From assembly GCF_013343005.1 (NCBI RefSeq), contig NZ_CP054491.1:1718501-1782500 (forward strand): a stretch of 64,000 nucleotides of DNA. The letters run 5' to 3'. Both the position numbers and the translations under genes were made by a program. The first letter of the stretch is position 1, and every line of letters begins with the position of its first letter. Below, in pieces: positions 1 to 64,000 of this stretch. The notes beneath the pieces were generated by a model. It worked only from the letters and a program-made list of their open reading frames with translations. It searched no databases and was not told the origin of the DNA. The stretch comes from Candidatus Reidiella endopervernicosa (GTDB lineage: Bacteria; Pseudomonadota; Gammaproteobacteria; GCF-013343005).

Positions 1-1137
1 CGTGAGGCTGAGCGTGCACAGGTGGTTGAGGCCTATCAGGATCGCATCGGCGAGCTGATCAATGGTGTCGTCAAGCGTGTTGAGCGCGGCAACGTCTATC
101 TCGATCTGGGTGGCAACGTTGAAGCCTTCATCCCGCGTGAGCAGACCATTCCACGTGAGGTAATTCGCCCCGGTGATCGTCTGCGCGGTTACTTCTACGA
201 GATCAGTAGCGAGTTGCGTGGTCCGCAGCTCTTTATCTCCCGCACCATGCCTGAGTTTCTTGTTGAGCTGTTTAAGCTTGAGGTGCCGGAGGTTGGGCAG
301 GGCACGATAGAGATCAATAGTGCCGCCCGTGACCCAGGCCAGCGCGCCAAGATTGCGGTTAAGTCCTACGACCAGCGTATCGATCCGGTTGGAGCCTGTG
401 TCGGCATGCGCGGTTCACGTGTGCAGGCTGTCTCCAATGAACTATCTGGTGAGCGTGTCGACATCATCCTCTGGAACGACAATGCAGCGCAATTTGTGAT
501 CAACGCGATGGCGCCAGCCGATGTTGTATCGATCGTCGTTGATGAAGATTCGCACAGCATGGATGTGGCAGTAGCTGAGGAGCAGCTCTCACAGGCGATT
601 GGCCGTGCGGGTCAGAATGTTCGTCTCGCCAGTGAGTTGACGGGTTGGAATCTTAATGTGATGTCTGAGCAGCAGGCCGAAGAGAAGAGCGAGTCTGAGG
701 TGGTTGCACTGGTCCAGCAGTTTATGGAGCAGCTCGATGTTGATGAAGATGTTGCAGCTATCCTCGCTCAGGAGGGTTTCTCCACCATTGAGGAGATCGC
801 CTACGTTCCCGACAGTGAGTTGATGGAGATTGAAGAGTTTGATGAGGATATCGTCAAGGAGTTGCGTAACCGCGCCCGTGATGTGCTGCTCACCCTCGCG
901 ATCTCTAGTGAAGAGCAGCTCGATACTGCCGAACCGGCACAGGATCTGCTCGAGATGGATGGTATGGATCAGCACCTCGCCTTCGTACTGGCAAGCCACG
1001 GCATTATTAGCATGGAAGACCTTGCTGAGCAGTCTGTCGACGAGCTTGCAGAGATCGAAGATATCGACGAAGAGCGAGCCGCGCAATTGATTATGACAGC
1101 ACGTGAACCCTGGTTTGCGGACGAGCAGAAGGGCTGA
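1..1137 (+). CDS. nusA: Transcription termination/antitermination factor NusA, 5' truncated by window
   Basis: NusA binds RNA polymerase and nascent RNA and modulates pausing, termination and antitermination. The reading frame is already open at base 1, so the true start lies upstream. About 378 residues are visible, against roughly 495 in E. coli. An S1 domain (motif [17 protein letters not shown]) is followed by two KH domains ([15 protein letters not shown] and [18 protein letters not shown]). Two acidic helix-hairpin-helix C-terminal repeats end the protein ([11 protein letters not shown] and similar). It is followed 17 bases later by infB, the standard nusA-infB arrangement. No frame damage is seen. 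Confidence 0.97.
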
Positions 1138-1154
1138 GGCCCGGGGGAGTAACG

Positions 1155-3659
1155 ATGTCGAGTGTATCTGTTAAACAGTTTGCACAAGTCGTAGGCACAC
1201 CTGTTGAACGTCTTCTTGAACAGCTCAAGGAGGCAGGGATCGCAATTACCGATCCTGATGCGACGATCAGTGATGAGGAGAAATCCCAACTGCTGGTCTA
1301 TCTGCGCGGCAAACACGGTTCAGTCTCCGCAAAGGGTAAAGAGGGTGGTCCCAGCAAGATCACACTCAAACGCCGCTCAACCAGCGCGCTGAAACAGGGT
1401 AGCAAGGGCTCAACGGTTACCGTCGAGGTTCGCAAGAAACGTACCTACGTCAAACGTGCTGAAGTGGCTGCCGACGATGAAGATCGTGCTGTGGACGATG
1501 TCGCTGAGACCGATAAGGCCCGCGAGCAAGAAGAGGCTCGCGTGCAGGCTGAAGAGGCTGCACGTCTGGCGGCCGAGGAAGCGCGTCGTGTTGAAGAGGA
1601 GGCAGCGAAGAAGGCCGTAGAAGCGGCTGTACGCGCCAAGGCTGAAGAAGAAGCACGAGTCACGGCTGAAAAAGAGCAGGAGAAGAGCAAGGCTGCTGCG
1701 CCGGTTGAAGAGAAGAAGGCCAAGGATGATAAGCGTCCACGTCGTGAACGTGCTGCACCCTCCAAAGACGCCTCAACTCGTTATGGTCGAAAAGAGATTC
1801 ACGTTGCTGCTGGTAAGCAGGGGCGTCGCAAGAAGAAACGCGGTGAGCGTCAGGTCACCATCGAGTCTTCCGACAAGCATGGGTTCGCTAAGCCAACCGC
1901 GCCGGTAGTGCGTGAGATAGCGATCCCCGAGATGCTCACTGTTGCCGAACTGGCACAGAAGATGTCGATTAAGGCCGCTGAAGTGATCAAGGTAATGATG
2001 AAGATGGGCAGTATGGTGACCATCAATCAGCCTCTCGATCAGGAGACCGCCACGATTGTTGTCGAGGAGATGGGTCATACGCCGGTCATGATTAACGCCG
2101 ATGCGCTTGAAGATAATCTGGTCGAGCTGGCGCAGAACGAGGGTGAGCTGGTGCAGCGTCCGCCGGTAGTGACCATTATGGGTCACGTTGACCATGGTAA
2201 GACCTCGCTGCTCGACTATATCCGCCGTACTAAGGTGACGGCTGGAGAGGCGGGCGGTATTACCCAGCATATTGGTGCCTACCATGTAGAGACCGACAAG
2301 GGTGTTATCTCCTTCCTCGATACTCCAGGACACGCTGCCTTTACCGCAATGCGTGCCCGTGGTGCCAAGGTTACCGATATCGTCATCCTGGTAGTTGGTG
2401 CCGACGATGGTGTGATGCCGCAGACCATTGAGGCTATTCAGCACTCAAAGGCAGCCGGTGTGCCGATGATTATCGCTGTCAACAAGATCGATAAACCTGA
2501 GGCTGATCCGGACAAGGTCAAGAACGAGCTTTCCCAGCACGATGTTATTCCCGAGGATTGGGGTGGTGACACCATGTTCGCCCACGTTTCAGCCAAGACC
2601 GGTGAAGGTGTCGATGCACTGCTCGATGCCATCTCATTGCAGGCCGAAGTACTGGAGCTGAAGGCAGTTGCTGAAGGCCCAGCTCGTGGCATTGTGGTTG
2701 AGTCGAGTCTTGATAAGGGGCGCGGTCCGGTGGCTACGCTGCTGGTGCAAGAGGGTGTGCTCAAACGTGGCGATATTATCCTCTCCGGTCATGAGTTCGG
2801 TCGTGTACGTGCCATGTTCGATGAGAATGGTGATCAAATCGAAGAGGCGGGACCTTCGATGCCTGTCGTGGTTCTGGGCCTCTCCGGTGCACCGAATGCG
2901 GGTGACGATGTGCAGGTGTTGCCTGATGAGCGTAAGGCACGTGAGGTGGCTGAGTTCCGTCACGGCAAGACGCGTGATATGCGTCTGGCACGCCAGCAGG
3001 CGGCCAAGCTGGAGAATATGTTTACCCAGATGGAGGAGGGCACGGTCGATAGCCTCAATCTGGTACTCAAAGCCGATGTACAGGGTAGTGTCGAGGCACT
3101 GCGTGAGTCACTGCTCAAGCTCTCCACCGATGAGGTGAAGGTCTCGATCGTCGCCAGCGGTGTCGGTGGTATTACCGAATCGGATGCCAATCTGGCGGTT
3201 GCCTCCAGTGCGGTCATCGTCGGATTTAATGTCCGCGCCGATGCCACTGCACGCCAAATCATTGGTGATGCCGGTCTCGATCTGCACTACTACAGCGTCA
3301 TTTACGATGTGATTGATGAGGTTAAGGGTGCACTGAGCGGTATGCTTTCACCTGAGGTGAGAGAGGAGATTATCGGTCTGGCTGAGGTTAAGGATGTGTT
3401 CCGCTCTTCCAGTCTGGGTGCAATCGCCGGTTGTCTGGTGGTTGATGGCACCGTCCGTCGCAGCAATCCTATCCGTGTACTGCGTGATAACGTGGTTATC
3501 TACGAAGGTGAGCTTGAGTCACTGCGTCGTTTCAAGGATGAGGCGAATGAGGTCAAAGCGGGTACCGAGTGTGGTATCGGCGTCAAGAACTACAACGACG
3601 TCAAGGCGGGTGACCAGATCGAGTGCTACGAGCGGACCGAAGTTGCACGTACCCTGTAG
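1155..3659 (+). CDS. infB: Translation initiation factor IF-2
   Basis: This GTPase brings fMet-tRNA to the 30S subunit and promotes subunit joining. It is 834 aa, normal for gammaproteobacteria. The N-terminal IF2-N module (about residues 1-50) precedes a long Ala/Glu/Lys-rich charged linker (about 90-210) and a second IF2-N domain. The G domain has GHVDHGKT at residues 343-350, then DTPGHAAF and NKID. Domains II-IV follow, ending near [11 protein letters not shown]. The start ATG follows a GGGGAG Shine-Dalgarno at 1143-1148. Intact over 2.5 kb, in contrast to the frame-broken genes elsewhere in the window. Confidence 0.98.
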
Positions 3660-3722
3660 TCTGTCGTACATGACAAGCAGCTGTTATCGCAGCTGCCTGT
3701 CCACTCACTGAGTAGCGTTACT

Positions 3723-4115
3723 ATGCCCAAGGAGTTTTCCAGAACTCGTCGCGTTGGCGAACAGATCCAGCGTGAGCTGGCCGAGCTGATTCGCAATGAG
3801 GTCAAGGATCCGCGTGTCGGAATGGTCACCATTCAGGCGGTACGAGTGACGCGCGATCTGGGTCATGCCAAGGTCTACTTCACCGTACTCGGTGATCAGC
3901 AGTCCGCTACCGATACGCAAAAAGCACTCGATCGTGCCGCAGGTTTTCTGCGTCATGCGCTCGGCCAGGAAATGGCGATGCGCAGCGTGCCACAGCTCCA
4001 CTTTATCTATGACGAGTCGGTAGAGCGCGGTATGCACCTCTCCAAGCTGATTGAGGATGCCTGTGCATCGGATCGGCAGGATGGTGACGACGAAGATGAG
4101 TCGGGCCAGTCGTAG
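3723..4115 (+). CDS. rbfA: Ribosome-binding factor A
   Basis: RbfA is a KH-like protein needed for late 30S maturation and 16S 5'-end processing. It is 130 aa, the usual length. Typical sequence runs from [19 protein letters not shown] through [11 protein letters not shown] to the [13 protein letters not shown] strand and [12 protein letters not shown]. The C-terminal tail is acidic ([11 protein letters not shown]). It sits 63 bases after infB and 42 before truB in the conserved order, presumably one transcript. The Shine-Dalgarno is weak. Confidence 0.96.
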
Positions 4116-4157
4116 CTGCTAACAGTCAAGCTTCAATTAATTCTTTCAGAGGTCAAG

Positions 4158-5072
4158 ATGGGTCGTCGACGTAATTTCGGCAGAAGAGTAGATGGTGTGC
4201 TGCTGCTGGATAAGCCGCTGGGTATTACCTCCAATGATGCGCTGCAGCGTGTAAAGCGTCTGTTCAAAGCACGCAAAGCGGGCCATACCGGTAGTCTCGA
4301 TCCACTGGCCAGCGGCATGCTACCGCTCTGCATGGGAGAGGCGACAAAATTTTCCGCTTTCCTGCTCGATGCCGACAAGTTCTATCGTGTCGAGTGTAAA
4401 TTGGGTGAGAAGAGCTCAACCGGCGATAGCGAGGGGGAGATTATTGATTCGCGCCCCGTGCCTGAGCTCGATGAGCCGCAGATCGAGGCGGTGCTGAGCC
4501 AGTTCCGCGGCGAGATTATGCAGTTGCCGCCGATGTTTTCGGCCCTCAAACACCAGGGGAAACGCCTCTATGAGCTTGCGCGTGAGGGAATCGAGGTGGA
4601 GCGTGAGCCGCGCCCAGTCACCATTCATGAGCTGACCTTTCTCTCGATTGAGGGTGATCGACTACGTCTCGATGTGCGCTGCTCGAAGGGGACCTATGTG
4701 CGCACTCTGGCTGAGGATATCGGAGAGGTGCTCGGCTGTGGTGCCCACGTCAGTGAGCTGAGACGACTTGAAGTGGGGCCTTACAAAGATGTTTCGATGG
4801 TGACGCTGGAGCAGATTGAAGCAGCCGCCGAGCAGGGTAACCATGTGCTCGATGAACTGCTGCTGCCGATTGAGAGTGCCATCGCCGACTGGCCGGACCT
4901 GATGCTCAACGATGATGCTGCCTACTACATCAAGCAGGGGCAGCCGGTGATGATGCCGAAGGCGCCTCGCGACGGTTGTGTACGGCTCTACAACAGTAAA
5001 AATACCTTCCTCGGTGTCGGGGAGATGATGGATGATGGCCGAGTCGCCCCCAAAAGGCTGATTCAGGCATAG
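4158..5072 (+). CDS. truB: tRNA pseudouridine(55) synthase
   Basis: TruB forms pseudouridine 55 in the T loop of tRNAs. It is 304 aa. The catalytic motif [19 protein letters not shown] contains the active aspartate in the SLDPLASG signature (about residues 43-50). The substrate-binding [15 protein letters not shown] and the C-terminal PUA-like part (residues about 250-304) are present. The first codons are Arg-rich ([13 protein letters not shown]). GAGG lies 7 bases before the ATG. Part of the nusA-pnp operon. Confidence 0.97.
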
Positions 5073-5088
5073 AAATGCACCGCCCTGC

Positions 5089-5118
5089 TTGTTTGGGGTG
5101 GTATGTAACGTGTAGAAT
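5089..5118 (+). promoter_or_regulatory. Candidate sigma70 promoter for rpsO
   Basis: In the 99-base gap after truB there is TTGTTT at 5089-5094 and TAGAAT at 5113-5118, separated by 18 bases. A T-rich stretch follows and the rpsO start is 53 bases downstream. In E. coli rpsO-pnp has its own promoter at this place. This is a match by eye only. Confidence 0.45.
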
Positions 5119-5171
5119 ACGCGAACTTTTTTCAAATATTTTGTTTTGATCGATTCAGGAGTTTTAGATAG

Positions 5172-5441
5172 ATGACCATTAATGCTGAACAGAAGAGCGA
5201 GATCGTTAAGGAGTATCAGCTCTCCCCAACGGATACCGGCTCGCCAGAAGTGCAGGTTGCACTGATTTCGGCCCGCATCGACTACCTGACCGAGCACTTC
5301 AGCACTCATAAGCACGACCACCACTCACGTCAGGGTCTGCTGCGTCTGGTTAACCAGCGCCGCAAACTGCTCGACTATGTGAAGGGTAAGGATCAGTCGC
5401 GTTATCAGAGTCTGATCGGTCGCCTCGGTCTGCGTCGCTAA
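5172..5441 (+). CDS. rpsO: 30S ribosomal protein S15
   Basis: S15 binds the central domain of 16S rRNA and in many bacteria also represses its own translation. It is 89 aa, canonical length. Typical sequences include [39 protein letters not shown] and a C-terminal RLGLRR. CAGGAG lies about 12 bases before the ATG. The next gene is pnp, 49 bases downstream. Confidence 0.98.
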
Positions 5442-5490
5442 GCGTCGACAATAATCACAATAATCATCAAACCTTAAATAGGGAGCGATT

Positions 5491-7575
5491 GTGGCCTCAA
5501 TCAAAAAAGTCTTTCAGTACGGTAAGCACAGCGTAACTCTGGAAACCGGCGAGATTGCACGTCAGGCAAGTGGCGCGGTTATGGTTAGCATGGGCGATAC
5601 CGTCGTGCTAGCAACCGCCGTTGGCATGCGCAAGGCGATTGAGGGACGCGACTTCTTCCCGCTTACCGTCGACTATCAGGAGAAGACCTACGCTGCGGGT
5701 AAGATCCCAGGTGGCTTCTTCCGTCGTGAAGGACGCCCGAGCGAGAACGAGACGCTCACTGCACGACTGATTGACCGTCCATTGCGCCCGCTCTTCCCTA
5801 AGGGCTTCACTAACGAAGTTCAGGTGATTTTGACCGTTATCTCTCTCGACCCTGAGATCAATCCCGATATTCCAGCGCTGATCGGTTCGTCTGCCGCGCT
5901 GGCTATCTCGGGCATGCCTTTCAATGGTCCTGTTGGTGCAGCCCGCGTTGGTTATATCAACAGTGAGTACGTACTTAACCCTGATATGAGCGAGCTGGCT
6001 GAGTCGCAGCTCGATCTGATCGTTGCCGGTACCGAGAGTGCTGTGCTGATGGTTGAGTCTGAGGCGAAGGAGCTTCCTGAGGACGTCATGCTTGGTTCGG
6101 TCATCTACGGCCACGAGCAGTCTCAGAGCGTGATCGCAGCGATCAAGGAGATGGCCGCTGAGGTAAATGCCCCCGCATGGGAGTGGCAGGCACCTGAGGT
6201 CGATAGCACTCTGGCTGATGCCGTTGCTGCCGAGGGTGAAGCGGCTCTGACCGAGGCCTACCAGATCAGTGAGAAGATGGATCGTTACGATCGTCTGACC
6301 CAGATCCGCGGCGAGATCACCGAGAAGCTGAGCGCTGGTGACGATGCAAACTTCAGCAGTGATGAGGTTGGCGGTGCGGTTGGTAAGCTCGAGAAGCGCA
6401 TTGTTCGAAGCCGTGTTATTGCAGGTGAGCCGCGTATCGATGGTCGTGATACCAAGACCGTTCGTCCGATCACCATCCGTACCGGTGTACTGCCGCGTAC
6501 CCACGGTTCTGCACTCTTCACCCGTGGTGAGACCCAGGCACTGGTTGTGACCACCCTTGGTACCCAGCGCGATGCACAGATCATCGATGCACTCGAAGGT
6601 GAGCGTAAGGAGCACTTCCTGCTACACTACAACTTCCCTCCCTACTCAGTCGGTGAGACCGGTCGCGTTGGTAGCCCCAAGCGTCGTGAGATTGGTCACG
6701 GTCGTCTGGCCAAGCGTGGTGTAGCGGCAGCGATGCCTTCGGTTGAGGACTTTCCCTACACCGTACGTGTTGTCTCAGAGATCACCGAGTCGAACGGCTC
6801 CAGCTCCATGGCAAGTGTCTGTGGTAGCTCACTGGCGATGATGGATGCGGGTGTACCGCTCAAGGCGCCGGTTGCAGGTGTTGCGATGGGTCTGATCAAA
6901 GAGGAGAACGGTTTTGCAGTTCTGACCGATATCCTTGGCGACGAAGATCACCTCGGCGATATGGATTTTAAGGTGGCCGGAACCAATGACGGTGTTACCG
7001 CGCTGCAGATGGATATCAAGATTGAGGGTATCACCCAGGAGATCATGGAGCAGGCGCTGGCACAGGCGAAGGATGGTCGTCTCCATATCCTCGGCGAGAT
7101 GAACAAGGCGATCAGTTCAGCTCGCGAAGAGATGTCTGACTTTGCACCACGCTACCTCACCTTCAAGATCAACCCTGACAAGATTCGTGACGTTATCGGT
7201 AAGGGTGGTGCAACCATCCGCGCCCTGACCGAAGAGACCGGTGCCTCTATCGATCTCAGTGATGATGGCACCGTTAAGGTTGCCTCGAGTGACAACAACG
7301 CCGCCAAAGAGGCGCGTCGCCGCATCGAGCAGCTCACCGCTGATGTTGAAGTCGGTGTGGTCTACGAGGGTAAGGTCGCCAAGCTGATGGATTTTGGTGC
7401 CTTTGTCACCATCCTTCCTGGTAAGGATGGACTGGTACACATCTCACAGATCTCCAATGAGCGTGTCGAGAAGGTTAGCGACAAACTCACCGAGGGTGAT
7501 GTGATCAAGGTTAAGGTCCTCGAGGTCGACAAGCAGGGCCGTATCCGTCTCAGCATGAAGGCAGTTGAAGCCTAG
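5491..7575 (+). CDS. pnp: Polyribonucleotide nucleotidyltransferase
   Basis: PNPase is a phosphorolytic 3'-5' exoribonuclease and degradosome component. It is 694 aa, the expected length. The start is GTG, preceded by GGGAG at 5482-5486. Two RNase PH domains (about 1-220 and 310-540) flank a helical domain. The first carries [12 protein letters not shown] and the second has [19 protein letters not shown] domain ([20 protein letters not shown], about 555-574) and an S1 domain ([20 protein letters not shown]) close the protein. The frame is intact. Confidence 0.98.
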
Positions 7576-7600
7576 TAATAACGGGCTATCTCAGCAGCAT

Positions 7601-7632
7601 AAAAAAGGGGCCGCTTAGCGGCCCCTTTTTTG
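7601..7632. terminator. Rho-independent terminator between pnp and the minus-strand receiver gene
   Basis: A perfect stem GGGGCCGCT/AGCGGCCCC (7607-7625) has an A-run before it and a T-run after it. It can therefore work on both strands and ends both pnp (+) and the convergent gene that stops at 7650 (-). Confidence 0.92.
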
Positions 7633-7649
7633 TTGTGTGATCGGTTAGA

Positions 7650-8441
7650 TCAGATCAACGCATTCTTCAGATAGCTTCTGATCGTTTCTGGATCGAAGGG
7701 TTTGTCGCAGATGGCCGAGACGCCTGCCTGCTCAACAGCAGCGAGACGACTGTTGTCCTGTTCGCTGGTGATCATCAGGATCGGTACCCCGGGTTGACTG
7801 CTACTGTTACGAATATGGTCGATCAGCTCCTTGCCATCCATCTCAGGCATATTGTAGTCGGTCACAATCGCATCGAAGAACTGCTCATTGATCATTCCCA
7901 TCGCCTCATTACCATTCTCTGCTTCGACGATGACATCCACTCCCAGTCCCTCGAGCATGCGACGAATATGTCGACGTGAGGTGAGGCTGTCGTCAACCAG
8001 TAGAATGGTCAGCTGCTGATCATCAAGATCGAGTGGCTCGGGCTCGAGCACGTCGAGAGTGGTATAGAGCGCGGTCTTCAGCTGCTCGGGTACATAGGGC
8101 TTGGGTAGGATGGCGATGGCACCGGCCTGTCGAATCGGCTCCAGTACGCGGATATTGGTCTCGCTGGAGATCAGGATGTAGCCGATCTCATGCAGGTCGT
8201 CACTGGTGTGAATCGCCTCGACCAGATCGGTGCCGGTCATATCGGGCAGGTACATAGCGCTAATAGCGAGATCGGGGCGAGAGCCACGCATCATCTGCAG
8301 TGCACTACTACCATTCTGAGCGGTCTGTATCCGTTCGAGTGGAATCCCGAAATCGTTAAGGTGGCCGCGAATAATTCTCTCCTGCGTACCAGAGGGTTCG
8401 ACGAGGAGTACAGAGAGCTGATCTATGGTGATGGTCGGCAT
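7650..8441 (-). CDS. Two-receiver response regulator (REC-REC), first receiver lacks the phosphoacceptor
   Basis: The 263-aa protein contains two CheY-like receiver domains and no output domain. The C-terminal receiver (about 143-263) is canonical: LVDDS, TDYNMPEMDG with the phosphoacceptor aspartate, ITSE and KPF. The N-terminal receiver (about 8-125) keeps the fold (LISSE, KPY), but its acidic pocket is LVEPS and the phosphoacceptor position in DLAISAMYLPDMTG is alanine. It should be a pseudo-receiver. It is a single transcription unit facing pnp. It probably acts by protein contact, for example with a kinase or chemotaxis-like partner; none is encoded next to it. Confidence 0.88.
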   Translation of the reverse strand: MPTITIDQLSVLLVEPSGTQERIIRGHLNDFGIPLERIQTAQNGSSALQMMRGSRPDLAISAMYLPDMTGTDLVEAIHTSDDLHEIGYILISSETNIRVLEPIRQAGAIAILPKPYVPEQLKTALYTTLDVLEPEPLDLDDQQLTILLVDDSLTSRRHIRRMLEGLGVDVIVEAENGNEAMGMINEQFFDAIVTDYNMPEMDGKELIDHIRNSSSQPGVPILMITSEQDNSRLAAVEQAGVSAICDKPFDPETIRSYLKNALI

Positions 8442-8567
8442 CTTATCGGAAATTCCTGACTGTATATTTGTCTGTTTCTACTTCAGTGTGGATGTTAACT
8501 ATCACCGTACTTTAGCACAGTAGATCGTTGCTTTCGGCCCAATGCCTCAAGGTAGAATGTTGTCACC

Positions 8568-9545
8568 TTAGCCAATATTGTTGCGTAGCGTGATGATTAA
8601 AATTAGCAGGATCAGGGTGACAATCCAGACGCCGGTATAGGCGGTCATCGATTGGCGAGCACGTTGAATTTCGAGCCAGGTGCGGGGTTTGACCCCCTTA
8701 ATTAGCAGTACCAGCTTGGCAGCGAGGTTCACGCAGACGATGTTGACAGCAAGCAGTAGTGCCGCGCCTGCCGCAAGTGGCCAGTTACCGATACCGATCA
8801 TAATACCCATCGTCGCCGTGGGCGGCAGCAGGGCGACAGCTACCATCACGCCGACCAGTACGCTGGAGAGCCCGGTGGTGAGAGAGAGTACTGCGGCAGC
8901 GCCCGATGCGAGTGCCAGCACAATTCCGTCGAGCCCTACATCGGTTCGTGAGAGGAGTTCGCTGTTGATCTCGCTGGGTGGCCAGAGCAGCCCCATCAAT
9001 ATAGAGACCAGCAGTGCCATAAACATACCGGTGAGATTGGTTTTGAGTGCGCTCCACATCAGGCGTGTATCGCCGAGTGCGGTACCGAGGGCAAAGGCGA
9101 TATTAGGACCGAGCAGCGGTGCAATGACCATAGCACCGATCACTACCGCCGTGTTGTTTTCCAGTAAGCCGATAGCTGCAACCAGGGTTGAGAGCAGAGC
9201 CAGGGCGATGAAGTTGAGATCGAGCCGTGCCCCCTTCTCAATGTCGTTGTAAAGCTCCTCGCGGGTGGTGCTGAGCTTCTCCTTCGGCGCCTCTTCCTGC
9301 TCGGGACGAGGCAGAGTGACCTCAATGGGGTGGACGACAATACGGGCGTTTTCGCTATTGCTCAACGCCTCCTGGAGTTCATCGAGCAGGGGTTGGCGGC
9401 TATCGGGTGGGACCAACATGCGACAGGCCTGTCGGCCATCTTCGTTGAGTGGTCCCAGCCAGTAGTCGAGTGCGCCGTGGTGCTCAGCAGCCCCGGTGAT
9501 GGTGGCGATATAGTCGCTATCAGCGATGACTTCGATCAGTTTCAT
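8568..9545 (-). CDS. DUF389 / TIGR00341 family membrane protein
   Basis: The 325-aa protein has a soluble N-terminal part (about 1-105) followed by a block of hydrophobic helices. The typical DUF389 sequences are present, including FIALALLSTLVAAIGLLENN, IGAMVIAPLLGPN, VALLPPTATMGI and LAVNIVCVNLAAKLVLL. The family is widespread but has no firmly known function; a transport or stress role is often guessed. It lies 12 bases downstream of the YihY gene on the same strand, so the two are likely co-transcribed. Confidence 0.85.
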   Translation of the reverse strand: MKLIEVIADSDYIATITGAAEHHGALDYWLGPLNEDGRQACRMLVPPDSRQPLLDELQEALSNSENARIVVHPIEVTLPRPEQEEAPKEKLSTTREELYNDIEKGARLDLNFIALALLSTLVAAIGLLENNTAVVIGAMVIAPLLGPNIAFALGTALGDTRLMWSALKTNLTGMFMALLVSILMGLLWPPSEINSELLSRTDVGLDGIVLALASGAAAVLSLTTGLSSVLVGVMVAVALLPPTATMGIMIGIGNWPLAAGAALLLAVNIVCVNLAAKLVLLIKGVKPRTWLEIQRARQSMTAYTGVWIVTLILLILIITLRNNIG

Positions 9546-9557
9546 ATCGGGGTTTGG

Positions 9558-11015
9558 TCAGTCTACTCGCGACGAACGATGCCGCCCTGTGCCAGAAGCA
9601 AGATCCTTGACCGTTCGCCCCTTCAGGGCATCGCTACGAGCCTTATCAAGCTCCTTGACCAGGTTTTCGACCGGCATGTCGTGGGCGAGCCGATCGGGGC
9701 GCAGGTAGGGGCCCTCGTCATCTGAACGCACGGCATCGAGCAGGGTGTCGATCTCAATCGCCTCCAGTGGACGGGTTGGGACAAAACCGTAGGGCTTCTC
9801 CTTACTGCGTGTCAGTAGCGCTTTGTGCTGCAGGCACTGGGTGATTGAGTCGACCAGCTCCATCGGTACCTTGAGCTTTTTTGATAGCGCCTCTCGGGTC
9901 CAGGCGGGACGTTCCTGGTAGTAGTGGGTGCCAATCAGGTAGGCAACCTGCAGGGTCAGCTTCTCCTTGAGACGATTACTCAGGCGCAGATTGCGTCTCG
10001 GTGTCGCCAGGTGTTCCGGGTGTTGGTGGTAGAAGGCGATGCTGGCGCCGATGAGCAGAATCAGCCAGCAGAGGTAGAGCCAGAACATAAACAGGATCAG
10101 TGAGGCGAAGGCGGAGTAGATGGCCGCCTGCTTGGTCGATGAGACGAGGAAGGCGGCGAAGATCCAGCCCGAGGTCTCCCAGAGGATTCCGGAGACAAAT
10201 CCGCCAATCAGTGCCGAGCGAATCTTTACCTTGGCGTTGGGCACGATGATATAGATGAAGGTGAAGGCACCGATGATCATCATGTAGGGGATGAGACGGC
10301 TGATCACTCGCAGGGTGGTGCCGAATGGCTCGATTGCCATCAGTTCCTGGGTGACGGCGTTGGAGCTCATCGTGGTTGTCAGTCCGAGCGCGGTGAAGAT
10401 CAGCACTGGACCGATCATGACTACGCTGAGGTAGCCGCTGAAACGCTGCGAAGCGGGTCGCAGTGATTTGACGCGCCAAGTGTAGTTAAACGAGGTCTCG
10501 ATCTTCTGCAGCAGTGATATGACGGTATAGAGCAGCAGTGCCAGACCAAGTGAGCCTAACACTCCGACCTTGACGTTATCGACGAAGCCGATGATACGTC
10601 CAGCGATCTCTACTCCCTGATCCCCCATAAAAGAGAGGATGTTCAGCAGAGCCGGTTCAACCTGATTGTGTACACCAAAGCCCTTCAGAACAGAAAAGCT
10701 GACAGCCAACAGGGGTACTAGTGAGAGTAGTGTGGTGTAGACCAGGCTCATCGCCCTTAAGGTGAGTTGGCCATCTCCCAGATCACGGATAACCGCATAG
10801 AAGAGGCGGATAACTTGAATCAGGGCACGCTTCCATACTGGAGTCTGAGCCAGATCTACATTCCACAGTGCGTTGATAATCCGGTCTTTAATAGGGCTTT
10901 TTGGCGTCATCGTATCCATCATTATGTGCCATTGTTGTCGTTGATGAGTGGTCACCATGATAACGGGAATAGTGCTGTCGTACAGCGCTTTCTCGAATGT
11001 AATAAATTGTGTCAC
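9558..11015 (-). CDS. YihY/UPF0761 family inner-membrane protein with extended C-terminus
   Basis: The N-terminal half (about 60-340) has the six hydrophobic segments of the YihY/virulence factor BrkB fold, with LTLRAMSLVYTTLLSLVPLL and YNWRVKS-like TWRVKSLRP. The C-terminal about 150 residues are soluble and winged-helix-like (TREALSKKLKVPMELVDSIT). This domain order is common in gammaproteobacterial YihY proteins. The open frame begins at 11015, but the first 32 residues look unlike the family. ATG at 10919 or 10910 (MDTMTPKSPIKDRI) is a better start, although neither has a clear Shine-Dalgarno. Function unknown. Confidence 0.85.
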   Translation of the reverse strand: MTQFITFEKALYDSTIPVIMVTTHQRQQWHIMMDTMTPKSPIKDRIINALWNVDLAQTPVWKRALIQVIRLFYAVIRDLGDGQLTLRAMSLVYTTLLSLVPLLAVSFSVLKGFGVHNQVEPALLNILSFMGDQGVEIAGRIIGFVDNVKVGVLGSLGLALLLYTVISLLQKIETSFNYTWRVKSLRPASQRFSGYLSVVMIGPVLIFTALGLTTTMSSNAVTQELMAIEPFGTTLRVISRLIPYMMIIGAFTFIYIIVPNAKVKIRSALIGGFVSGILWETSGWIFAAFLVSSTKQAAIYSAFASLILFMFWLYLCWLILLIGASIAFYHQHPEHLATPRRNLRLSNRLKEKLTLQVAYLIGTHYYQERPAWTREALSKKLKVPMELVDSITQCLQHKALLTRSKEKPYGFVPTRPLEAIEIDTLLDAVRSDDEGPYLRPDRLAHDMPVENLVKELDKARSDALKGRTVKDLASGTGRHRSSRVD

Positions 11016-11237
11016 TTGACGCTTTTATGTCGACTTATTGCGAATCTAGAAATAGGCTCTGGATAGGCAGGAAGTATCAATAAAAAACATGGAGGGATAG
11101 CGATGCACTGACAGGAAGGCCTAACTCCCACTCTTCAAGTGCAATATCGAACAAACATCTGCAGCAATGTATCGATGTGTGACGGATATCACAGTATTAA
11201 GAGTGTGGTTTTAATATAGGCGTGATGTCGGTTTGCT

Positions 11238-11603
11238 ATGATTTTGATCATGCCAAACGTAGCCGTAGATCAACTCAAATTAGGCGCTATTCTCAACTCC
11301 GATGTGAAGGACCTGAGCGGTCGTCTGTTGCTCAAAACAGGCACCGCGATCGATGAAAAGCATCTGAAGATTTTCCGCTCCTGGGGCATTGTCGAAGTTG
11401 ATGTCGATGAAGACCTGCCCGGTGATGAGCAGACCGATACCAGCCTCTGGAAAGGGCTGGATGAAGAGGGGCAGGCGATGGTGGAGCAGGAGTTGGCTCG
11501 ACACTTCGTGCATGCCGACAGAGACCACCCTGTATTTGTTGAATTGATGACTCTGGCCCGAGAACGGTTGGTTACACGTTTCCGGCATCGTAAGGACGGT
11601 TGA
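11238..11603 (+). CDS. Small conserved protein preceding an HDOD/GGDEF gene
   Basis: The 121-aa protein begins with a beta-rich segment (MPNVAVDQLKLGAILNSDVK, LSGRLLLKTGTAI) that is typically encoded in front of HDOD signalling genes in gammaproteobacteria. The more likely start is the in-frame ATG at 11250. The stop is 6 bases before the ATG of the HDOD reading frame at 11609. Function unknown; the context suggests the same c-di-GMP/HDOD pathway. Confidence 0.7.
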   Translation: MILIMPNVAVDQLKLGAILNSDVKDLSGRLLLKTGTAIDEKHLKIFRSWGIVEVDVDEDLPGDEQTDTSLWKGLDEEGQAMVEQELARHFVHADRDHPVFVELMTLARERLVTRFRHRKDG

Positions 11604-11608
11604 TTGCG

Positions 11609-12160
11609 ATGTCACTAGATCCTGAAGAGCTGGTAAAACGCACCCGTCAGATATCCTCATTGCCGGTTATCTATCGACGCCTCGTGGCGTTAACGTCCAC
11701 AGTGACCTGATAGCGTGGCGCAATATTTCTCTCTGCGACGATTTCTGCGCCTCGTCAACAGCTGCGCGTTGTGGCCAACAGTGCCATGTTCAGTTCCTGC
11801 CGGCGTCATACGATCTTACGGGCGTAACGATTGGCCAACGGCTGGCCGATCTGGTGCTCGCCAAGTCATTGTATGTTTGGGCGTGCCGGAATGACGTCAT
11901 GGACTCCTTCTGGGTCACTCAGACCGGCATCTCGGCTCATTGGCCATCGGCGCGCAACAATGCTGAACGTTCTTGTCGGGCTGTTGCATGATTTGGACGG
12001 CTAGTGAGGCCTGGATCCCCGTAACGCTTGGAGGCGGTCGAAATCAACGCTGCCGCCTCTATCGGCTGACACGTGAACGATCGGCTGTGACCCTCACGAT
12101 GTTGGGCATTCGTTGTTGAAGGCGTGGAATCTGCCCGAATCGCTTCAGGAGGCGGTGGGA
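11609..12160 (+). pseudogene. Frame-broken HDOD domain forming the 5' part of the GGDEF-EAL gene
   Basis: The frame opens with MSLDPEELVKRTRQISSLP and stops after about 33 codons. Further HDOD pieces then appear in shifting frames: RLVNSC near 11745, GQRLADLVLAKSLYVWA near 11835, TGISAHW near 11925 and LLHDLDG near 11980. The expected order of an HDOD domain is kept, so this is one domain interrupted by at least four small indels. It leads into the open frame at 12113, whose first residues (WNLPESLQEAV) are the normal end of HDOD. True decay and assembly errors cannot be separated here. Confidence 0.75.
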
Positions 12161-14323
12161 AATCCATACGCCATACGCCTCGGTGTGCCACCGGAAGTCG
12201 CAGGTGGTGCGAACTTCTCAGACCCTGTCAGATCCTCAGAGGAAGAGTGGAGAGCAACGGTGCGCCTCGAAATCGGTGCCGTGGTAAGTTGGTATGACGC
12301 CAGTCATGACTCGCCTCGGTTGGAGGAGCATCGAGTCGCAGTATCAGGATGCTGTCGAAATCTTCCTCTAACCGACCATGTCGAAGATTCCGCTCATGAA
12401 GTCGAAAAGGAGTTGGAGCGCTTAGGACGGCGCGTCGAACATCTGGAAGCCGTTAATCGTTGGCATATGGACTCGCTCGGTATGCTCGCCTCTATGGAGG
12501 AGTTCCATGGCGATGCACGTGAAATCCGTGATCCCGACAAAATCTTCTCGATTACCCGTCAGTACCTAAAACGGCTTGCAGAGTTCGAGACGATCGCCTT
12601 CATGGTGGTCGAAGAGGAAGACTCCAGCTTTACTCTGATCAATAGTGATGTCGATCCAGCGATCAGCGGTCTAACCATAACCATTGATAGCCTGATTGAA
12701 CGCGGCGAATTTGCCTGGGCGCTGAATCAGAATCGTCCACTGCAGGTCGTTGATGGTGATCAACAATTACTGCTACATGTGTTGGCAACCCGCACTCGAG
12801 TGCGGCGTTTGTCAGCATTATCAAAGGCGCGCTTCACGGCTCCAGCACAGAATCTGATCTCAATTATTTTGCACAACTGCGCCTATGCGTTGGAGAGTTC
12901 GGCCCTCTACAGTCTCATTAGTGAGCAGAATCAGAATCTCGAAAAGATAGTTGAAACACGAACTCGTGAGCTTGAGTACAACTATGGTCACGACAGCCTG
13001 ACCGAACTGCCGAACCGCTTAATGTTCCAGGATCGAGTCGAGCAGGCGATGAACCGCGTCAGGGGTGCTGAGCAGATCGTGGCGGTATTGCTGATCGATC
13101 TCGATATGTTTAAACGCATCAACGATACATTGGGGATTGCCGCGGGTGATCAGCTGCTGGTGACGGTTGCTGATCGTCTCATGCACTGTCTCGATAACGC
13201 TGAGGTGGCCCAGTTTGATCCTGATCGGGTCGGGCTGACGATTGCCCGACTGGGTGGCGATGAGTTTGCGGTGCTGCTGAGCGATATCGATTCGATCGAC
13301 CCGATTAATTATGTTACACGCCGTATTATTGAGACACTCTCAATGGGAGTAGAACTCGATGCTAACGAGGTTTTCACTACCTGCAGTATCGGTATCAGTC
13401 TCTATCCAAAAGATGGCGCGGACAGTGATACGCTGCTGAAAAATGCAGATGCTGCGATGTATCACGCCAAGCGACAGGGGCGGAATAACTACCAGTTCTA
13501 TGCCGAGGAGATCAACGAGACCTCCTATCACCATCTGCAGCTGGAGAATCAGCTGCGCCATGCTATCGATCGTGAGGAGCTACTGCTCCACTATCAGCCC
13601 AAGGTTGAGGTGACCTCAGGGCGGATCATCGGCATGGAGGCGCTGATTCGTTGGAATCAGCCAGAGATGGGCATCGTTTCACCCGTAGTATTTATTCCAA
13701 TCGCAGAATATACCGGTCTGATAACAGTGATCGGGGAGTGGGTGCTGCGTACCGCATGTCGTCAGGTGAAAAACTGGTTGGAACAGGGATTTGATGATTT
13801 TCGCATGTCGGTCAATCTCTCCCCACAACAGTTTCGCCAAGCCGATATTCTGCAACGTATTCTCTCCATTGTGGAGAGTGAAGAGGTTGAGCCGCGCTAT
13901 CTGGAGGTTGAAATTACCGAAGGGGCGATTATGGATGATGTTGATGCAGCCATTGAGACCATGCAGCAGCTCAATGATGCTGGAATAGCACTCTCGATCG
14001 ATGACTTCGGAACTGGCTACTCATCATTGAGTTATCTGAAGCGTTTTCCAATCAATACCCTGAAGATCGATCGCTCCTTTGTGAACGACATCACCTCAGA
14101 TCCCGATGATGCCGCTATCGTTACCGCGATTATCGCCATGGCACACAGCATGGGACTCAATGTGATTGCCGAGGGTGTTGAGACCGATGAGCAGCTGGCC
14201 TTCCTGCGTGCACTCAAATGTGATGAAATCCAGGGCTACCTATTCAGCCCACCGCTCCCTGTCGAACGTTTTAATGAACTGCTGAATAGTGATAAAAGGC
14301 TCTACTTCTCACGCGAGGCGTGA
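12113..14323 (+). CDS. Diguanylate cyclase/phosphodiesterase (GGDEF-EAL), N-terminus damaged
   Basis: The 736-aa open frame carries a GAF-like sensory region (about 130-275), a coiled stretch (LEKIVETRTRELEYN), then a GGDEF domain with intact RLGGDEFAVL. An EAL domain follows with MEALIRW, DDFGTGYSSLSYLKRFP and IAEGVETDEQ. Both catalytic signatures are intact, so it could make or degrade c-di-GMP. The first about 110 residues read poorly because they are the shifted tail of the HDOD domain encoded upstream. The native gene was probably HDOD-GAF-GGDEF-EAL starting at 11609. Confidence 0.88.
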   Translation: MLKAWNLPESLQEAVGNPYAIRLGVPPEVAGGANFSDPVRSSEEEWRATVRLEIGAVVSWYDASHDSPRLEEHRVAVSGCCRNLPLTDHVEDSAHEVEKELERLGRRVEHLEAVNRWHMDSLGMLASMEEFHGDAREIRDPDKIFSITRQYLKRLAEFETIAFMVVEEEDSSFTLINSDVDPAISGLTITIDSLIERGEFAWALNQNRPLQVVDGDQQLLLHVLATRTRVRRLSALSKARFTAPAQNLISIILHNCAYALESSALYSLISEQNQNLEKIVETRTRELEYNYGHDSLTELPNRLMFQDRVEQAMNRVRGAEQIVAVLLIDLDMFKRINDTLGIAAGDQLLVTVADRLMHCLDNAEVAQFDPDRVGLTIARLGGDEFAVLLSDIDSIDPINYVTRRIIETLSMGVELDANEVFTTCSIGISLYPKDGADSDTLLKNADAAMYHAKRQGRNNYQFYAEEINETSYHHLQLENQLRHAIDREELLLHYQPKVEVTSGRIIGMEALIRWNQPEMGIVSPVVFIPIAEYTGLITVIGEWVLRTACRQVKNWLEQGFDDFRMSVNLSPQQFRQADILQRILSIVESEEVEPRYLEVEITEGAIMDDVDAAIETMQQLNDAGIALSIDDFGTGYSSLSYLKRFPINTLKIDRSFVNDITSDPDDAAIVTAIIAMAHSMGLNVIAEGVETDEQLAFLRALKCDEIQGYLFSPPLPVERFNELLNSDKRLYFSREA

Positions 14324-14362
14324 GAGAAATGGAGCGGGTAAGAATTCGCGGAGAAAAAAAAC

Positions 14363-14941
14363 ATGGCAAGAACCCCCTCAACGATGCTCGCATTGGGCAC
14401 CACAGCACCCGATTTTAATCTACTCAATCCAGTAACCGGCACCCACGTTTCTCTATCAGAATTGGCAGGAGGAAAGGGGGTTGTCGTTCTCTTTATCTGT
14501 AACCACTGTCCTTATGTGAAGCTTATTGCCGATGCGGTTGCGATCTTTGCGAACGAATATCAGGCACAGGGTATCCGAGTGGTGGCGATCAATAGTAATG
14601 ATGCTGATAATTATCTGGCCGATAGTCCAGGGAAGATGGTCGAAGAGGCACAGCGCCGTGGTTATAACTTCCCCTATCTATACGATGTAGACCAATCGGT
14701 AGCGAAGGCGTATCACGCCGCCTGTACCCCCGATCTGTTTCTCTTCGATGATGAAATGAAGCTCTTCTATCGCGGTCAGTTTGATGCAAGTCGTCCCAGC
14801 AATGAGGTTGAAACCACTGGCTGTGATTTACGTGCTGCGGTCGATGCACTCATCGCTGGCAACGTAGCCCCTACAGAGCAGCTACCGAGTCTGGGCTGTA
14901 ACATAAAGTGGAAGCCGGGGAATGCGCCGGATTATTTTTAG
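14363..14941 (+). CDS. Thioredoxin-fold (AhpC/TSA-like) redox protein
   Basis: The 192-aa protein has the thioredoxin fold of the redoxin/AhpC-TSA group. It opens with LGTTAPDFNLLNPVTG and has an active site embedded in FICNHCPYVKLI (CNHC). PYLYDVDQSVAKAYHAACTP and LFDDEMKLFYRGQFD follow, typical of the cytosolic 'thioredoxin family protein' group. No signal peptide. Gene-specific substrate unknown; peroxide or thiol reduction is likely from the family. Confidence 0.85.
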   Translation: MARTPSTMLALGTTAPDFNLLNPVTGTHVSLSELAGGKGVVVLFICNHCPYVKLIADAVAIFANEYQAQGIRVVAINSNDADNYLADSPGKMVEEAQRRGYNFPYLYDVDQSVAKAYHAACTPDLFLFDDEMKLFYRGQFDASRPSNEVETTGCDLRAAVDALIAGNVAPTEQLPSLGCNIKWKPGNAPDYF

Positions 14942-15584
14942 GTGGCGAGCTAAAGGATTAATAAGTGACCTGTGTGCGATCGGTTGTTTGGTTTATAAAG
15001 GTAAGGCTACATTGGCAAAAAAAAGAGAGGCGGTTGAATTTTCCTATTCATTTGAGACCCTGGCCGATTATCTATGTGCAGGGTTAGATGTTATTTCAAT
15101 TGGGCTCAACCCTTCGCTCAACTCGGTACGTGATGGCTTTTACTTTGCGACACCACAAAATCGCTTCTGGCGTGCGCTGAACGGCTCTGGCCTGGTTGAT
15201 GAACCGATCGAACCGAGTGTGGCGGGAGTCGAGCGGCTCTTTCACGAACATGGCATCGGTTTTACCGATGTGGTTAAACGACCGACTAATAGCGGTTCAA
15301 AACTGAGGGCAGCCGACTATCGAGAGTGGTCGCCCATCCTGCATGACAGGTTGCTCCAATTCCAACCACAGGTGGCCTGGTTTCATGGAAAGCAGGCCTA
15401 TAGTAACTATCTGCGTTATACACAAAATGTCCGCGTGCCATCGATCGAATGGGGTGAGCAGTCAGAGCGGATTGGTAATTCAATGGTCTTTGTAACCCCC
15501 AATCCCAGTCCGGCCAATGCCGCTTTTTCACTGCAGGTGTTAACCGAGTGGGATCAGCGTCTCAAAACGCTGTTGCAGGTCTAG
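14922..15584 (+). CDS. Mug/UDG-superfamily mismatch DNA glycosylase
   Basis: The protein matches the G/U(T) mismatch-specific uracil-DNA glycosylase group. The water-activating motif region is ISIGLNPSLNS, and the second motif is FVTPNPSPAN. PQNRFWRALNGSGL and GIGFTDVVKRPT are also typical. The open frame starts at 14922, inside the previous gene, but the first 30 residues are atypical. TTG at 15012 (encoding AKKREAVEFSYSFETL) lies after AAAGGTAAGG and is a better start, giving about 190 aa. It would excise uracil or thymine opposite guanine. Confidence 0.8.
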   Translation: MRRIIFRWRAKGLISDLCAIGCLVYKGKATLAKKREAVEFSYSFETLADYLCAGLDVISIGLNPSLNSVRDGFYFATPQNRFWRALNGSGLVDEPIEPSVAGVERLFHEHGIGFTDVVKRPTNSGSKLRAADYREWSPILHDRLLQFQPQVAWFHGKQAYSNYLRYTQNVRVPSIEWGEQSERIGNSMVFVTPNPSPANAAFSLQVLTEWDQRLKTLLQV

Positions 15585-15656
15585 TGCCATGGCGGACAAG
15601 GTTGATCGGCTTGAGTTACACTGATCGAAACAACAGCGACAGCTAAGGGAGGAGAA

Positions 15657-16238
15657 ATGGAAGGTTCAACAATTTTCTGGATCGTAACGGGTGTTGTGGT
15701 GCTAGCGATTATCGGCTACTTCATCACCATCTATAACAATCTCATATCGCTAAAACATAATGTCTCAAAGTCGTGGGCCAATATCGATGTTCTGCTCAAG
15801 CAGCGTCACGACGAACTTCCAAAGCTGGTTGAAGTCTGCAAGCAGTACATGGGCTATGAGCAGGAGACGCTGAAGAAGGTGATGGAGGCACGTAGCCAGG
15901 TTGCCAATGCCCGTCAGCAGCAGGATATGGGTTCGCTTGGCTCAGCCGAGACGTCACTGCGTCTTGGTCTGGGAAGTCTGTTTGCAGTGGCTGAGGCCTA
16001 TCCAGATCTCAAGGCCGATAGCACCTTTCAGCACCTGCAGGAGCGTATTACCGGTCTGGAAAATGGTATTGCCGATCGACGCGAGTATTACAACGAAAGC
16101 GTTAACCTCAACAACGTACGTATCGAGCAGTTCCCCGATGTGATCATCGCGCAGAAGTTTAACTTCAAACCCTTTGAGCTGCTTGAGTTCACCGAGGAGG
16201 AGAAGGCGGACGTCGATATCAAATCGCTCTTCTCCTAA
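15657..16238 (+). CDS. lemA: LemA family protein
   Basis: The 193-aa protein has one N-terminal membrane helix (FWIVTGVVVLAIIGYFITIY) followed by the LemA helical bundle. The typical NVSKSWANIDVLLKQRHDEL and EYYNESVNLNNVRIEQFPD are present. GGGAGG lies at 15647-15652, 4-5 bases before the ATG. Exact function of the family is unclear. In many bacteria it is paired with a GIDE/E3-ligase-like membrane protein, and such a gene follows here at 16271. Confidence 0.9.
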   Translation: MEGSTIFWIVTGVVVLAIIGYFITIYNNLISLKHNVSKSWANIDVLLKQRHDELPKLVEVCKQYMGYEQETLKKVMEARSQVANARQQQDMGSLGSAETSLRLGLGSLFAVAEAYPDLKADSTFQHLQERITGLENGIADRREYYNESVNLNNVRIEQFPDVIIAQKFNFKPFELLEFTEEEKADVDIKSLFS

Positions 16239-16270
16239 TCTCTCTGCACTACTATTAAAGGTGACTCACT

Positions 16271-16949
16271 GTGCTTGAATCACTTGCAGTAAATGTACGC
16301 GGCATGGAGTCGGGTAGTTTCTGGATTGTTACCCTGCTGCTGATAGCCGCAACCATCTTTCTCTTCTTCTATATCTGGCGTTCGTTGCATCGCGCCCGGG
16401 TTATCGAAGATACCCCCACAGCAAAGATTCGTTCGGCCCATCAAGGCTATGTCGAACTGGAGGGTGAGGGTGAGTTGATCGCAACCCTTCCGATAACGGC
16501 ACCGCTCTCGCATTATCAGTGTCTCTGGTACCGTTTTGTCGTGGAGCGGAAAGAGACGCGCTATAGCAGTAAAGGTAACCAGACCCACTGGCGTAAAGTT
16601 CATGATGGGAGCTGTGACCGGAGAGCTACTGCGTGAGTGGAAGCGCGATCAGGCAGCCCTGTTGGCCCGCTTTGATAGCAACAACGATGGTGAGATCGAT
16701 GTCGATGAGTGGAATCGTGCTCGCGATGCTGCGGGCAAAGAGGCACTGCGTGAACAGGTGAGTCGTCAGGCAGAGCCACCGACCAATATGCTGATCAAAA
16801 CAGGTGATCGACGTCAGCCATTTTTGGTCTCAGCCTTCCCACAGACCAATCTCGCCTCACGCTATCGAAATCGTGCACGTTTTTCACTGGCTGGAACCTT
16901 CGTCGCACTGGCTGTGCTGCTCTGGATGTTGAGTGTTCGTTGGGTGTGA
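16271..16949 (+). pseudogene. GIDE-type (E3 ubiquitin ligase-like) membrane protein, internal deletion and frameshift
   Basis: The 5' part (GTG or nearby start) encodes a membrane helix (FWIVTLLLIAATIFLFFYIW) and the start of the GIDE-like domain (KIRSAHQGYVELEGEGELIA, YQCLWYRFVVERKETRY). The frame then runs out at 16636. From about 16600 the second frame encodes the usual C-terminus: GELLREWKRDQAALLARFD, an EF-hand-like DSNNDGEIDVDEW loop and a terminal hydrophobic helix. From memory of the family, about 120 residues between the two parts are missing, so a deletion plus frameshift is inferred. It normally pairs with LemA, its upstream neighbour. Confidence 0.72.
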
Positions 16950-17060
16950 GACGGTTGTGAGTTTGTCGGTATTGATGTGTTCAATGATGACATCGCAAGC
17001 GAATAATCGAGTTAAATTTAACCGGATTATTATTGTTTGTGTTTTGGCTAGGAACGATAA

Positions 17061-17369
17061 ATGAAGAGAACGGTTTTAATGGCAGTTGCCGTGATGTTGA
17101 GTGCGGTAGCTGGCACGAGTGTCGCGGCTGATCTGGCAGCGGGTGAGGCTAAGGCTAGACTCTGCGTGGCCTGCCACGGCGTCGAGGACGTGAGTGTTAA
17201 CCCACTCTGGCCCTCTCTTGCTGGCCAGCAGGCACTGTACATGGTGAAGCAGATGAAGATGTTTAAGACGGGCGAGCGAAAAGATCCGTTGATGACGCCG
17301 CAGTCGCTAAATTTAAGTGATGCTGACATCGAAAATCTTTCTGCTTATTACGCATCACTCAAGCGATGA
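17061..17369 (+). CDS. Small periplasmic class I cytochrome c
   Basis: The 102-aa precursor has a Sec signal peptide (MKRTVLMAVAVMLSAVAGT, cleavage likely after VAA). One heme-binding CVACH (about residues 35-39) follows. The methionine ligand is probably in MTPQSLNLSD. LSDADIENLSAYYASLKR is the usual last helix of cytochrome c553/c5-like carriers. It would shuttle electrons in the periplasm. Monocistronic, followed by a terminator. Confidence 0.9.
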   Translation: MKRTVLMAVAVMLSAVAGTSVAADLAAGEAKARLCVACHGVEDVSVNPLWPSLAGQQALYMVKQMKMFKTGERKDPLMTPQSLNLSDADIENLSAYYASLKR

Positions 17370-17396
17370 TAGTTGATGGCGAAACAATCCAGGACA

Positions 17397-17428
17397 ATAA
17401 AAAAAGGGCTGTAAGGCCCTTTTTTTAT
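17397..17428. terminator. Bidirectional rho-independent terminator
   Basis: The stem AAGGGC(TGTAA)GGCCTT-type AAAAAGGGCTGTAAGGCCCTTTTTTT lies between the convergent cytochrome c gene and the minus-strand gene ending at 17474. It has A and T runs on both sides. Confidence 0.9.
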
Positions 17429-17473
17429 TGTCGCAGTTGTTACGTGTCTCTTAACCTATGATCGGCCTCTCTA

Positions 17474-17680
17474 TTACGAATGAGCAAGCTTGCTGCGAGC
17501 GGCTCGGATATCTTCCAGCGACTGTTTCAGTGCGGGATTAAGCTGCATAACGATTTTGCACAGTTCACAGACATCGTTCATGGTATCTGCGATCTCTTCA
17601 ACATCGTTGCTATCCATCGCCTTGCGACACTGATTACAAGCGTTTTGACGATCCTCTTCACTAAACTGGATTGTTGCCAT
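17474..17680 (-). CDS. Small protein with two CxxC pairs
   Basis: The 68-aa protein has CNQC (residues 15-18) and CELC (about 38-41), spaced as in a small metal-binding or helical protein. The rest is acidic and helical (MDSNDVEEIADTMNDV, NPALKQSLEDIRAARSKLA). A purine-rich AGAGGTTAAAG precedes the ATG on the minus strand. I do not recognise the family. The cysteine pairs suggest zinc or iron binding. Repeat copy 1 lies 74 bases upstream. Confidence 0.65.
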   Translation of the reverse strand: MATIQFSEEDRQNACNQCRKAMDSNDVEEIADTMNDVCELCKIVMQLNPALKQSLEDIRAARSKLAHS

Positions 17681-17754
17681 CTTTAACCTCTAACTTGACT
17701 ATGGTGCCTATCGAACGGGATGTCGCAGGCGGTGAATGTTCTAACCGATCAGTA

Positions 17755-18038
17755 CCGGGGAGTCGCTATTTTTGCGAAAGTTTGTTTTGGGCATCCAAGC
17801 CCAAGCAAACAGCAAAAACTTAACGCGACCGTTTATGCCTACGGCGCCCCGACCGTCCTGCGTTCGTTGCGTAATCACCTCTTCGCGGCTCTACACAACT
17901 CCCTCAGTGACTCTACGCCGACATAAAGCCGCTGCTGCATCTTCTCCGTCGTTCGCTCGCGCTCTCAACTACGAATAGGCAGACGGCGTCGACTATCGGG
18001 ACTAACCGCCCTCACTTCGCTCTCCATGGCGGTCAGCG
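17755..18038 (-). repeat. Dispersed 280-bp element, copy 1
   Basis: This is a complete 284-bp copy, the only one in reverse orientation. On the plus strand it begins CCGGGGAGTCGC and ends GGCGGTCAGCG. It belongs to subfamily A (right hairpin GTTTG/CAAAC) and has the GAGAGCGAAGTGAGG variant of the left hairpin. It sits between two minus-strand genes. The rejoined target would be ATCAGTA|AATGAGA, with no target duplication. Confidence 0.93.
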
Positions 18039-18054
18039 AATGAGAAATTCCCCT

Positions 18055-18591
18055 TTAATGCTTCCAGAGGATTGAGGGTTCATTACCTTCGAGTGAGTTC
18101 TCATCCAGTGCAATCAGCTCACCATCCTCAACCTTCCAACGATAGAGACCCGGTGCATTCGGTGAGGTAAGGTGATCCTCCGCTCCGGGTGTGCCCAGCT
18201 TGGCGAACAGGTGTTTAAGTAAATCGCTGTGGTAGGGGCGTTGATAACCGATCTTAAACGCCTGCAGGCGATTGTCTGCAAAATAGGCGATGGCAAAGCG
18301 TGATGGCAGTCCGTTGAATGAGGCGAGCTGGACCTGACAGATGCGATCACCAAAGGGCGTCGCCTGCTTGCCACACTCAAACGGTGTGTCGGGTAACTGC
18401 TTCTTAAGGCGCTCTTCATTGATGCCTGAATTAAGTGCCTCGAGGTGAATGTCCATACCGTTGCCACCCTTTATATAAAGGATGCCGAGGTCGGTATAAC
18501 GTCGCCCCTCGTCGGTCATGATCAACCAGACCAGTGGGGCGGCAATAATGACAATTAGATAGAAGCGTTTAAATAGCGAGCTTTTGCTCAT
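18055..18591 (-). CDS. Hypothetical membrane-anchored protein
   Basis: The 178-aa protein has an N-terminal signal anchor (FYLIVIIAAPLVWLIM, about residues 10-25) and then a soluble, probably periplasmic part. Two cysteines are visible (FECGKQ and RICQVQ). I do not recognise a domain. It lies 55 bases downstream of acs on the same strand, with a hairpin between them. Repeat copy 1 begins 17 bases after its stop. Confidence 0.6.
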   Translation of the reverse strand: MSKSSLFKRFYLIVIIAAPLVWLIMTDEGRRYTDLGILYIKGGNGMDIHLEALNSGINEERLKKQLPDTPFECGKQATPFGDRICQVQLASFNGLPSRFAIAYFADNRLQAFKIGYQRPYHSDLLKHLFAKLGTPGAEDHLTSPNAPGLYRWKVEDGELIALDENSLEGNEPSILWKH

Positions 18592-18611
18592 AGGTGCGAG
18601 ATTCCCAAGTA

Positions 18612-18640
18612 GAAAGGGGCGGTTACCCGCCCCCTTTTTA
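18612..18640 (-). terminator. Hairpin terminator downstream of acs
   Basis: The stem GGGGCGG(TTA)CCCGCCCC lies at 18615-18632. The plus strand has TTTTTA after it. On the minus strand, the direction of acs, the tail is TTTCT, weaker but plausible. Confidence 0.65.
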
Positions 18641-18645
18641 TTATT

Positions 18646-20595
18646 TTAGCGATTGGCTCGATTCTCGATCAGGTCATCGACCACGGCTGGATCGGCCAGG
18701 GTCGAGGTGTCACCTATCGAATCCTGCTCATTGGCAGCAATCTTACGCAAAATGCGTCGCATGATCTTGCCAGAGCGGGTCTTTGGCAGCCCCGGTGCCC
18801 ACTGAATGACATCGGGTGAGGCGATCGGACCGATCTCGGTTCGAACCTGTTTGACCAGCTCTTTACGTAGTTGATCGGTCGGCTCAACACCCTTGACCAG
18901 GGTGACGTAGGCGTAGATGCCTTCGCCCTTGATATCGTGCGGGAAGCCGACAACAGCTGCCTCGGCAACCGTATCGTGCAGTACCAGTGCGCTCTCAACC
19001 TCTGCCGTACCCATGCGGTGACCGGAGACGTTGAGCACGTCATCCATACGCCCGGTGATCCAGTAGTAACCATCGGCATCGCGCTTGGCACCGTCGCCCG
19101 AGAAGTAGTAGCCGGGGTAGGTCTTGAAATAGGTGTCGATAAAACGTTGGTGATCACCATAGATGCTTCGCATCATGCCTGGCCAGGGGCGGGTCATGAC
19201 CAGAGCGCCGGAGACCTCACTGCCGGCATCGGTCAGCTGGTTGCTGGTGGTGTCGACCAGACCGGGTGAGACGCCGAAGAAGGGGTTGGTGGCTGAGCCG
19301 GGTTTGAGTGCAGTAGCCCCCGGCAGCGGTGTGAGCAGGTGACCGCCGGTCTCAGTCTGCCACCAGGTATCGACAATTGGGCAGCGTCCATCGCCAACTA
19401 CGTTGTAGTACCACTGCCACGCCTCGGGGTTAATCGGCTCACCGACGGTACCGAGCAGACGCAGGCTGCTGCGTGAATACTTCTTCACCGGCTCATCACC
19501 ATCACGCATCAATGCACGGATCGCAGTCGGTGCGGTGTAGAAGACCGAGACCTGATGTTTGTCGACCACCTGCCAGAAGCGTGAGCTATCGGGGTAGGTC
19601 GGTACACCCTCGAAGGAGAGGGTGGTTGCGCCGATCGCCAGTGGGCCGTAGATCAGGTAGCTGTGGCCGGTGACCCAGCCGACATCGGCGGTGCACCAGT
19701 AGGTGTCACCCTCCTGAATATCGAAGACATACTTGGTGGTCATCGCCGCATAGAGCAGATAACCACCAGTGGTGTGCAGCACACCCTTCGGTTTGCCGGT
19801 AGAACCTGAGGTGTAGAGGATGAAGAGCGGATCTTCGGCATCCATCGGCTCGGGCGGGCAGTCGGTCGAGGCCGCTTCTATAGCGTTGTGGTACCAGATG
19901 TCGCGTGACTCATTCCAGGCAATATCGCCACCGGTGCGTTTTACGGTCAGAACGGTGTGTACATTGGGGCAGTTCTCCAACGCCTTGTCGGTATTCGTCT
20001 TCAGTGGAACCGGACGACCACCACGCAGGCCCTCATCGGCGGTGATCACCACCTGGCAATCTGAATCGAGAATACGGTCCTTCAACGCCTCAGGCGAGAA
20101 GCCACCAAAGACGACAGAGTGGATCGCACCGATACGTGAACAGGCGAGCATCGCGTAGGCCGCCTCGGGCACCATTGGCATGTAGATGCAGACTCGGTCG
20201 CCCTTCTTAACGCCGCGCCCCTTGAGTACGTTGGCCAGACGGGTGACGTTGTCGTAGAGCACCTGATAGGTGATCTTTTTGTCGACGCTCGGATCGTCTC
20301 CCTCCCAGATAATGGCGGTCTGATTGGCGCGTTTCTCCAGATGGCGGTCGATACAGTTGTAGGAGACATTGAGCTTGCCACCCTCGAACCACTTGATGAA
20401 TACATCGTCCTCAAAGCTCCAGTCGAGCACCTTATCCCAGGGTTTATCCCAGCTTAGAAACTGCTCGGCCATATCACCCCAGAAACCCTCAGGATCGTCG
20501 ATCGATCGTTGGTACATCTCCTGATACTGCGCTTCATTGATGTTCGCCTTGGCGGCGAACTCGGCGGGGACTGGATAAAGTTTGCTCTCGGACAT
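18646..20595 (-). CDS. acs: Acetyl-coenzyme A synthetase
   Basis: Acs activates acetate with ATP and CoA to acetyl-CoA via acetyl-AMP. It is 649 aa from the chosen start. The AMP-binding motif is [43 protein letters not shown] and the C-terminal [11 protein letters not shown] with the lysine normally controlled by acetylation are present. The frame opens at 20613, but GAGGAG sits 6 bases before the ATG at 20593-20595 ([13 protein letters not shown]), which decides the start. It lies with a DnaQ-like exonuclease, DUF294 proteins and an SSS/DUF4212 transporter, a conserved acetate-use cluster. Confidence 0.96.
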
Positions 20596-20654
20596 CGGTT
20601 GCTCCTCATTCAATGATTACTGCTAGTGCTATGTTTAGTTTTTCAATCTTATGA

Positions 20655-21347
20655 CTACTGTCGATAGAGTAGTCGTTTTAAAGCTATCGGTTGGCCATCG
20701 TCGCGCTGTGCGATCTGTGCCAGATAGAGTTCTGCTGCTGCCAGCGCGTCGCTCAGTGCGTTATGCGCCTGGTAGCGCGGCAGGTGGTAGTGTTCGCGCA
20801 GTGCTGCCAGCCGCAGTGACTTGGCCGCATAAACACGGTCGCGGCGTTCCAGCCAATCCTTTGCCAGCGTCAGGGTATCGACGACGGGTGACAGAAAGGC
20901 AACACCGTATAAACGCTGACAGGCGCGGCTGAGAAACTGCATCTCAAAACGCGCATGGTGCGCGATCATCACTCGACCTACCAGACGCGGTAGCAGCTCC
21001 CTCATCGCCTGTTCCAGGCTGACGCCCTTGGCCGCTTCATCGTCGGTAATGGCGTGAATCACCGCACTCTGTTCAGGCATCTCACGACTCGGTCTCAGCA
21101 GACAGTACCAGGAGCTGCCGAGATCGATGCTCAAGCCGTTCAAGCATACCAAGCCGATACTGATAATTTCATCCCGCTGTGGATTCAGTCCGGTCGTCTC
21201 CAGATCGATCGCCACCATTGGTAATTTACGACTATCACTGCCACTTGCCGGAAAGGGCCGAGAGAGGTAGTCGTGCATCGGCCCGGTAGGAGTGCGCGCC
21301 AGCAGGCGTCGTCGCTGAAAATCGAGAGGGAGGAACCGATCAAACAT
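20655..21347 (-). CDS. DnaQ-like 3'-5' exonuclease (DEDD family)
   Basis: The 230-aa protein has the exonuclease motifs: ExoI MVAIDLETTGLNPQRDEI, ExoII around MIAHHARFEMQFLSRAC, and ExoIII AHNALSDALAAAELYL. It resembles DNA polymerase III epsilon but is separate from the replication gene. In many gammaproteobacteria this gene accompanies a cNMP-CBS-DUF294 protein and acs, as here. It starts 2 bases after the DUF294 gene stop. The role in acetate metabolism is unknown. Confidence 0.88.
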   Translation of the reverse strand: MFDRFLPLDFQRRRLLARTPTGPMHDYLSRPFPASGSDSRKLPMVAIDLETTGLNPQRDEIISIGLVCLNGLSIDLGSSWYCLLRPSREMPEQSAVIHAITDDEAAKGVSLEQAMRELLPRLVGRVMIAHHARFEMQFLSRACQRLYGVAFLSPVVDTLTLAKDWLERRDRVYAAKSLRLAALREHYHLPRYQAHNALSDALAAAELYLAQIAQRDDGQPIALKRLLYRQ

Positions 21348-21349
21348 CT

Positions 21350-23215
21350 CTAGTAGAACCGTTCCGTCTGGTAGCGCTGTTCAATGGTCGCCTGCATGGT
21401 ACGAATCACCACAAAGACGTCCTTGAGCTGTTCGCGCTCAAGACTCGAGAGATCGTCAGGGCTGAGGTAGTTATCGACCGGTTCACCGGCCCGAATCTGA
21501 CGGCTCTGGTGGTGCAGACGCAGGGTGGCGATAAAGGCGAGCGCATGCTCCAGATCGGCCGCACCCTCCTTGCTGAGTGATGGCGTACCGGCAGCGGCGC
21601 GCAGACGATCGCGGGTGTTGAGTTCAGACAGCCCCTCGGCCAGTGCATAGAGTCGTGCCAGCTCAACAATCGGCATGGTGCCACGCTGCTTTAGATCGAG
21701 GGTGCGGTTGTGTTCACCGTCATGGATCAGTACGAAGTTTCTGAAGAAACCGAGCGGTGGACGTTGATCGAGTGCGTTGGCGGCCATGTGGGCATGGAAA
21801 ATGCCGTTCTGTTGGCACTGCTTGAGCATCGGTTTATGTAGCGCCTCGAACAGCGCTTCATCACCGTAGATCGGTCGCATGTCGAAAAAAATGCTGGTAT
21901 GCATCAGCGCTTTACGTTCCGGGGCGTTGATCCAGCGATCAAAGTAGCTCTGCCAGCCTGAGAGGGTCTGTCGCCACGCTGCGTTGTTGGCCATCACCTC
22001 ACCGGGACAATATTTATAGCCGCAGAGATTCAGGCCGTCATTGACCTCCTGAGTCAGCTGCTCAAAGTAGACGTCATGCTCGGCCTTGTGAGACTCCTCA
22101 TAGAGTAGTCCGTTGTCCTGATCGGAGTGGATACTCTGCTCATGACGAGCCTGCGAGCCGTAGCTGAGCCAGACGTAGGGGTGGGGTGGTGGTCCCAGAC
22201 GTGCCTCGCTCTGTATGATCAGACGACGAGTAACCGCATCGGTCAGCGCCGAGAGGGTCTGACCAATCTGGTAGGCGTTGGTACCAACGGCGACCAGCTG
22301 TGACTGCAGCTCGGGCAGACGTTTGCAGACCACCGCCAGCTCTTCAGCACTATCACACTTCTCGATCTGACCGATCAGGGCGATGCTGTTGATGCTCTGC
22401 TGGCGCAACAGGTCGCTGTTGGAGATCAGACCGATCAGCTCCTCACCATCGCAGACCGGCAGGTGGTGCACGTTGAGGCGCGTCATGGTGATCGCCACCT
22501 CACCGATATCGTCGTTGGGTGAGACGCTACTGACGGGAGTGCTCATGATCTTGCGAATCGGCCACTCAGTGGATAGCCCCTCGGCAATCGCGCGTGCACG
22601 CAGATCACGGTCGGTAACGATGCCGCAGAGCTTGTCCTTGTCGAGGATCAGCAACGAGGAGATACGCTCGCTGGTCATTAGCTGCGCCGCTTCGCGAATT
22701 GAGGTCTCGGCGGGCAGGGTGATCGGTTTGCGCTGCACCAGTTCCGCCACGCTGATCGAGAGTGGGGTGCCACTCTGCATCGGCGACTGCTGCAGGTTCT
22801 GCAGAGCATCACGCAGACTCTCACGTAGCGAACGGTCGAGCTGAGAGTTGAACCAGGGGTAGCGCTGGCGCAGGCTGCGAATCTCGGTGCAGTCGATCTG
22901 ATAGAGCAGAGTGTCTTCGAGGGTGACACCACGGAAGTCGAAACCATCCTCCTCATCAAGACAGTGGGAGAGGTGAATATCCCCCTCGCCATAGCGATCG
23001 ATCAGAACGCCGTTGCCGTCGTGTAGCTCGACTGCACCCTTGCGCACCATATAGAGGGCGGTGCTTTCACTGTCGGTGGGGGGAAAGGGGGTGCCACGGC
23101 GCAGATAGCGAATCGTGATCAGCTCAGGGATACGTGCCAGCTCATCATCGGGCAGCCCGTTGAACGGCGGATAGGCCGCAACGAACTCTCGAATCTCTAT
23201 CAGTTCTACATCCAT
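21350..23215 (-). CDS. cNMP-binding/CBS/DUF294 nucleotidyltransferase-like protein (paralogue 1)
   Basis: The 621-aa protein has four parts in order: a cyclic-nucleotide-binding-like domain (about 20-140), two CBS motifs (about 160-280), a DUF294 putative nucleotidyltransferase domain (about 320-460) and a DUF294 C-terminal helical domain. The nucleotidyltransferase part has SYGSQARHEQSIHSDQDNGL, a GS..DxD-like arrangement. Members are thought to be GlnD-like signalling enzymes; substrate unproven. It overlaps functionally and spatially with exonuclease, symporter and acs genes. A second paralogue lies at 25885-27771. Confidence 0.88.
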   Translation of the reverse strand: MDVELIEIREFVAAYPPFNGLPDDELARIPELITIRYLRRGTPFPPTDSESTALYMVRKGAVELHDGNGVLIDRYGEGDIHLSHCLDEEDGFDFRGVTLEDTLLYQIDCTEIRSLRQRYPWFNSQLDRSLRESLRDALQNLQQSPMQSGTPLSISVAELVQRKPITLPAETSIREAAQLMTSERISSLLILDKDKLCGIVTDRDLRARAIAEGLSTEWPIRKIMSTPVSSVSPNDDIGEVAITMTRLNVHHLPVCDGEELIGLISNSDLLRQQSINSIALIGQIEKCDSAEELAVVCKRLPELQSQLVAVGTNAYQIGQTLSALTDAVTRRLIIQSEARLGPPPHPYVWLSYGSQARHEQSIHSDQDNGLLYEESHKAEHDVYFEQLTQEVNDGLNLCGYKYCPGEVMANNAAWRQTLSGWQSYFDRWINAPERKALMHTSIFFDMRPIYGDEALFEALHKPMLKQCQQNGIFHAHMAANALDQRPPLGFFRNFVLIHDGEHNRTLDLKQRGTMPIVELARLYALAEGLSELNTRDRLRAAAGTPSLSKEGAADLEHALAFIATLRLHHQSRQIRAGEPVDNYLSPDDLSSLEREQLKDVFVVIRTMQATIEQRYQTERFY

Positions 23216-23341
23216 TGCGCTTCAATCATATCGATCATCGCATCGCCCAAAACGCGAAAAGTGGAGTGCGTTTCACCATCAACTGCTGTTGGAGAATAGC
23301 CTACCATTTTCAGTCACGCTCTCGGCGATGAGATAACTATT

Positions 23342-23380
23342 AAAAATAGTGAGGCCCCGCCCGCGCGGGACCTCACCACT
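23342..23380 (-). terminator. Rho-independent terminator after the SSS symporter
   Basis: The hairpin is formed by AGTGAGGCCCCGC and GCGGGACCTCACCACT. Read on the minus strand it is followed by ATTTTTA. It lies between the symporter stop and the downstream DUF294 gene. Confidence 0.8.
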
Positions 23381-23392
23381 ACTTACTACAGC

Positions 23393-25174
23393 TTAGTGAT
23401 CAGTAGCAGAACCCGAACCACGAGGGATACGGATATCTTCTACCAGGTGCTGGATATGCTCCGGAGGCGGTGCAGTGACACGAGACACTGCAATCGCAAC
23501 TGCGAAGTTAACCGCTGCACCAATGGCACCAAAGGCATTCGGCGAGATGCCGAAGAACCAGTTGGGACCCATGTCACCGAGGAACGAGGTTCCAGGGATA
23601 AACATGATGCCCTTGTGCTGGAACACGTAGAGCATGGTGACACCGATACCTGCAACCATGCCCGAGATCGCTGCGGTGCTGCCGATCTTCTTGCCAAAGA
23701 TACCCATCATCAAGGCTGGGAAGATCGAGGCCGCCGCCAGACCGAAGGCGATGGCCACCGTACCCGCTGCAAAGCCGGGGGGGTGTAGACCGAAGTAACC
23801 CGCTGCACCAATGGCGCCGATCATCGCTATTCGACCGGCCATCAGCTCGTTCTTCTCAGATATGTTGCGGGCAAAGACACCCTTCAACAGATCGTGAGAG
23901 ATTGCAGATGCAATGGCCAACAGCAGACCCGCTGCGGTTGATAGCGCCGCCGCTAGACCACCTGCAACCACCAGTGCAACCACCCAGTTAGGCAGTTTGG
24001 CGATCTCAGGATTGGCCAGAACCATGATGTCACGGTCGACCTTGGTCATCTCATTGCCCTTCCAGCCGTAAGATTCAGCCTTGGCAGCGAACTCAGGGTT
24101 CTTGTCGTTGTAGTACTGGATACGACCGTCGCCGTTCTTATCCTCATACTTCAGCAGACCGGTCTTCTCCCAGTTCTTGAACCACTGAGGAACCTCGGCG
24201 TACTCGACATTACCTTCAGCTGAACCGATCTCACCGACCTGGATGGTCTGCATCAGGTTCAGACGAGCCATCGCACCAACAGCAGGCGCGGTGGTGTAGA
24301 GGAGGGCGATGAATACCAGAGCCCAGCCGGCTGATTTACGTGCATCAGCAACCTTAGGTACGGTGAAGAAACGAACGATAACGTGAGGCAGACCCGCGGT
24401 ACCGATCATCAAGGTCAGGGTGTAGACAAACATGTCTAACTTACCTGCCATGGTACTGGTGGTGTAGTCCTTAAAGCCGAGATCGGTGACCACCATGTCG
24501 AGCTTGTCGAGCATCGAGATACCTTCACCCACAACATCGCTACCCAGACCCAGCTGTGGCAGTGGGTTACCCGTAATGTTCAGTGAGATGAACACGGCCG
24601 GAACGGTGTAGGCGAAGATCAGAACGACATACTGTGCGATCTGTGTGTAGGTAATACCCTTCATGCCACCCAGTACTGAGTAGAAGAAGACGATACCCAT
24701 ACCGATGAACAGGCCGGTGTCGTAGTCGGTCTCGAGGAAGCGAGAGAACGCCACGCCGATACCCTTCATCTGGCCAATTACGTAAGTAATAGAGGCCAGA
24801 ATCAGACAGATAACCGCTACGATACGAGCCGTCTGCGAGTAGTAACGATCGCCGATGAACTCTGGAACGGTGAACTTGCCGAACTTACGTAGGTAAGGAG
24901 CAAGCAGCATCGCCAGCAGTACATAACCACCGGTCCAGCCCATCAGGAATACCGATGCGCCGTAACCATTAAAGGCAATCAGACCCGCCATCGAGATGAA
25001 CGACGCGGCAGACATCCAGTCAGCACCGGTAGCCATACCGTTAGCGACCGGGTGGATACCCTTGCCAGCAACATAAAATTCACCCGTGGTGCTCGCGCGT
25101 GCCCAAATGGCGATGCCGATATAGAGCGCAAAGGTGAAACCAACGACCCAATAGGTCAGTGTAGAAAGATCCAT
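23393..25174 (-). CDS. Sodium:solute symporter (SSS), ActP-like acetate permease group
   Basis: The 593-aa protein carries the 12-14 hydrophobic segments of the SLC5/SSS family. Its sequences (NGMATGADWMSAASFISMAG, ALSTAAGLLLAIASAISHDL) are typical of ActP-like and VC2705-type carriers. A hydrophilic insert of about 70 residues (about 315-385, EVPQWFKNWEKTGLL to MTKVDRDIM) is typical of the subgroup that pairs with DUF4212. The DUF4212 partner gene is 14 bases upstream. Together with acs this suggests Na+-coupled acetate or short monocarboxylate uptake at the inner membrane. Exact substrate not shown by sequence. Confidence 0.9.
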   Translation of the reverse strand: MDLSTLTYWVVGFTFALYIGIAIWARASTTGEFYVAGKGIHPVANGMATGADWMSAASFISMAGLIAFNGYGASVFLMGWTGGYVLLAMLLAPYLRKFGKFTVPEFIGDRYYSQTARIVAVICLILASITYVIGQMKGIGVAFSRFLETDYDTGLFIGMGIVFFYSVLGGMKGITYTQIAQYVVLIFAYTVPAVFISLNITGNPLPQLGLGSDVVGEGISMLDKLDMVVTDLGFKDYTTSTMAGKLDMFVYTLTLMIGTAGLPHVIVRFFTVPKVADARKSAGWALVFIALLYTTAPAVGAMARLNLMQTIQVGEIGSAEGNVEYAEVPQWFKNWEKTGLLKYEDKNGDGRIQYYNDKNPEFAAKAESYGWKGNEMTKVDRDIMVLANPEIAKLPNWVVALVVAGGLAAALSTAAGLLLAIASAISHDLLKGVFARNISEKNELMAGRIAMIGAIGAAGYFGLHPPGFAAGTVAIAFGLAAASIFPALMMGIFGKKIGSTAAISGMVAGIGVTMLYVFQHKGIMFIPGTSFLGDMGPNWFFGISPNAFGAIGAAVNFAVAIAVSRVTAPPPEHIQHLVEDIRIPRGSGSATDH

Positions 25175-25188
25175 TATTTAATCCCCCG

Positions 25189-25449
25189 TTAGTCTTCGTG
25201 GACGTCGAATTGACGATCGAGGTCACCCATCTTCTTCGCGTAATAGAAGATGAGAGCAACGAAGGTGTAGATAGAACCCTGCTGTGCAAACCAGAAGCCG
25301 AGCTTATAGCCGCCTATCTGAATCGCATTGAGTGGTTCAGCCAGTAAGATTCCGAAGCCATAAGAGACGACGAACCATATGGTCAGGCAGATCATCAACA
25401 AGCGAAGATTCGCCTGCCAATAGGCCGCCTTGTTCTCGTTTGTACTCAT
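25189..25449 (-). CDS. DUF4212 small subunit of SSS symporter
   Basis: The 86-aa protein has two transmembrane helices (LLMICLTIWFVVSYGFGILL and FWFAQQGSIYTFVALIFYYA) around the family sequence FKLGFWFAQQGSI-like GYKLGFWFAQQGSIY. The C-terminus is charged (KKMGDLDRQFDVHED). GGGAG lies upstream of the ATG. DUF4212 proteins are encoded immediately before their symporter and are taken to be an accessory subunit. Confidence 0.93.
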   Translation of the reverse strand: MSTNENKAAYWQANLRLLMICLTIWFVVSYGFGILLAEPLNAIQIGGYKLGFWFAQQGSIYTFVALIFYYAKKMGDLDRQFDVHED

Positions 25450-25594
25450 AAATATTTCTCCCGGTTGTGTAACTTCTGCTATTTGCCTTCCTGGCTTGGT
25501 GGTACCGCTGATCGCTTAGCGATTCCAATACGAACCCGTCTCCTCATTCGGATTCGTATTCGGCGTGGAACGGATCGTTTCGCACCACGCCAAA

Positions 25595-25869
25595 CGCTGA
25601 CCGCCATGGATGAAGCGAAGGCGGTTAGTCCGCGATAGTCGACGCCGTCTGCATATTCGTAGTTGAGAGCGCGAGCGAGCGACGAAGAGATGCAGCACGG
25701 CTTTATGTCGGCGTAGAGTCACTGAGGAGTTGTGTGAGCCGCGAAGGGTGATTACGCAACGAACGCAGGACGTCGAGGCGCCGTAGGCATAAATGGTCGC
25801 GTTAAGTTTTTGCTGTTGTGCTGGGCTTGGATGCCCAAAACAAACTTCGCAAAAATAGCGACTCCCCGA
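25595..25869 (+). repeat. Dispersed 280-bp element, copy 2 (degraded)
   Basis: This 275-bp copy has both constant ends (CGCTGACCGCC, GCGACTCCCCGA) but several small deletions, including AGC in the left loop and bases in the GAGGTGATT region. Subfamily A. It lies 15 bases after the stop of the second DUF294 gene and about 145 bases before the DUF4212 start, in the middle of the acetate operon. Confidence 0.92.
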
Positions 25870-25884
25870 TTCTGTCTCAGCCAA

Positions 25885-27771
25885 TCAAAGCTGGTACTCC
25901 AGCGTGATTTTCGATTGCAGCTTGCGCCCCTGACGGAACGCCTCTTTCAAGATGCGGCGATCGAGTTCGTTGAGGGTGTCGGGATCGACACGGTTGCTCA
26001 GTTCATTGCCCGCCTGCGCCTGCTTCTGGTGACCACGCATGCGCAGTAGCTGGATGTAGTCATAGGCCTCTTTCCAAGCGGCCACATCGTCTTCAGAGAG
26101 CGCCGATAGGCGTGCGGCGTGCTGTAGCCGATCGAGGGTGTTGGTCTCACCGATCTGATTGGCCAGCGCATAGAGACGTGCCGCATCAACAAAGGGTGTG
26201 AGCCCCTGCGATTTCAGATCGAGGGTGTGGGCGTACTCGTTAGAGCGGCTCAGCTTGAACTCACCGAACAGCCCCAACGGCGGACGGAACTGCTGGGCGT
26301 TGGCAGCAAGCTGGTGGCGGAAACGACTGTTTCTGGCGCTCCGCTCCAGCAGCCAGCCGCGTAGCTCCTCGGCGCTCTCGGCCTCGCCAAAGAGCACACG
26401 GAAATCGAAGAAGATGGTCGCCTTGAGTAGGTGCTCGGGGGTGCCCTGTTCGATCCAGAGATTAAAGCGCTCACGCCACTCACTTTCGCTCAGGCAGCAC
26501 TCAGGATTGCTCGCCATGATGTTGCCGGGACAGAGCGGGAAACCGCAGCGGTCGAGCGCAGCGTTGATCTTGGCAGCGAGCGGCAGCAGTTCCTGGCGTG
26601 CCTCATCATCACTCTGCCCCTCACGTGGGGTGAAGATGATGCCGTTATCCTGATCGGTCTTGAGGGTCTGCTCATGACGCCCCTCACTGCCAAAGGCGAG
26701 CCAGCTAAAGGGGGTTTTAGGTGTCTCGCCCTCGGCTAAGGTCAGGCGGATAACTCGGCGTGTGACCCGATCATTCAAGGTGGCGATGAGCTGGGTGAGC
26801 TGATTGACCGAGGCGCCCTGAGCCAGCATCTGATCAATCAGGTGGTGGATGTCGTTACCCAGTGCGGTGAGTACATCGACACTCTCAGCACGACTGATCG
26901 CCTGTGAGAGGTTGGCCAGTCCGACGCGCTGTAGCGAGAAGAGGTCGCGTTCGGAGATCATGCCGAGCAGCTTGTCGTGATCGACCACGCAGATGTGACC
27001 AAAGCCGCGCTGTGCCATTAGCAGTGCCGCCTCGTGCGCCATTGCCGAAGCGGGCAGGGTAAGTGGTGCGGTGGTCATTACCTCACTGATCGGGGTATTG
27101 AGATTACGATCGGCGAGCGTTACCCGGCCGAGCAGATCCTTGAGGGTGAAGATGCCGGTAACCTGTTTATCGTTACAGACGATGATGCTGCCGATGTGGG
27201 CGCTGTGCATCGTCTCCAGCGCCTCACGAATCGGTGTCTCCGGGGCGCAGCTGATCGGCTCACGTTTGATCAGGGCGGAGAGCGGAGTATTGAGCGAGGC
27301 GTCACCGGCGATGCGGTTGGCTGAGCTGTGCTGCACGCCGCGAAGTGCGTTATCGAGCATGCTGGCGAGGCGGCGGGTGCAGAAGTCATTGAATGAGTGG
27401 CTCTTCTGCAGCAACTGATCGAAAATCTCACGATCAAGCTCGAAGCAGAAGCTATCCTCGGCGGCGCGGGTCACCATGTGTACCGGACGACGTGCGAGCA
27501 GGGCACCAACCGGGAAGAGCTCACCCGGAGATAGCTCCCAACCCTCCTCGTTGCTCGAGTCGTCCTGACTCGCGCCCTGAATTCGGCCCTGTTTGATGAT
27601 GTAGAGCGAACGGGCCGCGCCGCCATCGGGGGTGATTACCTCCTCGCCACGGGAGAAGAAGGCGAGGCGCAGGTGTTTGGCCAGAAAATCGAGATGAGCA
27701 GGAGCCATCTGATCGAACGGCGCATGGCGTCGCAGGAAATCGATGGTCGGCTGAAGTGGCTCGGTGCTCAT
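25885..27771 (-). CDS. cNMP-binding/CBS/DUF294 nucleotidyltransferase-like protein (paralogue 2)
   Basis: This 628-aa protein has the same layout as paralogue 1: cyclic-nucleotide-binding-like domain (about 20-140), CBS pair (about 165-285), DUF294 domain with AFGSEGRHEQTLKTDQDNGI (about 345-365), and a C-terminal helical domain. It is the first gene of the run leading to DUF4212 and the SSS symporter. A sigma54-type promoter and tandem TGTTAC dyads lie upstream of its ATG. It probably senses nucleotide or energy state to control acetate uptake, an inference from context. Confidence 0.9.
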   Translation of the reverse strand: MSTEPLQPTIDFLRRHAPFDQMAPAHLDFLAKHLRLAFFSRGEEVITPDGGAARSLYIIKQGRIQGASQDDSSNEEGWELSPGELFPVGALLARRPVHMVTRAAEDSFCFELDREIFDQLLQKSHSFNDFCTRRLASMLDNALRGVQHSSANRIAGDASLNTPLSALIKREPISCAPETPIREALETMHSAHIGSIIVCNDKQVTGIFTLKDLLGRVTLADRNLNTPISEVMTTAPLTLPASAMAHEAALLMAQRGFGHICVVDHDKLLGMISERDLFSLQRVGLANLSQAISRAESVDVLTALGNDIHHLIDQMLAQGASVNQLTQLIATLNDRVTRRVIRLTLAEGETPKTPFSWLAFGSEGRHEQTLKTDQDNGIIFTPREGQSDDEARQELLPLAAKINAALDRCGFPLCPGNIMASNPECCLSESEWRERFNLWIEQGTPEHLLKATIFFDFRVLFGEAESAEELRGWLLERSARNSRFRHQLAANAQQFRPPLGLFGEFKLSRSNEYAHTLDLKSQGLTPFVDAARLYALANQIGETNTLDRLQHAARLSALSEDDVAAWKEAYDYIQLLRMRGHQKQAQAGNELSNRVDPDTLNELDRRILKEAFRQGRKLQSKITLEYQL

Positions 27772-27813
27772 GGAGATCGTCTGTTCCTATCAATAGTTAT
27801 CCGGTTATAGAGG

Positions 27814-27828
27814 GCAAGGGTTGTGCCA
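27814..27828 (-). promoter_or_regulatory. Sigma54 (-24/-12) promoter for the DUF294-DUF4212-SSS run
   Basis: On the minus strand the sequence reads TGGCAC-AACCC-TTGC, matching the sigma54 consensus TGGCAC-N5-TTGC exactly. The predicted start is about 12 bases after the GC, leaving about 30 bases of leader before the ATG at 27771. NtrC-type operators lie 64-101 bp further upstream, the normal enhancer distance. Confidence 0.8.
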
Positions 27829-27891
27829 CTCTTTGTCCCTAATAAAAACAGAGGCTTAAGTTGTCTGGTGGGTAGCCAGGTAACACTTTGG

Positions 27892-27929
27892 TGTTACGTT
27901 GTGAAACAGGAGTGTTACGCAACGTAACA
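27892..27929. promoter_or_regulatory. Tandem TGTTAC-N5-GTAACA dyads, candidate CbrB-type enhancer
   Basis: There is one perfect dyad, TGTTAC-GCAAC-GTAACA (27913-27929), and one imperfect dyad, TGTTAC-GTTGT-GAAACA (27892-27908). Their starts are 21 bp apart, two helical turns. A further GTAACA (27880-27885) precedes them. The 17-bp dyad architecture is like NtrC-family sites. I recall that CbrB of Pseudomonas uses TGTTAC/GTAACA half-sites, and a CbrB-like regulator is encoded at 54708-56039. They sit between divergent genes and could serve either. Confidence 0.7.
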
Positions 27930-28048
27930 ACCCAGTGAGGGGGTTGGATCAACGGTTAACTGACAAAGGTGACAAAAAGGTTGCAATATAAGAAGTGCCT
28001 AATAAACTATGGCGTAACTAGATTAATTGACCAATGGAGTCGGGAATT

Positions 28049-28390
28049 ATGTTTTTTAACATTAGTGAAATAGATGCCACGGAGCTGGCCAACTGGTCAG
28101 GTGATGAGGCGAAGAACATTCGCATCATCGATGTACGCGAATCGATGGAGATCGCCCAGGGCACCATCCCCGGCGCAGAGGCGATGCCGATGTCGACCCT
28201 GGGTAACCGTCTGGGTGAGATTGATCAGGAACGCACCACCGTCTTCATCTGCCGCAGCGGCGCCCGCTCAGGACAGGTGGTTTCCCACCTGGCACAGCAC
28301 GGCTTCGAGAACGTCCACAACCTCAAGGGTGGCGTCATCGGCTGGTCACGCAGTGGATTCGACTTCGTGCAGATAGCACAGACCGCGTAA
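28049..28390 (+). CDS. Single-domain rhodanese-like sulfurtransferase
   Basis: The 113-aa protein is one rhodanese domain: IRIIDVRESMEIAQGTIPGA, then active-site loop FICRSGARSGQ with the catalytic cysteine, and NLKGGVIGWS. No signal peptide, so it is cytoplasmic. The longer frame from 28034 is unlikely, because its first ATG overlaps the GGAG at 28036-28039, which is correctly spaced for ATG 28049. The gene is divergent from the DUF294 operon. Confidence 0.9.
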   Translation: MFFNISEIDATELANWSGDEAKNIRIIDVRESMEIAQGTIPGAEAMPMSTLGNRLGEIDQERTTVFICRSGARSGQVVSHLAQHGFENVHNLKGGVIGWSRSGFDFVQIAQTA

Positions 28391-28438
28391 AAGATTGCAG
28401 TAACGTGGCCCTGCCCAAAAGGCAGAGCGGCGACTGAA

Positions 28439-28466
28439 GGGCCGGGCGATCCCCGGCCCTTTTTTA
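28439..28466 (+). terminator. Rho-independent terminator after rhodanese gene
   Basis: GGGCCGGG and CCCCGGCCC form a stem around CGAT, followed by TTTTTT. The preceding 30 bases include a second small hairpin (GCCCAAAAGGC-type). A related but decayed copy of this whole segment lies at 36053-36110. Confidence 0.88.
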
Positions 28467-28857
28467 TTGTCTGGAATATAAAGAGGGCCGGGGTGGGTTA
28501 TAGACCTTGTTTTTATAGGCGTTTTGCGCCCTAATTAGCGCTAATGAAGTACTGAACAGAACAGTGCTCAGATTAACGGCGATGGAAGCCGATAATAATT
28601 ACTAATAACGACTTAAGCGACTCAGGGAGAGAGATGCAACATTCAAACAAATCCCCCTCAGTACCATCAGATCAGCACCAGCGGCTTTCTTATGGCGAAA
28701 AGTCGTGCGTGTGATAACAATTCTAAAGGTCAGCATCGATTTCAACCAATAGAGAGTGTGTTGTGAGGGGGTGGTGTTATCGATATATACGAGCCGTCCA
28801 TATATTGCGAGTTATGTGTCTTCCACATAATCAACTGTTATACACAAGGTCGAAGCC
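28467..28857. other. Intergenic region before the cassette region
   Basis: No open frame or RNA gene is recognised in these 390 bases. AT content rises here and the region marks the left border of the accessory segment. An attI site would be expected at such a border, but none can be assigned with confidence and no integrase gene is in the window. Confidence 0.4.
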
Positions 28858-29488
28858 ATGGATGAAATTGGAGCAATGTTAGTGCTTGTAGCCTGCTAGT
28901 TAATTTAGTAGCTGCACCTTACTACTATCGTAAGCTTCATCGGCTTATAGAGGCCTTAGAGCAATATGCTCCAGAAACATACGAAGTTTTGCAAAAGCCT
29001 AGCCTAAAGAAGCTTGGGTATAAAATGAGCCCTTCAAGCGCTGACCGCCATGGAGAGCGAAGTGAGGGCGGTTAGTCCCCGATAGTCGACGCCGTCTGCC
29101 TATTCGTAGTTGAGAGCGCGAGCGGACGACGAAGAAGATGCAGCAGCGGCTTTATGTCGGCGTAGAGTCACTGAGGGAGTTGTGTAGAGCCGCGAAGAGG
29201 TGATTACGCAACGTACGCAGGACGGTCGGGGCGCCGAAGGCATAAACGGTCGCGTTAAGTTTTTGCTGTTTGCTTGGGCTTGATGCCCAAAACAAACTTT
29301 CGCAAAAATAGCGACTCCCCGGCTCAATGGCCTTGGTAGGCTTTGTATGGAAAAATCATATATCCAAACAAATAATAGTGCGGTCATACTAGCAGGTAAA
29401 AAGCATTTAAAGGGCTCGTTATTTCATTTTAGCAATGGGTGTCATGTTTTTGGGAGTCGCACTAATGATGAGCAGTGCAAATGTATAA
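28858..29488 (+). pseudogene. Integron-cassette gene for a small membrane protein, split by repeat copy 3 and frameshifted
   Basis: After removal of the element at 29039-29322 the sequence encodes an N-terminal hydrophobic segment (MDEIGAMLVLVA then LLVNLVAAPYYYRKLHRL), a helical middle (LEQYAPETYEVLQKPSLKK) and a C-terminal membrane helix (YFILAMGVMFLGVALMMSS). The stop TAA at 29486-29488 overlaps the attC core. Two or three small frameshifts are needed besides the insertion. The arrangement (hydrophobic ends, stop inside attC) is typical of cassette-borne membrane proteins. Function unknown. Confidence 0.6.
29039..29322 (+). repeat. Dispersed 280-bp element, copy 3
   Basis: This is a 284-bp copy with ends CGCTGACCGCC and GCGACTCCCCGG. 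Subfamily A, with the GAGAGCGAAGTGAGG left-hairpin variant. It lies inside the first cassette gene. Exact removal joins TTCAAG to CTCAATGG and keeps the local frame (codons for MSPSSSMALV). No target duplication. Confidence 0.95.
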
Positions 29489-29574
29489 CAAGTTTATCAA
29501 CCATCGCCACTTCGTGGCTGGACCGTAAATGCGCTGCTTCGCAGCAATAGCGACCGGTTATAAAGGCGTTATGA
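29483..29574 (+). other. attC: Integron attC recombination site 1
   Basis: Core sites are GTATAAC (29483-29489) and GTTATGA (29568-29574). The inner arms TTTATCAACC..CGC and GCGACCGGTTATAAA pair with one unpaired C in the first arm, the extrahelical base typical of attC. The centre has two short stem-loops (CCACTTCGTGG and GCTGCTTCGCAGC). The upstream gene stops in the first core and the next gene's ATG is in the second core, the normal cassette layout. Confidence 0.82.
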
Positions 29575-30166
29575 ATCAAGAGATATGGAGAGATTACGTT
29601 GATAGCTGAGTCGTTTGCTACGTGGTAGGGCTTCTAGGGCAATATCGTTCAGAGAAAGGAGCTCAATCTCAACTTGAATATAATGATTTTATGGAATGGC
29701 TATCTAAAGCTAATCATACTGAAGTCAAAGGTCTTCTCGAGTTAAACACGAGTGCAACAATCTACATAAAGGCATTGCTCAACCAAGATCACGAAATATT
29801 CAAACAGAAGCTAGAGAAAATAGATTCTGCTTTAACGGCATTTGCAAGCACTGTAGAAGGATTTTCAGAATTGGCGCAAGCCGTAAATCCAGATGCACTT
29901 CTTTCAGAACAGGCAGTTAGTATACTGGAGCAAATTCAGAATCTGGCGCCACTAAAGTTATTGAATTAAAGATGATGGGCGGCACCGAGTACATATTTAT
30001 TGAAACTAGCGGAAATATTGAAATCACTGAGCCACGGTTTGTCGAAGACGACCTTAAAACATTAGTTGAATACGGCTTACTTCGTCATGATTACAATTCA
30101 AAAGGCGATAATCTGTATATCTCCACAAGAGCTGCTTCACGGTTGGTTTGTGAAAATAATTCATAA
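29571..30166 (+). pseudogene. Cassette gene of unknown function, frameshifted
   Basis: ATG at 29571 lies in the attC core. Reading MNQEIWRDYVDS, the frame breaks, then continues as a helical protein (LEYNDFMEWLSKANHTEVKG, IYIKALLNQDHEIFKQKLEK, AFASTVEGFSELAQAV). After another break near 29967 it ends with FIETSGNIEITEPRFVEDDL and TRAASRLVCENNS, stop 30164-30166 inside the next attC. About 195 residues if repaired. No family recognised. Codon use is AT-rich compared with the flanking chromosome. Confidence 0.6.
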
Positions 30167-30244
30167 CAATTTGTTCAAGTCGTTCGCTTCGCTCACTGGG
30201 ACGCTCCGCGCGTTGCGGCACCGCGCCTTAACAACGCGTTAGGG
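30161..30244 (+). other. attC: Integron attC recombination site 2
   Basis: Core sites are TCATAAC (30161-30167) and GTTAGGG (30238-30244). The inner arms TTGTTCAAG.CG and CGCCTTAACAA pair with an extrahelical C, and the centre is GC-rich and self-complementary. With site 1 at 29483 this defines one complete gene cassette of about 670 bp. No integron integrase is present, so this is a CALIN-type cluster or the end of an array. Confidence 0.85.
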
Positions 30245-30407
30245 GCATGTGGGGCCGGTAGTGAATAGATGACGAAATGTTAAAATATACTAGAGGTAGT
30301 AAATGCCAATAGGAACGATTGACATAAAGTTACGCCCTATAAAGCTTGCATTTTAGTTAGACCTTCAGACAGAGCTTCCTTACTAAAGGCCATAAAATTA
30401 ATTCCTT

Positions 30408-30692
30408 CGCTGACCGCCAAGGATAGCGAAGCGAAGGCGGTTAGTCCGCGATAGTCGACGCCGTCTGCCTATTCGTAGTTGAGAGCGCGAGCGAACGACG
30501 AAGAAGATGCAGCAGCGGCTTTATGTCGGCGTAGAGTCACTGAGGGAGTTGTGTAGAGCCGCGAAGAGGTGATTACGCAACGTACGCAGGACGGTCGGGG
30601 CGCCGTAGGCATAAACGGTCGCGTTAAGTATTTGCCGCTTGCTTGGGCTTGGATGCCCAAAACATGCTTCCGCAAAAATAGCGACTCCCCGA
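30408..30692 (+). repeat. Dispersed 280-bp element, copy 4
   Basis: A 285-bp copy, subfamily B (right hairpin GCTTG with CATGC, one mismatch). Ends CGCTGACCGCC and GCGACTCCCCGA. It interrupts the large nuclease-like gene between codons for AIKLIP and FSCFLDP. Confidence 0.95.
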
Positions 30693-30709
30693 TCTCTTGT
30701 TTTCTCGAT

Positions 30710-30815
30710 CGCTGACCGCCATGGATAGCGAAGCGAAGGCGGTTAGTCCGCGATAGTCGACGCCGTCTGTATATTCGTAGTTGAGAGCGCGAGCGAACGA
30801 CGGAGAAGATGCAGC
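30710..30815 (+). repeat. Dispersed element, copy 5 (truncated)
   Basis: Only the first 106 bp are present, from CGCTGACCGCC to GATGCAGC. Copy 6 then begins directly. It lies 17 bases after copy 4. The missing right part is not found beyond copy 6, so this is a truncation or inter-copy recombination, not a simple nested insertion. Confidence 0.9.
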
Positions 30816-31097
30816 CGCTGACCGCCATGGATAGCGAAGCGAAGGCGGTTAGCCCCGATAGTCGACGCCGCCCGCCTATTCGTAGTTGAGAGCGCGAGCG
30901 AACGACGAAGAAGATGCAGCAGCGGCTTTATGTCGGCGTAGAGTCAGTGAGGAAGTTGTGTAGAGCCGCGAAGAGGTGATTACGCAACGTACGCAGGACG
31001 GTCGGGGCGCCGCAGGCATAAACGGTCGCGTTAAGTTTTGCTGTTTGCTTGGGCTTGGATGCCCAAAACAAACTTTCGCAAAAATAGCGACTCCCGG
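30816..31097 (+). repeat. Dispersed 280-bp element, copy 6
   Basis: A 282-bp copy of subfamily A ending GCGACTCCCGG. Removing copy 5 plus copy 6 as one unit (30710-31097) together with copy 4 restores one reading frame through KLIPFSCFLDPIIPFYRR. Confidence 0.94.
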
Positions 31098-31637
31098 CCA
31101 ATTATTCCGTTTTATAGACGTACGCCAAAGTCTTGGGGAGATGAAATTACGAGAAGCGTGTCTTCCAGAGATATCGTTGATGGTTATATAAAAGCTTTCG
31201 ATCCAGACTACATTGTTCCAATCGGAGATATAAAACTTGATGGCCTAATGATTAATGAAGATAGAATCATCAAATATGGTGACTTAATTGCCGGGGTAAA
31301 AGAAGATGGTACGCCCGGATATGGAATTGGAATGTTTGAGATTCTTAGGTATTTTTATAATAAAGAAGTTAAGTTTGTTAGAAATGAACCTTTGCGTACG
31401 GTTTTTCCCAATATTGGAGGGCGATACAAGGAGTTTTGTCTAGCTTCTTTGGGTTGCTACCAGAGAGCATTGATGCTGATGTGGTGGAAAACTTTGATGG
31501 CGCAGTACACATTCAGCGGCCTTCTGTATCTATTAATAGCTACATGGATTATCTGTCTTCGAATAACGTATTTCCAAGACGATTATCAATGACTGGAATC
31601 ACTCCATACCGTCCTCGATCGCATAATGAAGGGCAAT

Positions 31638-31917
31638 CGCTGACCGCCATGGATAGCGAAGCGAAGGCGGTTAGTCCGCGATAGTCGACGCCGTCTGCCT
31701 ATTCGTAGTTGAGAGCGCGAGCGGACGACGAAGAAGATGCAGCAGCGGCTTTATGTCGGCGTAGAGTCACTGAGGGAGTTGTGTAGAGCCGCGAAGAGGT
31801 GATTACGCAACGTACGCAGGATCGGAGCGCCGCAGGCATAAACGGTCGCGTTAGTTTTTGCTGTTTGCTTGGGCTTGGATGCCCAAAACAAACTTTCGCA
31901 AAAATAGCGACTCCCGG
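31638..31917 (+). repeat. Dispersed 280-bp element, copy 7
   Basis: A 280-bp copy of subfamily A with a small deletion in the middle (GGATCGGAGCGCC). It separates RSHNEGQ from FLMDAGSSLDV in the large broken gene. Exact end is uncertain by one base because of the run GGG at the junction. Confidence 0.94.
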
Positions 31918-33613
31918 GTGTTTTTAATGGATGCGGGAAGCTCGCTTGATGTTATAGATTACTGGAACCTACGAGCTAGTGGTTGGAACGTTATTCCGAT
32001 AGCAAAACAAGTAAGTGATTCTGATTCGGTAAAATCAGCTGTTAGAGAATTTATTGAAGAGAATAATGTTCCTTATAGACATAATCCAAATATGTTCCAC
32101 GGTACTACGATTTTAAAAAGTAGAAGTATTTCTAAAATGATCTTGATGACTTCGTGGCACGGTTGAATATTCCCGTCCCTGAGGATCCTAAGAGATATAA
32201 ATTTTCAATGCAGCACTGGTATCCTCGTATTTGGGATAACTGGGCGAGAGAGAAGGATGGGGTTGGCCGTTGTGAACTCGAAGTAAAGAGGAGCGCCATG
32301 ACCTACAAGCAATACCCGATCAAATATCTATAAAAACAATAGATCCTGTATTATCAGACAGGTTTGGTGGTCATGGTACACACAGATTTGCCAATGAGAT
32401 TGAAATAAGAATATATGGTGATGAAGGGAGCCTTATGCAGAAGTGATTCCTCATGGTATAGATAATTTGAACCACGCAATCGGGGCTATTGGTTTTAACG
32501 AATGGCGGGTCTCAGATAAGGGTTTGGTGTATTTGTCATCTAACAATAAGTGGAGCATGAGTTTTGAGGCGCCTAGAGCTTTAAATATAATGACCTCCTG
32601 GTTCAAATCAAATGGTTGGGAGGTGGAAATTTCTTCTTCCGGACTAATTGCGACTCAGATGTTAAAACAACTCGAAGGGGTTTGGGGTGTAGGACTTCTT
32701 AAAAGAAAAGGGTTGATCGAGTTATTAAATAAAATGAGTGAAGGCAGGGCCTTACTAAAGAACGCTTTCTGGGGAGAGATTCAAAAATTGTAAATGGCGA
32801 AAAGTACAGCTCTGATCCTAAGGGGCTGTTAAAGCGCCTTATAGATCTAAAAATTATTCGTCTAGGAACAGATATTCAGTGCCCGGTGTGTCAACAGTAT
32901 TCCTGGCACAATCTTAGAGAATTAGATTATGAGACAAAGTGTCCCATCTGTTTTAATACGTCAGAAATACCTGCTCATTCTCCTGATGATATAAAGTGGT
33001 CCTATCGGTCACATGGTGCATTTAGTTTACCAAAGCAGGCATTTGGAGCGTATACCGTTCTTCTAACCTATTATTTATTCGCAAGGACGTTGGATGGTGC
33101 TACCACACCAATGATGAGTTTCAACGCAAGAAAGAATAGAGTAGATATTGAGGCTGACTTATCTTTATTTTTCCAGAAATCAAAATTCGGTAACCCTAAA
33201 AGGTATTTGGTATTTTGCGAGTGTAAGACATTTAATAGATTCGAAAAGAAAGATATAGATAGAATGAAAATAATCACAAAGGAGTTTCCTGGTCTTTACT
33301 TGTGTTTTCCACCATGAATCCCGATCTATCCGAGAAGGAAAAAAGATTAATCAGGCCGTTAGTTAAACAGGGAGAAAGTTGTGGAAGGAAGGGCAAAGTA
33401 ATAACCCAGTGCTTATCCTTACGTCTAATGAGTTGTTGTCTGATATTAGTTTAGAAAATACGTATAAAGAACTTGGGGAAGCATGCTGGTTTTCACGAGC
33501 AGCGGTATGAACTTAATCAGCTTTTACCACTTTGTAATGTAACTCAGCAATTGTATCTAGCCATGGAGTCTTGGTCTGAGTGGTATAACAAAGAAGTGTT
33601 AAAAAGAAAGTGA

Positions 33614-33893
33614 TATCGAGAAAGATGCCCCCATGAAATAGGTGTCAGAGAGGAGAAAAATAGGTGTCAGAGAGTAATTGTTTCTAATATTAGAAGATAA
33701 TGCTCTCTGCCCCGGTTTTCCTAAGTAATCTATAAGGTGTATAAGGGAACCGATCCCTTGCCTCATCTGTAGCTCTGGCCGTCTTCGATGTGTTAGGTTG
33801 TGGTGTCGTTATGTGTGTAATAACAGCTAGTGGTTTAGTGCTATGTCTGCCGATAAGTAATAATGGAATTATTAATTAATACATGGGGTTGAT
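33614..33893. other. Intergenic region with a short direct repeat
   Basis: Two copies of ATAGGTGTCAGAGAG lie 26 bases apart (about 33638 and 33664). Such TCTCTGACACCTAT-type sequences resemble flanks of IS200-like/RAYT transposase units in gammaproteobacteria, so this could be a scar. Otherwise no gene is seen; the last 60 bases are very AT-rich and probably hold the promoter of the next gene. Confidence 0.35.
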
Positions 33894-34493
33894 ATGAATA
33901 TATCTAAATTTATAATGGCTGGAGTGCTATGTGCATGGGCAGTCTCTTCCTATGCGGAAAATTTAAAAGAGGGTGTTCCAGAGGTAAAAACGAAGTTGGA
34001 ATCATTTTCTGCTAATACGGGCGTGGTTATCGTTCGTGGTTTTGAGGTGGTTGGTAAGATTGATGGGCTATATGACGCCTCAATTGAAGTAGAATCGAAA
34101 GAGTTTGTTAATGTAACAAGTGGGAAAAAAGAATACGGAATTACAATTGAGGTAGTAAAAGAAGATGGTCGATATGATAAAAAGCACATCATATATTGAT
34201 TATGACGAAATAGATTCTCTCATTAGTGGTATCGACTATATATCAAAAGTAAATAACTCTTCCACAAGCTTTTCAAGCTTTCAAGCTGATTACTCCACTA
34301 AGGGTGGTCTTAGAGTTTCTACTTTTAGTATGAATAATGAAATCAAGGTGGCTATTTCGAGTGGTCGTATCAACAAAGTAAAGGCGTACTTCAATATCTT
34401 GTTCTTGCCTGATATTCGTGAACTGATTGGGCAAGCAAAAAATAAAATTGATGCTCTAAAAGTTAATAAACAGATTAATAAGTGGGGTCAGAT
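33894..34493 (+). pseudogene. Secreted hypothetical protein, frameshifted and interrupted near its end by the IS3 element
   Basis: A Sec signal peptide (MNISKFIMAGVLCAWAVSSYA) is followed by a beta-rich domain (VKTKLESFSANTGVVIVRGF, LYDASIEVESKEFVNV). The frame breaks at the A-run near 34182 and continues as STSYIDYDEIDSLISGIDYI to INKWGQ. The IS element inserts after 34493. The original last codons lie after it at 35755-35770 (MKLSP stop). Repaired length about 205 aa. In its present form the gene would end IEPPPV using IS sequence. Family not recognised. Confidence 0.7.
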
Positions 34494-34556
34494 TGAACCT
34501 CCCCCAGTTTAACGGGTACTTTTAATAAGCGACAATGTCGCAATAGGAGTATCCAA

Positions 34557-34865
34557 ATGACTAGAAAACGCAAGCCATATAAGACCTACACCAAAGAGTT
34601 CAAATTAGAAGCGGTTCGCCTGATGGATGAGTCTGATAGACCAGCCACTGATATCGCTATGGAGCTTGGTATTCGGCGTAATCAACTCTACAAATGGAAA
34701 GAGCAGTTATCCAACAAAGGAAACAAAGCCTTTGAAGGTCCGGGAAGGCCAAAGAAGCAGGATCAAAGCGAAGTCACCACCCTTCGCCAAGAGAATGAAC
34801 GGCTGAAAGAGGAGCTTGAAATCCTAAAAAAAGCCGCCGCGTACTTTGCGAGGGATCTCAAGTGA
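34557..34865 (+). CDS. IS3-family transposase OrfA (HTH)
   Basis: The 102-aa protein starts with an HTH of the IS3/IS911 type (YTKEFKLEAVRLMDESDRPA, ELGIRRNQLYKWKEQL) and ends in a leucine-zipper helix (EVTTLRQENERLKEELEILK). Its stop overlaps the OrfB start by four bases (ATGA-type), and a run of A residues near 34830 could allow the -1 frameshift used by this family to make OrfAB. Intact. Confidence 0.93.
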   Translation: MTRKRKPYKTYTKEFKLEAVRLMDESDRPATDIAMELGIRRNQLYKWKEQLSNKGNKAFEGPGRPKKQDQSEVTTLRQENERLKEELEILKKAAAYFARDLK

Positions 34866-35720
34866 AGTACGCCTTTATTCAATCGCTCAGCACAAAGCAT
34901 CGAATTATACGGCTCTGTCATGCGCTTGATGTATCAGTGAATGGCTACTATTCATGGTGCAACCGACCTGAAAGCAAGCGCTCCATTGAGGATCGCCAGC
35001 TCACCGCTAAAATAAAGCTGTTTCACAGGCAAGTCGGCAGATCTATGGATCGCCTCGCATCCATAAAGATCTGCAAGAGATGGGAGAACGTGTTGGTGTT
35101 AATCGTGTGGCCAGACTGATGAGGGCAAATGACATTGCATCTAAGATGGCTAGAAAGTTTGTCATAACGACTAACTCAAAGAACACGATGCAGCCCGCGC
35201 CAGATCTGCTTAAGCGAGAGTTTGATGTGGAAAGACCTGATAAAGCCTGGTCTCTGACACCACCTTGATACCGACGCGGCAAGGGTGGCTTTATCTGGCC
35301 GTCATCATTGATCTCTATTCAAGGCATGTCATTGGCTGGGCTATGAGCAACAATAATAACACTCTACTGGTGAAGGACGCACTCACGATGGCTATCTGGC
35401 GAAGAGGCCGAGTAGAGTCTGTAGTTGTGCACTCAGACCAGGGCAGCACCTATGCTTCAGGTGACTACCAGAGGCTGTTGAAAGAGAGCTCATTACGCTG
35501 CAGCATGAGCCGTAAAGGTGAATGCCTGGATAATGCGGTGGCGGAAAGTTTCTTCGGTACACTTAAGACCGAACTGGTAGATTACGAAGATTACAAAACC
35601 AAACAGGAAGCAAAGCAGAGTCTGTTTGAATACATCGAAGTCTTTTATAACAGACGCAGGCGTCACTCGTACTTGGGGTATGTAAGTCCTGCAGAATACG
35701 AGGCAAAGTGTGCCTCTTAA
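34862..35720 (+). pseudogene. IS3-family transposase OrfB (rve/DDE), two frameshifts
   Basis: The reading frame is split into three parts. MKYAFIQSLSTKHRIIRLCH leads to the first break at about 35045. The second part (VNRVARLMRANDIASKMARK) ends just before the WVSDTT catalytic aspartate because one G is missing at about 35250. The third part has VIIDLYSRHVIGWAMS, VVHSDQGSTYAS and the glutamate in KGECLDNAVAESFFGTLK. DDE residues are all present once repaired. Each break is one base. As written it cannot make transposase. Confidence 0.88.
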
Positions 35721-35782
35721 TTAATTCATCCGTTAAACCGGGGGAGCCTCAGATGAAACTTAGTCCTTGATACCCCTTGTCT

Positions 35783-35905
35783 CCCGGCGCGCACACTCGC
35801 AAGTAATCGGTGAGCAGCTTCAATTAGTAGCATGTCGCCGACGTCATATCCTTTGGTGTCGTTATGAATCTTAAATTGGTCTAGGTCAAGAGCAGGATGG
35901 CTCCG
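35783..35905 (-). pseudogene. Relic of a GGDEF domain (N-terminal half)
   Basis: The minus strand encodes HPALDLDQFKIHNDTKGYD followed by VGDMLLIEAAHRLLASVRAG, the part of a diguanylate cyclase just before its GGDEF motif. The motif itself is not present and the flanks do not continue the domain. It lies just after the IS3 element and its host gene. Confidence 0.75.
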
Positions 35906-36052
35906 TGGTTGTTGCAATGGTCCAAACAATGCAAGACATTGACTGTCTCCCAATCTGCTACCAAACCCTAAGAAAATATCCAATAAGAGGAATGTGGGCT
36001 GTGTGCAAGCTTGCAACTGAAGTCTAAGCCGACCTCTTGTCTCGAAAAGTGG

Positions 36053-36110
36053 CGTCGCCCAAAAGGTGGGGCAACTACTGACGGGCCGGGTGATTCCTGG
36101 CCCTTTTGTA
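36053..36110 (+). terminator. Decayed terminator-like segment related to 28410-28466
   Basis: GCCCAAAAGG, then CGACTG/CTACTGA..GGGCCGGGTGATTCCTGGCCC, then TTTTG. It aligns over about 55 bases with the segment that ends the rhodanese gene. The stem here has mismatches. Could be a duplicated gene end. Confidence 0.45.
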
Positions 36111-36263
36111 TGCCTGCTCAATACAAGACTCGATTTGACGGCAGGGTGCGGGGCAGCGAGAATGGTTCGCAGATTCGATTACATGTGAATCGTGCAAGGA
36201 GGCAGGCGACTGATCTCCTTTCGCCTGTTGATCTCCCTAACCAATGGGTCGCTAAGAATCGCC

Positions 36264-38399
36264 ATGATGAAAAAAGCCTCCACAGCCCTGTTAACCAGCT
36301 CACTATTCGTTGCAAGCAGTGCGATTGCGGCTGAGCTCGATGTGGACGAGGCGATGTTGCTGGGGATGTTTGGTGATGAGGAGCTGATCAGCATCGCGAC
36401 CGGTACGCCGGTGGCGATATCCAAGGCTCCGGCAGTCGCATCCGTTATCACTAAAGAAGATATCAAGGCGATGGGGGCGACCACGCTGCAGCAGGCGTTG
36501 GAACATCTGCCGGGTTTGCATATCAGCAGTGCTACTCAGGCATCGATCGTCTCTATTCGTGGTATCCATACCCGGCTTAATCCACAGGTGCTGATCCTCC
36601 GTAATGGCCAGGAGACGCATGAGCTGCTGTCACGCAAACCGGTTACGGGGCAACACTTCCCACTTGAAGCGGTGGAGCGGATCGAGGTGATTCGCGGACC
36701 CGGATCCGCTGTATACGGCGCTGATGCCTTCTCGGGCGTGATCAACATCATCACCAAAGACCCTGACGATATCGATGGGGGGGAGGTAGGTGTGCGCGGC
36801 GGCTCGTTCGATTACCAGGATATCTGGGGGCAGTTCGGTCGCGTCTCAGAGGGTGGGCTTGGTCTGGCGGCCACGGTGCAGTACTCCCACAATGATGGTG
36901 ATGATGGTCGAATTGTTGATGCCGATACCCAGACCATCTTTGACACTCTGTTCGGTACTACCGCTTCACAGGCACCCGGACCGCTCGACACTCGTTATGA
37001 GGTGCTGAGCTCCGATTTCACTCTCTCAAAGGGGCATTGGAAAAGTCATCTCTCAACCCTTCACCAGCGTGACACGGGTCAGGGGGCCGGTGTGGCCAAC
37101 ACGCTCGATCACGACGGTTACATGGATACCGATCAGTACATCTTCGATATCAACTACCATGACGATGCATGGGCACAGTACTGGTCACTCGATCTAACTT
37201 ACGGTATCCACTACTCGCAAAACGACATTAACCTGAGTGTCTTCCCCGCCGGTGCGCTACTGCCGATCGGTGCCGACGGTAACCTCGATCTTTTTACTCC
37301 GGTAGGAATGGTCGACTTCACTGATGGCTATATCGGCACGCCGGGACGGACCGAAATCACCAATCGCTTCGATCTAACGACGCTTTATACCGGTTGGGAT
37401 AAACATACCTGGCGTATCAATATCGGTGGCAAGCATGAGGATTTCGAGGCGCGCTCCAAGTCGAACTTCGGCCCCGGGGTGATCGACGGAACCGTCTCAC
37501 CAATCGACGATACCCTGACCGATACCACCGGACTCAGCACCAACTACATGCCCGACGTCGACCGCTGTGTGCTCTATACCTCAATACAGGATGAGTGGGC
37601 AGTGGCGCGTGACTGGATGCTCACCGCCGGTATCCGCTACGACCACTACTCTGATGTCGGTTCCACCACCAATCCGAGGGTCTCACTGGTCTGGAACAGT
37701 ACCCAGGCGCTGACCACCAAGCTTCTCTACGGCAGCGCCTTTCGCGCTCCCAGCTTCAGCGATCTCTACGCGCAGAACAATCCGGTTGCACTCGGCAATC
37801 CCGATCTCGCATCCGAGACGATCGATACCTATGAGCTGGTCTTCGACTACCAGCCGAGCGACCGTTTCAGCACCCGTCTCAACATCTACTACTACGAGAT
37901 AGAGGGGCTGATCGAGCTGGTTGATGACGATGGTCTGCCGGGTGGGCGATCCACGGCACAGAACGCACGTGATCAGGAGGCGCACGGCGTAGAGATCGAG
38001 GCGCTCTGGCATGTGACTAATCGTTTAGATTTGCTGGGGAATGTAGCGGTTCAGCGTGCAACTGATACGGTAACCGGTGATCGTGTCCCCGATGCGCCGG
38101 GGCACCAGGCCTTTGCCGGTATGAACTGGCGTTTTGCACCTAATTGGCTGCTCAACGGTCAGCTCCATTGGGTGGCCGATCGTAAGCGTGCCGCGGGTGA
38201 TACACGTGATGAGATCGACAGTTATGCACTAACCAATCTGGTGCTGCGTCGCGATAATATCTTTGACCATTTTGATCTGGGTCTGAAGGTCAATAACCTG
38301 TTTGATCAAGATGTCCGCGAGCCAGGACCCACCAGTATCCCTAACGACTATCCACAGGAAGGGCGTAGCCTCTGGCTGGAGCTGCGGGCAAGTCTATAA
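36264..38399 (+). CDS. TonB-dependent outer-membrane receptor
   Basis: The protein is about 711 aa from the chosen ATG. A signal peptide (MMKKASTALLTSSLFVASSA) is followed by the plug domain (TGTPVAISKAPAVASVITKE, VERIEVIRGPGSAVYGADAF, SGVINIITK) and a 22-strand-type barrel. The last strand ends in SLWLELRASL. The CirA/BtuB-like order and the LRNGQ motif point to uptake of an iron chelate, cobalamin or similar; the ligand cannot be read from sequence. A longer frame from 36192 lacks a signal peptide at its N-terminus, so the ATG at 36264 is preferred. Repeat copy 8 follows 67 bases downstream. Confidence 0.92.
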   Translation: MMKKASTALLTSSLFVASSAIAAELDVDEAMLLGMFGDEELISIATGTPVAISKAPAVASVITKEDIKAMGATTLQQALEHLPGLHISSATQASIVSIRGIHTRLNPQVLILRNGQETHELLSRKPVTGQHFPLEAVERIEVIRGPGSAVYGADAFSGVINIITKDPDDIDGGEVGVRGGSFDYQDIWGQFGRVSEGGLGLAATVQYSHNDGDDGRIVDADTQTIFDTLFGTTASQAPGPLDTRYEVLSSDFTLSKGHWKSHLSTLHQRDTGQGAGVANTLDHDGYMDTDQYIFDINYHDDAWAQYWSLDLTYGIHYSQNDINLSVFPAGALLPIGADGNLDLFTPVGMVDFTDGYIGTPGRTEITNRFDLTTLYTGWDKHTWRINIGGKHEDFEARSKSNFGPGVIDGTVSPIDDTLTDTTGLSTNYMPDVDRCVLYTSIQDEWAVARDWMLTAGIRYDHYSDVGSTTNPRVSLVWNSTQALTTKLLYGSAFRAPSFSDLYAQNNPVALGNPDLASETIDTYELVFDYQPSDRFSTRLNIYYYEIEGLIELVDDDGLPGGRSTAQNARDQEAHGVEIEALWHVTNRLDLLGNVAVQRATDTVTGDRVPDAPGHQAFAGMNWRFAPNWLLNGQLHWVADRKRAAGDTRDEIDSYALTNLVLRRDNIFDHFDLGLKVNNLFDQDVREPGPTSIPNDYPQEGRSLWLELRASL

Positions 38400-38466
38400 A
38401 ATAGTACGGTAGAAAGTAGTTCTATTTGTCGCAGAACCCCCGTCTTTTCCGATAACTCTCGGCGTA

Positions 38467-38749
38467 CGCTGACCGCCATGGAGAGCGAAGTGAGGGCGGT
38501 TAGTCCCCGATAGTCGACGCCGTCTGCCTATTCGTAGTTGAGAGCGCGAGCGAACGACGGAGAAGATGCAGCAGCGGCTGTATGTCGGCGTAGAGTCACT
38601 GAGGGAGTTGTGTAGAGCCGCGAAGAGGTGATTACGCAACGAACGCAGGACGTCGGGGCGCCGCAGGCATAAACGGTCGCGTGAAGTTTTTGCTGTTTGC
38701 TTGGGCTTGGATGCCCAAAACAAACTTTCGCAAAAATAGCGACTCCCGG
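38467..38749 (+). repeat. Dispersed 280-bp element, copy 8
   Basis: A 283-bp copy, subfamily A, with the GAGAGCGAAGTGAGG left-hairpin variant and an unusual GGCTGTATGTCG in the middle. Ends CGCTGACCGCC and GCGACTCCCGG. Intergenic, between the TonB receptor and the small gene at 38843. Confidence 0.95.
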
Positions 38750-38842
38750 TATTTTCATCTTCTTCAATGGCGTATTGGCTATGAAGAACTATACTCTTGA
38801 TCCATTATTTCAATTGACGCGATACATCGAAGGAGGCCCTCC

Positions 38843-39091
38843 ATGTATGTAGCGATCCGACACGAAATAAGTGATTCAAACGCCTTCTGGGAAAAGGCAT
38901 CAAGCTTTGTAATTCCCCCCGATATTAAACTGCTCTACTCATTTCCAAATCAGGATGGCGCCAAGGGCAACTGTCTCTGGGAAGCCGAATCGGTGGCTGC
39001 GGTTAAAAAGTTTGTTGAAGGTAATCTGGGTCAATTCAGCATTAATGAGTATTACGAGGTCAATCCCAATAATTCGATCGGTATCCAGTGA
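38843..39091 (+). CDS. Small conserved protein, likely alpha/beta ferredoxin-like fold
   Basis: The 82-aa protein (MYVAIRHEISDSNAFWEKAS, CLWEAESVAAVKKFVEGNLG, INEYYEVNPNNSIGI) resembles small DUF4242/SCO4226-type proteins whose members fold as a ferredoxin-like domain. A strong AAGGAGG at 38830-38836 lies 6 bases before the ATG. No membrane segment. Function unknown; it has no obvious operon partner because repeats flank the area. Confidence 0.7.
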   Translation: MYVAIRHEISDSNAFWEKASSFVIPPDIKLLYSFPNQDGAKGNCLWEAESVAAVKKFVEGNLGQFSINEYYEVNPNNSIGIQ

Positions 39092-39192
39092 AGCAATGAG
39101 TGTAGGAACTGACGGTTTACTGAGGATTACACCGCGCTTTCATGTCCGACCCAAACCACACGTTTATCGTGACAGAGGGTGCCGCCAATGAC

Positions 39193-39250
39193 TCAATTGC
39201 GACCATTTTCTTTTGCATCGTAGAGCATCTTGTCCGCTGCCTCTAACAGA
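39193..39250 (-). pseudogene. Relic of a GGDEF domain (C-terminal end)
   Basis: The minus strand reads LEAADKMLYDAKENGRN and a stop, the usual last helix of a diguanylate cyclase. Upstream of it on that strand (39251-39335) no domain is recognisable before repeat copy 9. Only the tail remains. Confidence 0.75.
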
Positions 39251-39335
39251 CTCTTGAGGGTTGTGCTTTACTGTTCTAACGTTATAAGCAAGATGCACGT
39301 TCTAGTCGTGATATTCCACACAAACACAGACGTTC

Positions 39336-39619
39336 GCTGACCGCCATGGATAGCGAAGCGAAGGCGGTTAGTCCGCGATAGTCGACGCCGTCTGCATATT
39401 CGTAGTTGAGAGCGCGAGCGAACGACGAAGAAGATGCAGCAGCGGCTTTATGTCGGCGTAGAGTCACTGAGGGAGTTGTGTAGAGCCGCGAAGAGGTGAT
39501 TAGGCAACGAACGCAGGACGGTCGGGGCGCCGTAGGCATAAACGGTCGCGTTAAGTATTTGCCGCTTGCTTGGGCTTGGACGCCCAAAACAAGCTTCCGC
39601 AAAAATAGCGACTCCCCGA
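39336..39619 (+). repeat. Dispersed 280-bp element, copy 9
   Basis: A 284-bp copy of subfamily B with the paired form GCTTG/CAAGC and a loop GGAC. It ends 17 bases before the ATG of the downstream gene, so it replaces that gene's natural upstream region. Confidence 0.95.
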
Positions 39620-39636
39620 TTAGCTGTTTTACAAGG

Positions 39637-40326
39637 ATGGATAAATTGAAAATTCTCATGGTACTGACCTCACACGATCAACTCGGTGACACGGGTTATA
39701 AAACAGGTTTCTGGCTCGAAGAGTTTGCTGCCCCCTACTATGTCTTCAAAGATGTCGGGGCTGAGATAACGCTGGCTTCGCCCAATGGCGGCAAACCACC
39801 GCTCGATCCAAAAAGCAGTGAGCCCGATTTTCAAACGGTGGCAACTGCGCGTTTTGATGCTGATGAGGGTGCGCAGACCGCACTGGCCACAACATCAAAG
39901 CTGATAGAACTCTCGCCAGACGATTTTGATGCCGTCTTCTATCCAGGAGGTCATGGGCCGCTGTGGGATTTGGCCGAGGATAAAAATTCAATCGCCATGA
40001 TTGAGTCTATGTATGCTGCCGGTAAGCCTGTAGCCGCTGTTTGTCATGCACCTGCAGTGCTGCGGCATACCAAGACAGCGGATGGTGCCGCGCTGCTAGA
40101 GGGTAAGTCTGTGACCGGTTTTAGTAACAGTGAAGAGGCTGCAGTGCTGCTCACTGAGGTTGTTCCGTTTCTGCTTGAGGATGAGTTGAAAGGGAAGGGT
40201 GGCAACTACTCAAAAGGGGATGACTGGACTCCCTATGCTATTACAGATGGAAATCTGATTACTGGGCAGAACCCAGCATCATCAGAGCAGGCCGCCAAAG
40301 CGGTGCTGACCTTATTGGATCGGTAG
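39637..40326 (+). CDS. DJ-1/PfpI family protein (Hsp31-like glyoxalase III/deglycase group)
   Basis: The protein is 229 aa from ATG 39637. It has the class I glutamine amidotransferase-like fold with nucleophile AVCHAPAVL (cysteine), FYPGGHGPLWDL, and the characteristic KILMVLTSHDQLGDTGYKTG start. EEFAAPYYVFKDVGAEI is typical of this group. Members act on methylglyoxal or as chaperones. The open frame reaches back into repeat copy 9, but those residues come from the element. The next gene is convergent. Confidence 0.9.
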   Translation: MDKLKILMVLTSHDQLGDTGYKTGFWLEEFAAPYYVFKDVGAEITLASPNGGKPPLDPKSSEPDFQTVATARFDADEGAQTALATTSKLIELSPDDFDAVFYPGGHGPLWDLAEDKNSIAMIESMYAAGKPVAAVCHAPAVLRHTKTADGAALLEGKSVTGFSNSEEAAVLLTEVVPFLLEDELKGKGGNYSKGDDWTPYAITDGNLITGQNPASSEQAAKAVLTLLDR

Positions 40327-40367
40327 TGTGAAGTCTGATTGGCTGCAGGTGTGTGCCGCCTCGCTGG

Positions 40368-41623
40368 TTATATCAGCATCCAGCGTTTCTTCTCGCCTCC
40401 ATGTGTAAGGGCCTTGGCATGTTCAGCGTTGATGGAGACCTTGTGAATAAACCAGCGCCGGTCGTCGCGTGCGTCGAGTTCATGGAGGGCGAAGTGCCCT
40501 GCGAGGCGGTGGTTGCTGTCACGTAGAACGCCGCGTGCATCGATGTCGATCTGATGTTCGGTCAGCTTTAGATGCTCTGCAGCTGATTCGATTGTTTTGG
40601 CAATTAGCTCAAAGCGGTTTTCATAGTTGAGTAGATGATTGAGGTCGGTAAGTCGCAGCTCTATCTCGAGTAGCTCGTGCTCGGCGTTGTGCATGTTCTC
40701 AACTTTATTCGAACGTATTCGGCTCGCTAGCACCTGCTGGGCTGTCTCCCGTTCGCGTCGTTCCGCCTCGCGCTCTGTTATGTCTGTCTTAATCTGCATA
40801 AAGAGGCTGTCGACGAAGTGGTCGCAGATGTTCTGAGCTAGTGTTGTTGGGTTTGCTGCCAGGCAGGTGAGGGTGTGATCAGAGAAGATTGCGGCTGTCT
40901 GTAGTACATCACTCACCGTGCCATGATGAGTGGTCTGATTACCGATGAAGTTTTTTTCGGAGTAACGCATGCCCATCAGGGCGTAGATCGTTTCACCGCT
41001 GTTGCTGCTTTGCTCTTTGATGTATTGCTGTACATCACGACTGCCACCAATCGCATTCGCTGACCGCCATGGATAGCGAAGCGAAGGCGGTTAGTCCCCG
41101 ATAGTCGACGCCGTCTGCCTATTCGTAGTTGAGAGCGTGAGCGAACGACGGAAAGATGCAGCAGCGGCTTTATGTCGGCGTAGAGTCACTGAGGGAGTTG
41201 TGTAGAGCCGCGAAGAGGTGATTACGCAACGTACGCAGGACGGTCGGGGCGCCGTAGGCATAAACGGTCGCGTTAGTATTTGCCGCTTGCTTGGGCTTGA
41301 TGCCCAAAACAAGCTTCCGCAAAATAGCGACTCCCCGATTTTATATTTTCGGGACGAGCGAACAGGGCGTGAATAAAGGGATCGGAGGTGAACTCTTCAA
41401 GGTTGATCTCGGCTTCGGTGGATAGCTGATTATTGAGTTCGCCTGCATAGGCCAGTGCACTCCTGACAGGCTCCTGCAGGCGCTTCTGATAGTCGCTGAA
41501 TAGCCTCAACTTTGGCTCGACAAGATCAAACACTCGCTCAATGGTCGGAACCAGGTCGGGGTCAACGCGCTGCCAAAGTTGTTTCCAGAAGCTTGCCACG
41601 GTGCTGCTCTTTTTTCCTGTCAC
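40368..41623 (-). pseudogene. Unknown protein split by repeat copy 10
   Basis: Read on the minus strand, MTGKKSSTVASFWKQLWQRV begins an N-terminal part to ARPENIK. After removal of 41058-41338 it continues NAIGGSRDVQQYIKEQSSNS in the same frame, then MRYSEKNFIGNQTTHHGTV and a helical C-terminus (ERREETAQQVLASRI-type region, HLLNYENRFELIAKTIESAA) to KKRWMLI. Repaired length about 324 aa. No known domain recognised; no membrane segments. Apart from the insertion the frame is clean, so the gene may have been intact until recently. Confidence 0.7.
41058..41338 (+). repeat. Dispersed 280-bp element, copy 10
   Basis: A 281-bp copy of subfamily B with paired GCTTG/CAAGC. Ends CGCTGACCGCC and GCGACTCCCCGA. 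It lies inside the minus-strand gene 40368-41623. Deleting exactly these bases joins codons for ENIK and NAIGG in frame. Confidence 0.95.
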
Positions 41624-41746
41624 TTATGGTTGAGTCTAATCGACTCATACCGATCATTGTACCCAGTTACTATGGGTGTTCTCCGGGTGGATGGCCGTTC
41701 TGATTCACCGTGATTGGCAGGGAAATCCCTAAGAACATCCTTGTTG

Positions 41747-41781
41747 CTATATCTATGAATGTAGATGTAGTATTCATATCT
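41747..41781 (+). promoter_or_regulatory. Candidate ArsR operator
   Basis: A dyad ATGAAT-N11-ATTCAT (41755-41777), extended by ATATCT/ATATCT, lies about 30-60 bases before the arsR ATG. Position, AT-richness and symmetry fit an ArsR-family operator, likely autoregulating the operon in response to As(III). Confidence 0.6.
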
Positions 41782-41809
41782 ATTATTCTAGATATAGTGA
41801 TTAGTCGAT

Positions 41810-42157
41810 ATGGATGCCAACCAACTCTTCAAATCTCTTTCGGACCCAACACGGTTGCGTTGTCTCATTCTGCTGATCAAGCAGCAGGAGCTCTGCGTCT
41901 GTGAATTGACCGAGGTGCTCAAGCTGCCGCAGCCGAAGGTGTCGCACCACCTGGCCACGTTACGAAAGAGCGGCGTGGTCGCAGACCGTAAAGAGGGGCT
42001 CTGGGTCTACTACCGGATTAATCCGGCGTTACCCGAATGGTGCATCGAGGTGATGGCAACAGCGGCCAGGGGTGTTGCAGCCGATGAACCCTATGTGAGT
42101 GATGCTGAGCTGATTGAGATCATGGCCAAGGGTGCGGTCGAGAAGTGTGCAAGCTAA
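41810..42157 (+). CDS. arsR: ArsR-family arsenic-responsive repressor
   Basis: The 115-aa winged-helix protein has the metal site ELCVCELTEVL (two cysteines in the CVC motif) and recognition helix PQPKVSHHLATLRKSGVV. It ends with a short tail with one more cysteine (VEKCAS). It is the first gene of the ars operon, 18 bases ahead of acr3. It would release the operator on binding As(III). Confidence 0.94.
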   Translation: MDANQLFKSLSDPTRLRCLILLIKQQELCVCELTEVLKLPQPKVSHHLATLRKSGVVADRKEGLWVYYRINPALPEWCIEVMATAARGVAADEPYVSDAELIEIMAKGAVEKCAS

Positions 42158-42175
42158 CGAATGGGTAATAGCTAG

Positions 42176-43255
42176 ATGTCAGTTCAGTGTGAAACGGTTG
42201 CAAAGTCAGCGGCGGGTGCTGAGATGGGGCGCTTTGAGCGCTATCTCACCCTGTGGGTCTTTATCTGCATCGTCGTAGGCATTGGATTCGGCCATCTCTT
42301 TCCTGCGCTGTTTGCACAGGTCGGTGCTATGGAGGTTGCGAGCGTTAATCTGCCCGTCGCGCTACTGATCTGGCTGATGATCATCCCGATGCTGCTCAAG
42401 ATCGACTTTGCGGCACTGCACACAGTGAAAAATCACTGGAAAGGGATCGGTGTCACACTGTTTGTTAACTGGGCGGTAAAACCATTCTCGATGGCACTGC
42501 TGGGCTGGTTATTTATACGAGGTGTGTTTTCCGATTGGCTGCCGGCTGATCAGCATGATAGTTATATTGCTGGTCTGATTCTGCTCGCAGCAGCACCCTG
42601 CACGGCGATGGTCTTTGTCTGGAGTCATCTGGCCCGTGGTGAGCCGCACTTCACCCTGAGTCAGGTGGCGCTCAACGACACCATTATGATCTTTGCCTTT
42701 GCGCCGATTGTCGGTCTGCTGCTCGGCCTCTCTGCGATTGTCGTTCCGTGGATGACGCTGTTTCTCTCGGTTGCACTCTATATCGTCATTCCGGTGGTGG
42801 TAGCGCAGTGGTGGCGACGCGCGTTACTGGCCAGGGGGGGGGAGGCAGCGCTTGAGGCGACACTTAAACGTCTGCATCCCGTCTCGCTCTCGGCGCTGCT
42901 TGCTACCTTGGTGCTGCTGTTTGGTTTCCAGGGTGAGCAGATTCTCGCCCAGCCGACGATTATCGCGCTGCTCTCGGTGCCCATCCTGATCCAGGTCTAT
43001 TTCAATTCGGGGCTTGCCTATCTGCTTAATCGACAGCTCAAGGTCGATCATGCAGTAGCAGGACCATCGGCACTGATCGGTGCCAGTAACTTTTTTGAAC
43101 TGGCGGTGGCCGCTGCCATCAGTCTGTTCGGTATTAACTCAGGCGCTGCATTGGCCACGGTGGTCGGTGTGTTGATTGAGGTTCCGGTGATGTTATCGGT
43201 GGTGAGGATCGTCAACTCGAGTAAGGGTTGGTATGAGCGTCCGCAACGTGCGTAA
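42176..43255 (+). CDS. acr3: ACR3-family arsenite efflux transporter
   Basis: The 359-aa protein has about ten transmembrane helices (VFICIVVGIGFGHLFPALFA, PVALLIWLMIIPMLLKIDF). The characteristic ACR3 segment APCTAMVFVWSHLARGEP includes the conserved cysteine, and SNFFELAVAAAISLFG is the usual later helix. It exports arsenite, and in some members antimonite, using the proton gradient. Encoded directly after arsR. Confidence 0.95.
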   Translation: MSVQCETVAKSAAGAEMGRFERYLTLWVFICIVVGIGFGHLFPALFAQVGAMEVASVNLPVALLIWLMIIPMLLKIDFAALHTVKNHWKGIGVTLFVNWAVKPFSMALLGWLFIRGVFSDWLPADQHDSYIAGLILLAAAPCTAMVFVWSHLARGEPHFTLSQVALNDTIMIFAFAPIVGLLLGLSAIVVPWMTLFLSVALYIVIPVVVAQWWRRALLARGGEAALEATLKRLHPVSLSALLATLVLLFGFQGEQILAQPTIIALLSVPILIQVYFNSGLAYLLNRQLKVDHAVAGPSALIGASNFFELAVAAAISLFGINSGAALATVVGVLIEVPVMLSVVRIVNSSKGWYERPQRA

Positions 43256-43305
43256 CTATTTGATGTTTTATTGATTGGGCAAATTGCCCAGGTGAGGAGT
43301 TTTAA

Positions 43306-44220
43306 ATGAAATTTATATCCAGAATATTTGTGCTTTTAATGATGCTTGGCGCATCTTCGCTCTATGCATCATCCGATTTTCTGGTCGAATCCTCATGGCT
43401 GGAAGATCATATCGAGGATGAAAATATGGTGGTATTGGAGGTGCGTTACCACCCGCATCGCTACTACACCGTCGGCCACATCGAGGGTGCAGTTCAGGTG
43501 CAGCGTTTTAAGGATCTGGGCGATAACGATGCATTGCCACTGATGCGCTTTCCATCACGCGAGGTGTTCCAGGCGACGCTGCGCGAGTGGGGTATTAACG
43601 ACGACTCCACCGTTGTGATGTATGACGACTCAAGCACCGCACTGACAACCCGTGTTTACTATCTGCTCGAGCTCTATGGCTTCAATATGTCGCAGGTGAA
43701 GATTCTTAATGGCGGAACCGTTGAGTGGAGCGCCTTTAACGATCTCTCTACAGAGGCCGTTACGCCCAAGCCCGGTAACGTCACGCTCAAGCCTGCTAAT
43801 GAGTCGATGTTTGTCGAGTGGGACGATGTCTACGATGATGTGGTTTCACGCCGTGATGCCAATGTGGTGCTACTCGATGCACGTCCGAAAAAGATGTACA
43901 CCGGCGAAGAGATCAAACACTCAATCATGGCGGGTCACATTCCGGGTGCAATCAATATCGTTAGCCTCGATGGCACCAGCTCGCAGAAGTGGCGCAGCGA
44001 TGAGGAGCTGGCGGCGATGTATAGCGCCATTCCCAAGGATAAGACGATCTACGCCTACTGCCACGATGGTTTCCGGATGTCGCTAGCCTATGCGCAGCTA
44101 AAACGCCTCGGTTATAACAACGTCAAGCTCTACAACGGTGGCTGGTCACATTGGGGTAACCGTCTGACCCTGCCGGTGGTTGAGGGCGATAAACCCTATA
44201 GCGGTGATTACGATCTTTGA
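43306..44220 (+). CDS. Periplasmic tandem-rhodanese sulfurtransferase
   Basis: The 304-aa protein has a signal peptide (MKFISRIFVLLMMLGASSLY) and two rhodanese domains. The C-terminal one has the active loop TIYAYCHDGFRMS with the catalytic cysteine. The N-terminal one has VVMYDDSSTAL in the same place, with no cysteine, so it is inactive as usual in thiosulfate sulfurtransferases. It lies in the ars run between acr3 and the GAPDH gene; a role in arsenic handling is not established. Confidence 0.88.
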   Translation: MKFISRIFVLLMMLGASSLYASSDFLVESSWLEDHIEDENMVVLEVRYHPHRYYTVGHIEGAVQVQRFKDLGDNDALPLMRFPSREVFQATLREWGINDDSTVVMYDDSSTALTTRVYYLLELYGFNMSQVKILNGGTVEWSAFNDLSTEAVTPKPGNVTLKPANESMFVEWDDVYDDVVSRRDANVVLLDARPKKMYTGEEIKHSIMAGHIPGAINIVSLDGTSSQKWRSDEELAAMYSAIPKDKTIYAYCHDGFRMSLAYAQLKRLGYNNVKLYNGGWSHWGNRLTLPVVEGDKPYSGDYDL

Positions 44221-44294
44221 TCGCCAGTTTGGCTAGTTAAGTGTAAGTGTCGATTTAATCGAGCGGCTAAGGTCCAGAGGTAGAGAAGCTTGTC

Positions 44295-45296
44295 ATGAGT
44301 GTTCGTGTTGGGATTAACGGCTTTGGCCGTATGGGGCGTTTGGGTCTGCGTGCAGGTTGGGATTGCTGTGACTTCGATGTGGTGCGTGTAAATGAGATCA
44401 CCACCGATGCAGAGGGTTCGGCGCACCTGCTCAAGTTCGATTCAGTGCACGGTACCTGGGATCGTGACAGTGTAGAGCGGGATGGGCAGATGATTGTCGA
44501 TGGGCAATCGATCGCCCATAGCAGTAATGCGACTATCGGTGATACCGATTGGTCCGACTGTGACATCGTCATCGAGGCGACCGGTAAACACCACAAGCAA
44601 CCCGAGTTACTCAACGCCTACTTCGATCAGGGTGTGAAGAAGGTGATCGTTGCCGCCCCCACCGAGGGGGCACTGAATATCGTCTACGGCATCAATGACG
44701 ATCAGTACGATCCAGAACAGCATCATCTGATCACAGCCGCCTCCTGCACCACCAACTGCCTCGCGCCGGTGGTCAAGGTGATGCACGAAAAGATCGGTAT
44801 CAAACATGGCTGCATGACCACCATTCACGACATTACCAACACTCAGACCATCGTCGATAAGGGGCACAAGGATCTACGTCGTGCCCGTGCCTGCGGCAGC
44901 TCGCTGATCCCCACCTCGACCGGTTCGGCCAAGGCGATCACCAAGATCTTCCCCGAGTTGCAGGGGAGGCTGAATGGTCATGCGGTACGTGTACCGCTGC
45001 TCAACGCCTCGCTCACCGACTTTGTCTTCGAAGCGGAACGCCCTGTCACCGCCGAGGAGGTCAACGGCTATTTCAAGGCAGCGGCCGAGGGTGAGCTGAA
45101 AGGGATTCTCGGATATGAGGAGCGCCCGCTGGTTTCGATCGACTATGTGAACGATCCACGCTCATCGATTGTCGATGCACTCTCAACCATGGTGATCGAT
45201 GGAACCCAGGTGAAGATCTACGCCTGGTACGACAATGAGTGGGGCTATGTGAATCGCATGATGGAGCTGGCCGCCAAGGTCGCTCAGAGCCTCTAA
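44295..45296 (+). CDS. ArsJ-associated glyceraldehyde-3-phosphate dehydrogenase
   Basis: The 333-aa protein is a GAPDH with NAD-binding [19 protein letters not shown] and catalytic [35 protein letters not shown] and [15 protein letters not shown] complete the signature. Its stop lies 2 bases before arsJ. In the known pathway this enzyme forms 1-arseno-3-phosphoglycerate from arsenate and G3P, which ArsJ exports. It is not the glycolytic copy, judging by context. Confidence 0.93.
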
Positions 45297-45298
45297 CA

Positions 45299-46519
45299 GT
45301 GGAACAGGGCCTGCGTAACTATCTGACGGTCACCGCAGGCTACTGGGCCTTCACCGTCACCGATGGTGCCATCCGTATGTTGGTGGTGCTCTACTTCCAC
45401 CAGCTCGGTTACTCGCCGCTTGAAGTGGCGATGCTGTTCCTCTTCTATGAGTTCTTCGGCATCGTCACCAATCTGGTTGGTGGCTGGCTCGGTGCGCGTA
45501 TCGGTCTCAATCTCACCATGCATATCGGTATGGGAATGCAGGTGGTAGCGTTGGCGCTGCTCACCGTGCCCGATGTATGGCTCTCGGTCCCCTATGTGAT
45601 GGCCGCTCAGGCGCTCTCCGGTATCGCCAAGGATCTCAACAAGATGTCCGCCAAGGCATCGGTCAAGGTTATGACCGACGGGGGAGGGGAGCAGAGCCTG
45701 TTCAGATGGGTGGCGGTACTGACCGGCTCGAAAAATGCGCTCAAGGGGGGCGGCTTCTTTGTTGGGGCGGTGCTGCTGGAGTGGCTCGGTTTTCGTGGTG
45801 CACTGACGCTTCTCGCTGCAATGCTGTTGGTGGTGCTGATCATCACCGCAATGCTACTGCCGAGTGGTGTCGGCAAGATGAGGTCGAAACCAAAATTCAG
45901 CCAGGTCTTCTCGAGGGTCGTGGCAATCAACTGGCTCTCGGCGGCACGTTTCTTCCTCTTCGGTTCGCGTGATATCTGGTTTGTTGTGGCGTTGCCGCTG
46001 TTTCTCTTTGAAGTGCTCGGCTGGTCCTTTACCCGGATTGGCACCTTTATGGCGCTCTGGGTGATCGGCTATGGCGTCGTACAGGCCTCTGCACCCAGAC
46101 TGATTCGACAGAGTCACCACGGACGTGGTCCCGATGGAGGCACCGCACGTCTGCTGGCCTTTGCCCTGGCGATCTTCCCGGCTGCGATTGCGTTGGGACT
46201 GATCTATGGTCTGCCTGCCGAGCCGGTTATTGTTGGTGGTTTGATTCTGTTCGGAGTGCTCTTCGCGCTCAACTCGGCGGTGCACTCCTATCTGATTCTG
46301 GCCTACTCAGACCACGATAAGGTGGCGATGAATGTTGGCTTCTACTATATGGCTAATGCCGGGGGGCGATTGATCGGTACTGTGCTCTCTGGTTGGCTCT
46401 ATCAAACACAGGGACTGGAGGGGTGCCTCTGGTGGTCGAGTGGATTCGTCTTGCTGGCAGCGCTTATCTCGATTGGCCTGCCCGAAATAACTGCAAATAG
46501 TGAAAAGGTAAATGGATGA
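45299..46519 (+). CDS. arsJ: Organoarsenical efflux MFS transporter ArsJ
   Basis: The 406-aa protein starts at GTG 45299 (EQGLRNYLTVTAGYWAFTVT), 2 bases after the GAPDH stop. A longer frame from 45239 overlaps GAPDH and is rejected. About eleven to twelve hydrophobic segments are visible. LYFHQLGYSPLEVAMLFLFY, GIAKDLNKMSAKASVKV and LTGSKNALKGGGFFVGAVLL are typical of ArsJ. It exports 1-arseno-3-phosphoglycerate, giving arsenate resistance together with its GAPDH partner. Confidence 0.94.
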   Translation: MEQGLRNYLTVTAGYWAFTVTDGAIRMLVVLYFHQLGYSPLEVAMLFLFYEFFGIVTNLVGGWLGARIGLNLTMHIGMGMQVVALALLTVPDVWLSVPYVMAAQALSGIAKDLNKMSAKASVKVMTDGGGEQSLFRWVAVLTGSKNALKGGGFFVGAVLLEWLGFRGALTLLAAMLLVVLIITAMLLPSGVGKMRSKPKFSQVFSRVVAINWLSAARFFLFGSRDIWFVVALPLFLFEVLGWSFTRIGTFMALWVIGYGVVQASAPRLIRQSHHGRGPDGGTARLLAFALAIFPAAIALGLIYGLPAEPVIVGGLILFGVLFALNSAVHSYLILAYSDHDKVAMNVGFYYMANAGGRLIGTVLSGWLYQTQGLEGCLWWSSGFVLLAALISIGLPEITANSEKVNG

Positions 46520-47435
46520 ATAGATTAATGTCTAAGATGATGGCCGCTCTGCTGCTACTGATGAGTTCCATGAGTCACGCCGAGTATGCATTGGAGATAC
46601 AGAAGGTCAGCGACAACGTCTACGCTATCGTCGGCGAACTCAGTCAACGTAATCCAGAGAACCTGGCCAATAACGCGACCTTCGGCGTGGTGGTCACCGA
46701 TGAGGGTGTGTTGCTGGTTGATCCGGGGGTACCTATCAAGGGGCCGCACAGCTTGATCGTGCTATTCGTACCATTACCGACAAGTCGGTCAAGATTGTTA
46801 TCAATAGTGGTGGGCAGGATCACCGTTGGCTGGGTAATAGCTACTTCAAGGAGCGTGGCGCACACATCATCGCCTCAGAGGCGGCGGTTGCCGATCACCG
46901 TGCGCGTACCAGTACCTACTTTAATATGCTCGATCAACTGGTGGGTGACAAACTTGAAGGCACCAGGAGTACTACGCCGACGAGACATTTACCGATAAAG
47001 TTACTCAAGTTTGGTGGCCTCGATTTTGAACTGGTCTACGCAGGCCCGGCCCACACCGTTGGTGATATCTTTGTCTGGATGCCCTCGCAACGGATTGTCT
47101 TCAGTGGCGATATCGTCTACACCGAACGCCTGCTAGGCCCTGGGCCAGCACAGGATACAGGCAGCTGGGTGGAGGTCTTCGAGGCCATGATGAGTTATGA
47201 GCCCGTACACATTATTCCCGGCCACGGCCATCTGGCGACACCCGCACAGGCGCGAGCCGATACCTACGACTATCTAACCTTTCTCCGTGGTGAGATCGCC
47301 AAGGTGATCGAAGAGGGTGGTGATATTTACGCAGCCGTAGAGATCGATCAGTCCCGTTTCAGTCATCTCAAGGTGTTTGATCTTATTGCGCGCCGAAATG
47401 CTCAAGGTGTTTTCGCACAGATGGAGTTTGAGTAG
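46516..47435 (+). pseudogene. Secreted metallo-beta-lactamase-fold protein, frameshifted
   Basis: ATG overlaps the arsJ stop (ATGA). A signal peptide (MNRLMSKMMAALLLLMSSMS) is followed by a typical MBL start (ALEIQKVSDNVYAIVGEL). One frame slip after PGVPIKG and a second, compensating, slip near 46965 separate it from the rest (INSGGQDHRWLGNSYF, GPAHTVGDIFVWMPSQRIVF, HIIPGHGHLATP). The first metal motif is GGQDHRW instead of HxHxDH: only the DH is kept. Later histidines (PAHT, GHGH) are present. About 305 aa when repaired. Substrate unknown. Confidence 0.8.
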
Positions 47436-47719
47436 CGGTAAGGGAAATTGTCGTCATGTCCAAGGGAAGATCGGATAAAGGAACAGTAATGACTTGATTT
47501 TGTAGGAAAGCTGTAACACGCTATTCGAACAAGAAGGGCTGAATCAGGAAACCATAACAAGCCCAGGCGAAGGAAGTAGAAGAGAGATGGAGTTCGAAAT
47601 CAGATGACATCAAATTACATTCCATTCGGATTTTCTTCCCGGTTCCCAGTTCCCAGGCGTTCACAAGTCTAACAACAGTGATGTATGCAATGATAAATGA
47701 CTTGGGGTAAATAATAAAA
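47436..47719. other. Intergenic region, nothing recognised
   Basis: No open frame of note or stem-loop terminator is seen in these 284 bases. A lone GTAACA half-site occurs at about 47513, without a partner. Confidence 0.4.
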
Positions 47720-48322
47720 ATGAAATCAATAAATCAATCTGTTTCGCTGTTGTTATTTGGTTTTTTTATAATGGCTGCGATTTTTGTGATTGATGTTAAT
47801 TTGCCTCTAGGTGTGGCGGGTGGGGTTCCATACGCCGCCGTTATTCTGATCGCACTCTGGTTTCGAAATAATAAATATGTGATTTTGTTTGCTTTTATAT
47901 GTTCAATGCTAACTCTGGTTGGGTTCTATTTCTCACCTCAAGAGGGCGAGTTATGGAAGGTGGTTACAAATAGGGTGTTGGCGTTGTTTGTGATCTGGGT
48001 AACGGCGCTATTGGCTATTAAGTGGGCAGCCAGTCAAGAGCGGATGTTGAAAATAAAATATGAAGCTGAAATAGAAAATAAAAAAAAGGAAATATATCTT
48101 GCGACTATGCATAGCGCATTGCACGTGACTAATAATTTATTGAATCAATTAAAGCTTGTGGAGTTGGAAATATTAAATCATAGGGATTTTAACAAGGATG
48201 TTTATGCGATGTTTGATGGCATGATGTCAGAAACAGACTCTTTGATAAAAGAGCTTTCGTCGGTAAAAGAGATTGATCCTGATGTGATCAGGAAATCGGT
48301 GTATCCAAAGAATAATGCCTAG
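47720..48322 (+). CDS. Membrane protein with histidine-kinase-like helical tail
   Basis: The 200-aa protein has four to five hydrophobic segments in its first about 110 residues (LLLFGFFIMAAIFVIDVNL, YAAVILIALWFRNNKYVI). A cytoplasmic coiled helix follows, and MHSALHVTNNLLNQLKLVEL resembles the dimerisation helix of a histidine kinase around a histidine. No ATPase domain follows. It may be a stand-alone sensor-like protein or a truncated kinase. It is more AT-rich than its neighbours, suggesting transfer. Confidence 0.6.
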   Translation: MKSINQSVSLLLFGFFIMAAIFVIDVNLPLGVAGGVPYAAVILIALWFRNNKYVILFAFICSMLTLVGFYFSPQEGELWKVVTNRVLALFVIWVTALLAIKWAASQERMLKIKYEAEIENKKKEIYLATMHSALHVTNNLLNQLKLVELEILNHRDFNKDVYAMFDGMMSETDSLIKELSSVKEIDPDVIRKSVYPKNNA

Positions 48323-48537
48323 CAATAATGTCGGTATGGGTATTGTGTGGTTCCGCTTCACGCTAGCTTTCCCAGGTACTGGCAATCGTTGTACGTTGTC
48401 TTGATTATCAAGGTGTCTGGTTCTTGTGATGTGTTCCTGTTTGGCAGGGAGAGCGTCTGATTCAAGTGATGCCACTCGTATGGGTGATGCGTCGCCGTGC
48501 TGTGGTACTCTGATCTAAATAAATTAGGTCAGGATCA

Positions 48538-49086
48538 ATGCTTAAAAGAATAATCGGGCTGCACCGGGTGATGAGCGAGCGAGAGTTTATGATCTCGCTG
48601 GTGGGTGCCTTTATCGGTACGGCTATCGCCTCGTTTGTCTCCAGTGTGATCCTTGAGGCCGATGATATGCCAATGATTCTCGCCTCGACTGGTGCCTCTG
48701 CAATTCTGCTCTTCTCCTTCCCCTTTAGCCCCGTTTCACAACCGTGGAATCTGGTCGGTGGTCATCTGGTCTCCGCCTTTGTTGGGATGAGTTGCTACTT
48801 TCTGGTCCCTAATGAGCTTCTGGCTGCCTCGCTCTCGATCCCGATGGCGATGCTCTTTATGCATCAGCTGCACTGCATGCATCCGCCGGGTGGCGCTACA
48901 GCGATCACGGCGGTGGTGGGTGGTGCGAGTGTACACTCGCTCGGTTACGCCTTCGTTATTATTCCTGTGTTTCTCAATGCGATTATTCTGCTCTCAATAG
49001 CGATGGCAATCGCCTCGCTGCGTGAGGAGAACCCGTTTGAGGTGAAAAACGAAACGGACGAAGAGCTGGAGATTATTGAGGAGTAG
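48538..49086 (+). CDS. HPP family membrane protein
   Basis: The 182-aa protein has four hydrophobic helices. HQLHCMHPPGGATAITAVVG contains the HPP motif that names the family, and FSPVSQPWNLVGGHLVSAFV is also typical. Plant members are linked to chloroplast nitrite uptake; bacterial function is not settled. Its last 14 bases overlap the convergent molybdopterin oxidoreductase gene. Confidence 0.9.
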   Translation: MLKRIIGLHRVMSEREFMISLVGAFIGTAIASFVSSVILEADDMPMILASTGASAILLFSFPFSPVSQPWNLVGGHLVSAFVGMSCYFLVPNELLAASLSIPMAMLFMHQLHCMHPPGGATAITAVVGGASVHSLGYAFVIIPVFLNAIILLSIAMAIASLREENPFEVKNETDEELEIIEE

Positions 49087-51702
49087 TCGCCTCAGCTCGC
49101 CGCTTTATTTTGCAGTAGCTGTGACGCAGGGTGTTGGAGCTGCTGATCGGGTCGATCCGTTTATCGCTGATTAGGTTGTTGTAGTTTCCATTCTCGCGCC
49201 CTTCAATCGCGTACCCTTTTATTCCAAGCTGGTTGCATGCCTGCCACCAGCCGTACTGTGAGCAGAGCACGTCGGGCGCCAGGCTGCTGTTAAAACGTGC
49301 CTCTGCATTCATTACTCCCTCATCAGTGGTGACCACCACCTCGTCATGCTCGGCGATACCAAAAACATTGGCGGTGTTGGGATGGATGTCGATCAGGGGC
49401 CTCGGCATGCTCTTTCTCAGCAGCGGTAGATTGCGCTGCTGGCTGTGACAGTATTGAACCGTTTTTGCCGAGGTGAGCAGCAGTGGGTAGTAGCTGTTTT
49501 TGGCCGGTTCCACGATGAACTCTGGCAACGGAGGGTAGCCGCTATCGAGAAACACCTGTGAGTAGAGTTCGATGCGTCGAGAGGGTGTGTTGAAACCCTG
49601 GTGACGATATTTCCGGTAGTGGGTTCTGAGTGGCAGCGGAATACCTCGTGGGGCTTCGCGTAGCGCCTCCAGAGTTACACCGCTCGGCTCGAGCTGGTGG
49701 CGTAGTGCCGCTTCGTGATCACCGTTGAAGAACTGTTCGCCGAGGCCGAGGTGCTTGGCCAGTTCGAAGACGATCCATTCATCGCTGCGCGAGTCGCCAC
49801 GTGGTTCGACAACGGCAGGGCGGAGCTGAATATATGCCTCCGCCTGCTGTGAGATCTGAAAACCGGCGTTGAGTCCCTCACGCTCCCATGCAGAGCAGAC
49901 TGGTAGCACGATGTCGGCATTGGCCGCGCTTGGATTCATAAAGAGGTCGCAGTGGACGTGGAAGTCGAGTTTGCGCAGCGCCGCGTCGGCGGCGTGGGGA
50001 GCCGGTTTGGTGAGTAGCGGGTTGGCACCGAAGCTGATCAGTGCCTTTACTGGATAGGGTGAGCCGTCGCTGATAGCGCTGTAGAGATCACGCGATGAGA
50101 TCCAGCCCATGGTGCCAGGTCCCAGTGGTCGTTCGTCGAGTCCTAGTGTCTTCCCGCGCTGAGTCTCGGAGAGCAGCTCGTGGCCAAAAACATTGTTGAG
50201 CTGTGGGCGCTCAAACTGGGTGTTTCCTCCAGCGGCGTCAAGCGCGCCCGTCAGGGCGTAGAGCAGTGCCATGGCACGCCCGGTCTGGGTTGCCTGGGTG
50301 TTCTGTGCGGTGCCTGTCCAGGTGTAGTAGCTGAGCGGACCGTATTGATGAATCAGTTTGGCCGTTTCGTAGAGCTGTGTGGGCGATACGCCCGTCACCG
50401 TTTCAATCTCAGGGCCTGAGTATTCGCGGCAGGTTTCGCTATAGCGCTGGAAGGCGGTGCGGCAGTGGAGCTCGCCATGAATGGTTGCAATAGTGTGATT
50501 ACCACTGAGGCCAATCCGGCCCTCGGGATCTCTATAGGTGGCGCTCTCGGTGTCGTAGAGCACTGGCCGATCCAGGGTGCTGTTCCAGGCGACATAGCTT
50601 TCGGCCGAGCCACCTGCGATCAGGTCCGCTTCGGTCGCTGACCGCCATGGATAGCGAAGCGAAGGCGGTTAGTCCGCGATAGTCGACGCCGTCTGCCTAT
50701 TCGTAGTTGAGAGCGCGAGCGAACGACGAGAAGATGCAGCAGCGGCTTTATGTCGGCGTAGAGTCACTGAGGGAGTGTGTAGAGCCGCGAAGAGGTGATT
50801 ACGCAACGAACGCAGGACGGTCGAGCGCCGCAGGCATAAACGGTCGCGTTAAGTATTTGCCGCTTGCTTGGGCTTGATGCCCAAAACATGCTTCCGCAAA
50901 AATAGCGACTCCCCGACAGAAAACGGTCGTTATCATCACGGATCAGAAAGGGGCCGTTGCTCCAGTCGCGGATAAACTCACGATCAAACCAGCCGTTCTC
51001 GATCAGCATGCTGGCCAGTGCCATTGCCAGAATGCCGTCGCTGCCAGGGCGAACCCGCAGCCACTGATCGGCACCCTTGCCAAATCCAGCACTGCGTGGA
51101 TCGACCACAATCAGTTTGGTGCCGTTCTTTCGTGCGGTTTTTATCGCCCGTGCCTGGGCAAGCCAGCTAGTGGAGGGGTTAAATCCCCACAACAGGATGC
51201 AGCCGCTCAGTTCGTAGTCGGGCATGCCAAGTGGTGTGCCGAAGGTGTGCTGCGGCATAAAGTCCTTATGCCAGTTGCAGTTCTCGGTGGCAAAGACGGT
51301 ATTGGGTGAGCCGAAGGCGTGGGCGAGGCGGTTAACCCAGGGAAAGCTATCAGCGATGGCAGTACCGCTGGGTGTCGTCACTGAGAAGGCGACCGACTCC
51401 GGACCATCGGCTGCGGCCTGTGCGTTAACGCGGCTTGAGATCTCTGTCAGCGCCTCATCCCAGGAGATCGCTTCCCAGTTGGGATTGTCATCCCCTTTAG
51501 GGGTGGTGCGTCGCAACGGGCTTGTGAGGCGCTCAGAGCTGTAGACCAGGTCGGGTGCGGCCATTGCCTTGATGCAGATTGCGCTACCAGTTGGATGGGC
51601 AGGATCGGGCTCGACCGCCGTTAGGCGACCATCCTCCACGATCGATGTACAGCCACAGTGCGATATACAGAGTGCACAGTAGCCGGGAACTCTCTCTTCC
51701 AT
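49073..51702 (-). pseudogene. Molybdopterin oxidoreductase (DMSO reductase family), split by repeat copy 11
   Basis: Read on the minus strand, the N-terminal part has a [4Fe-4S] site CALCISHC plus a later CIKAMAAPDL, and molybdopterin-binding sequences (CNWHKDFMP, LLWGFNPSTSWLAQA, IVVDPRSAGFGKGADQWLRV). It reaches DDNDRFL and meets the element. After 50636-50916 is removed, codons for TEADLIAGGSAESYVAW follow in frame, and the rest (SYYTWTGTAQNTQATQTGRA, CDLFMNPSAANADIVLPVCS, GYAIEGRENGNYNN) is clean to the stop. Repaired length about 783 aa. Substrate unknown; the short form lacks a Tat signal. Confidence 0.88.
50636..50916 (+). repeat. Dispersed 280-bp element, copy 11
   Basis: A 281-bp copy of subfamily B (GCTTG with CATGC). 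Ends CGCTGACCGCC and GCGACTCCCCGA. It interrupts the molybdopterin oxidoreductase. Exact removal joins the codons for DRFL and TEADL, giving one uninterrupted frame. Confidence 0.96.
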
Positions 51703-52067
51703 GCTGCGCTATTTTTCCCGTTCTAATAAGAGAAGATTCTTACACCTGCCACCATATTTGTGACCGCCACTGAATGGGTAGTCAGTAGGAGGTAGGAATG
51801 GATTGATGCCCGAAAATAGTGCAACGTCTTGATTTTATGGGGCGTGTGTAAGACTCTAGCCAGAAACGCCAAGAGGGCGGTTTCTTACCACTCCAGCAGC
51901 AGGAAGCTAAATGCAGATGGATATCTCTTCTCAAAACGGTCAGCCGTCTTCCTCGTGCTCTGGGACTGGCGGTGTGGCTATTTCAGGATTTCCAGTTATC
52001 GATTCATACAACTGCGAATGGTCGCAGCCGGAGCAGTGGGGTTTCTGGTGTGTGACGGAGAGCCGTT
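51703..52067. other. Intergenic region with one stem-loop
   Basis: AGAAACGCC and GGCGGTTTCT form a hairpin at 51862-51886, without a T-run. Otherwise no gene or RNA motif is recognised in these 365 bases. It separates divergent genes and should hold both promoters. Confidence 0.4.
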
Positions 52068-53036
52068 GTGGCAAATAGTTTAATCAGTATTAACGCCGAG
52101 CAGCTGGTGGAGCATGAGCTGCTCCGTGGTGAGAGCCCGGCCGCTGTTGAGTGGCTGCTCGATAGTATGGAGGAGCGTCGTCTGCAGTCGGGAGATGTCC
52201 TGCTTGAGACAGGCGAGGAGAATAAACGCTTCTATCTCATCTTCGAGGGGAGTGTGCGCGTTGAGCTGGAGGTTGAGGGGAAGATCGCCATCACTGAGCT
52301 GACAGCCGGAGGCTGTGTGGGTGAGCTCTCAGTGCTTGATGAGAAGGGTAGCGCGGCCCATGTGGTCGCCGATCAACCCACCATGCTGATGGCGATCAAG
52401 CGAGAAGATGTCTGGCGTCTGATCAATCGCTCGCACATCTTTGCCCGTAACCTGCTGCATACGCTCTCATCAAGGGTGCGTAACGACAACGACAGCCTGG
52501 GAGAATCGCTACTACTCCAGCGTCGCTGTGAGGAGAGTTCTCGCATCGACTTCTTGACTGGGCTTTTCAATCGACGTTGGCTCGATGAGATGTTGCCGCG
52601 TCTGGTCGAACGTTCAATGACTGGCAACAGTTCAATGGGGCTGATGTTGCTCGACATCGACCACTTTAAGAACTACAACGACAGCTACGGCCATCTTGCC
52701 GGGGATGAGGCGCTACGAATGGTCGCAGCAACCATCATCAATCACATTCGTCCCACCGACTCAGCAGTGCGATACGGCGGTGAAGAGTTTCTGGTGTTGC
52801 TACCAGAGACGGGTAAGGATGATGCAGTCGCCGGTGCCGAACGAATCCGTCAAGCGATTGGTGAGCTATCGATCAAGGGAGAGGATGGCAATCGACTGCC
52901 CGGAATTAGTATCTCTATTGGAGTGACCACCACTAACGGAGGTGGTCAGGACAGAGAGGGTATCGCCATTGCCGACAGGGCGCTCTACCAGGCCAAGTCG
53001 AGTGGGCGTGATCGAGTCGTGTTTTACAATAAATGA
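52068..53036 (+). CDS. Cyclic-nucleotide-binding-domain diguanylate cyclase
   Basis: The 322-aa protein starts at GTG 52068, with GGAG 7 bases ahead. A cNMP-binding domain (about 30-135: FYLIFEGSVRVELEVEGKI, GGCVGELSVLDEKGSAAHVV) is joined to a GGDEF domain with RYGGEEFLVLLPET, intact. DIDHFKNYNDSYGHLAGDEA is the usual first part of the active site. A product of c-di-GMP controlled by a cyclic nucleotide or a similar ligand is likely. It precedes a STAS-like gene by 9 bases and may be co-transcribed with it. Confidence 0.92.
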   Translation: MANSLISINAEQLVEHELLRGESPAAVEWLLDSMEERRLQSGDVLLETGEENKRFYLIFEGSVRVELEVEGKIAITELTAGGCVGELSVLDEKGSAAHVVADQPTMLMAIKREDVWRLINRSHIFARNLLHTLSSRVRNDNDSLGESLLLQRRCEESSRIDFLTGLFNRRWLDEMLPRLVERSMTGNSSMGLMLLDIDHFKNYNDSYGHLAGDEALRMVAATIINHIRPTDSAVRYGGEEFLVLLPETGKDDAVAGAERIRQAIGELSIKGEDGNRLPGISISIGVTTTNGGGQDREGIAIADRALYQAKSSGRDRVVFYNK

Positions 53037-53045
53037 GAGTGAAGT

Positions 53046-53429
53046 ATGGATTTGTATGAGTTGCCGTTTGCAAAAATTATTATTCTTCAGGATGACATTG
53101 CTGAAGTAATGATTAATGACGGTGTAGAGATAGATATGGATATGGTGCATCAATACCATGAGTTTTTGCTGTCGCACCTAAAGGCACCTTTTTCACTGCT
53201 GATTAACAAGATCAACTCATATACCTACGATTTCCAGGCTCAATTGGAGATAGCGACAATTAAAGAGATCAATGTGATGGCTGTTGTGGCTTATAGCCGA
53301 GTTACAAAGGTCGCTACAGAAACCCTGGCATCCTATCCGCGTAATGATGAGTGGAAGTTAAAGATATTTTCCGGACGAGATGAGGCGCTCTGTTGGTTGG
53401 TCGATGAGCAGAGTCGTCTAACAAATTAG
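53046..53429 (+). CDS. STAS/SpoIIAA-like small protein
   Basis: The 127-aa protein alternates strands and helices like a STAS/SpoIIAA domain (DGVEIDMDMVHQYHEFLLSH, APFSLLINKINSYTYDFQAQ, FSGRDEALCWLVDEQ). The fold call is by pattern, not by motif. It follows a cNMP-GGDEF gene by 9 bases and may act as an antagonist or partner of that protein. Confidence 0.6.
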   Translation: MDLYELPFAKIIILQDDIAEVMINDGVEIDMDMVHQYHEFLLSHLKAPFSLLINKINSYTYDFQAQLEIATIKEINVMAVVAYSRVTKVATETLASYPRNDEWKLKIFSGRDEALCWLVDEQSRLTN

Positions 53430-53478
53430 ATCGGGATGGACGGTATATGCCAACCAAACAATCGGAAATAGTCTGATC

Positions 53479-53862
53479 GTGAAAGGGTGTAATCAGTGCG
53501 GTAAGTGCTGCATTAACTACAGTAATGGTGGTCTCTCTGCTTCAGAAGATGAGATCGAATTCTGGTCCGAGTTCAGGCCTGACATCTATCGATATGTTCG
53601 TGATGGGGCTATCTGGGTAAACCCCGATACGGGCGAGCAGCTGACTCTCTGTCCCTGGCTCAATAAGCTGCCTAATCAGAACAAATATAGCTGCGACATC
53701 TATGAGGCCCGCCCTGATGATTGCAAGTACTACCCGGTGACTATCGAACAGATGGTCAAGGATGAGTGTGAAATGTTAGAGCCGCATGACATTGCGCGAC
53801 CACGACAGGGGCAGAGGGCGTTGGATAGAGTTATGGCGGATAGCAGACCCGCTTGTAAGTAA
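53479..53862 (+). CDS. YkgJ-family cysteine cluster protein
   Basis: The 127-aa protein starts at GTG 53479. Eight cysteines are arranged as CNQCGKCC, then LCPWL, YSCDIYEARPDDCKYYP and ECEMLE. This is the CxxCxxCC..CDIYExRPxxCR pattern of the zinc- or iron-chelating YkgJ/UPF0153 family. Cytoplasmic. Function in the family is not known. Confidence 0.88.
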   Translation: MKGCNQCGKCCINYSNGGLSASEDEIEFWSEFRPDIYRYVRDGAIWVNPDTGEQLTLCPWLNKLPNQNKYSCDIYEARPDDCKYYPVTIEQMVKDECEMLEPHDIARPRQGQRALDRVMADSRPACK

Positions 53863-53967
53863 GGCAGGTAGGGTCGAAGCCGTCTGGTTTAATAGTTGTT
53901 TCTATTTGGCGTGTCGTTGGGTCTCCCCAGCCGCTGACGTTTCTATAAATTCGTTTTAGTACTGATA

Positions 53968-54043
53968 TCAGATTTCCTGATCAGCAAGCAATTCGACAAT
54001 AATTGGGTCGAAGTACAGACTCGTCGGTAACTCTGCAAACCCG
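53968..54043 (-). pseudogene. Relic of an HD-GYP-type response regulator C-terminus
   Basis: The minus strand encodes GFAELPTSLYFDPIIVELLA then DQEI and a stop. This resembles the end of HD-GYP phosphodiesterases (GTHFDPxIV). No more of the domain is traceable. Nearby, 53920-53960 also resembles the RQRLGxP end of NtrC-type regulators in a broken frame. Confidence 0.5.
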
Positions 54044-54222
54044 CAACCCTGCCTCAATAGACTTTACATTGACCCAGAATATTAATGATTAACTCTAACG
54101 GAAAATCGATGCATAATCGGTTGGTTTGTTTTTTGTTAAGAAAATAATTTGGCGTAGGATCTAACTAAATCGTGAGTAGATAAATAACCGTAAAGTGAAA
54201 CCACATGTTATTAGGATAAGCT
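54044..54222. other. Intergenic region before SnoaL-like gene
   Basis: AT-rich and without recognisable genes. It probably holds the promoter of the gene at 54223; TTGTTA/TAGGAT-like hexamers can be found but not assigned with confidence. Confidence 0.35.
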
Positions 54223-54639
54223 ATGTCAACAGAAGAAAATAAGGCTCTGGCTCGCCGTTTCCGTGAAACAATGGATGAAGGGCATGGGGCTGGAATGGAG
54301 GAGTTTGTTGCGCCACAGGTGGTAATGAATTTTCCTGGGGTACCTCCACTAAGTCGTGATCAGGTAAAAGAGTTGGTTGTCGCATTCTATTCTGCCTTCC
54401 CCGATCTCCGCCAAATATTTAATGATCAGATAGCTGAAGGAGAGAAGGTTGTGAGCCGTGTTAGCTTCTGTGGTACTCACAAAGGTGATTTCCAGGGCGT
54501 TCCCCCAACTGGCAAGAAGGTAGAGTTTGAAGCTGTCCTCATTGACCGCTTTGAGGACGGGAAAATTGTAGAGCACTGGTCTAGTCTCGATATGTTCGGT
54601 TTGATGCAACAGCTTGGAGCTATTCCTGCCGCGGAGTAG
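54223..54639 (+). CDS. SnoaL-like ester cyclase family protein
   Basis: The 138-aa protein has the SnoaL/NTF2-like cone fold. Typical pieces are NKALARRFRETMDEGHGAGM, FYSAFPDLRQIFNDQIAEGE and VSRVSFCGTHKGDFQGVPPT, ending in IVEHWSSLDMFGLMQQLGAI. This is the group annotated as predicted ester cyclases. Substrate unknown. Stands alone, convergent with the cbrB-like gene. Confidence 0.88.
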   Translation: MSTEENKALARRFRETMDEGHGAGMEEFVAPQVVMNFPGVPPLSRDQVKELVVAFYSAFPDLRQIFNDQIAEGEKVVSRVSFCGTHKGDFQGVPPTGKKVEFEAVLIDRFEDGKIVEHWSSLDMFGLMQQLGAIPAAE

Positions 54640-54707
54640 CAATCAGTGGGGGGGGCAATGAGGTGTCCCCGATAGATCTGGCAACAACTTATAACGCTAT
54701 TCATGAG

Positions 54708-56039
54708 TTAGCGCTGCTTGGGTATCCCCAACCGCTGGCGTCTCTCCCAAAGTGTTTTACGACTGATACCCAACTGCTTGGACAGATCGGTCTCGGTCAT
54801 TTTTCCCTCGTGGCTCTGCACGAACTGGATGAAGTAGTCGTCGAGGGAGAGGTCATCTGCCTTGGTGGTCTGTGGTTTCTGAGTGCCGCTATTGCCCAGG
54901 CCTAGTGCCTCTGCGTTGATCTCCTCGCCATCTGCGAGAATCACAGCGCGTTCGATGGCGTTCTCCATCTCTCTCACGTTGCCGGGCCACTGGTAACCGT
55001 TCATTGCATCGAGAGCATCGCTGGTCATCTGCATTTGTGGTCGGTTGAGACGTTGGCAGCTCTTCTCCAGCAGTCGGGTAGCGAGTTCGTTGATATCGCT
55101 GCTGCGTTCTCGTAGCGCCGGTAGTTCGATCTCCATTACATGCAGACGGAAGTAGAGGTCACTTCTGAAATTGCCGTCATCCACCTGCTGCTGCAGATCC
55201 CTATGTGTTGCAGCGATCAGGCGTACATCGACGTTGCGCGACTGGGTCGCACCGACCCGACGAATCTCACCCTCCTGCAGAACACGCAGTAGTCTGGCCT
55301 GGGCTTCCATCGGCAGCTCACCGATCTCATCAAGGAACAGGGTGCCACCGTTGGCCGCTTCAACCAGCCCGTGGTGGGTATCGGTTGCGCCAGTGAAGGC
55401 CCCTTTTTCATGACCGAAGAGTTCTGATTCGATCAGGTTCTCGGGTATGGCGGCACAGTTAACGGTGATGATCGGTGCTTCGCTACGAGTGCTGTTCTCG
55501 TGTACGGCGCGTGCGACCAGCTCCTTGCCGGTGCCCGACTCACCGAGTACCAGTACGGTGGTGTCGGTGGGGGAGACGCGCTTGATGCGTTCAAACACCC
55601 CCTGCATCGCCTCACAGCTGCCGATCATGCCGCCGACGGGATAGCAGTGGGAGAGGTCGCTTTTCAGTGCCGCATTCTGGCGTTTCAGGGTGCGCTGCTT
55701 CAGTACCCGCTCGATGGTGAGTAGCAGCTCGTCGTGATCAAAGGGTTTGGCGATGTAATCGACCGCACCGAGCTTCATCGCCTCGACCGCTGAACGCACG
55801 CTGGCGTAACTGGTCATGATCACCACCGGTACGTTCTCGACCATACCGAGCACATCAGTACCGGGGGCACCTGGCAGTCGCAGGTCGGAGATGATTAGAT
55901 CGAAATCGTTAAGGGTGTTGTTAGCCGTCGCCTCATCGATTGAGCTGGCGTCACTGACCTTGTAGTCGTGGCGTTCCAGCAACCGATTGAGTGATTGGCG
56001 AATCAGTACCTCATCTTCGATGACCAGGATCTGATACAT
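54708..56039 (-). CDS. Sigma54-dependent response regulator, CbrB-like
   Basis: The 443-aa NtrC-family protein has a receiver domain (IEDEVLIRQSLNRLLERHD, DLIISDLRLPGAPGTDV with the phosphoacceptor aspartate), an AAA+ domain (GESGTGKELVARAVHENS, GHEKGAFTGATDTHHGLVE with GAFTGA) and a Fis-type HTH (LGISRKTLWERRQRLGIPKQ). It should activate sigma54 promoters when phosphorylated. It begins 2 bases after the stop of a CbrA-like kinase, its clear partner. A sigma54 promoter with dyad operators lies in this window at 27814-27929. Confidence 0.94.
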   Translation of the reverse strand: MYQILVIEDEVLIRQSLNRLLERHDYKVSDASSIDEATANNTLNDFDLIISDLRLPGAPGTDVLGMVENVPVVIMTSYASVRSAVEAMKLGAVDYIAKPFDHDELLLTIERVLKQRTLKRQNAALKSDLSHCYPVGGMIGSCEAMQGVFERIKRVSPTDTTVLVLGESGTGKELVARAVHENSTRSEAPIITVNCAAIPENLIESELFGHEKGAFTGATDTHHGLVEAANGGTLFLDEIGELPMEAQARLLRVLQEGEIRRVGATQSRNVDVRLIAATHRDLQQQVDDGNFRSDLYFRLHVMEIELPALRERSSDINELATRLLEKSCQRLNRPQMQMTSDALDAMNGYQWPGNVREMENAIERAVILADGEEINAEALGLGNSGTQKPQTTKADDLSLDDYFIQFVQSHEGKMTETDLSKQLGISRKTLWERRQRLGIPKQR

Positions 56040-56041
56040 GG

Positions 56042-59005
56042 TTACTCCTGTGGTTCGTGATCGGCTGATGGGCGCTCAACGCGCGGTAGGCGAATGGTAA
56101 AGAGACTACCGCTGCTGTTGCTCTTGCTGAGAGTAATGGTGCCGGAGTGCTCCTGCACGATGCTGTAGACCAGCGGTAGACCCAGGCCAGTCCCTTCGCC
56201 CGGTTGCTTGGTGGTGAAGAAGGGCTCGAAAATCTTCTCTGCCAGCTCGTCGGGGATGCCGTGACCCTGGTCGCTCAGCTCGATAACGATGTAACTGCCA
56301 TCGATCTGGTAGTCGATGCTAATGGTGTCGCCCGGCTGCGAGGCGTCGCAGGCGTTACTAAGCAGATTGACGAAGACCTGGGTGATGCGCTGGCGGTCAC
56401 CGTTGATGGTCAGGGCGCGCTGGCAGTGGTTGTTATAGTGGAGCTGCTTGCCCTCGTGGCTGAGCTGTACCAGTCGCACCGCCTCTTCAATGGCGTCACA
56501 GAGCTCAATATCGGTGGCGACAAAATCATCCACTGTGCCGCCGTGGCTGAAGTTGACCAGCGATTGCACGATATTGGCGATACGCCCGGTCTGCTGCAGG
56601 ATCAGCTCCAACCCCTCGCGCTGAAATTCGTGATCATCAATGTCGTGCATCATGTTCTGGCTGAGGCTGGCGATACCGGTGACCGGATTGCCGATCTCGT
56701 GTGCCACACCGGCAGCGAGACGACCGATCGAGGCGAGCCGTTCGCTGTGGACCAGTTCCCCCTCGAGCTGATGAATCTCGGTTAGATCCTCGAGCAGAAT
56801 AACGGTGCCACCGCTGCCGCTCTCCTTGTGCAGGCCCGGATCATCGATGGCCGCCTTGTGCAGATTGAACAGGCGCGGCTGGCCATCAATCCTCAGCTTC
56901 ACCTTACGCAGCTGTGGCTCGGGGTTCTGCAGGAAGGTCTCAAATAATCCCGACCAAGGTTCCGGTAGTGACAGCAGCGATTCGCCGACCAGTCCCGAGG
57001 AGGAGAGACCGGAGAGCTTGCTCATCTCTATGTTCCAGTTGATCACGCTCATGTCGGGACCGATTGAACAGACCCCGAGCGGTAGATCCTGCAGTACCTG
57101 CCGGTGGTAACGGCGCAGTCCATCGAGTTCGGCGGCAAGCCCCTGCAGCTTCATCTTCGACTCGCCCAGCTGCTCCTCGATGAACTGCACACTATCGGCC
57201 AACGTCGTGCGGGTGTGGGGCTCCATCTGCAGTTGGTCATCGACAATCATGCGTGCCAGCAGTGGGCCGACCAGACCGGAGAGGTTGCGCTCAATGCGCT
57301 CACGCAGGCGGCGCAGATCAGCACGGTGTAGCTCGGAGTGGATCAGGCCCAGGTCGGTGAGGGCACGGTCGACCTCATGTTTGGCCATCTCCGCGCCGGT
57401 GATACGGGCCAGCTGCTGCTCAACCTCTTTGACCGAGTCGGCCAGCAGCACACCAGTGGGCGGTGCGAGGCTCTTCTTGCAGCAAGCCTGAGCCGCCTCG
57501 CGCTCTTTGGCGCTGGAGCGGGTGATGAGTGAGACGAAGACAAACAGCCCGGTATTGATGGTCAGTGACCAGAAGGTGGGACCGCTCCAGGGGTCGCTGC
57601 CGGGTTGTGGCAGGGTGAAGCCACCGGAGGATTCGAGCAGTCCAGAGCGCTCCAGTAGCGGCAGCAGCAGGGTGTAGGCCCAGATCAGGCCGCCGCCGAG
57701 CAGACCGGCGATAAAGCCATCACGGGTGGCGCGACGCCAGTAGAAGAGGCCGACGATGCCGGGAAGGAACTGCGCCACGGCGATAAAGGAGATCAAGCCG
57801 AGCTGCACCAGCCCCTGATTGCGTTCTAGCAACAGGTAGAAACCGAAACCCGTAAGGATGATGGCGGCGATCAGGAAACGACGCCCCCACAGCAGCCAGC
57901 GGTAGATATCCATGTTGGGTGAGAGACGCGGCGGGAAACTGGCGGGTAGCACCAGGTGGTTCATACACATCGCTGCCAGCGCCAGGGTGGTGACGATGAT
58001 CATCGCGCTGGCCGCGGAGACACCACCGATGAAGGCGAGGATGGGTAGAAACTTGCTGCCGCTCTCGAGGGTGATCGCCAACACGTAGAAGTCGGCCGAG
58101 CTGTCGGGGCTGGTCTGTAGTCCCGCCCAGAGGATCGGTGGAATGGCAAGGTTAAGAAGCAGTAGAAAGAGCGGGAAGCCCCAGCTGGCGCTACAGAGTG
58201 TGCGTGGCTCGATGTTCTCGGTGAAGATCATGTGAAACTGGCGCGGCAGCAGGAAGGCGGCGGCGAAGGAGAGCAGCAACAGTGTTCCCCAAGGCCCTTC
58301 ACGAACCGGAGCGTAGAGCGATTCGAGCGCCTGTGGATTGCGATTCAGCCACTGCTGCATCCCTTCGAAACCGTCGAAGACGCCGAAGATGGCAAACAGT
58401 CCGACTGCCAGCAGCGCAGTCAGCTTGATCAGCGATTCGAAAGCGATCGCCACCACCAGCCCCTCGTGTTTCTCGCGTGAGGAGAAGTGGCGTGCGCCGA
58501 ACAGCACGGCGAAGAGGATCATGGTGGCGCAGAAGATCGGGGCGATCAGTACCGGCGTCGATTCATTGCTCAAGACCTGTAGCGACTCGGTGACAGCACG
58601 TACCTGCAGGGCGATGTAGGGGAGGGTGCCGGTGAGCATGAAGAGGGTGACCAGCACTCCGGCGAGCTGACTCTGGTAGCGAAAGGCGAACAGATCGGCC
58701 AGCGAGGTGAGCTGGTATTCGCGACAGAGGTTGAGGATCGGTCGCAGTAGGATCGGGGTGAGCAGAAAGGCGAGGGTGACACCGATATAGATGGTGAGAA
58801 AGTTATAGCCCTGCTGGTGGGCAAAGCCGACGCTGCCGTAGAAGCTCCACGAGGTAGCGTAGACACCGAGCGAGAGGATGTAGGTGAGCGGATGCTTGGC
58901 GATGCGACTCGGCAACCACCCCTGTTCGGCGCTGTAGGCAATGACGAACAGGATAAACAGGTAGGCGACAATCAGCAGAAAGAGCTGCCACAGCTCAAAG
59001 GTCAT
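56042..59005 (-). CDS. CbrA-like sensor kinase with N-terminal sodium/solute symporter domain
   Basis: The 987-aa protein starts with an SSS/SLC5-type membrane domain (about 1-500, thirteen or so hydrophobic segments, e.g. [40 protein letters not shown]). A helical linker (500-620), a PAS domain (about 630-740) and the kinase core follow. The core has H-box [21 protein letters not shown]-box [10 protein letters not shown] and G-box [12 protein letters not shown]. No C-terminal receiver. This is the layout of CbrA, which couples substrate transport or sensing to CbrB in carbon-source control. A small membrane protein gene overlaps its start by 11 bases. Confidence 0.94.
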
Positions 59006-59195
59006 CGCGTCTCATCCTGCGTTGCAGACGGTAGGCGAAAAAAATGATCGCCAGCCAGATCAGATAGGGGACGTACCAGGGGTTGTCGTCAGCCGCCCAG
59101 ATATCACGCAGTGGCGAGATGAGCAGAAAGAGGACGAAGAGAAAGATGATGACGACACGGTCGATCGTCTGCTCATTTTCGGGGGGGCTATCCAT
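58995..59195 (-). CDS. Small membrane protein preceding the CbrA-like kinase
   Basis: The 66-aa protein has two hydrophobic helices (VVIIFLFVLFLLISPL and WYVPYLIWLAIIFFAYRL) separated by a short loop (RDIWAADDNP) and a basic end (QRRMRRDDL). It overlaps the kinase start by 11 bases, so it is translationally coupled. Such a gene commonly precedes CbrA-like kinases, and it may be an accessory subunit like DUF4212 for SSS carriers, by analogy only. Confidence 0.75.
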   Translation of the reverse strand: MDSPPENEQTIDRVVIIFLFVLFLLISPLRDIWAADDNPWYVPYLIWLAIIFFAYRLQRRMRRDDL

Positions 59196-59215
59196 GGCGC
59201 TAGCTTATCAGGAGT

Positions 59216-59232
59216 TGTTACTTAACGTAACA
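59216..59232. promoter_or_regulatory. TGTTAC-N5-GTAACA dyad
   Basis: TGTTAC-TTAAC-GTAACA is perfect and shares the spacing and AAC inner bases of the dyad at 27913-27929. It lies 20 bases before the small membrane gene of the cbrA-like operon (-) and 80 before the ATPase (+). Downstream TTGGCTGCTAATATGTG (about 59249-59265) only weakly resembles a sigma54 promoter. Autoregulation of the operon or control of the ATPase are both possible. Confidence 0.55.
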
Positions 59233-59311
59233 CTTCGGCGAGCGGTTTTATGATCCCATTGGCTGCTAATATGTGAGGAAATATCCACCGACATCCTGCA
59301 GGGCGAGAGGC

Positions 59312-61003
59312 ATGCAACAGCTAGAGACGCAGCTCAAAGAGATCGACCAACGTGGCTACAAGGCCTACAAGTCGTTGCAGGGATGTTACTCCTTTCCCCG
59401 TTACCAGCTATTCATTGACCATGTGCAGGGCGACCCCTTCGCCGAACCGTCACGCTGTCGCATCCTGATTGAAGCAGATGAGATGTCGCTCCCCGCCGGA
59501 CTCTTTAGTAATGCCATCCGTACGATTGCTCTGGAGGACTATCTGGGGCGTCATTTTGCTGAAGCGATAAAAGACCATGTGAAGGGACATCGTGGCTCGG
59601 GACGTAGCGGTGAGGTCGCCATCGCCTCTTACGGGCAACAGGTGCTGCAGCGGAATGCGGTGCTGGTGAGAGCGGGGAGCGTAGAGGTCAGGTTCCAGCT
59701 GGCACTGCCTGCCGATGCTCGTCGCGTGAACGGACGCGAGGCGCAGGTGATGCTCTTCGAGGAGCTGCCAAAGGTCGTCGAGACTGGACTCTTCTCACTG
59801 CTTGGTAGGCTTGAGATTGTTGAGCAGCATGTCGATAGCGTCGAGGATCAGCAGGCGTTACGAGATCAACTTGTCGAGAAGGGGTTGGTTGCCTTTGTTG
59901 CCGAAGGTTCGAGGTTGCCGCGTGCTACAGGTGTCGATGACCGTCCGCTTGAGGAGGCGGTGCTGTTTGAGGCGCCCGATTCGATGCGCGTGGCACTCTC
60001 ACGTCCCCACGGAGCCGATATCGTGGGTATGGGCATTGCTGAGGGGGTAACGCTGATCGTTGGCGGTGGCTTCCACGGTAAATCGACCCTGCTGCATGCG
60101 ATTGAGCGCGGTGTCTATAACCATATTCCCGGTGACGGTCGCGAGCGGGTAGTGAGCCGTGCCGATGCGGTAAAGGTGCGTGCCGAGGATGGACGGGCGA
60201 TCACCGGTGTCGATATCTCCCCCTTCATCAACAACCTGCCGCAGGGCAAGGATACGGCGCGTTTCACCACCGCCAATGGTAGCGGCAGTACTTCTCAGGC
60301 GGCAGCGATTATGGAGGCGTTGGCTACCGACTGTTCAACACTGCTGATCGATGAGGACACCTCCGCCACTAACTTCATGATTCGTGATCGGCGCATGCAG
60401 GCGCTGGTCGCCAAGGAGCGTGAACCGATCACGCCACTGGTGCAGCGTATTCGAGATCTCTATCAGCAGAATGGCGTCTCGGTGGTGCTGGTGATGGGCG
60501 GCTCGGGTGACTTTTTCAGTGTCGCTGATCGCGTCATCATGATGGATAACTATCGGGTGCGTGATGTCACCGGCGATGCCAGGGCGCTGGCGGTGGAGAT
60601 GGTCGAAACCGAAGGTGAGGTACTACCAATCAAACAACGCTCACCACGAATCACTACACGAGCGTCACTGTCGCCGCACAATCGACAGGGACGCGAGAAG
60701 ATTCAGCCCTATGGTGTGCGGAGTCTGCGCTATGGCGAAGAGGAGATCGACCTGACTCGTGTCGAACAGCTAGTCGATAACGGACAACTACGTGCCATCG
60801 GTTATCTGTTGAGTTACTGCGAGCAGCAGCTGGTTGGCGAGCAGCTCGATCTCAATGAGATGTTAGATAAAGCCCTGAATACGATTAAGCAACAGGGGCT
60901 CGATGCATTGACGCCCTATATCATCGGAACACTGGCACTGCCACGATTACAGGAGTTGGCGGCAACGGTTAACCGCATGCGTCGATTGGAGTTGGTAACT
61001 TGA
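59312..61003 (+). CDS. COG3044-type predicted P-loop ATPase
   Basis: The 563-aa protein matches the predicted ATPase of the ABC class. The Walker A region is VTLIVGGGFHGKSTLLHAIE. Walker B is ATDCSTLLIDEDTSATNFM, with DNA-repair-ATPase-like context. MGGSGDFFSVADRVIMMDNY and QGREKIQPYGVRSLRYGEEE are also typical. The frame is open from GTG 59273, but the first 13 residues look artificial and ATG 59312 (MQQLETQLKEIDQRGY) is preferred. Biological role unknown. Confidence 0.85.
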   Translation: MQQLETQLKEIDQRGYKAYKSLQGCYSFPRYQLFIDHVQGDPFAEPSRCRILIEADEMSLPAGLFSNAIRTIALEDYLGRHFAEAIKDHVKGHRGSGRSGEVAIASYGQQVLQRNAVLVRAGSVEVRFQLALPADARRVNGREAQVMLFEELPKVVETGLFSLLGRLEIVEQHVDSVEDQQALRDQLVEKGLVAFVAEGSRLPRATGVDDRPLEEAVLFEAPDSMRVALSRPHGADIVGMGIAEGVTLIVGGGFHGKSTLLHAIERGVYNHIPGDGRERVVSRADAVKVRAEDGRAITGVDISPFINNLPQGKDTARFTTANGSGSTSQAAAIMEALATDCSTLLIDEDTSATNFMIRDRRMQALVAKEREPITPLVQRIRDLYQQNGVSVVLVMGGSGDFFSVADRVIMMDNYRVRDVTGDARALAVEMVETEGEVLPIKQRSPRITTRASLSPHNRQGREKIQPYGVRSLRYGEEEIDLTRVEQLVDNGQLRAIGYLLSYCEQQLVGEQLDLNEMLDKALNTIKQQGLDALTPYIIGTLALPRLQELAATVNRMRRLELVT

Positions 61004-61022
61004 GGTGATAGACAACAAAACC

Positions 61023-61144
61023 GTAGCCCGGATGGAGCAAAGCGCAATCCGGGGAAGTTAATTCGGAGGATGACTATTACTTTGCGGTTAAAAAGTTTAT
61101 GTCTGCACGAATTCCCGGATTGCGCTTTGCTTCATCCGGGCTAC
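61023..61144. repeat. Long inverted repeat (REP/MITE-like)
   Basis: Left arm GTAGCCCGGATGGAGCAAAG.. (61023-61053) and right arm ending ..CTTCATCCGGGCTAC (61114-61144) are inverted copies of 31 bases with few mismatches, around a 60-base core. This GTAGCCCGGATG-type palindrome is widely scattered in gammaproteobacteria. Unrelated to the 280-bp family. Confidence 0.85.
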
Positions 61145-61166
61145 ATGAATCGGTAATGGGGAGGGT

Positions 61167-61511
61167 GTGATGGCGATGTGGCGTGAGTTGAAAGGTTTGG
61201 TAGCTGTTGTCTTGATGATGGTGCTGGCGGGTTGCAGTTCAGTGCAGGTCGGACGCGATTTTAATCTGGGTAGTTTTGAGGACCGGGTGAAGCAGGGTGA
61301 GACGACCCAGGCCGATATCCGTGCCTGGCTGGGTGAGCCACGCAGTAGTGGTATTGCACTGGAGGCCGATGGAGAACGGTTGATCGAGTGGCTCTACTTC
61401 TACGGCAAGGGTCAGCTCTCCGATATGGATCGAGCCAACCTCAAGGTGCTGCAGGTGCGCTTTGCTCCGAACGGTACGGTGCGTAGCTATAACTGGTCGG
61501 GCGAGCGTTAG
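61167..61511 (+). CDS. Small outer-membrane lipoprotein, SmpA/OmlA-like
   Basis: The 114-aa precursor has a lipobox LAGCSS with modified cysteine (about residue 23). The mature part (VKQGETTQADIRAWLGEPRS, VLQVRFAPNGTVRSYNWS) follows the BamE/SmpA beta-alpha pattern. It is probably anchored to the outer membrane. The end of the gene overlaps the convergent split gene by 4 bases. Confidence 0.8.
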   Translation: MMAMWRELKGLVAVVLMMVLAGCSSVQVGRDFNLGSFEDRVKQGETTQADIRAWLGEPRSSGIALEADGERLIEWLYFYGKGQLSDMDRANLKVLQVRFAPNGTVRSYNWSGER

Positions 61512-62207
61512 GCAAACATCTTCTGCCACCAGGTGGTGGCATGGCGACGTTGAGATCGCAGGGTTTGATCCTGGAGAGAATCCAGCCCGGCAGCGGCGGA
61601 TTGTCGCTAAAGCCGCAGGAGACGCCGAGGTTGTGGGGGTCGAAGATTTTCACGTAGCTGGGCTTCTCAAGATCATCGGCATAGACGATGGCGCAGTAAC
61701 TCTCCTGATGGTCCTTACGCAGCAGCGTATCGATTTCGGTAATGAACTCTATGAGCTTATCAGCACTGACGGTCTGCTCGGGTGGCGCTTCACCGACCGC
61801 GTAGATGTACCAGCTGTCGTCGGCCACGGCACGTAGCTGTGCCCAAAAGGCGTCGAGCTGCTCCCACTTCATGGTGCTCTTGAAGTTGCCCTTAAAGGCG
61901 GTGACAAACGCTGACCGCCATGGATAGCGAAGCGAAGGCGGTTAGTCCGCGATAGTCGACGCCGTCTGCCTATTCGTAGTTGAGAGCGCGAGCGAACGAC
62001 GAAGAAGATGCAGCAGCGGCTTTATGTCGGCGTAGAGTCACTGAGGAGTTGTGTAGAGCCGCGAAGAGGTGATTACGCAACGAACGCAGGACGGTCGGGG
62101 CGCCGTAGGCATAAACGGTCGCGTGAAGTTTTTGCTGTTTGCTTGGGCTTGATGCCCAAAACAAACTTTCGCAAAATAGCGACTCCCGGGGCGTGACTTA
62201 GATCCAT
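61508..62207 (-). pseudogene. Conserved protein of unknown function, split by repeat copy 12 and frameshifted near its end
   Basis: Minus strand: ATG at 62207 gives MDLSHA, then the element (61909-62189), then in the same frame FVTAFKGNFKSTMKWEQLDA, FWAQLRAVADDSWYIYAVGE, KLIEFITEIDTLLRKDHQES and FSDNPPLPGWILSRI. A one-base slip near 61530 is needed to reach RHATTWWQKMFA and the stop at 61508. About 139 aa when repaired. I recall this family from sulfur-oxidising gammaproteobacteria, with no known role. Confidence 0.75.
61909..62189 (+). repeat. Dispersed 280-bp element, copy 12
   Basis: A 281-bp copy of subfamily A with ends CGCTGACCGCC and GCGACTCCCGG. It sits 6 codons inside the minus-strand gene 61508-62207. 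Removing it joins codons for MDLSHA and FVTAFKGN in frame. Confidence 0.95.
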
Positions 62208-62717
62208 GGGTAGTACCGGATAGTGCTTAGGGAGTGATCATCATAGCGCAAACGACGTGTGAAGTTGAGTGCGCTGCTCTGTTACAAATGGGGTAGGTTG
62301 TCTGCTCGAAATCGGGAATGCTACGGAAATCGTGAGCCGAAGAGATGTGAAGGTACACGAAGAAAATACGTTAAATCTTTCACAAACACTCTTTAGAAAG
62401 GTGGTTGTTCAGACCTGATCTGGCAGTCGGCGTAAGATTTACTCGTCTGTTGTGCGACCGTAGTGGACTTCAATGTAAATAGACTGCTATGTCCGCTACC
62501 AGCCTCATAGCAGACATGGCTCTGGTAGGAGAGAACATAAGGATGTGCTCGGTCACTGTGGTGTTGCTAAGGTCTATCGCCATCTCTAGATTCACATACT
62601 AAACACAACGTTTTGCTGCTAGAAAAGCAAGGCGACTCGAATATTGCCGTCTATTTTATGCGATAGCTTGTTCCGTCATATACTCATACCTATGAGATTG
62701 AGCGATGGTGTTTTGTT
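62208..62717. other. AT-rich intergenic region
   Basis: No gene, terminator or repeat is recognised in these 510 bases. Several stops occur in all frames. It may hold the promoter for the split gene ending at 62207, which is read leftwards. Confidence 0.4.
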
Positions 62718-63097
62718 TTATTTTAGAGGATGAAGTGCGTTGATTATAAAGAACCTGGATAATTTGTTTCCCTTCGCTTTTAGGTAAGATTCCACCGCGA
62801 TATTATGGGGTTTGTTTCCCAGTCTTCCAACTACAAAGATATCGACGTTCAATTCCTTGCAGCCAGATACATATTCAAGCTCATAGTAAGGGCGCACAAT
62901 GTCGACGCAGCGTAAACCTCTCAGCATCTCCTCTCGTTGATCAAGTGGAATGACTGGTACATTGGGTTGTAAGAGTTCACTACACTATCGGATGCAACGC
63001 CAACGGCCACAACATCTCCTAATGTTCTGCAATACTCTAGCAAAGCAAGGTGTCCTACATGCAATAAATCAAATGTGCCTACTGTGTATATAACCAT
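62718..63097 (-). pseudogene. Cytidylyltransferase-family (TagD/PCYT-like) protein, frameshifted
   Basis: ATG at 63097 on the minus strand gives MVIYTVGTFDLLHVGHLALL with the nucleotide-binding HVGH (HxGH) motif, then LGDVVAVGVASDSVVNSYN and INERR. One base is missing near 62935, after which MLRGLRCVDIVRPYYELEY and NVDIFVVGRLGNKPHN follow. About 130 aa. Such enzymes form CDP- or ADP-linked head groups. The neighbouring minus-strand gene is a CDP-alcohol phosphatidyltransferase, which fits one pathway. Confidence 0.72.
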
Positions 63098-63099
63098 TG

Positions 63100-63483
63100 T
63101 ATTATTTTACTCCGAAGTAAACTGATTTTCGTTGTGATGCTTTAATGATTTCGTTTCTTGCTATAAAAGTTTCCAGCTATAGATTCCTGTTATTCCTAAG
63201 TGTAAATAGCAAGGATATAGACATTGAGCGTGACTTCCTGACAGTTTTGGTTTTTGATTTGAGAGACATTTAAAGCCGCGATCCCATGTACGCTGACATA
63301 AAGGATGACTGAAAAACTTCCCCACTAAAAATTGTCTCAAACAAAAATATGAAGACAAATAAGATGTTATTGTTGTCGAGGGCCATTCCTGTGTATTTGG
63401 AATCTCAATAGACCGATGTATTAAAATAGCTTAACCGAAAGCACTGGTCCAATAATTATTAAAGCGCCGAACAAAAATATGGC
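63100..63483. other. Probable decayed remainder of the CDP-alcohol phosphatidyltransferase
   Basis: AT-rich, broken frames on the minus strand (e.g. FLFGALIIIGPVL near 63450). Hydrophobic pieces are seen but no continuous protein. The region leads to the cytidylyltransferase start. Confidence 0.35.
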
Positions 63484-63802
63484 TCAGATCTTCCATAGCT
63501 CAGCAGAAGAATGGCCGGGTGACTCCATAGCTACGATGTCTATTAACGAATCAAGTTGCCCACCAAAATTCCGGTCATTACCAGTCCGTTCTGTTATTCT
63601 GCGAGCGATAAGTCCATCACCCCAGTCAAAAGCAACGGCCCAGATCATGCCAATCATTGCTGCGTAATAGACACCCAAAACAGTGAAGTAGATAGCTAAC
63701 AGCGTGCAGACTAACCCTGCAAGAGAGCACAGATTAGGAAGGTCTTTTACAAAAGAAGAATGGTTGGCTGTAACTCTGAGATTCTATTCTATCGGTGGTC
63801 AT
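63484..63802 (-). pseudogene. CDP-alcohol phosphatidyltransferase family protein, damaged
   Basis: ATG at 63802 gives MTTDRIESQS. After a frame slip, FVKDLPNLCSLAGLVCTLLA leads to a membrane helix and the family signature DGLIARRITER then GGQLDSLIDIV, i.e. DG-xx-AR-(about 12)-G-xxx-D-xxx-D. The frame then stops early (ELWKI), and membrane segments expected downstream are only partly traceable to about 63400. It would join a CDP-alcohol to a second alcohol in phospholipid or glycolipid synthesis. Confidence 0.7.
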
Positions 63803-64000
63803 TGTGTTCCTTATAAAATCATGTGAGATAAACTTTGTAGAGATAACGCCTTCAACTATTTGGCGTTGTAGATGCTATTCACTGGAATCGTCTAATCAAT
63901 GTAATTCAAACCTGATACTTGGCATCACGTACGCAAAGCCCTGATAGGAGCTGATGAGCTTATGGTGCTCGATGGTATTCATGCATATATAAATCAATTA
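63803..64000. other. Window end, nothing recognised
   Basis: No gene of either strand can be supported in the last 198 bases. Probably the promoter side of the minus-strand lipid-head-group genes. Confidence 0.4.

Follow-up and report, generated by a model that had tools for sequence, protein, structure and literature searches.

Palindromic sites predicted to bind CbrB precede a probable acetate symporter operon and the cbrXAB locus of Candidatus Reidiella endopervernicosa

Two tandem palindromes (dyads) precede the DUF294-1-DUF4212-SSS operon of Candidatus Reidiella endopervernicosa. We predict that they are binding sites of CbrB, a carbon-sensing regulator, which would drive the operon through sigma54; we assign this reading a probability of about 0.87. 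Physical binding and activation are what we infer from comparing sequences. The encoded symporter is probably an acetate uptake protein. The only other perfect dyad of the genome lies ahead of cbrXAB and is probably autoregulatory. The analysed stretch of 64,000 nucleotides is called the window, and positions are counted from its first letter.

CbrAB is best known for driving crcZ. Published reviews describe the system as unique to Pseudomonadaceae (PMC8871633). Our data contradict this view: of 370 genomes sampled from the class, 40 have a CbrA ortholog (one genome per species, some of them fragmented; the presence call depends on the threshold, E≤1e-180). Here the system comes with a strongly conserved palindromic CbrB operator (predicted), an acetate-type symporter operon as a new kind of target, and a self-site.

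Results

The symporter operon and its upstream region

Table 1. Features of the two loci within the window
Feature	Positions	Strand	Remarks
Acetyl-CoA synthetase AcsA, downstream, co-directional	18646-20613	minus	TIGR02188, 1044 bits (cut-off 725)
3'-5' exonuclease, downstream, co-directional	20655-21347	minus	
DUF294-2, downstream, co-directional	21350-23215	minus	
SSS/SLC5 symporter, VC_2705 family	23393-25174	minus	TIGR03648, 836 bits (cut-off 321)
DUF4212, small membrane subunit of the symporter	25189-25449	minus	translation and conserved position ahead of SSS
DUF294-1, first gene of the operon	25885-27771	minus	cNMP-binding, CBS pair, nucleotidyltransferase (DUF294/DUF294_C)
Sigma54 (-24/-12) promoter TGGCACAACCCTTGC	27828-27814	minus	perfect match to TGGCACN5TTGC
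Extra half-site GTAACA	27880-27885		everted relative to TGTTAC of the proximal dyad
Promoter-proximal dyad, predicted CbrB site	27892-27908		one mismatch to TGTTACN5GTAACA; 63 bp to the sigma54 site
Promoter-distal dyad TGTTACGCAACGTAACA, predicted CbrB site	27913-27929		perfect TGTTACN5GTAACA
CbrB: REC, sigma54 AAA+ with intact GAFTGA, Fis-type HTH (SRKTLWERRQRLGIPK)	54708-56039	minus	
CbrA: SLC5-STAC-PAS-HisKA-HATPase sensor kinase	56042-59005	minus	
CbrX, 66 aa, two predicted membrane segments	58995-59195	minus	
Single perfect dyad, predicted CbrB site	59216-59232		about 20 bp 5' of the cbrX start codon

The substrate of the symporter is probably acetate or a close carboxylate, because the protein is a member of the VC_2705 family and acs follows downstream on the same strand (Table 1). 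The genes of DUF294-2, the exonuclease and AcsA (18646-23215) are same-direction neighbours and candidate members of the operon. On the other side of the dyads, about 105 bp away, a divergent rhodanese gene starts at 28034 on the plus strand.

Along the minus strand from 27929 to 27771 we read the dyad TGTTACGTTGCGTAACA, the dyad TGTTTCACAACGTAACA, the half-site TGTTAC, 51 bp, the sigma54 site TGGCACAACCCTTGC and the ATG of DUF294-1. The predicted transcript start is at about 27802, roughly 30 nt 5' of this ATG. A sequence-only reading had described a sigma54 promoter and two 17-bp tandem dyads at this place, and its coordinates and spacing proved right (a gap of 63 bp, dyads 21 bp apart from start to start).

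The operon region also carries a dispersed repeat of about 275 bp, of which the genome has 42 copies or more, almost all with 91-95% identity (363 candidates at first look), and no long terminal repeats were seen. One copy (25591-25870) is located between DUF294-1 and DUF4212. About ten more lie in the window, at 17756-18038 (other strand), 29037, 30406, 30813, 31636, 38465, 39333, 41057, 50635 and 61907; the part from 29000 to 36000 is poor in long ORFs and rich in such copies.

The cbrXAB locus and the self-site

The complete cbrX-cbrA-cbrB operon is encoded within the window, 30 kb from the symporter operon. All proteins expected of a CbrAB system were found: a CbrA sensor, a two-helix CbrX whose gene overlaps the start of cbrA (58995-59005), and an adjacent CbrB of REC-AAA+-HTH composition. 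CbrA has the domain order and the length (about 980 aa) of the orthologs; it scores 49% against Pseudomonas CbrA over the full length and matches structure 10ed_A over residues 1-591 (E 4e-176). We identify 10ed_A as Pseudomonas CbrA because an SLC5-STAC construct is described in PMC13022988. The GAFTGA, Walker A and REC motifs of CbrB are all intact, and RpoN is encoded in the genome. Reading the ligand of CbrA from the histidine pocket of the Pseudomonas protein gave a mixed result, with 6 of 12 positions identical (including Lys in the Na2 site) and 6 changed, and we make no ligand claim.

The dyad at 59216-59232 was overlooked by the sequence-only reading. It sits between divergent genes, cbrX and a plus-strand gene at 59273, and no sigma54 site was detected near it in the window.

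Representation of the dyads in the genome

Only two perfect dyads occur in the whole genome (3,446,950 bp), one at the symporter operon and one at cbrXAB; the reversed control gives none. Both are in the window, where shuffled sequences lead one to expect 0.01. The sequence-only reading had proposed a genome scan for dyads near a sigma54 site, and in 3.45 Mb the perfect dyad is confined to the operon and cbrX. Four dyads with one mismatch occur elsewhere. Three of them (L015, L017, L019) fall inside ORFs of 100 aa or more, or overlap such ORFs. The fourth (L018) is in an intergenic region and has a weak sigma54-like site. We regard none of the four as a convincing further target. The sigma54 motif alone is not significant, as the window contains 5 sites with at most one mismatch against 5.1 expected. 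Thus the hexamers by themselves are at chance level, and it is their placement relative to the dyads that is significant.

The recognition helix of CbrB (GISRKTLWERRQRLGIPK) is nearly identical to that of Pseudomonas (GVSRKCLWERRQRLGIPR). TGTTAC and GTAACA are the mapped subsites of Pseudomonas CbrB, whose sites were described as non-palindromic and widely spaced (PMC6296734), and the same half-sites stand here upstream of a sigma54 promoter. The claim that CbrB uses half-sites of this type therefore holds with respect to the published half-sites, but not with respect to the layout. Upstream of Pseudomonas crcZ the subsites are spaced, e.g., TGTTAC-N14/15-GTAACA, and three separated subsites (F1-R1-R2) have 20-25 bp between centres; in the studied genome the spacer is N5 and two palindromes stand in tandem. 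We regard this as a variant layout for that reason. In both layouts the two half-sites face the same way, and the spacers differ by about one turn of the helix; a single regulator could thus recognise either arrangement.

Co-occurrence of dyads and CbrA

In the 40 genomes with CbrA we found 25 perfect dyads against 6 reversed-control sites. Twenty-one of the 25 are ahead of cbrX (11), just after cbrB (3), ahead of DUF294-1 (6) or ahead of DUF4212-SSS (1). Another collection adds named carriers of CbrA: Thioalkalivibrio, Alloalcanivorax, Gilvimarinus, Dasania, Seongchinamella, Vreelandella and Pseudomonas. A profile search of genome contigs with the CbrA alignment returned mostly unrelated kinases through their kinase motifs, and only the first nine or ten matches were CbrA.

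Dyads with at most one mismatch were counted in the region upstream of the same symporter. They are present in 18 of 23 genomes with CbrA (one of these, G311, is counted for a dyad 2.3 kb upstream of DUF4212, which may serve a different gene) and in none of 38 without it (Fisher test, 2.6e-11, which ignores the relatedness of the genomes). No dyads were found in four CbrA-less genomes that have a DUF294-1 homolog in the same position (G217, G319, G243, G145). On the symporter tree, CbrA changes about 12 times and the dyad about 11 times. Six independent pairs are well supported: on average, the dyad follows CbrA in 4.8 of them and 1.2 show no difference, and none goes in the opposite direction. 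The sign test (p 0.06) is marginal, given the small number of well-supported independent contrasts. Among the five CbrA genomes lacking dyads, G063 and G141 are affected by contig ends, G149 and G321 have a full CrbS, and G308 has no explanation.

Most dyad-bearing operons have two dyads 19-23 bp apart (45-46 bp in three), a distance of two or four turns of the helix. In 12 of the 18 operons (0.38 expected), a sigma54 site with no more than two mismatches is located 50-74 bp past the dyad; the other 6 have no recognisable site. At the cbr loci, a dyad precedes cbrX in 22 of 39 cases. As a rule, these leaders have one dyad and no sigma54 site; right after the dyad, 8 of the 22 have TGNTA, an extended -10-like element (about 1 expected).

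Some CbrB orthologs have a lost or altered GAFTGA and a retained HTH (L122, L126, L139, L140, L142-L146, L150, L039); Walker A is also lost or altered in CbrB of G311 and G232. In those genomes the action of CbrB may be independent of sigma54.

Sequences downstream of cbrB

In Pseudomonas the slot after cbrB is occupied by crcZ (Rfam RF01675). No Rfam CrcZ match was found in the window, and after cbrB there is no sigma54 site and one CA motif. A CbrAB-CrcZ cascade with crcZ and its sigma54 promoter just downstream of cbrB was thus rejected for the window. Candidates for crcZ-like RNAs were found about 120-380 bp after cbrB (L039-L043) in Alloalcanivorax, Dasania, Gilvimarinus, Seongchinamella and Vreelandella. 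They consist of a sigma54-like site followed by 5-22 AANAAYAA (CA) motifs, and the Rfam CrcZ model does not recognise them.

In relatives of the studied genome, the slot contains DUF294-1 (G278, G114, G287, G094, G318, G351), another symporter (G084, G194, G290) or an apparent ABC substrate-binding protein (G142, G352), with identities taken from the initial residues of each ORF and not from a family search. In G278, G114, G287 and G094, dyads, a sigma54 site and DUF294-1 come immediately after cbrB. Dyads or half-sites, mostly with sigma54 sites, were also seen after cbrB at L136 and L142 and at L128, L130 and L138, ahead of a putative ABC substrate-binding protein and of a second SSS symporter. 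These two proteins are candidates for further CbrB targets.

Discussion

Alternative explanations

The sequence-only reading had claimed that CbrA/CbrB controls DUF294-DUF4212-SSS expression. The exclusivity of the dyads in the genome, their co-occurrence with CbrA, the recognition helix and synteny all argue for this claim. Its own argument, that the window encodes no sigma54 activator besides CbrB, carries little weight in a genome with about eight Sigma54_activat proteins; the case for CbrB rests on comparative data, not on the single activator.

A rival reading is that a different regulator binds the dyads and merely co-occurs with CbrA: a second activator of the NtrC type, such as one of these other proteins, or a CrbR-like protein of the LuxR type. 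Acetate genes of Pseudomonas and Vibrio are indeed controlled by CrbS/CrbR through the ACTU motif and RpoD promoters (PMC5715377). However, the ACTU motif (TACTACCATCGTCGAAT) differs from the dyads, no kinase of the CrbS type passes the threshold in this genome, and we rejected CrbS/CrbR as the regulator here on the latter ground. A full-length hybrid CrbS occurs in none of the 18 genomes with dyad-bearing operons, in 2 of the 5 CbrA genomes without dyads and in 9 of the 38 CbrA-less genomes. Moreover, the second site belongs to the cbrXAB locus, and the half-site matches the one published for CbrB. A different regulator is therefore very improbable. As a separate observation, several genomes (G014, G059, G094, G278, G287, G308 and others) encode a further SLC5-STAC protein, about 900-1000 aa long; its first 640 residues match CrbS at about 45%, and the rest does not match.

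Activators can act in both directions, and the rhodanese gene starts close to the dyads. The dyads could thus be CbrB sites that mainly or also control this gene. We consider it quite improbable, since the perfect sigma54 site points to DUF294-1 and, in relatives, the dyads stay with the symporter operon regardless of the gene on the opposite side, which is often cbrB itself. That the dyads are chance inverted repeats has a negligible probability: the sigma54 site alone does occur at chance frequency if one mismatch is allowed, but the shuffles, the whole-genome scan and conservation in 18 operons and 22 cbrX leaders rule it out. The sequence-only reading had named randomness of the dyads as grounds for refuting it, and they are clearly non-random.

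The self-site is a matter apart and does not affect the reading of the main operon. A protein bound just ahead of a -10-like element usually blocks transcription. With one dyad, no sigma54 site and TGNTA in 8 of 22 leaders, the cbrX site differs from that of the symporter operon, which we interpret as an enhancer. We interpret the cbrX site as an operator, probably of negative self-control, with a sign that we infer from this arrangement. Alternatively, the site may activate cbrXAB, or its target may be the plus-strand gene at 59273. The dyad does lie between two divergent genes, and the sign of regulation is unreadable from sequence; yet no sigma54 site is nearby in the window, and in relatives the dyad stands just 5' of cbrX, in several of them with TGNTA after it. 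This alternative is the less probable of the two.

Proposed mechanism and significance

In our model of CbrB control, CbrA would phosphorylate CbrB, a response regulator of the NtrC type. Phosphorylated CbrB would occupy both palindromes upstream of DUF294-1 and assemble there, on the same face of DNA since the dyads are two helical turns apart. Its AAA+/GAFTGA domain would then open sigma54-RNA polymerase at 27828-27814, and the operon for probable acetate uptake would be switched on. On the single dyad over the cbrX promoter region, CbrB would most likely limit its own synthesis.

We tentatively suggest, with somewhat less than even confidence, that CbrAB is a widespread gammaproteobacterial switch of carboxylate uptake with palindromic sites and self-control and not an invention of Pseudomonadaceae. 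In some lineages an uptake gene driven by CbrB (for DUF294/SSS, a different symporter or an ABC binding protein) would occupy the position after cbrB; in Pseudomonas and its relatives crcZ would have taken that place, and the acetate genes would have come under CrbS/CrbR. If this is true, a local nutrient switch became a global hub of catabolite repression by the replacement of one target. These findings make the origin of Pseudomonas catabolite repression testable, through the question of which role CbrAB had before crcZ. The predicted operator makes CbrB regulons predictable from sequence alone and is suited to footprinting.

Comparison with known systems

The closest known system is CbrXAB of Pseudomonas (cbrX-cbrA-cbrB-crcZ in P. 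putida). It shares with the studied locus the gene order, the overlap of cbrX with cbrA, the SLC5-STAC-PAS-HK sensor, the REC-AAA+(GAFTGA)-HTH regulator with its recognition helix, the TGTTAC/GTAACA half-sites and sigma54 targets. The differences are the tight tandem N5 palindromes instead of separated F1-R1-R2 subsites, the site in front of cbrX, and the target, which is a symporter operon here with no crcZ after cbrB. The self-site is a difference from P. putida because CbrA levels there are independent of CbrA and CbrB (PMC6591292).

CrbS/CrbR (MxtR/ErdR), the acetate switch, is a sister system with an SLC5/STAC kinase. Its targets are acs, actP together with its small partner gene, and a gene for signal transduction that is similar in type (PMC5715377). 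Unlike CbrB, CrbR is a LuxR-type protein that binds the ACTU motif beside RpoD promoters, and the acetate genes that are under CrbS in Pseudomonas and Vibrio would here be under CbrAB.

NtrC uses tandem palindromes upstream of a sigma54 promoter and has a site without sigma54 at its own promoter. The half-site, the sensor and the physiology differ from those described here, but the arrangement is alike: two tandem dyads upstream of a sigma54 promoter, and a site of the regulator at its own promoter without sigma54.
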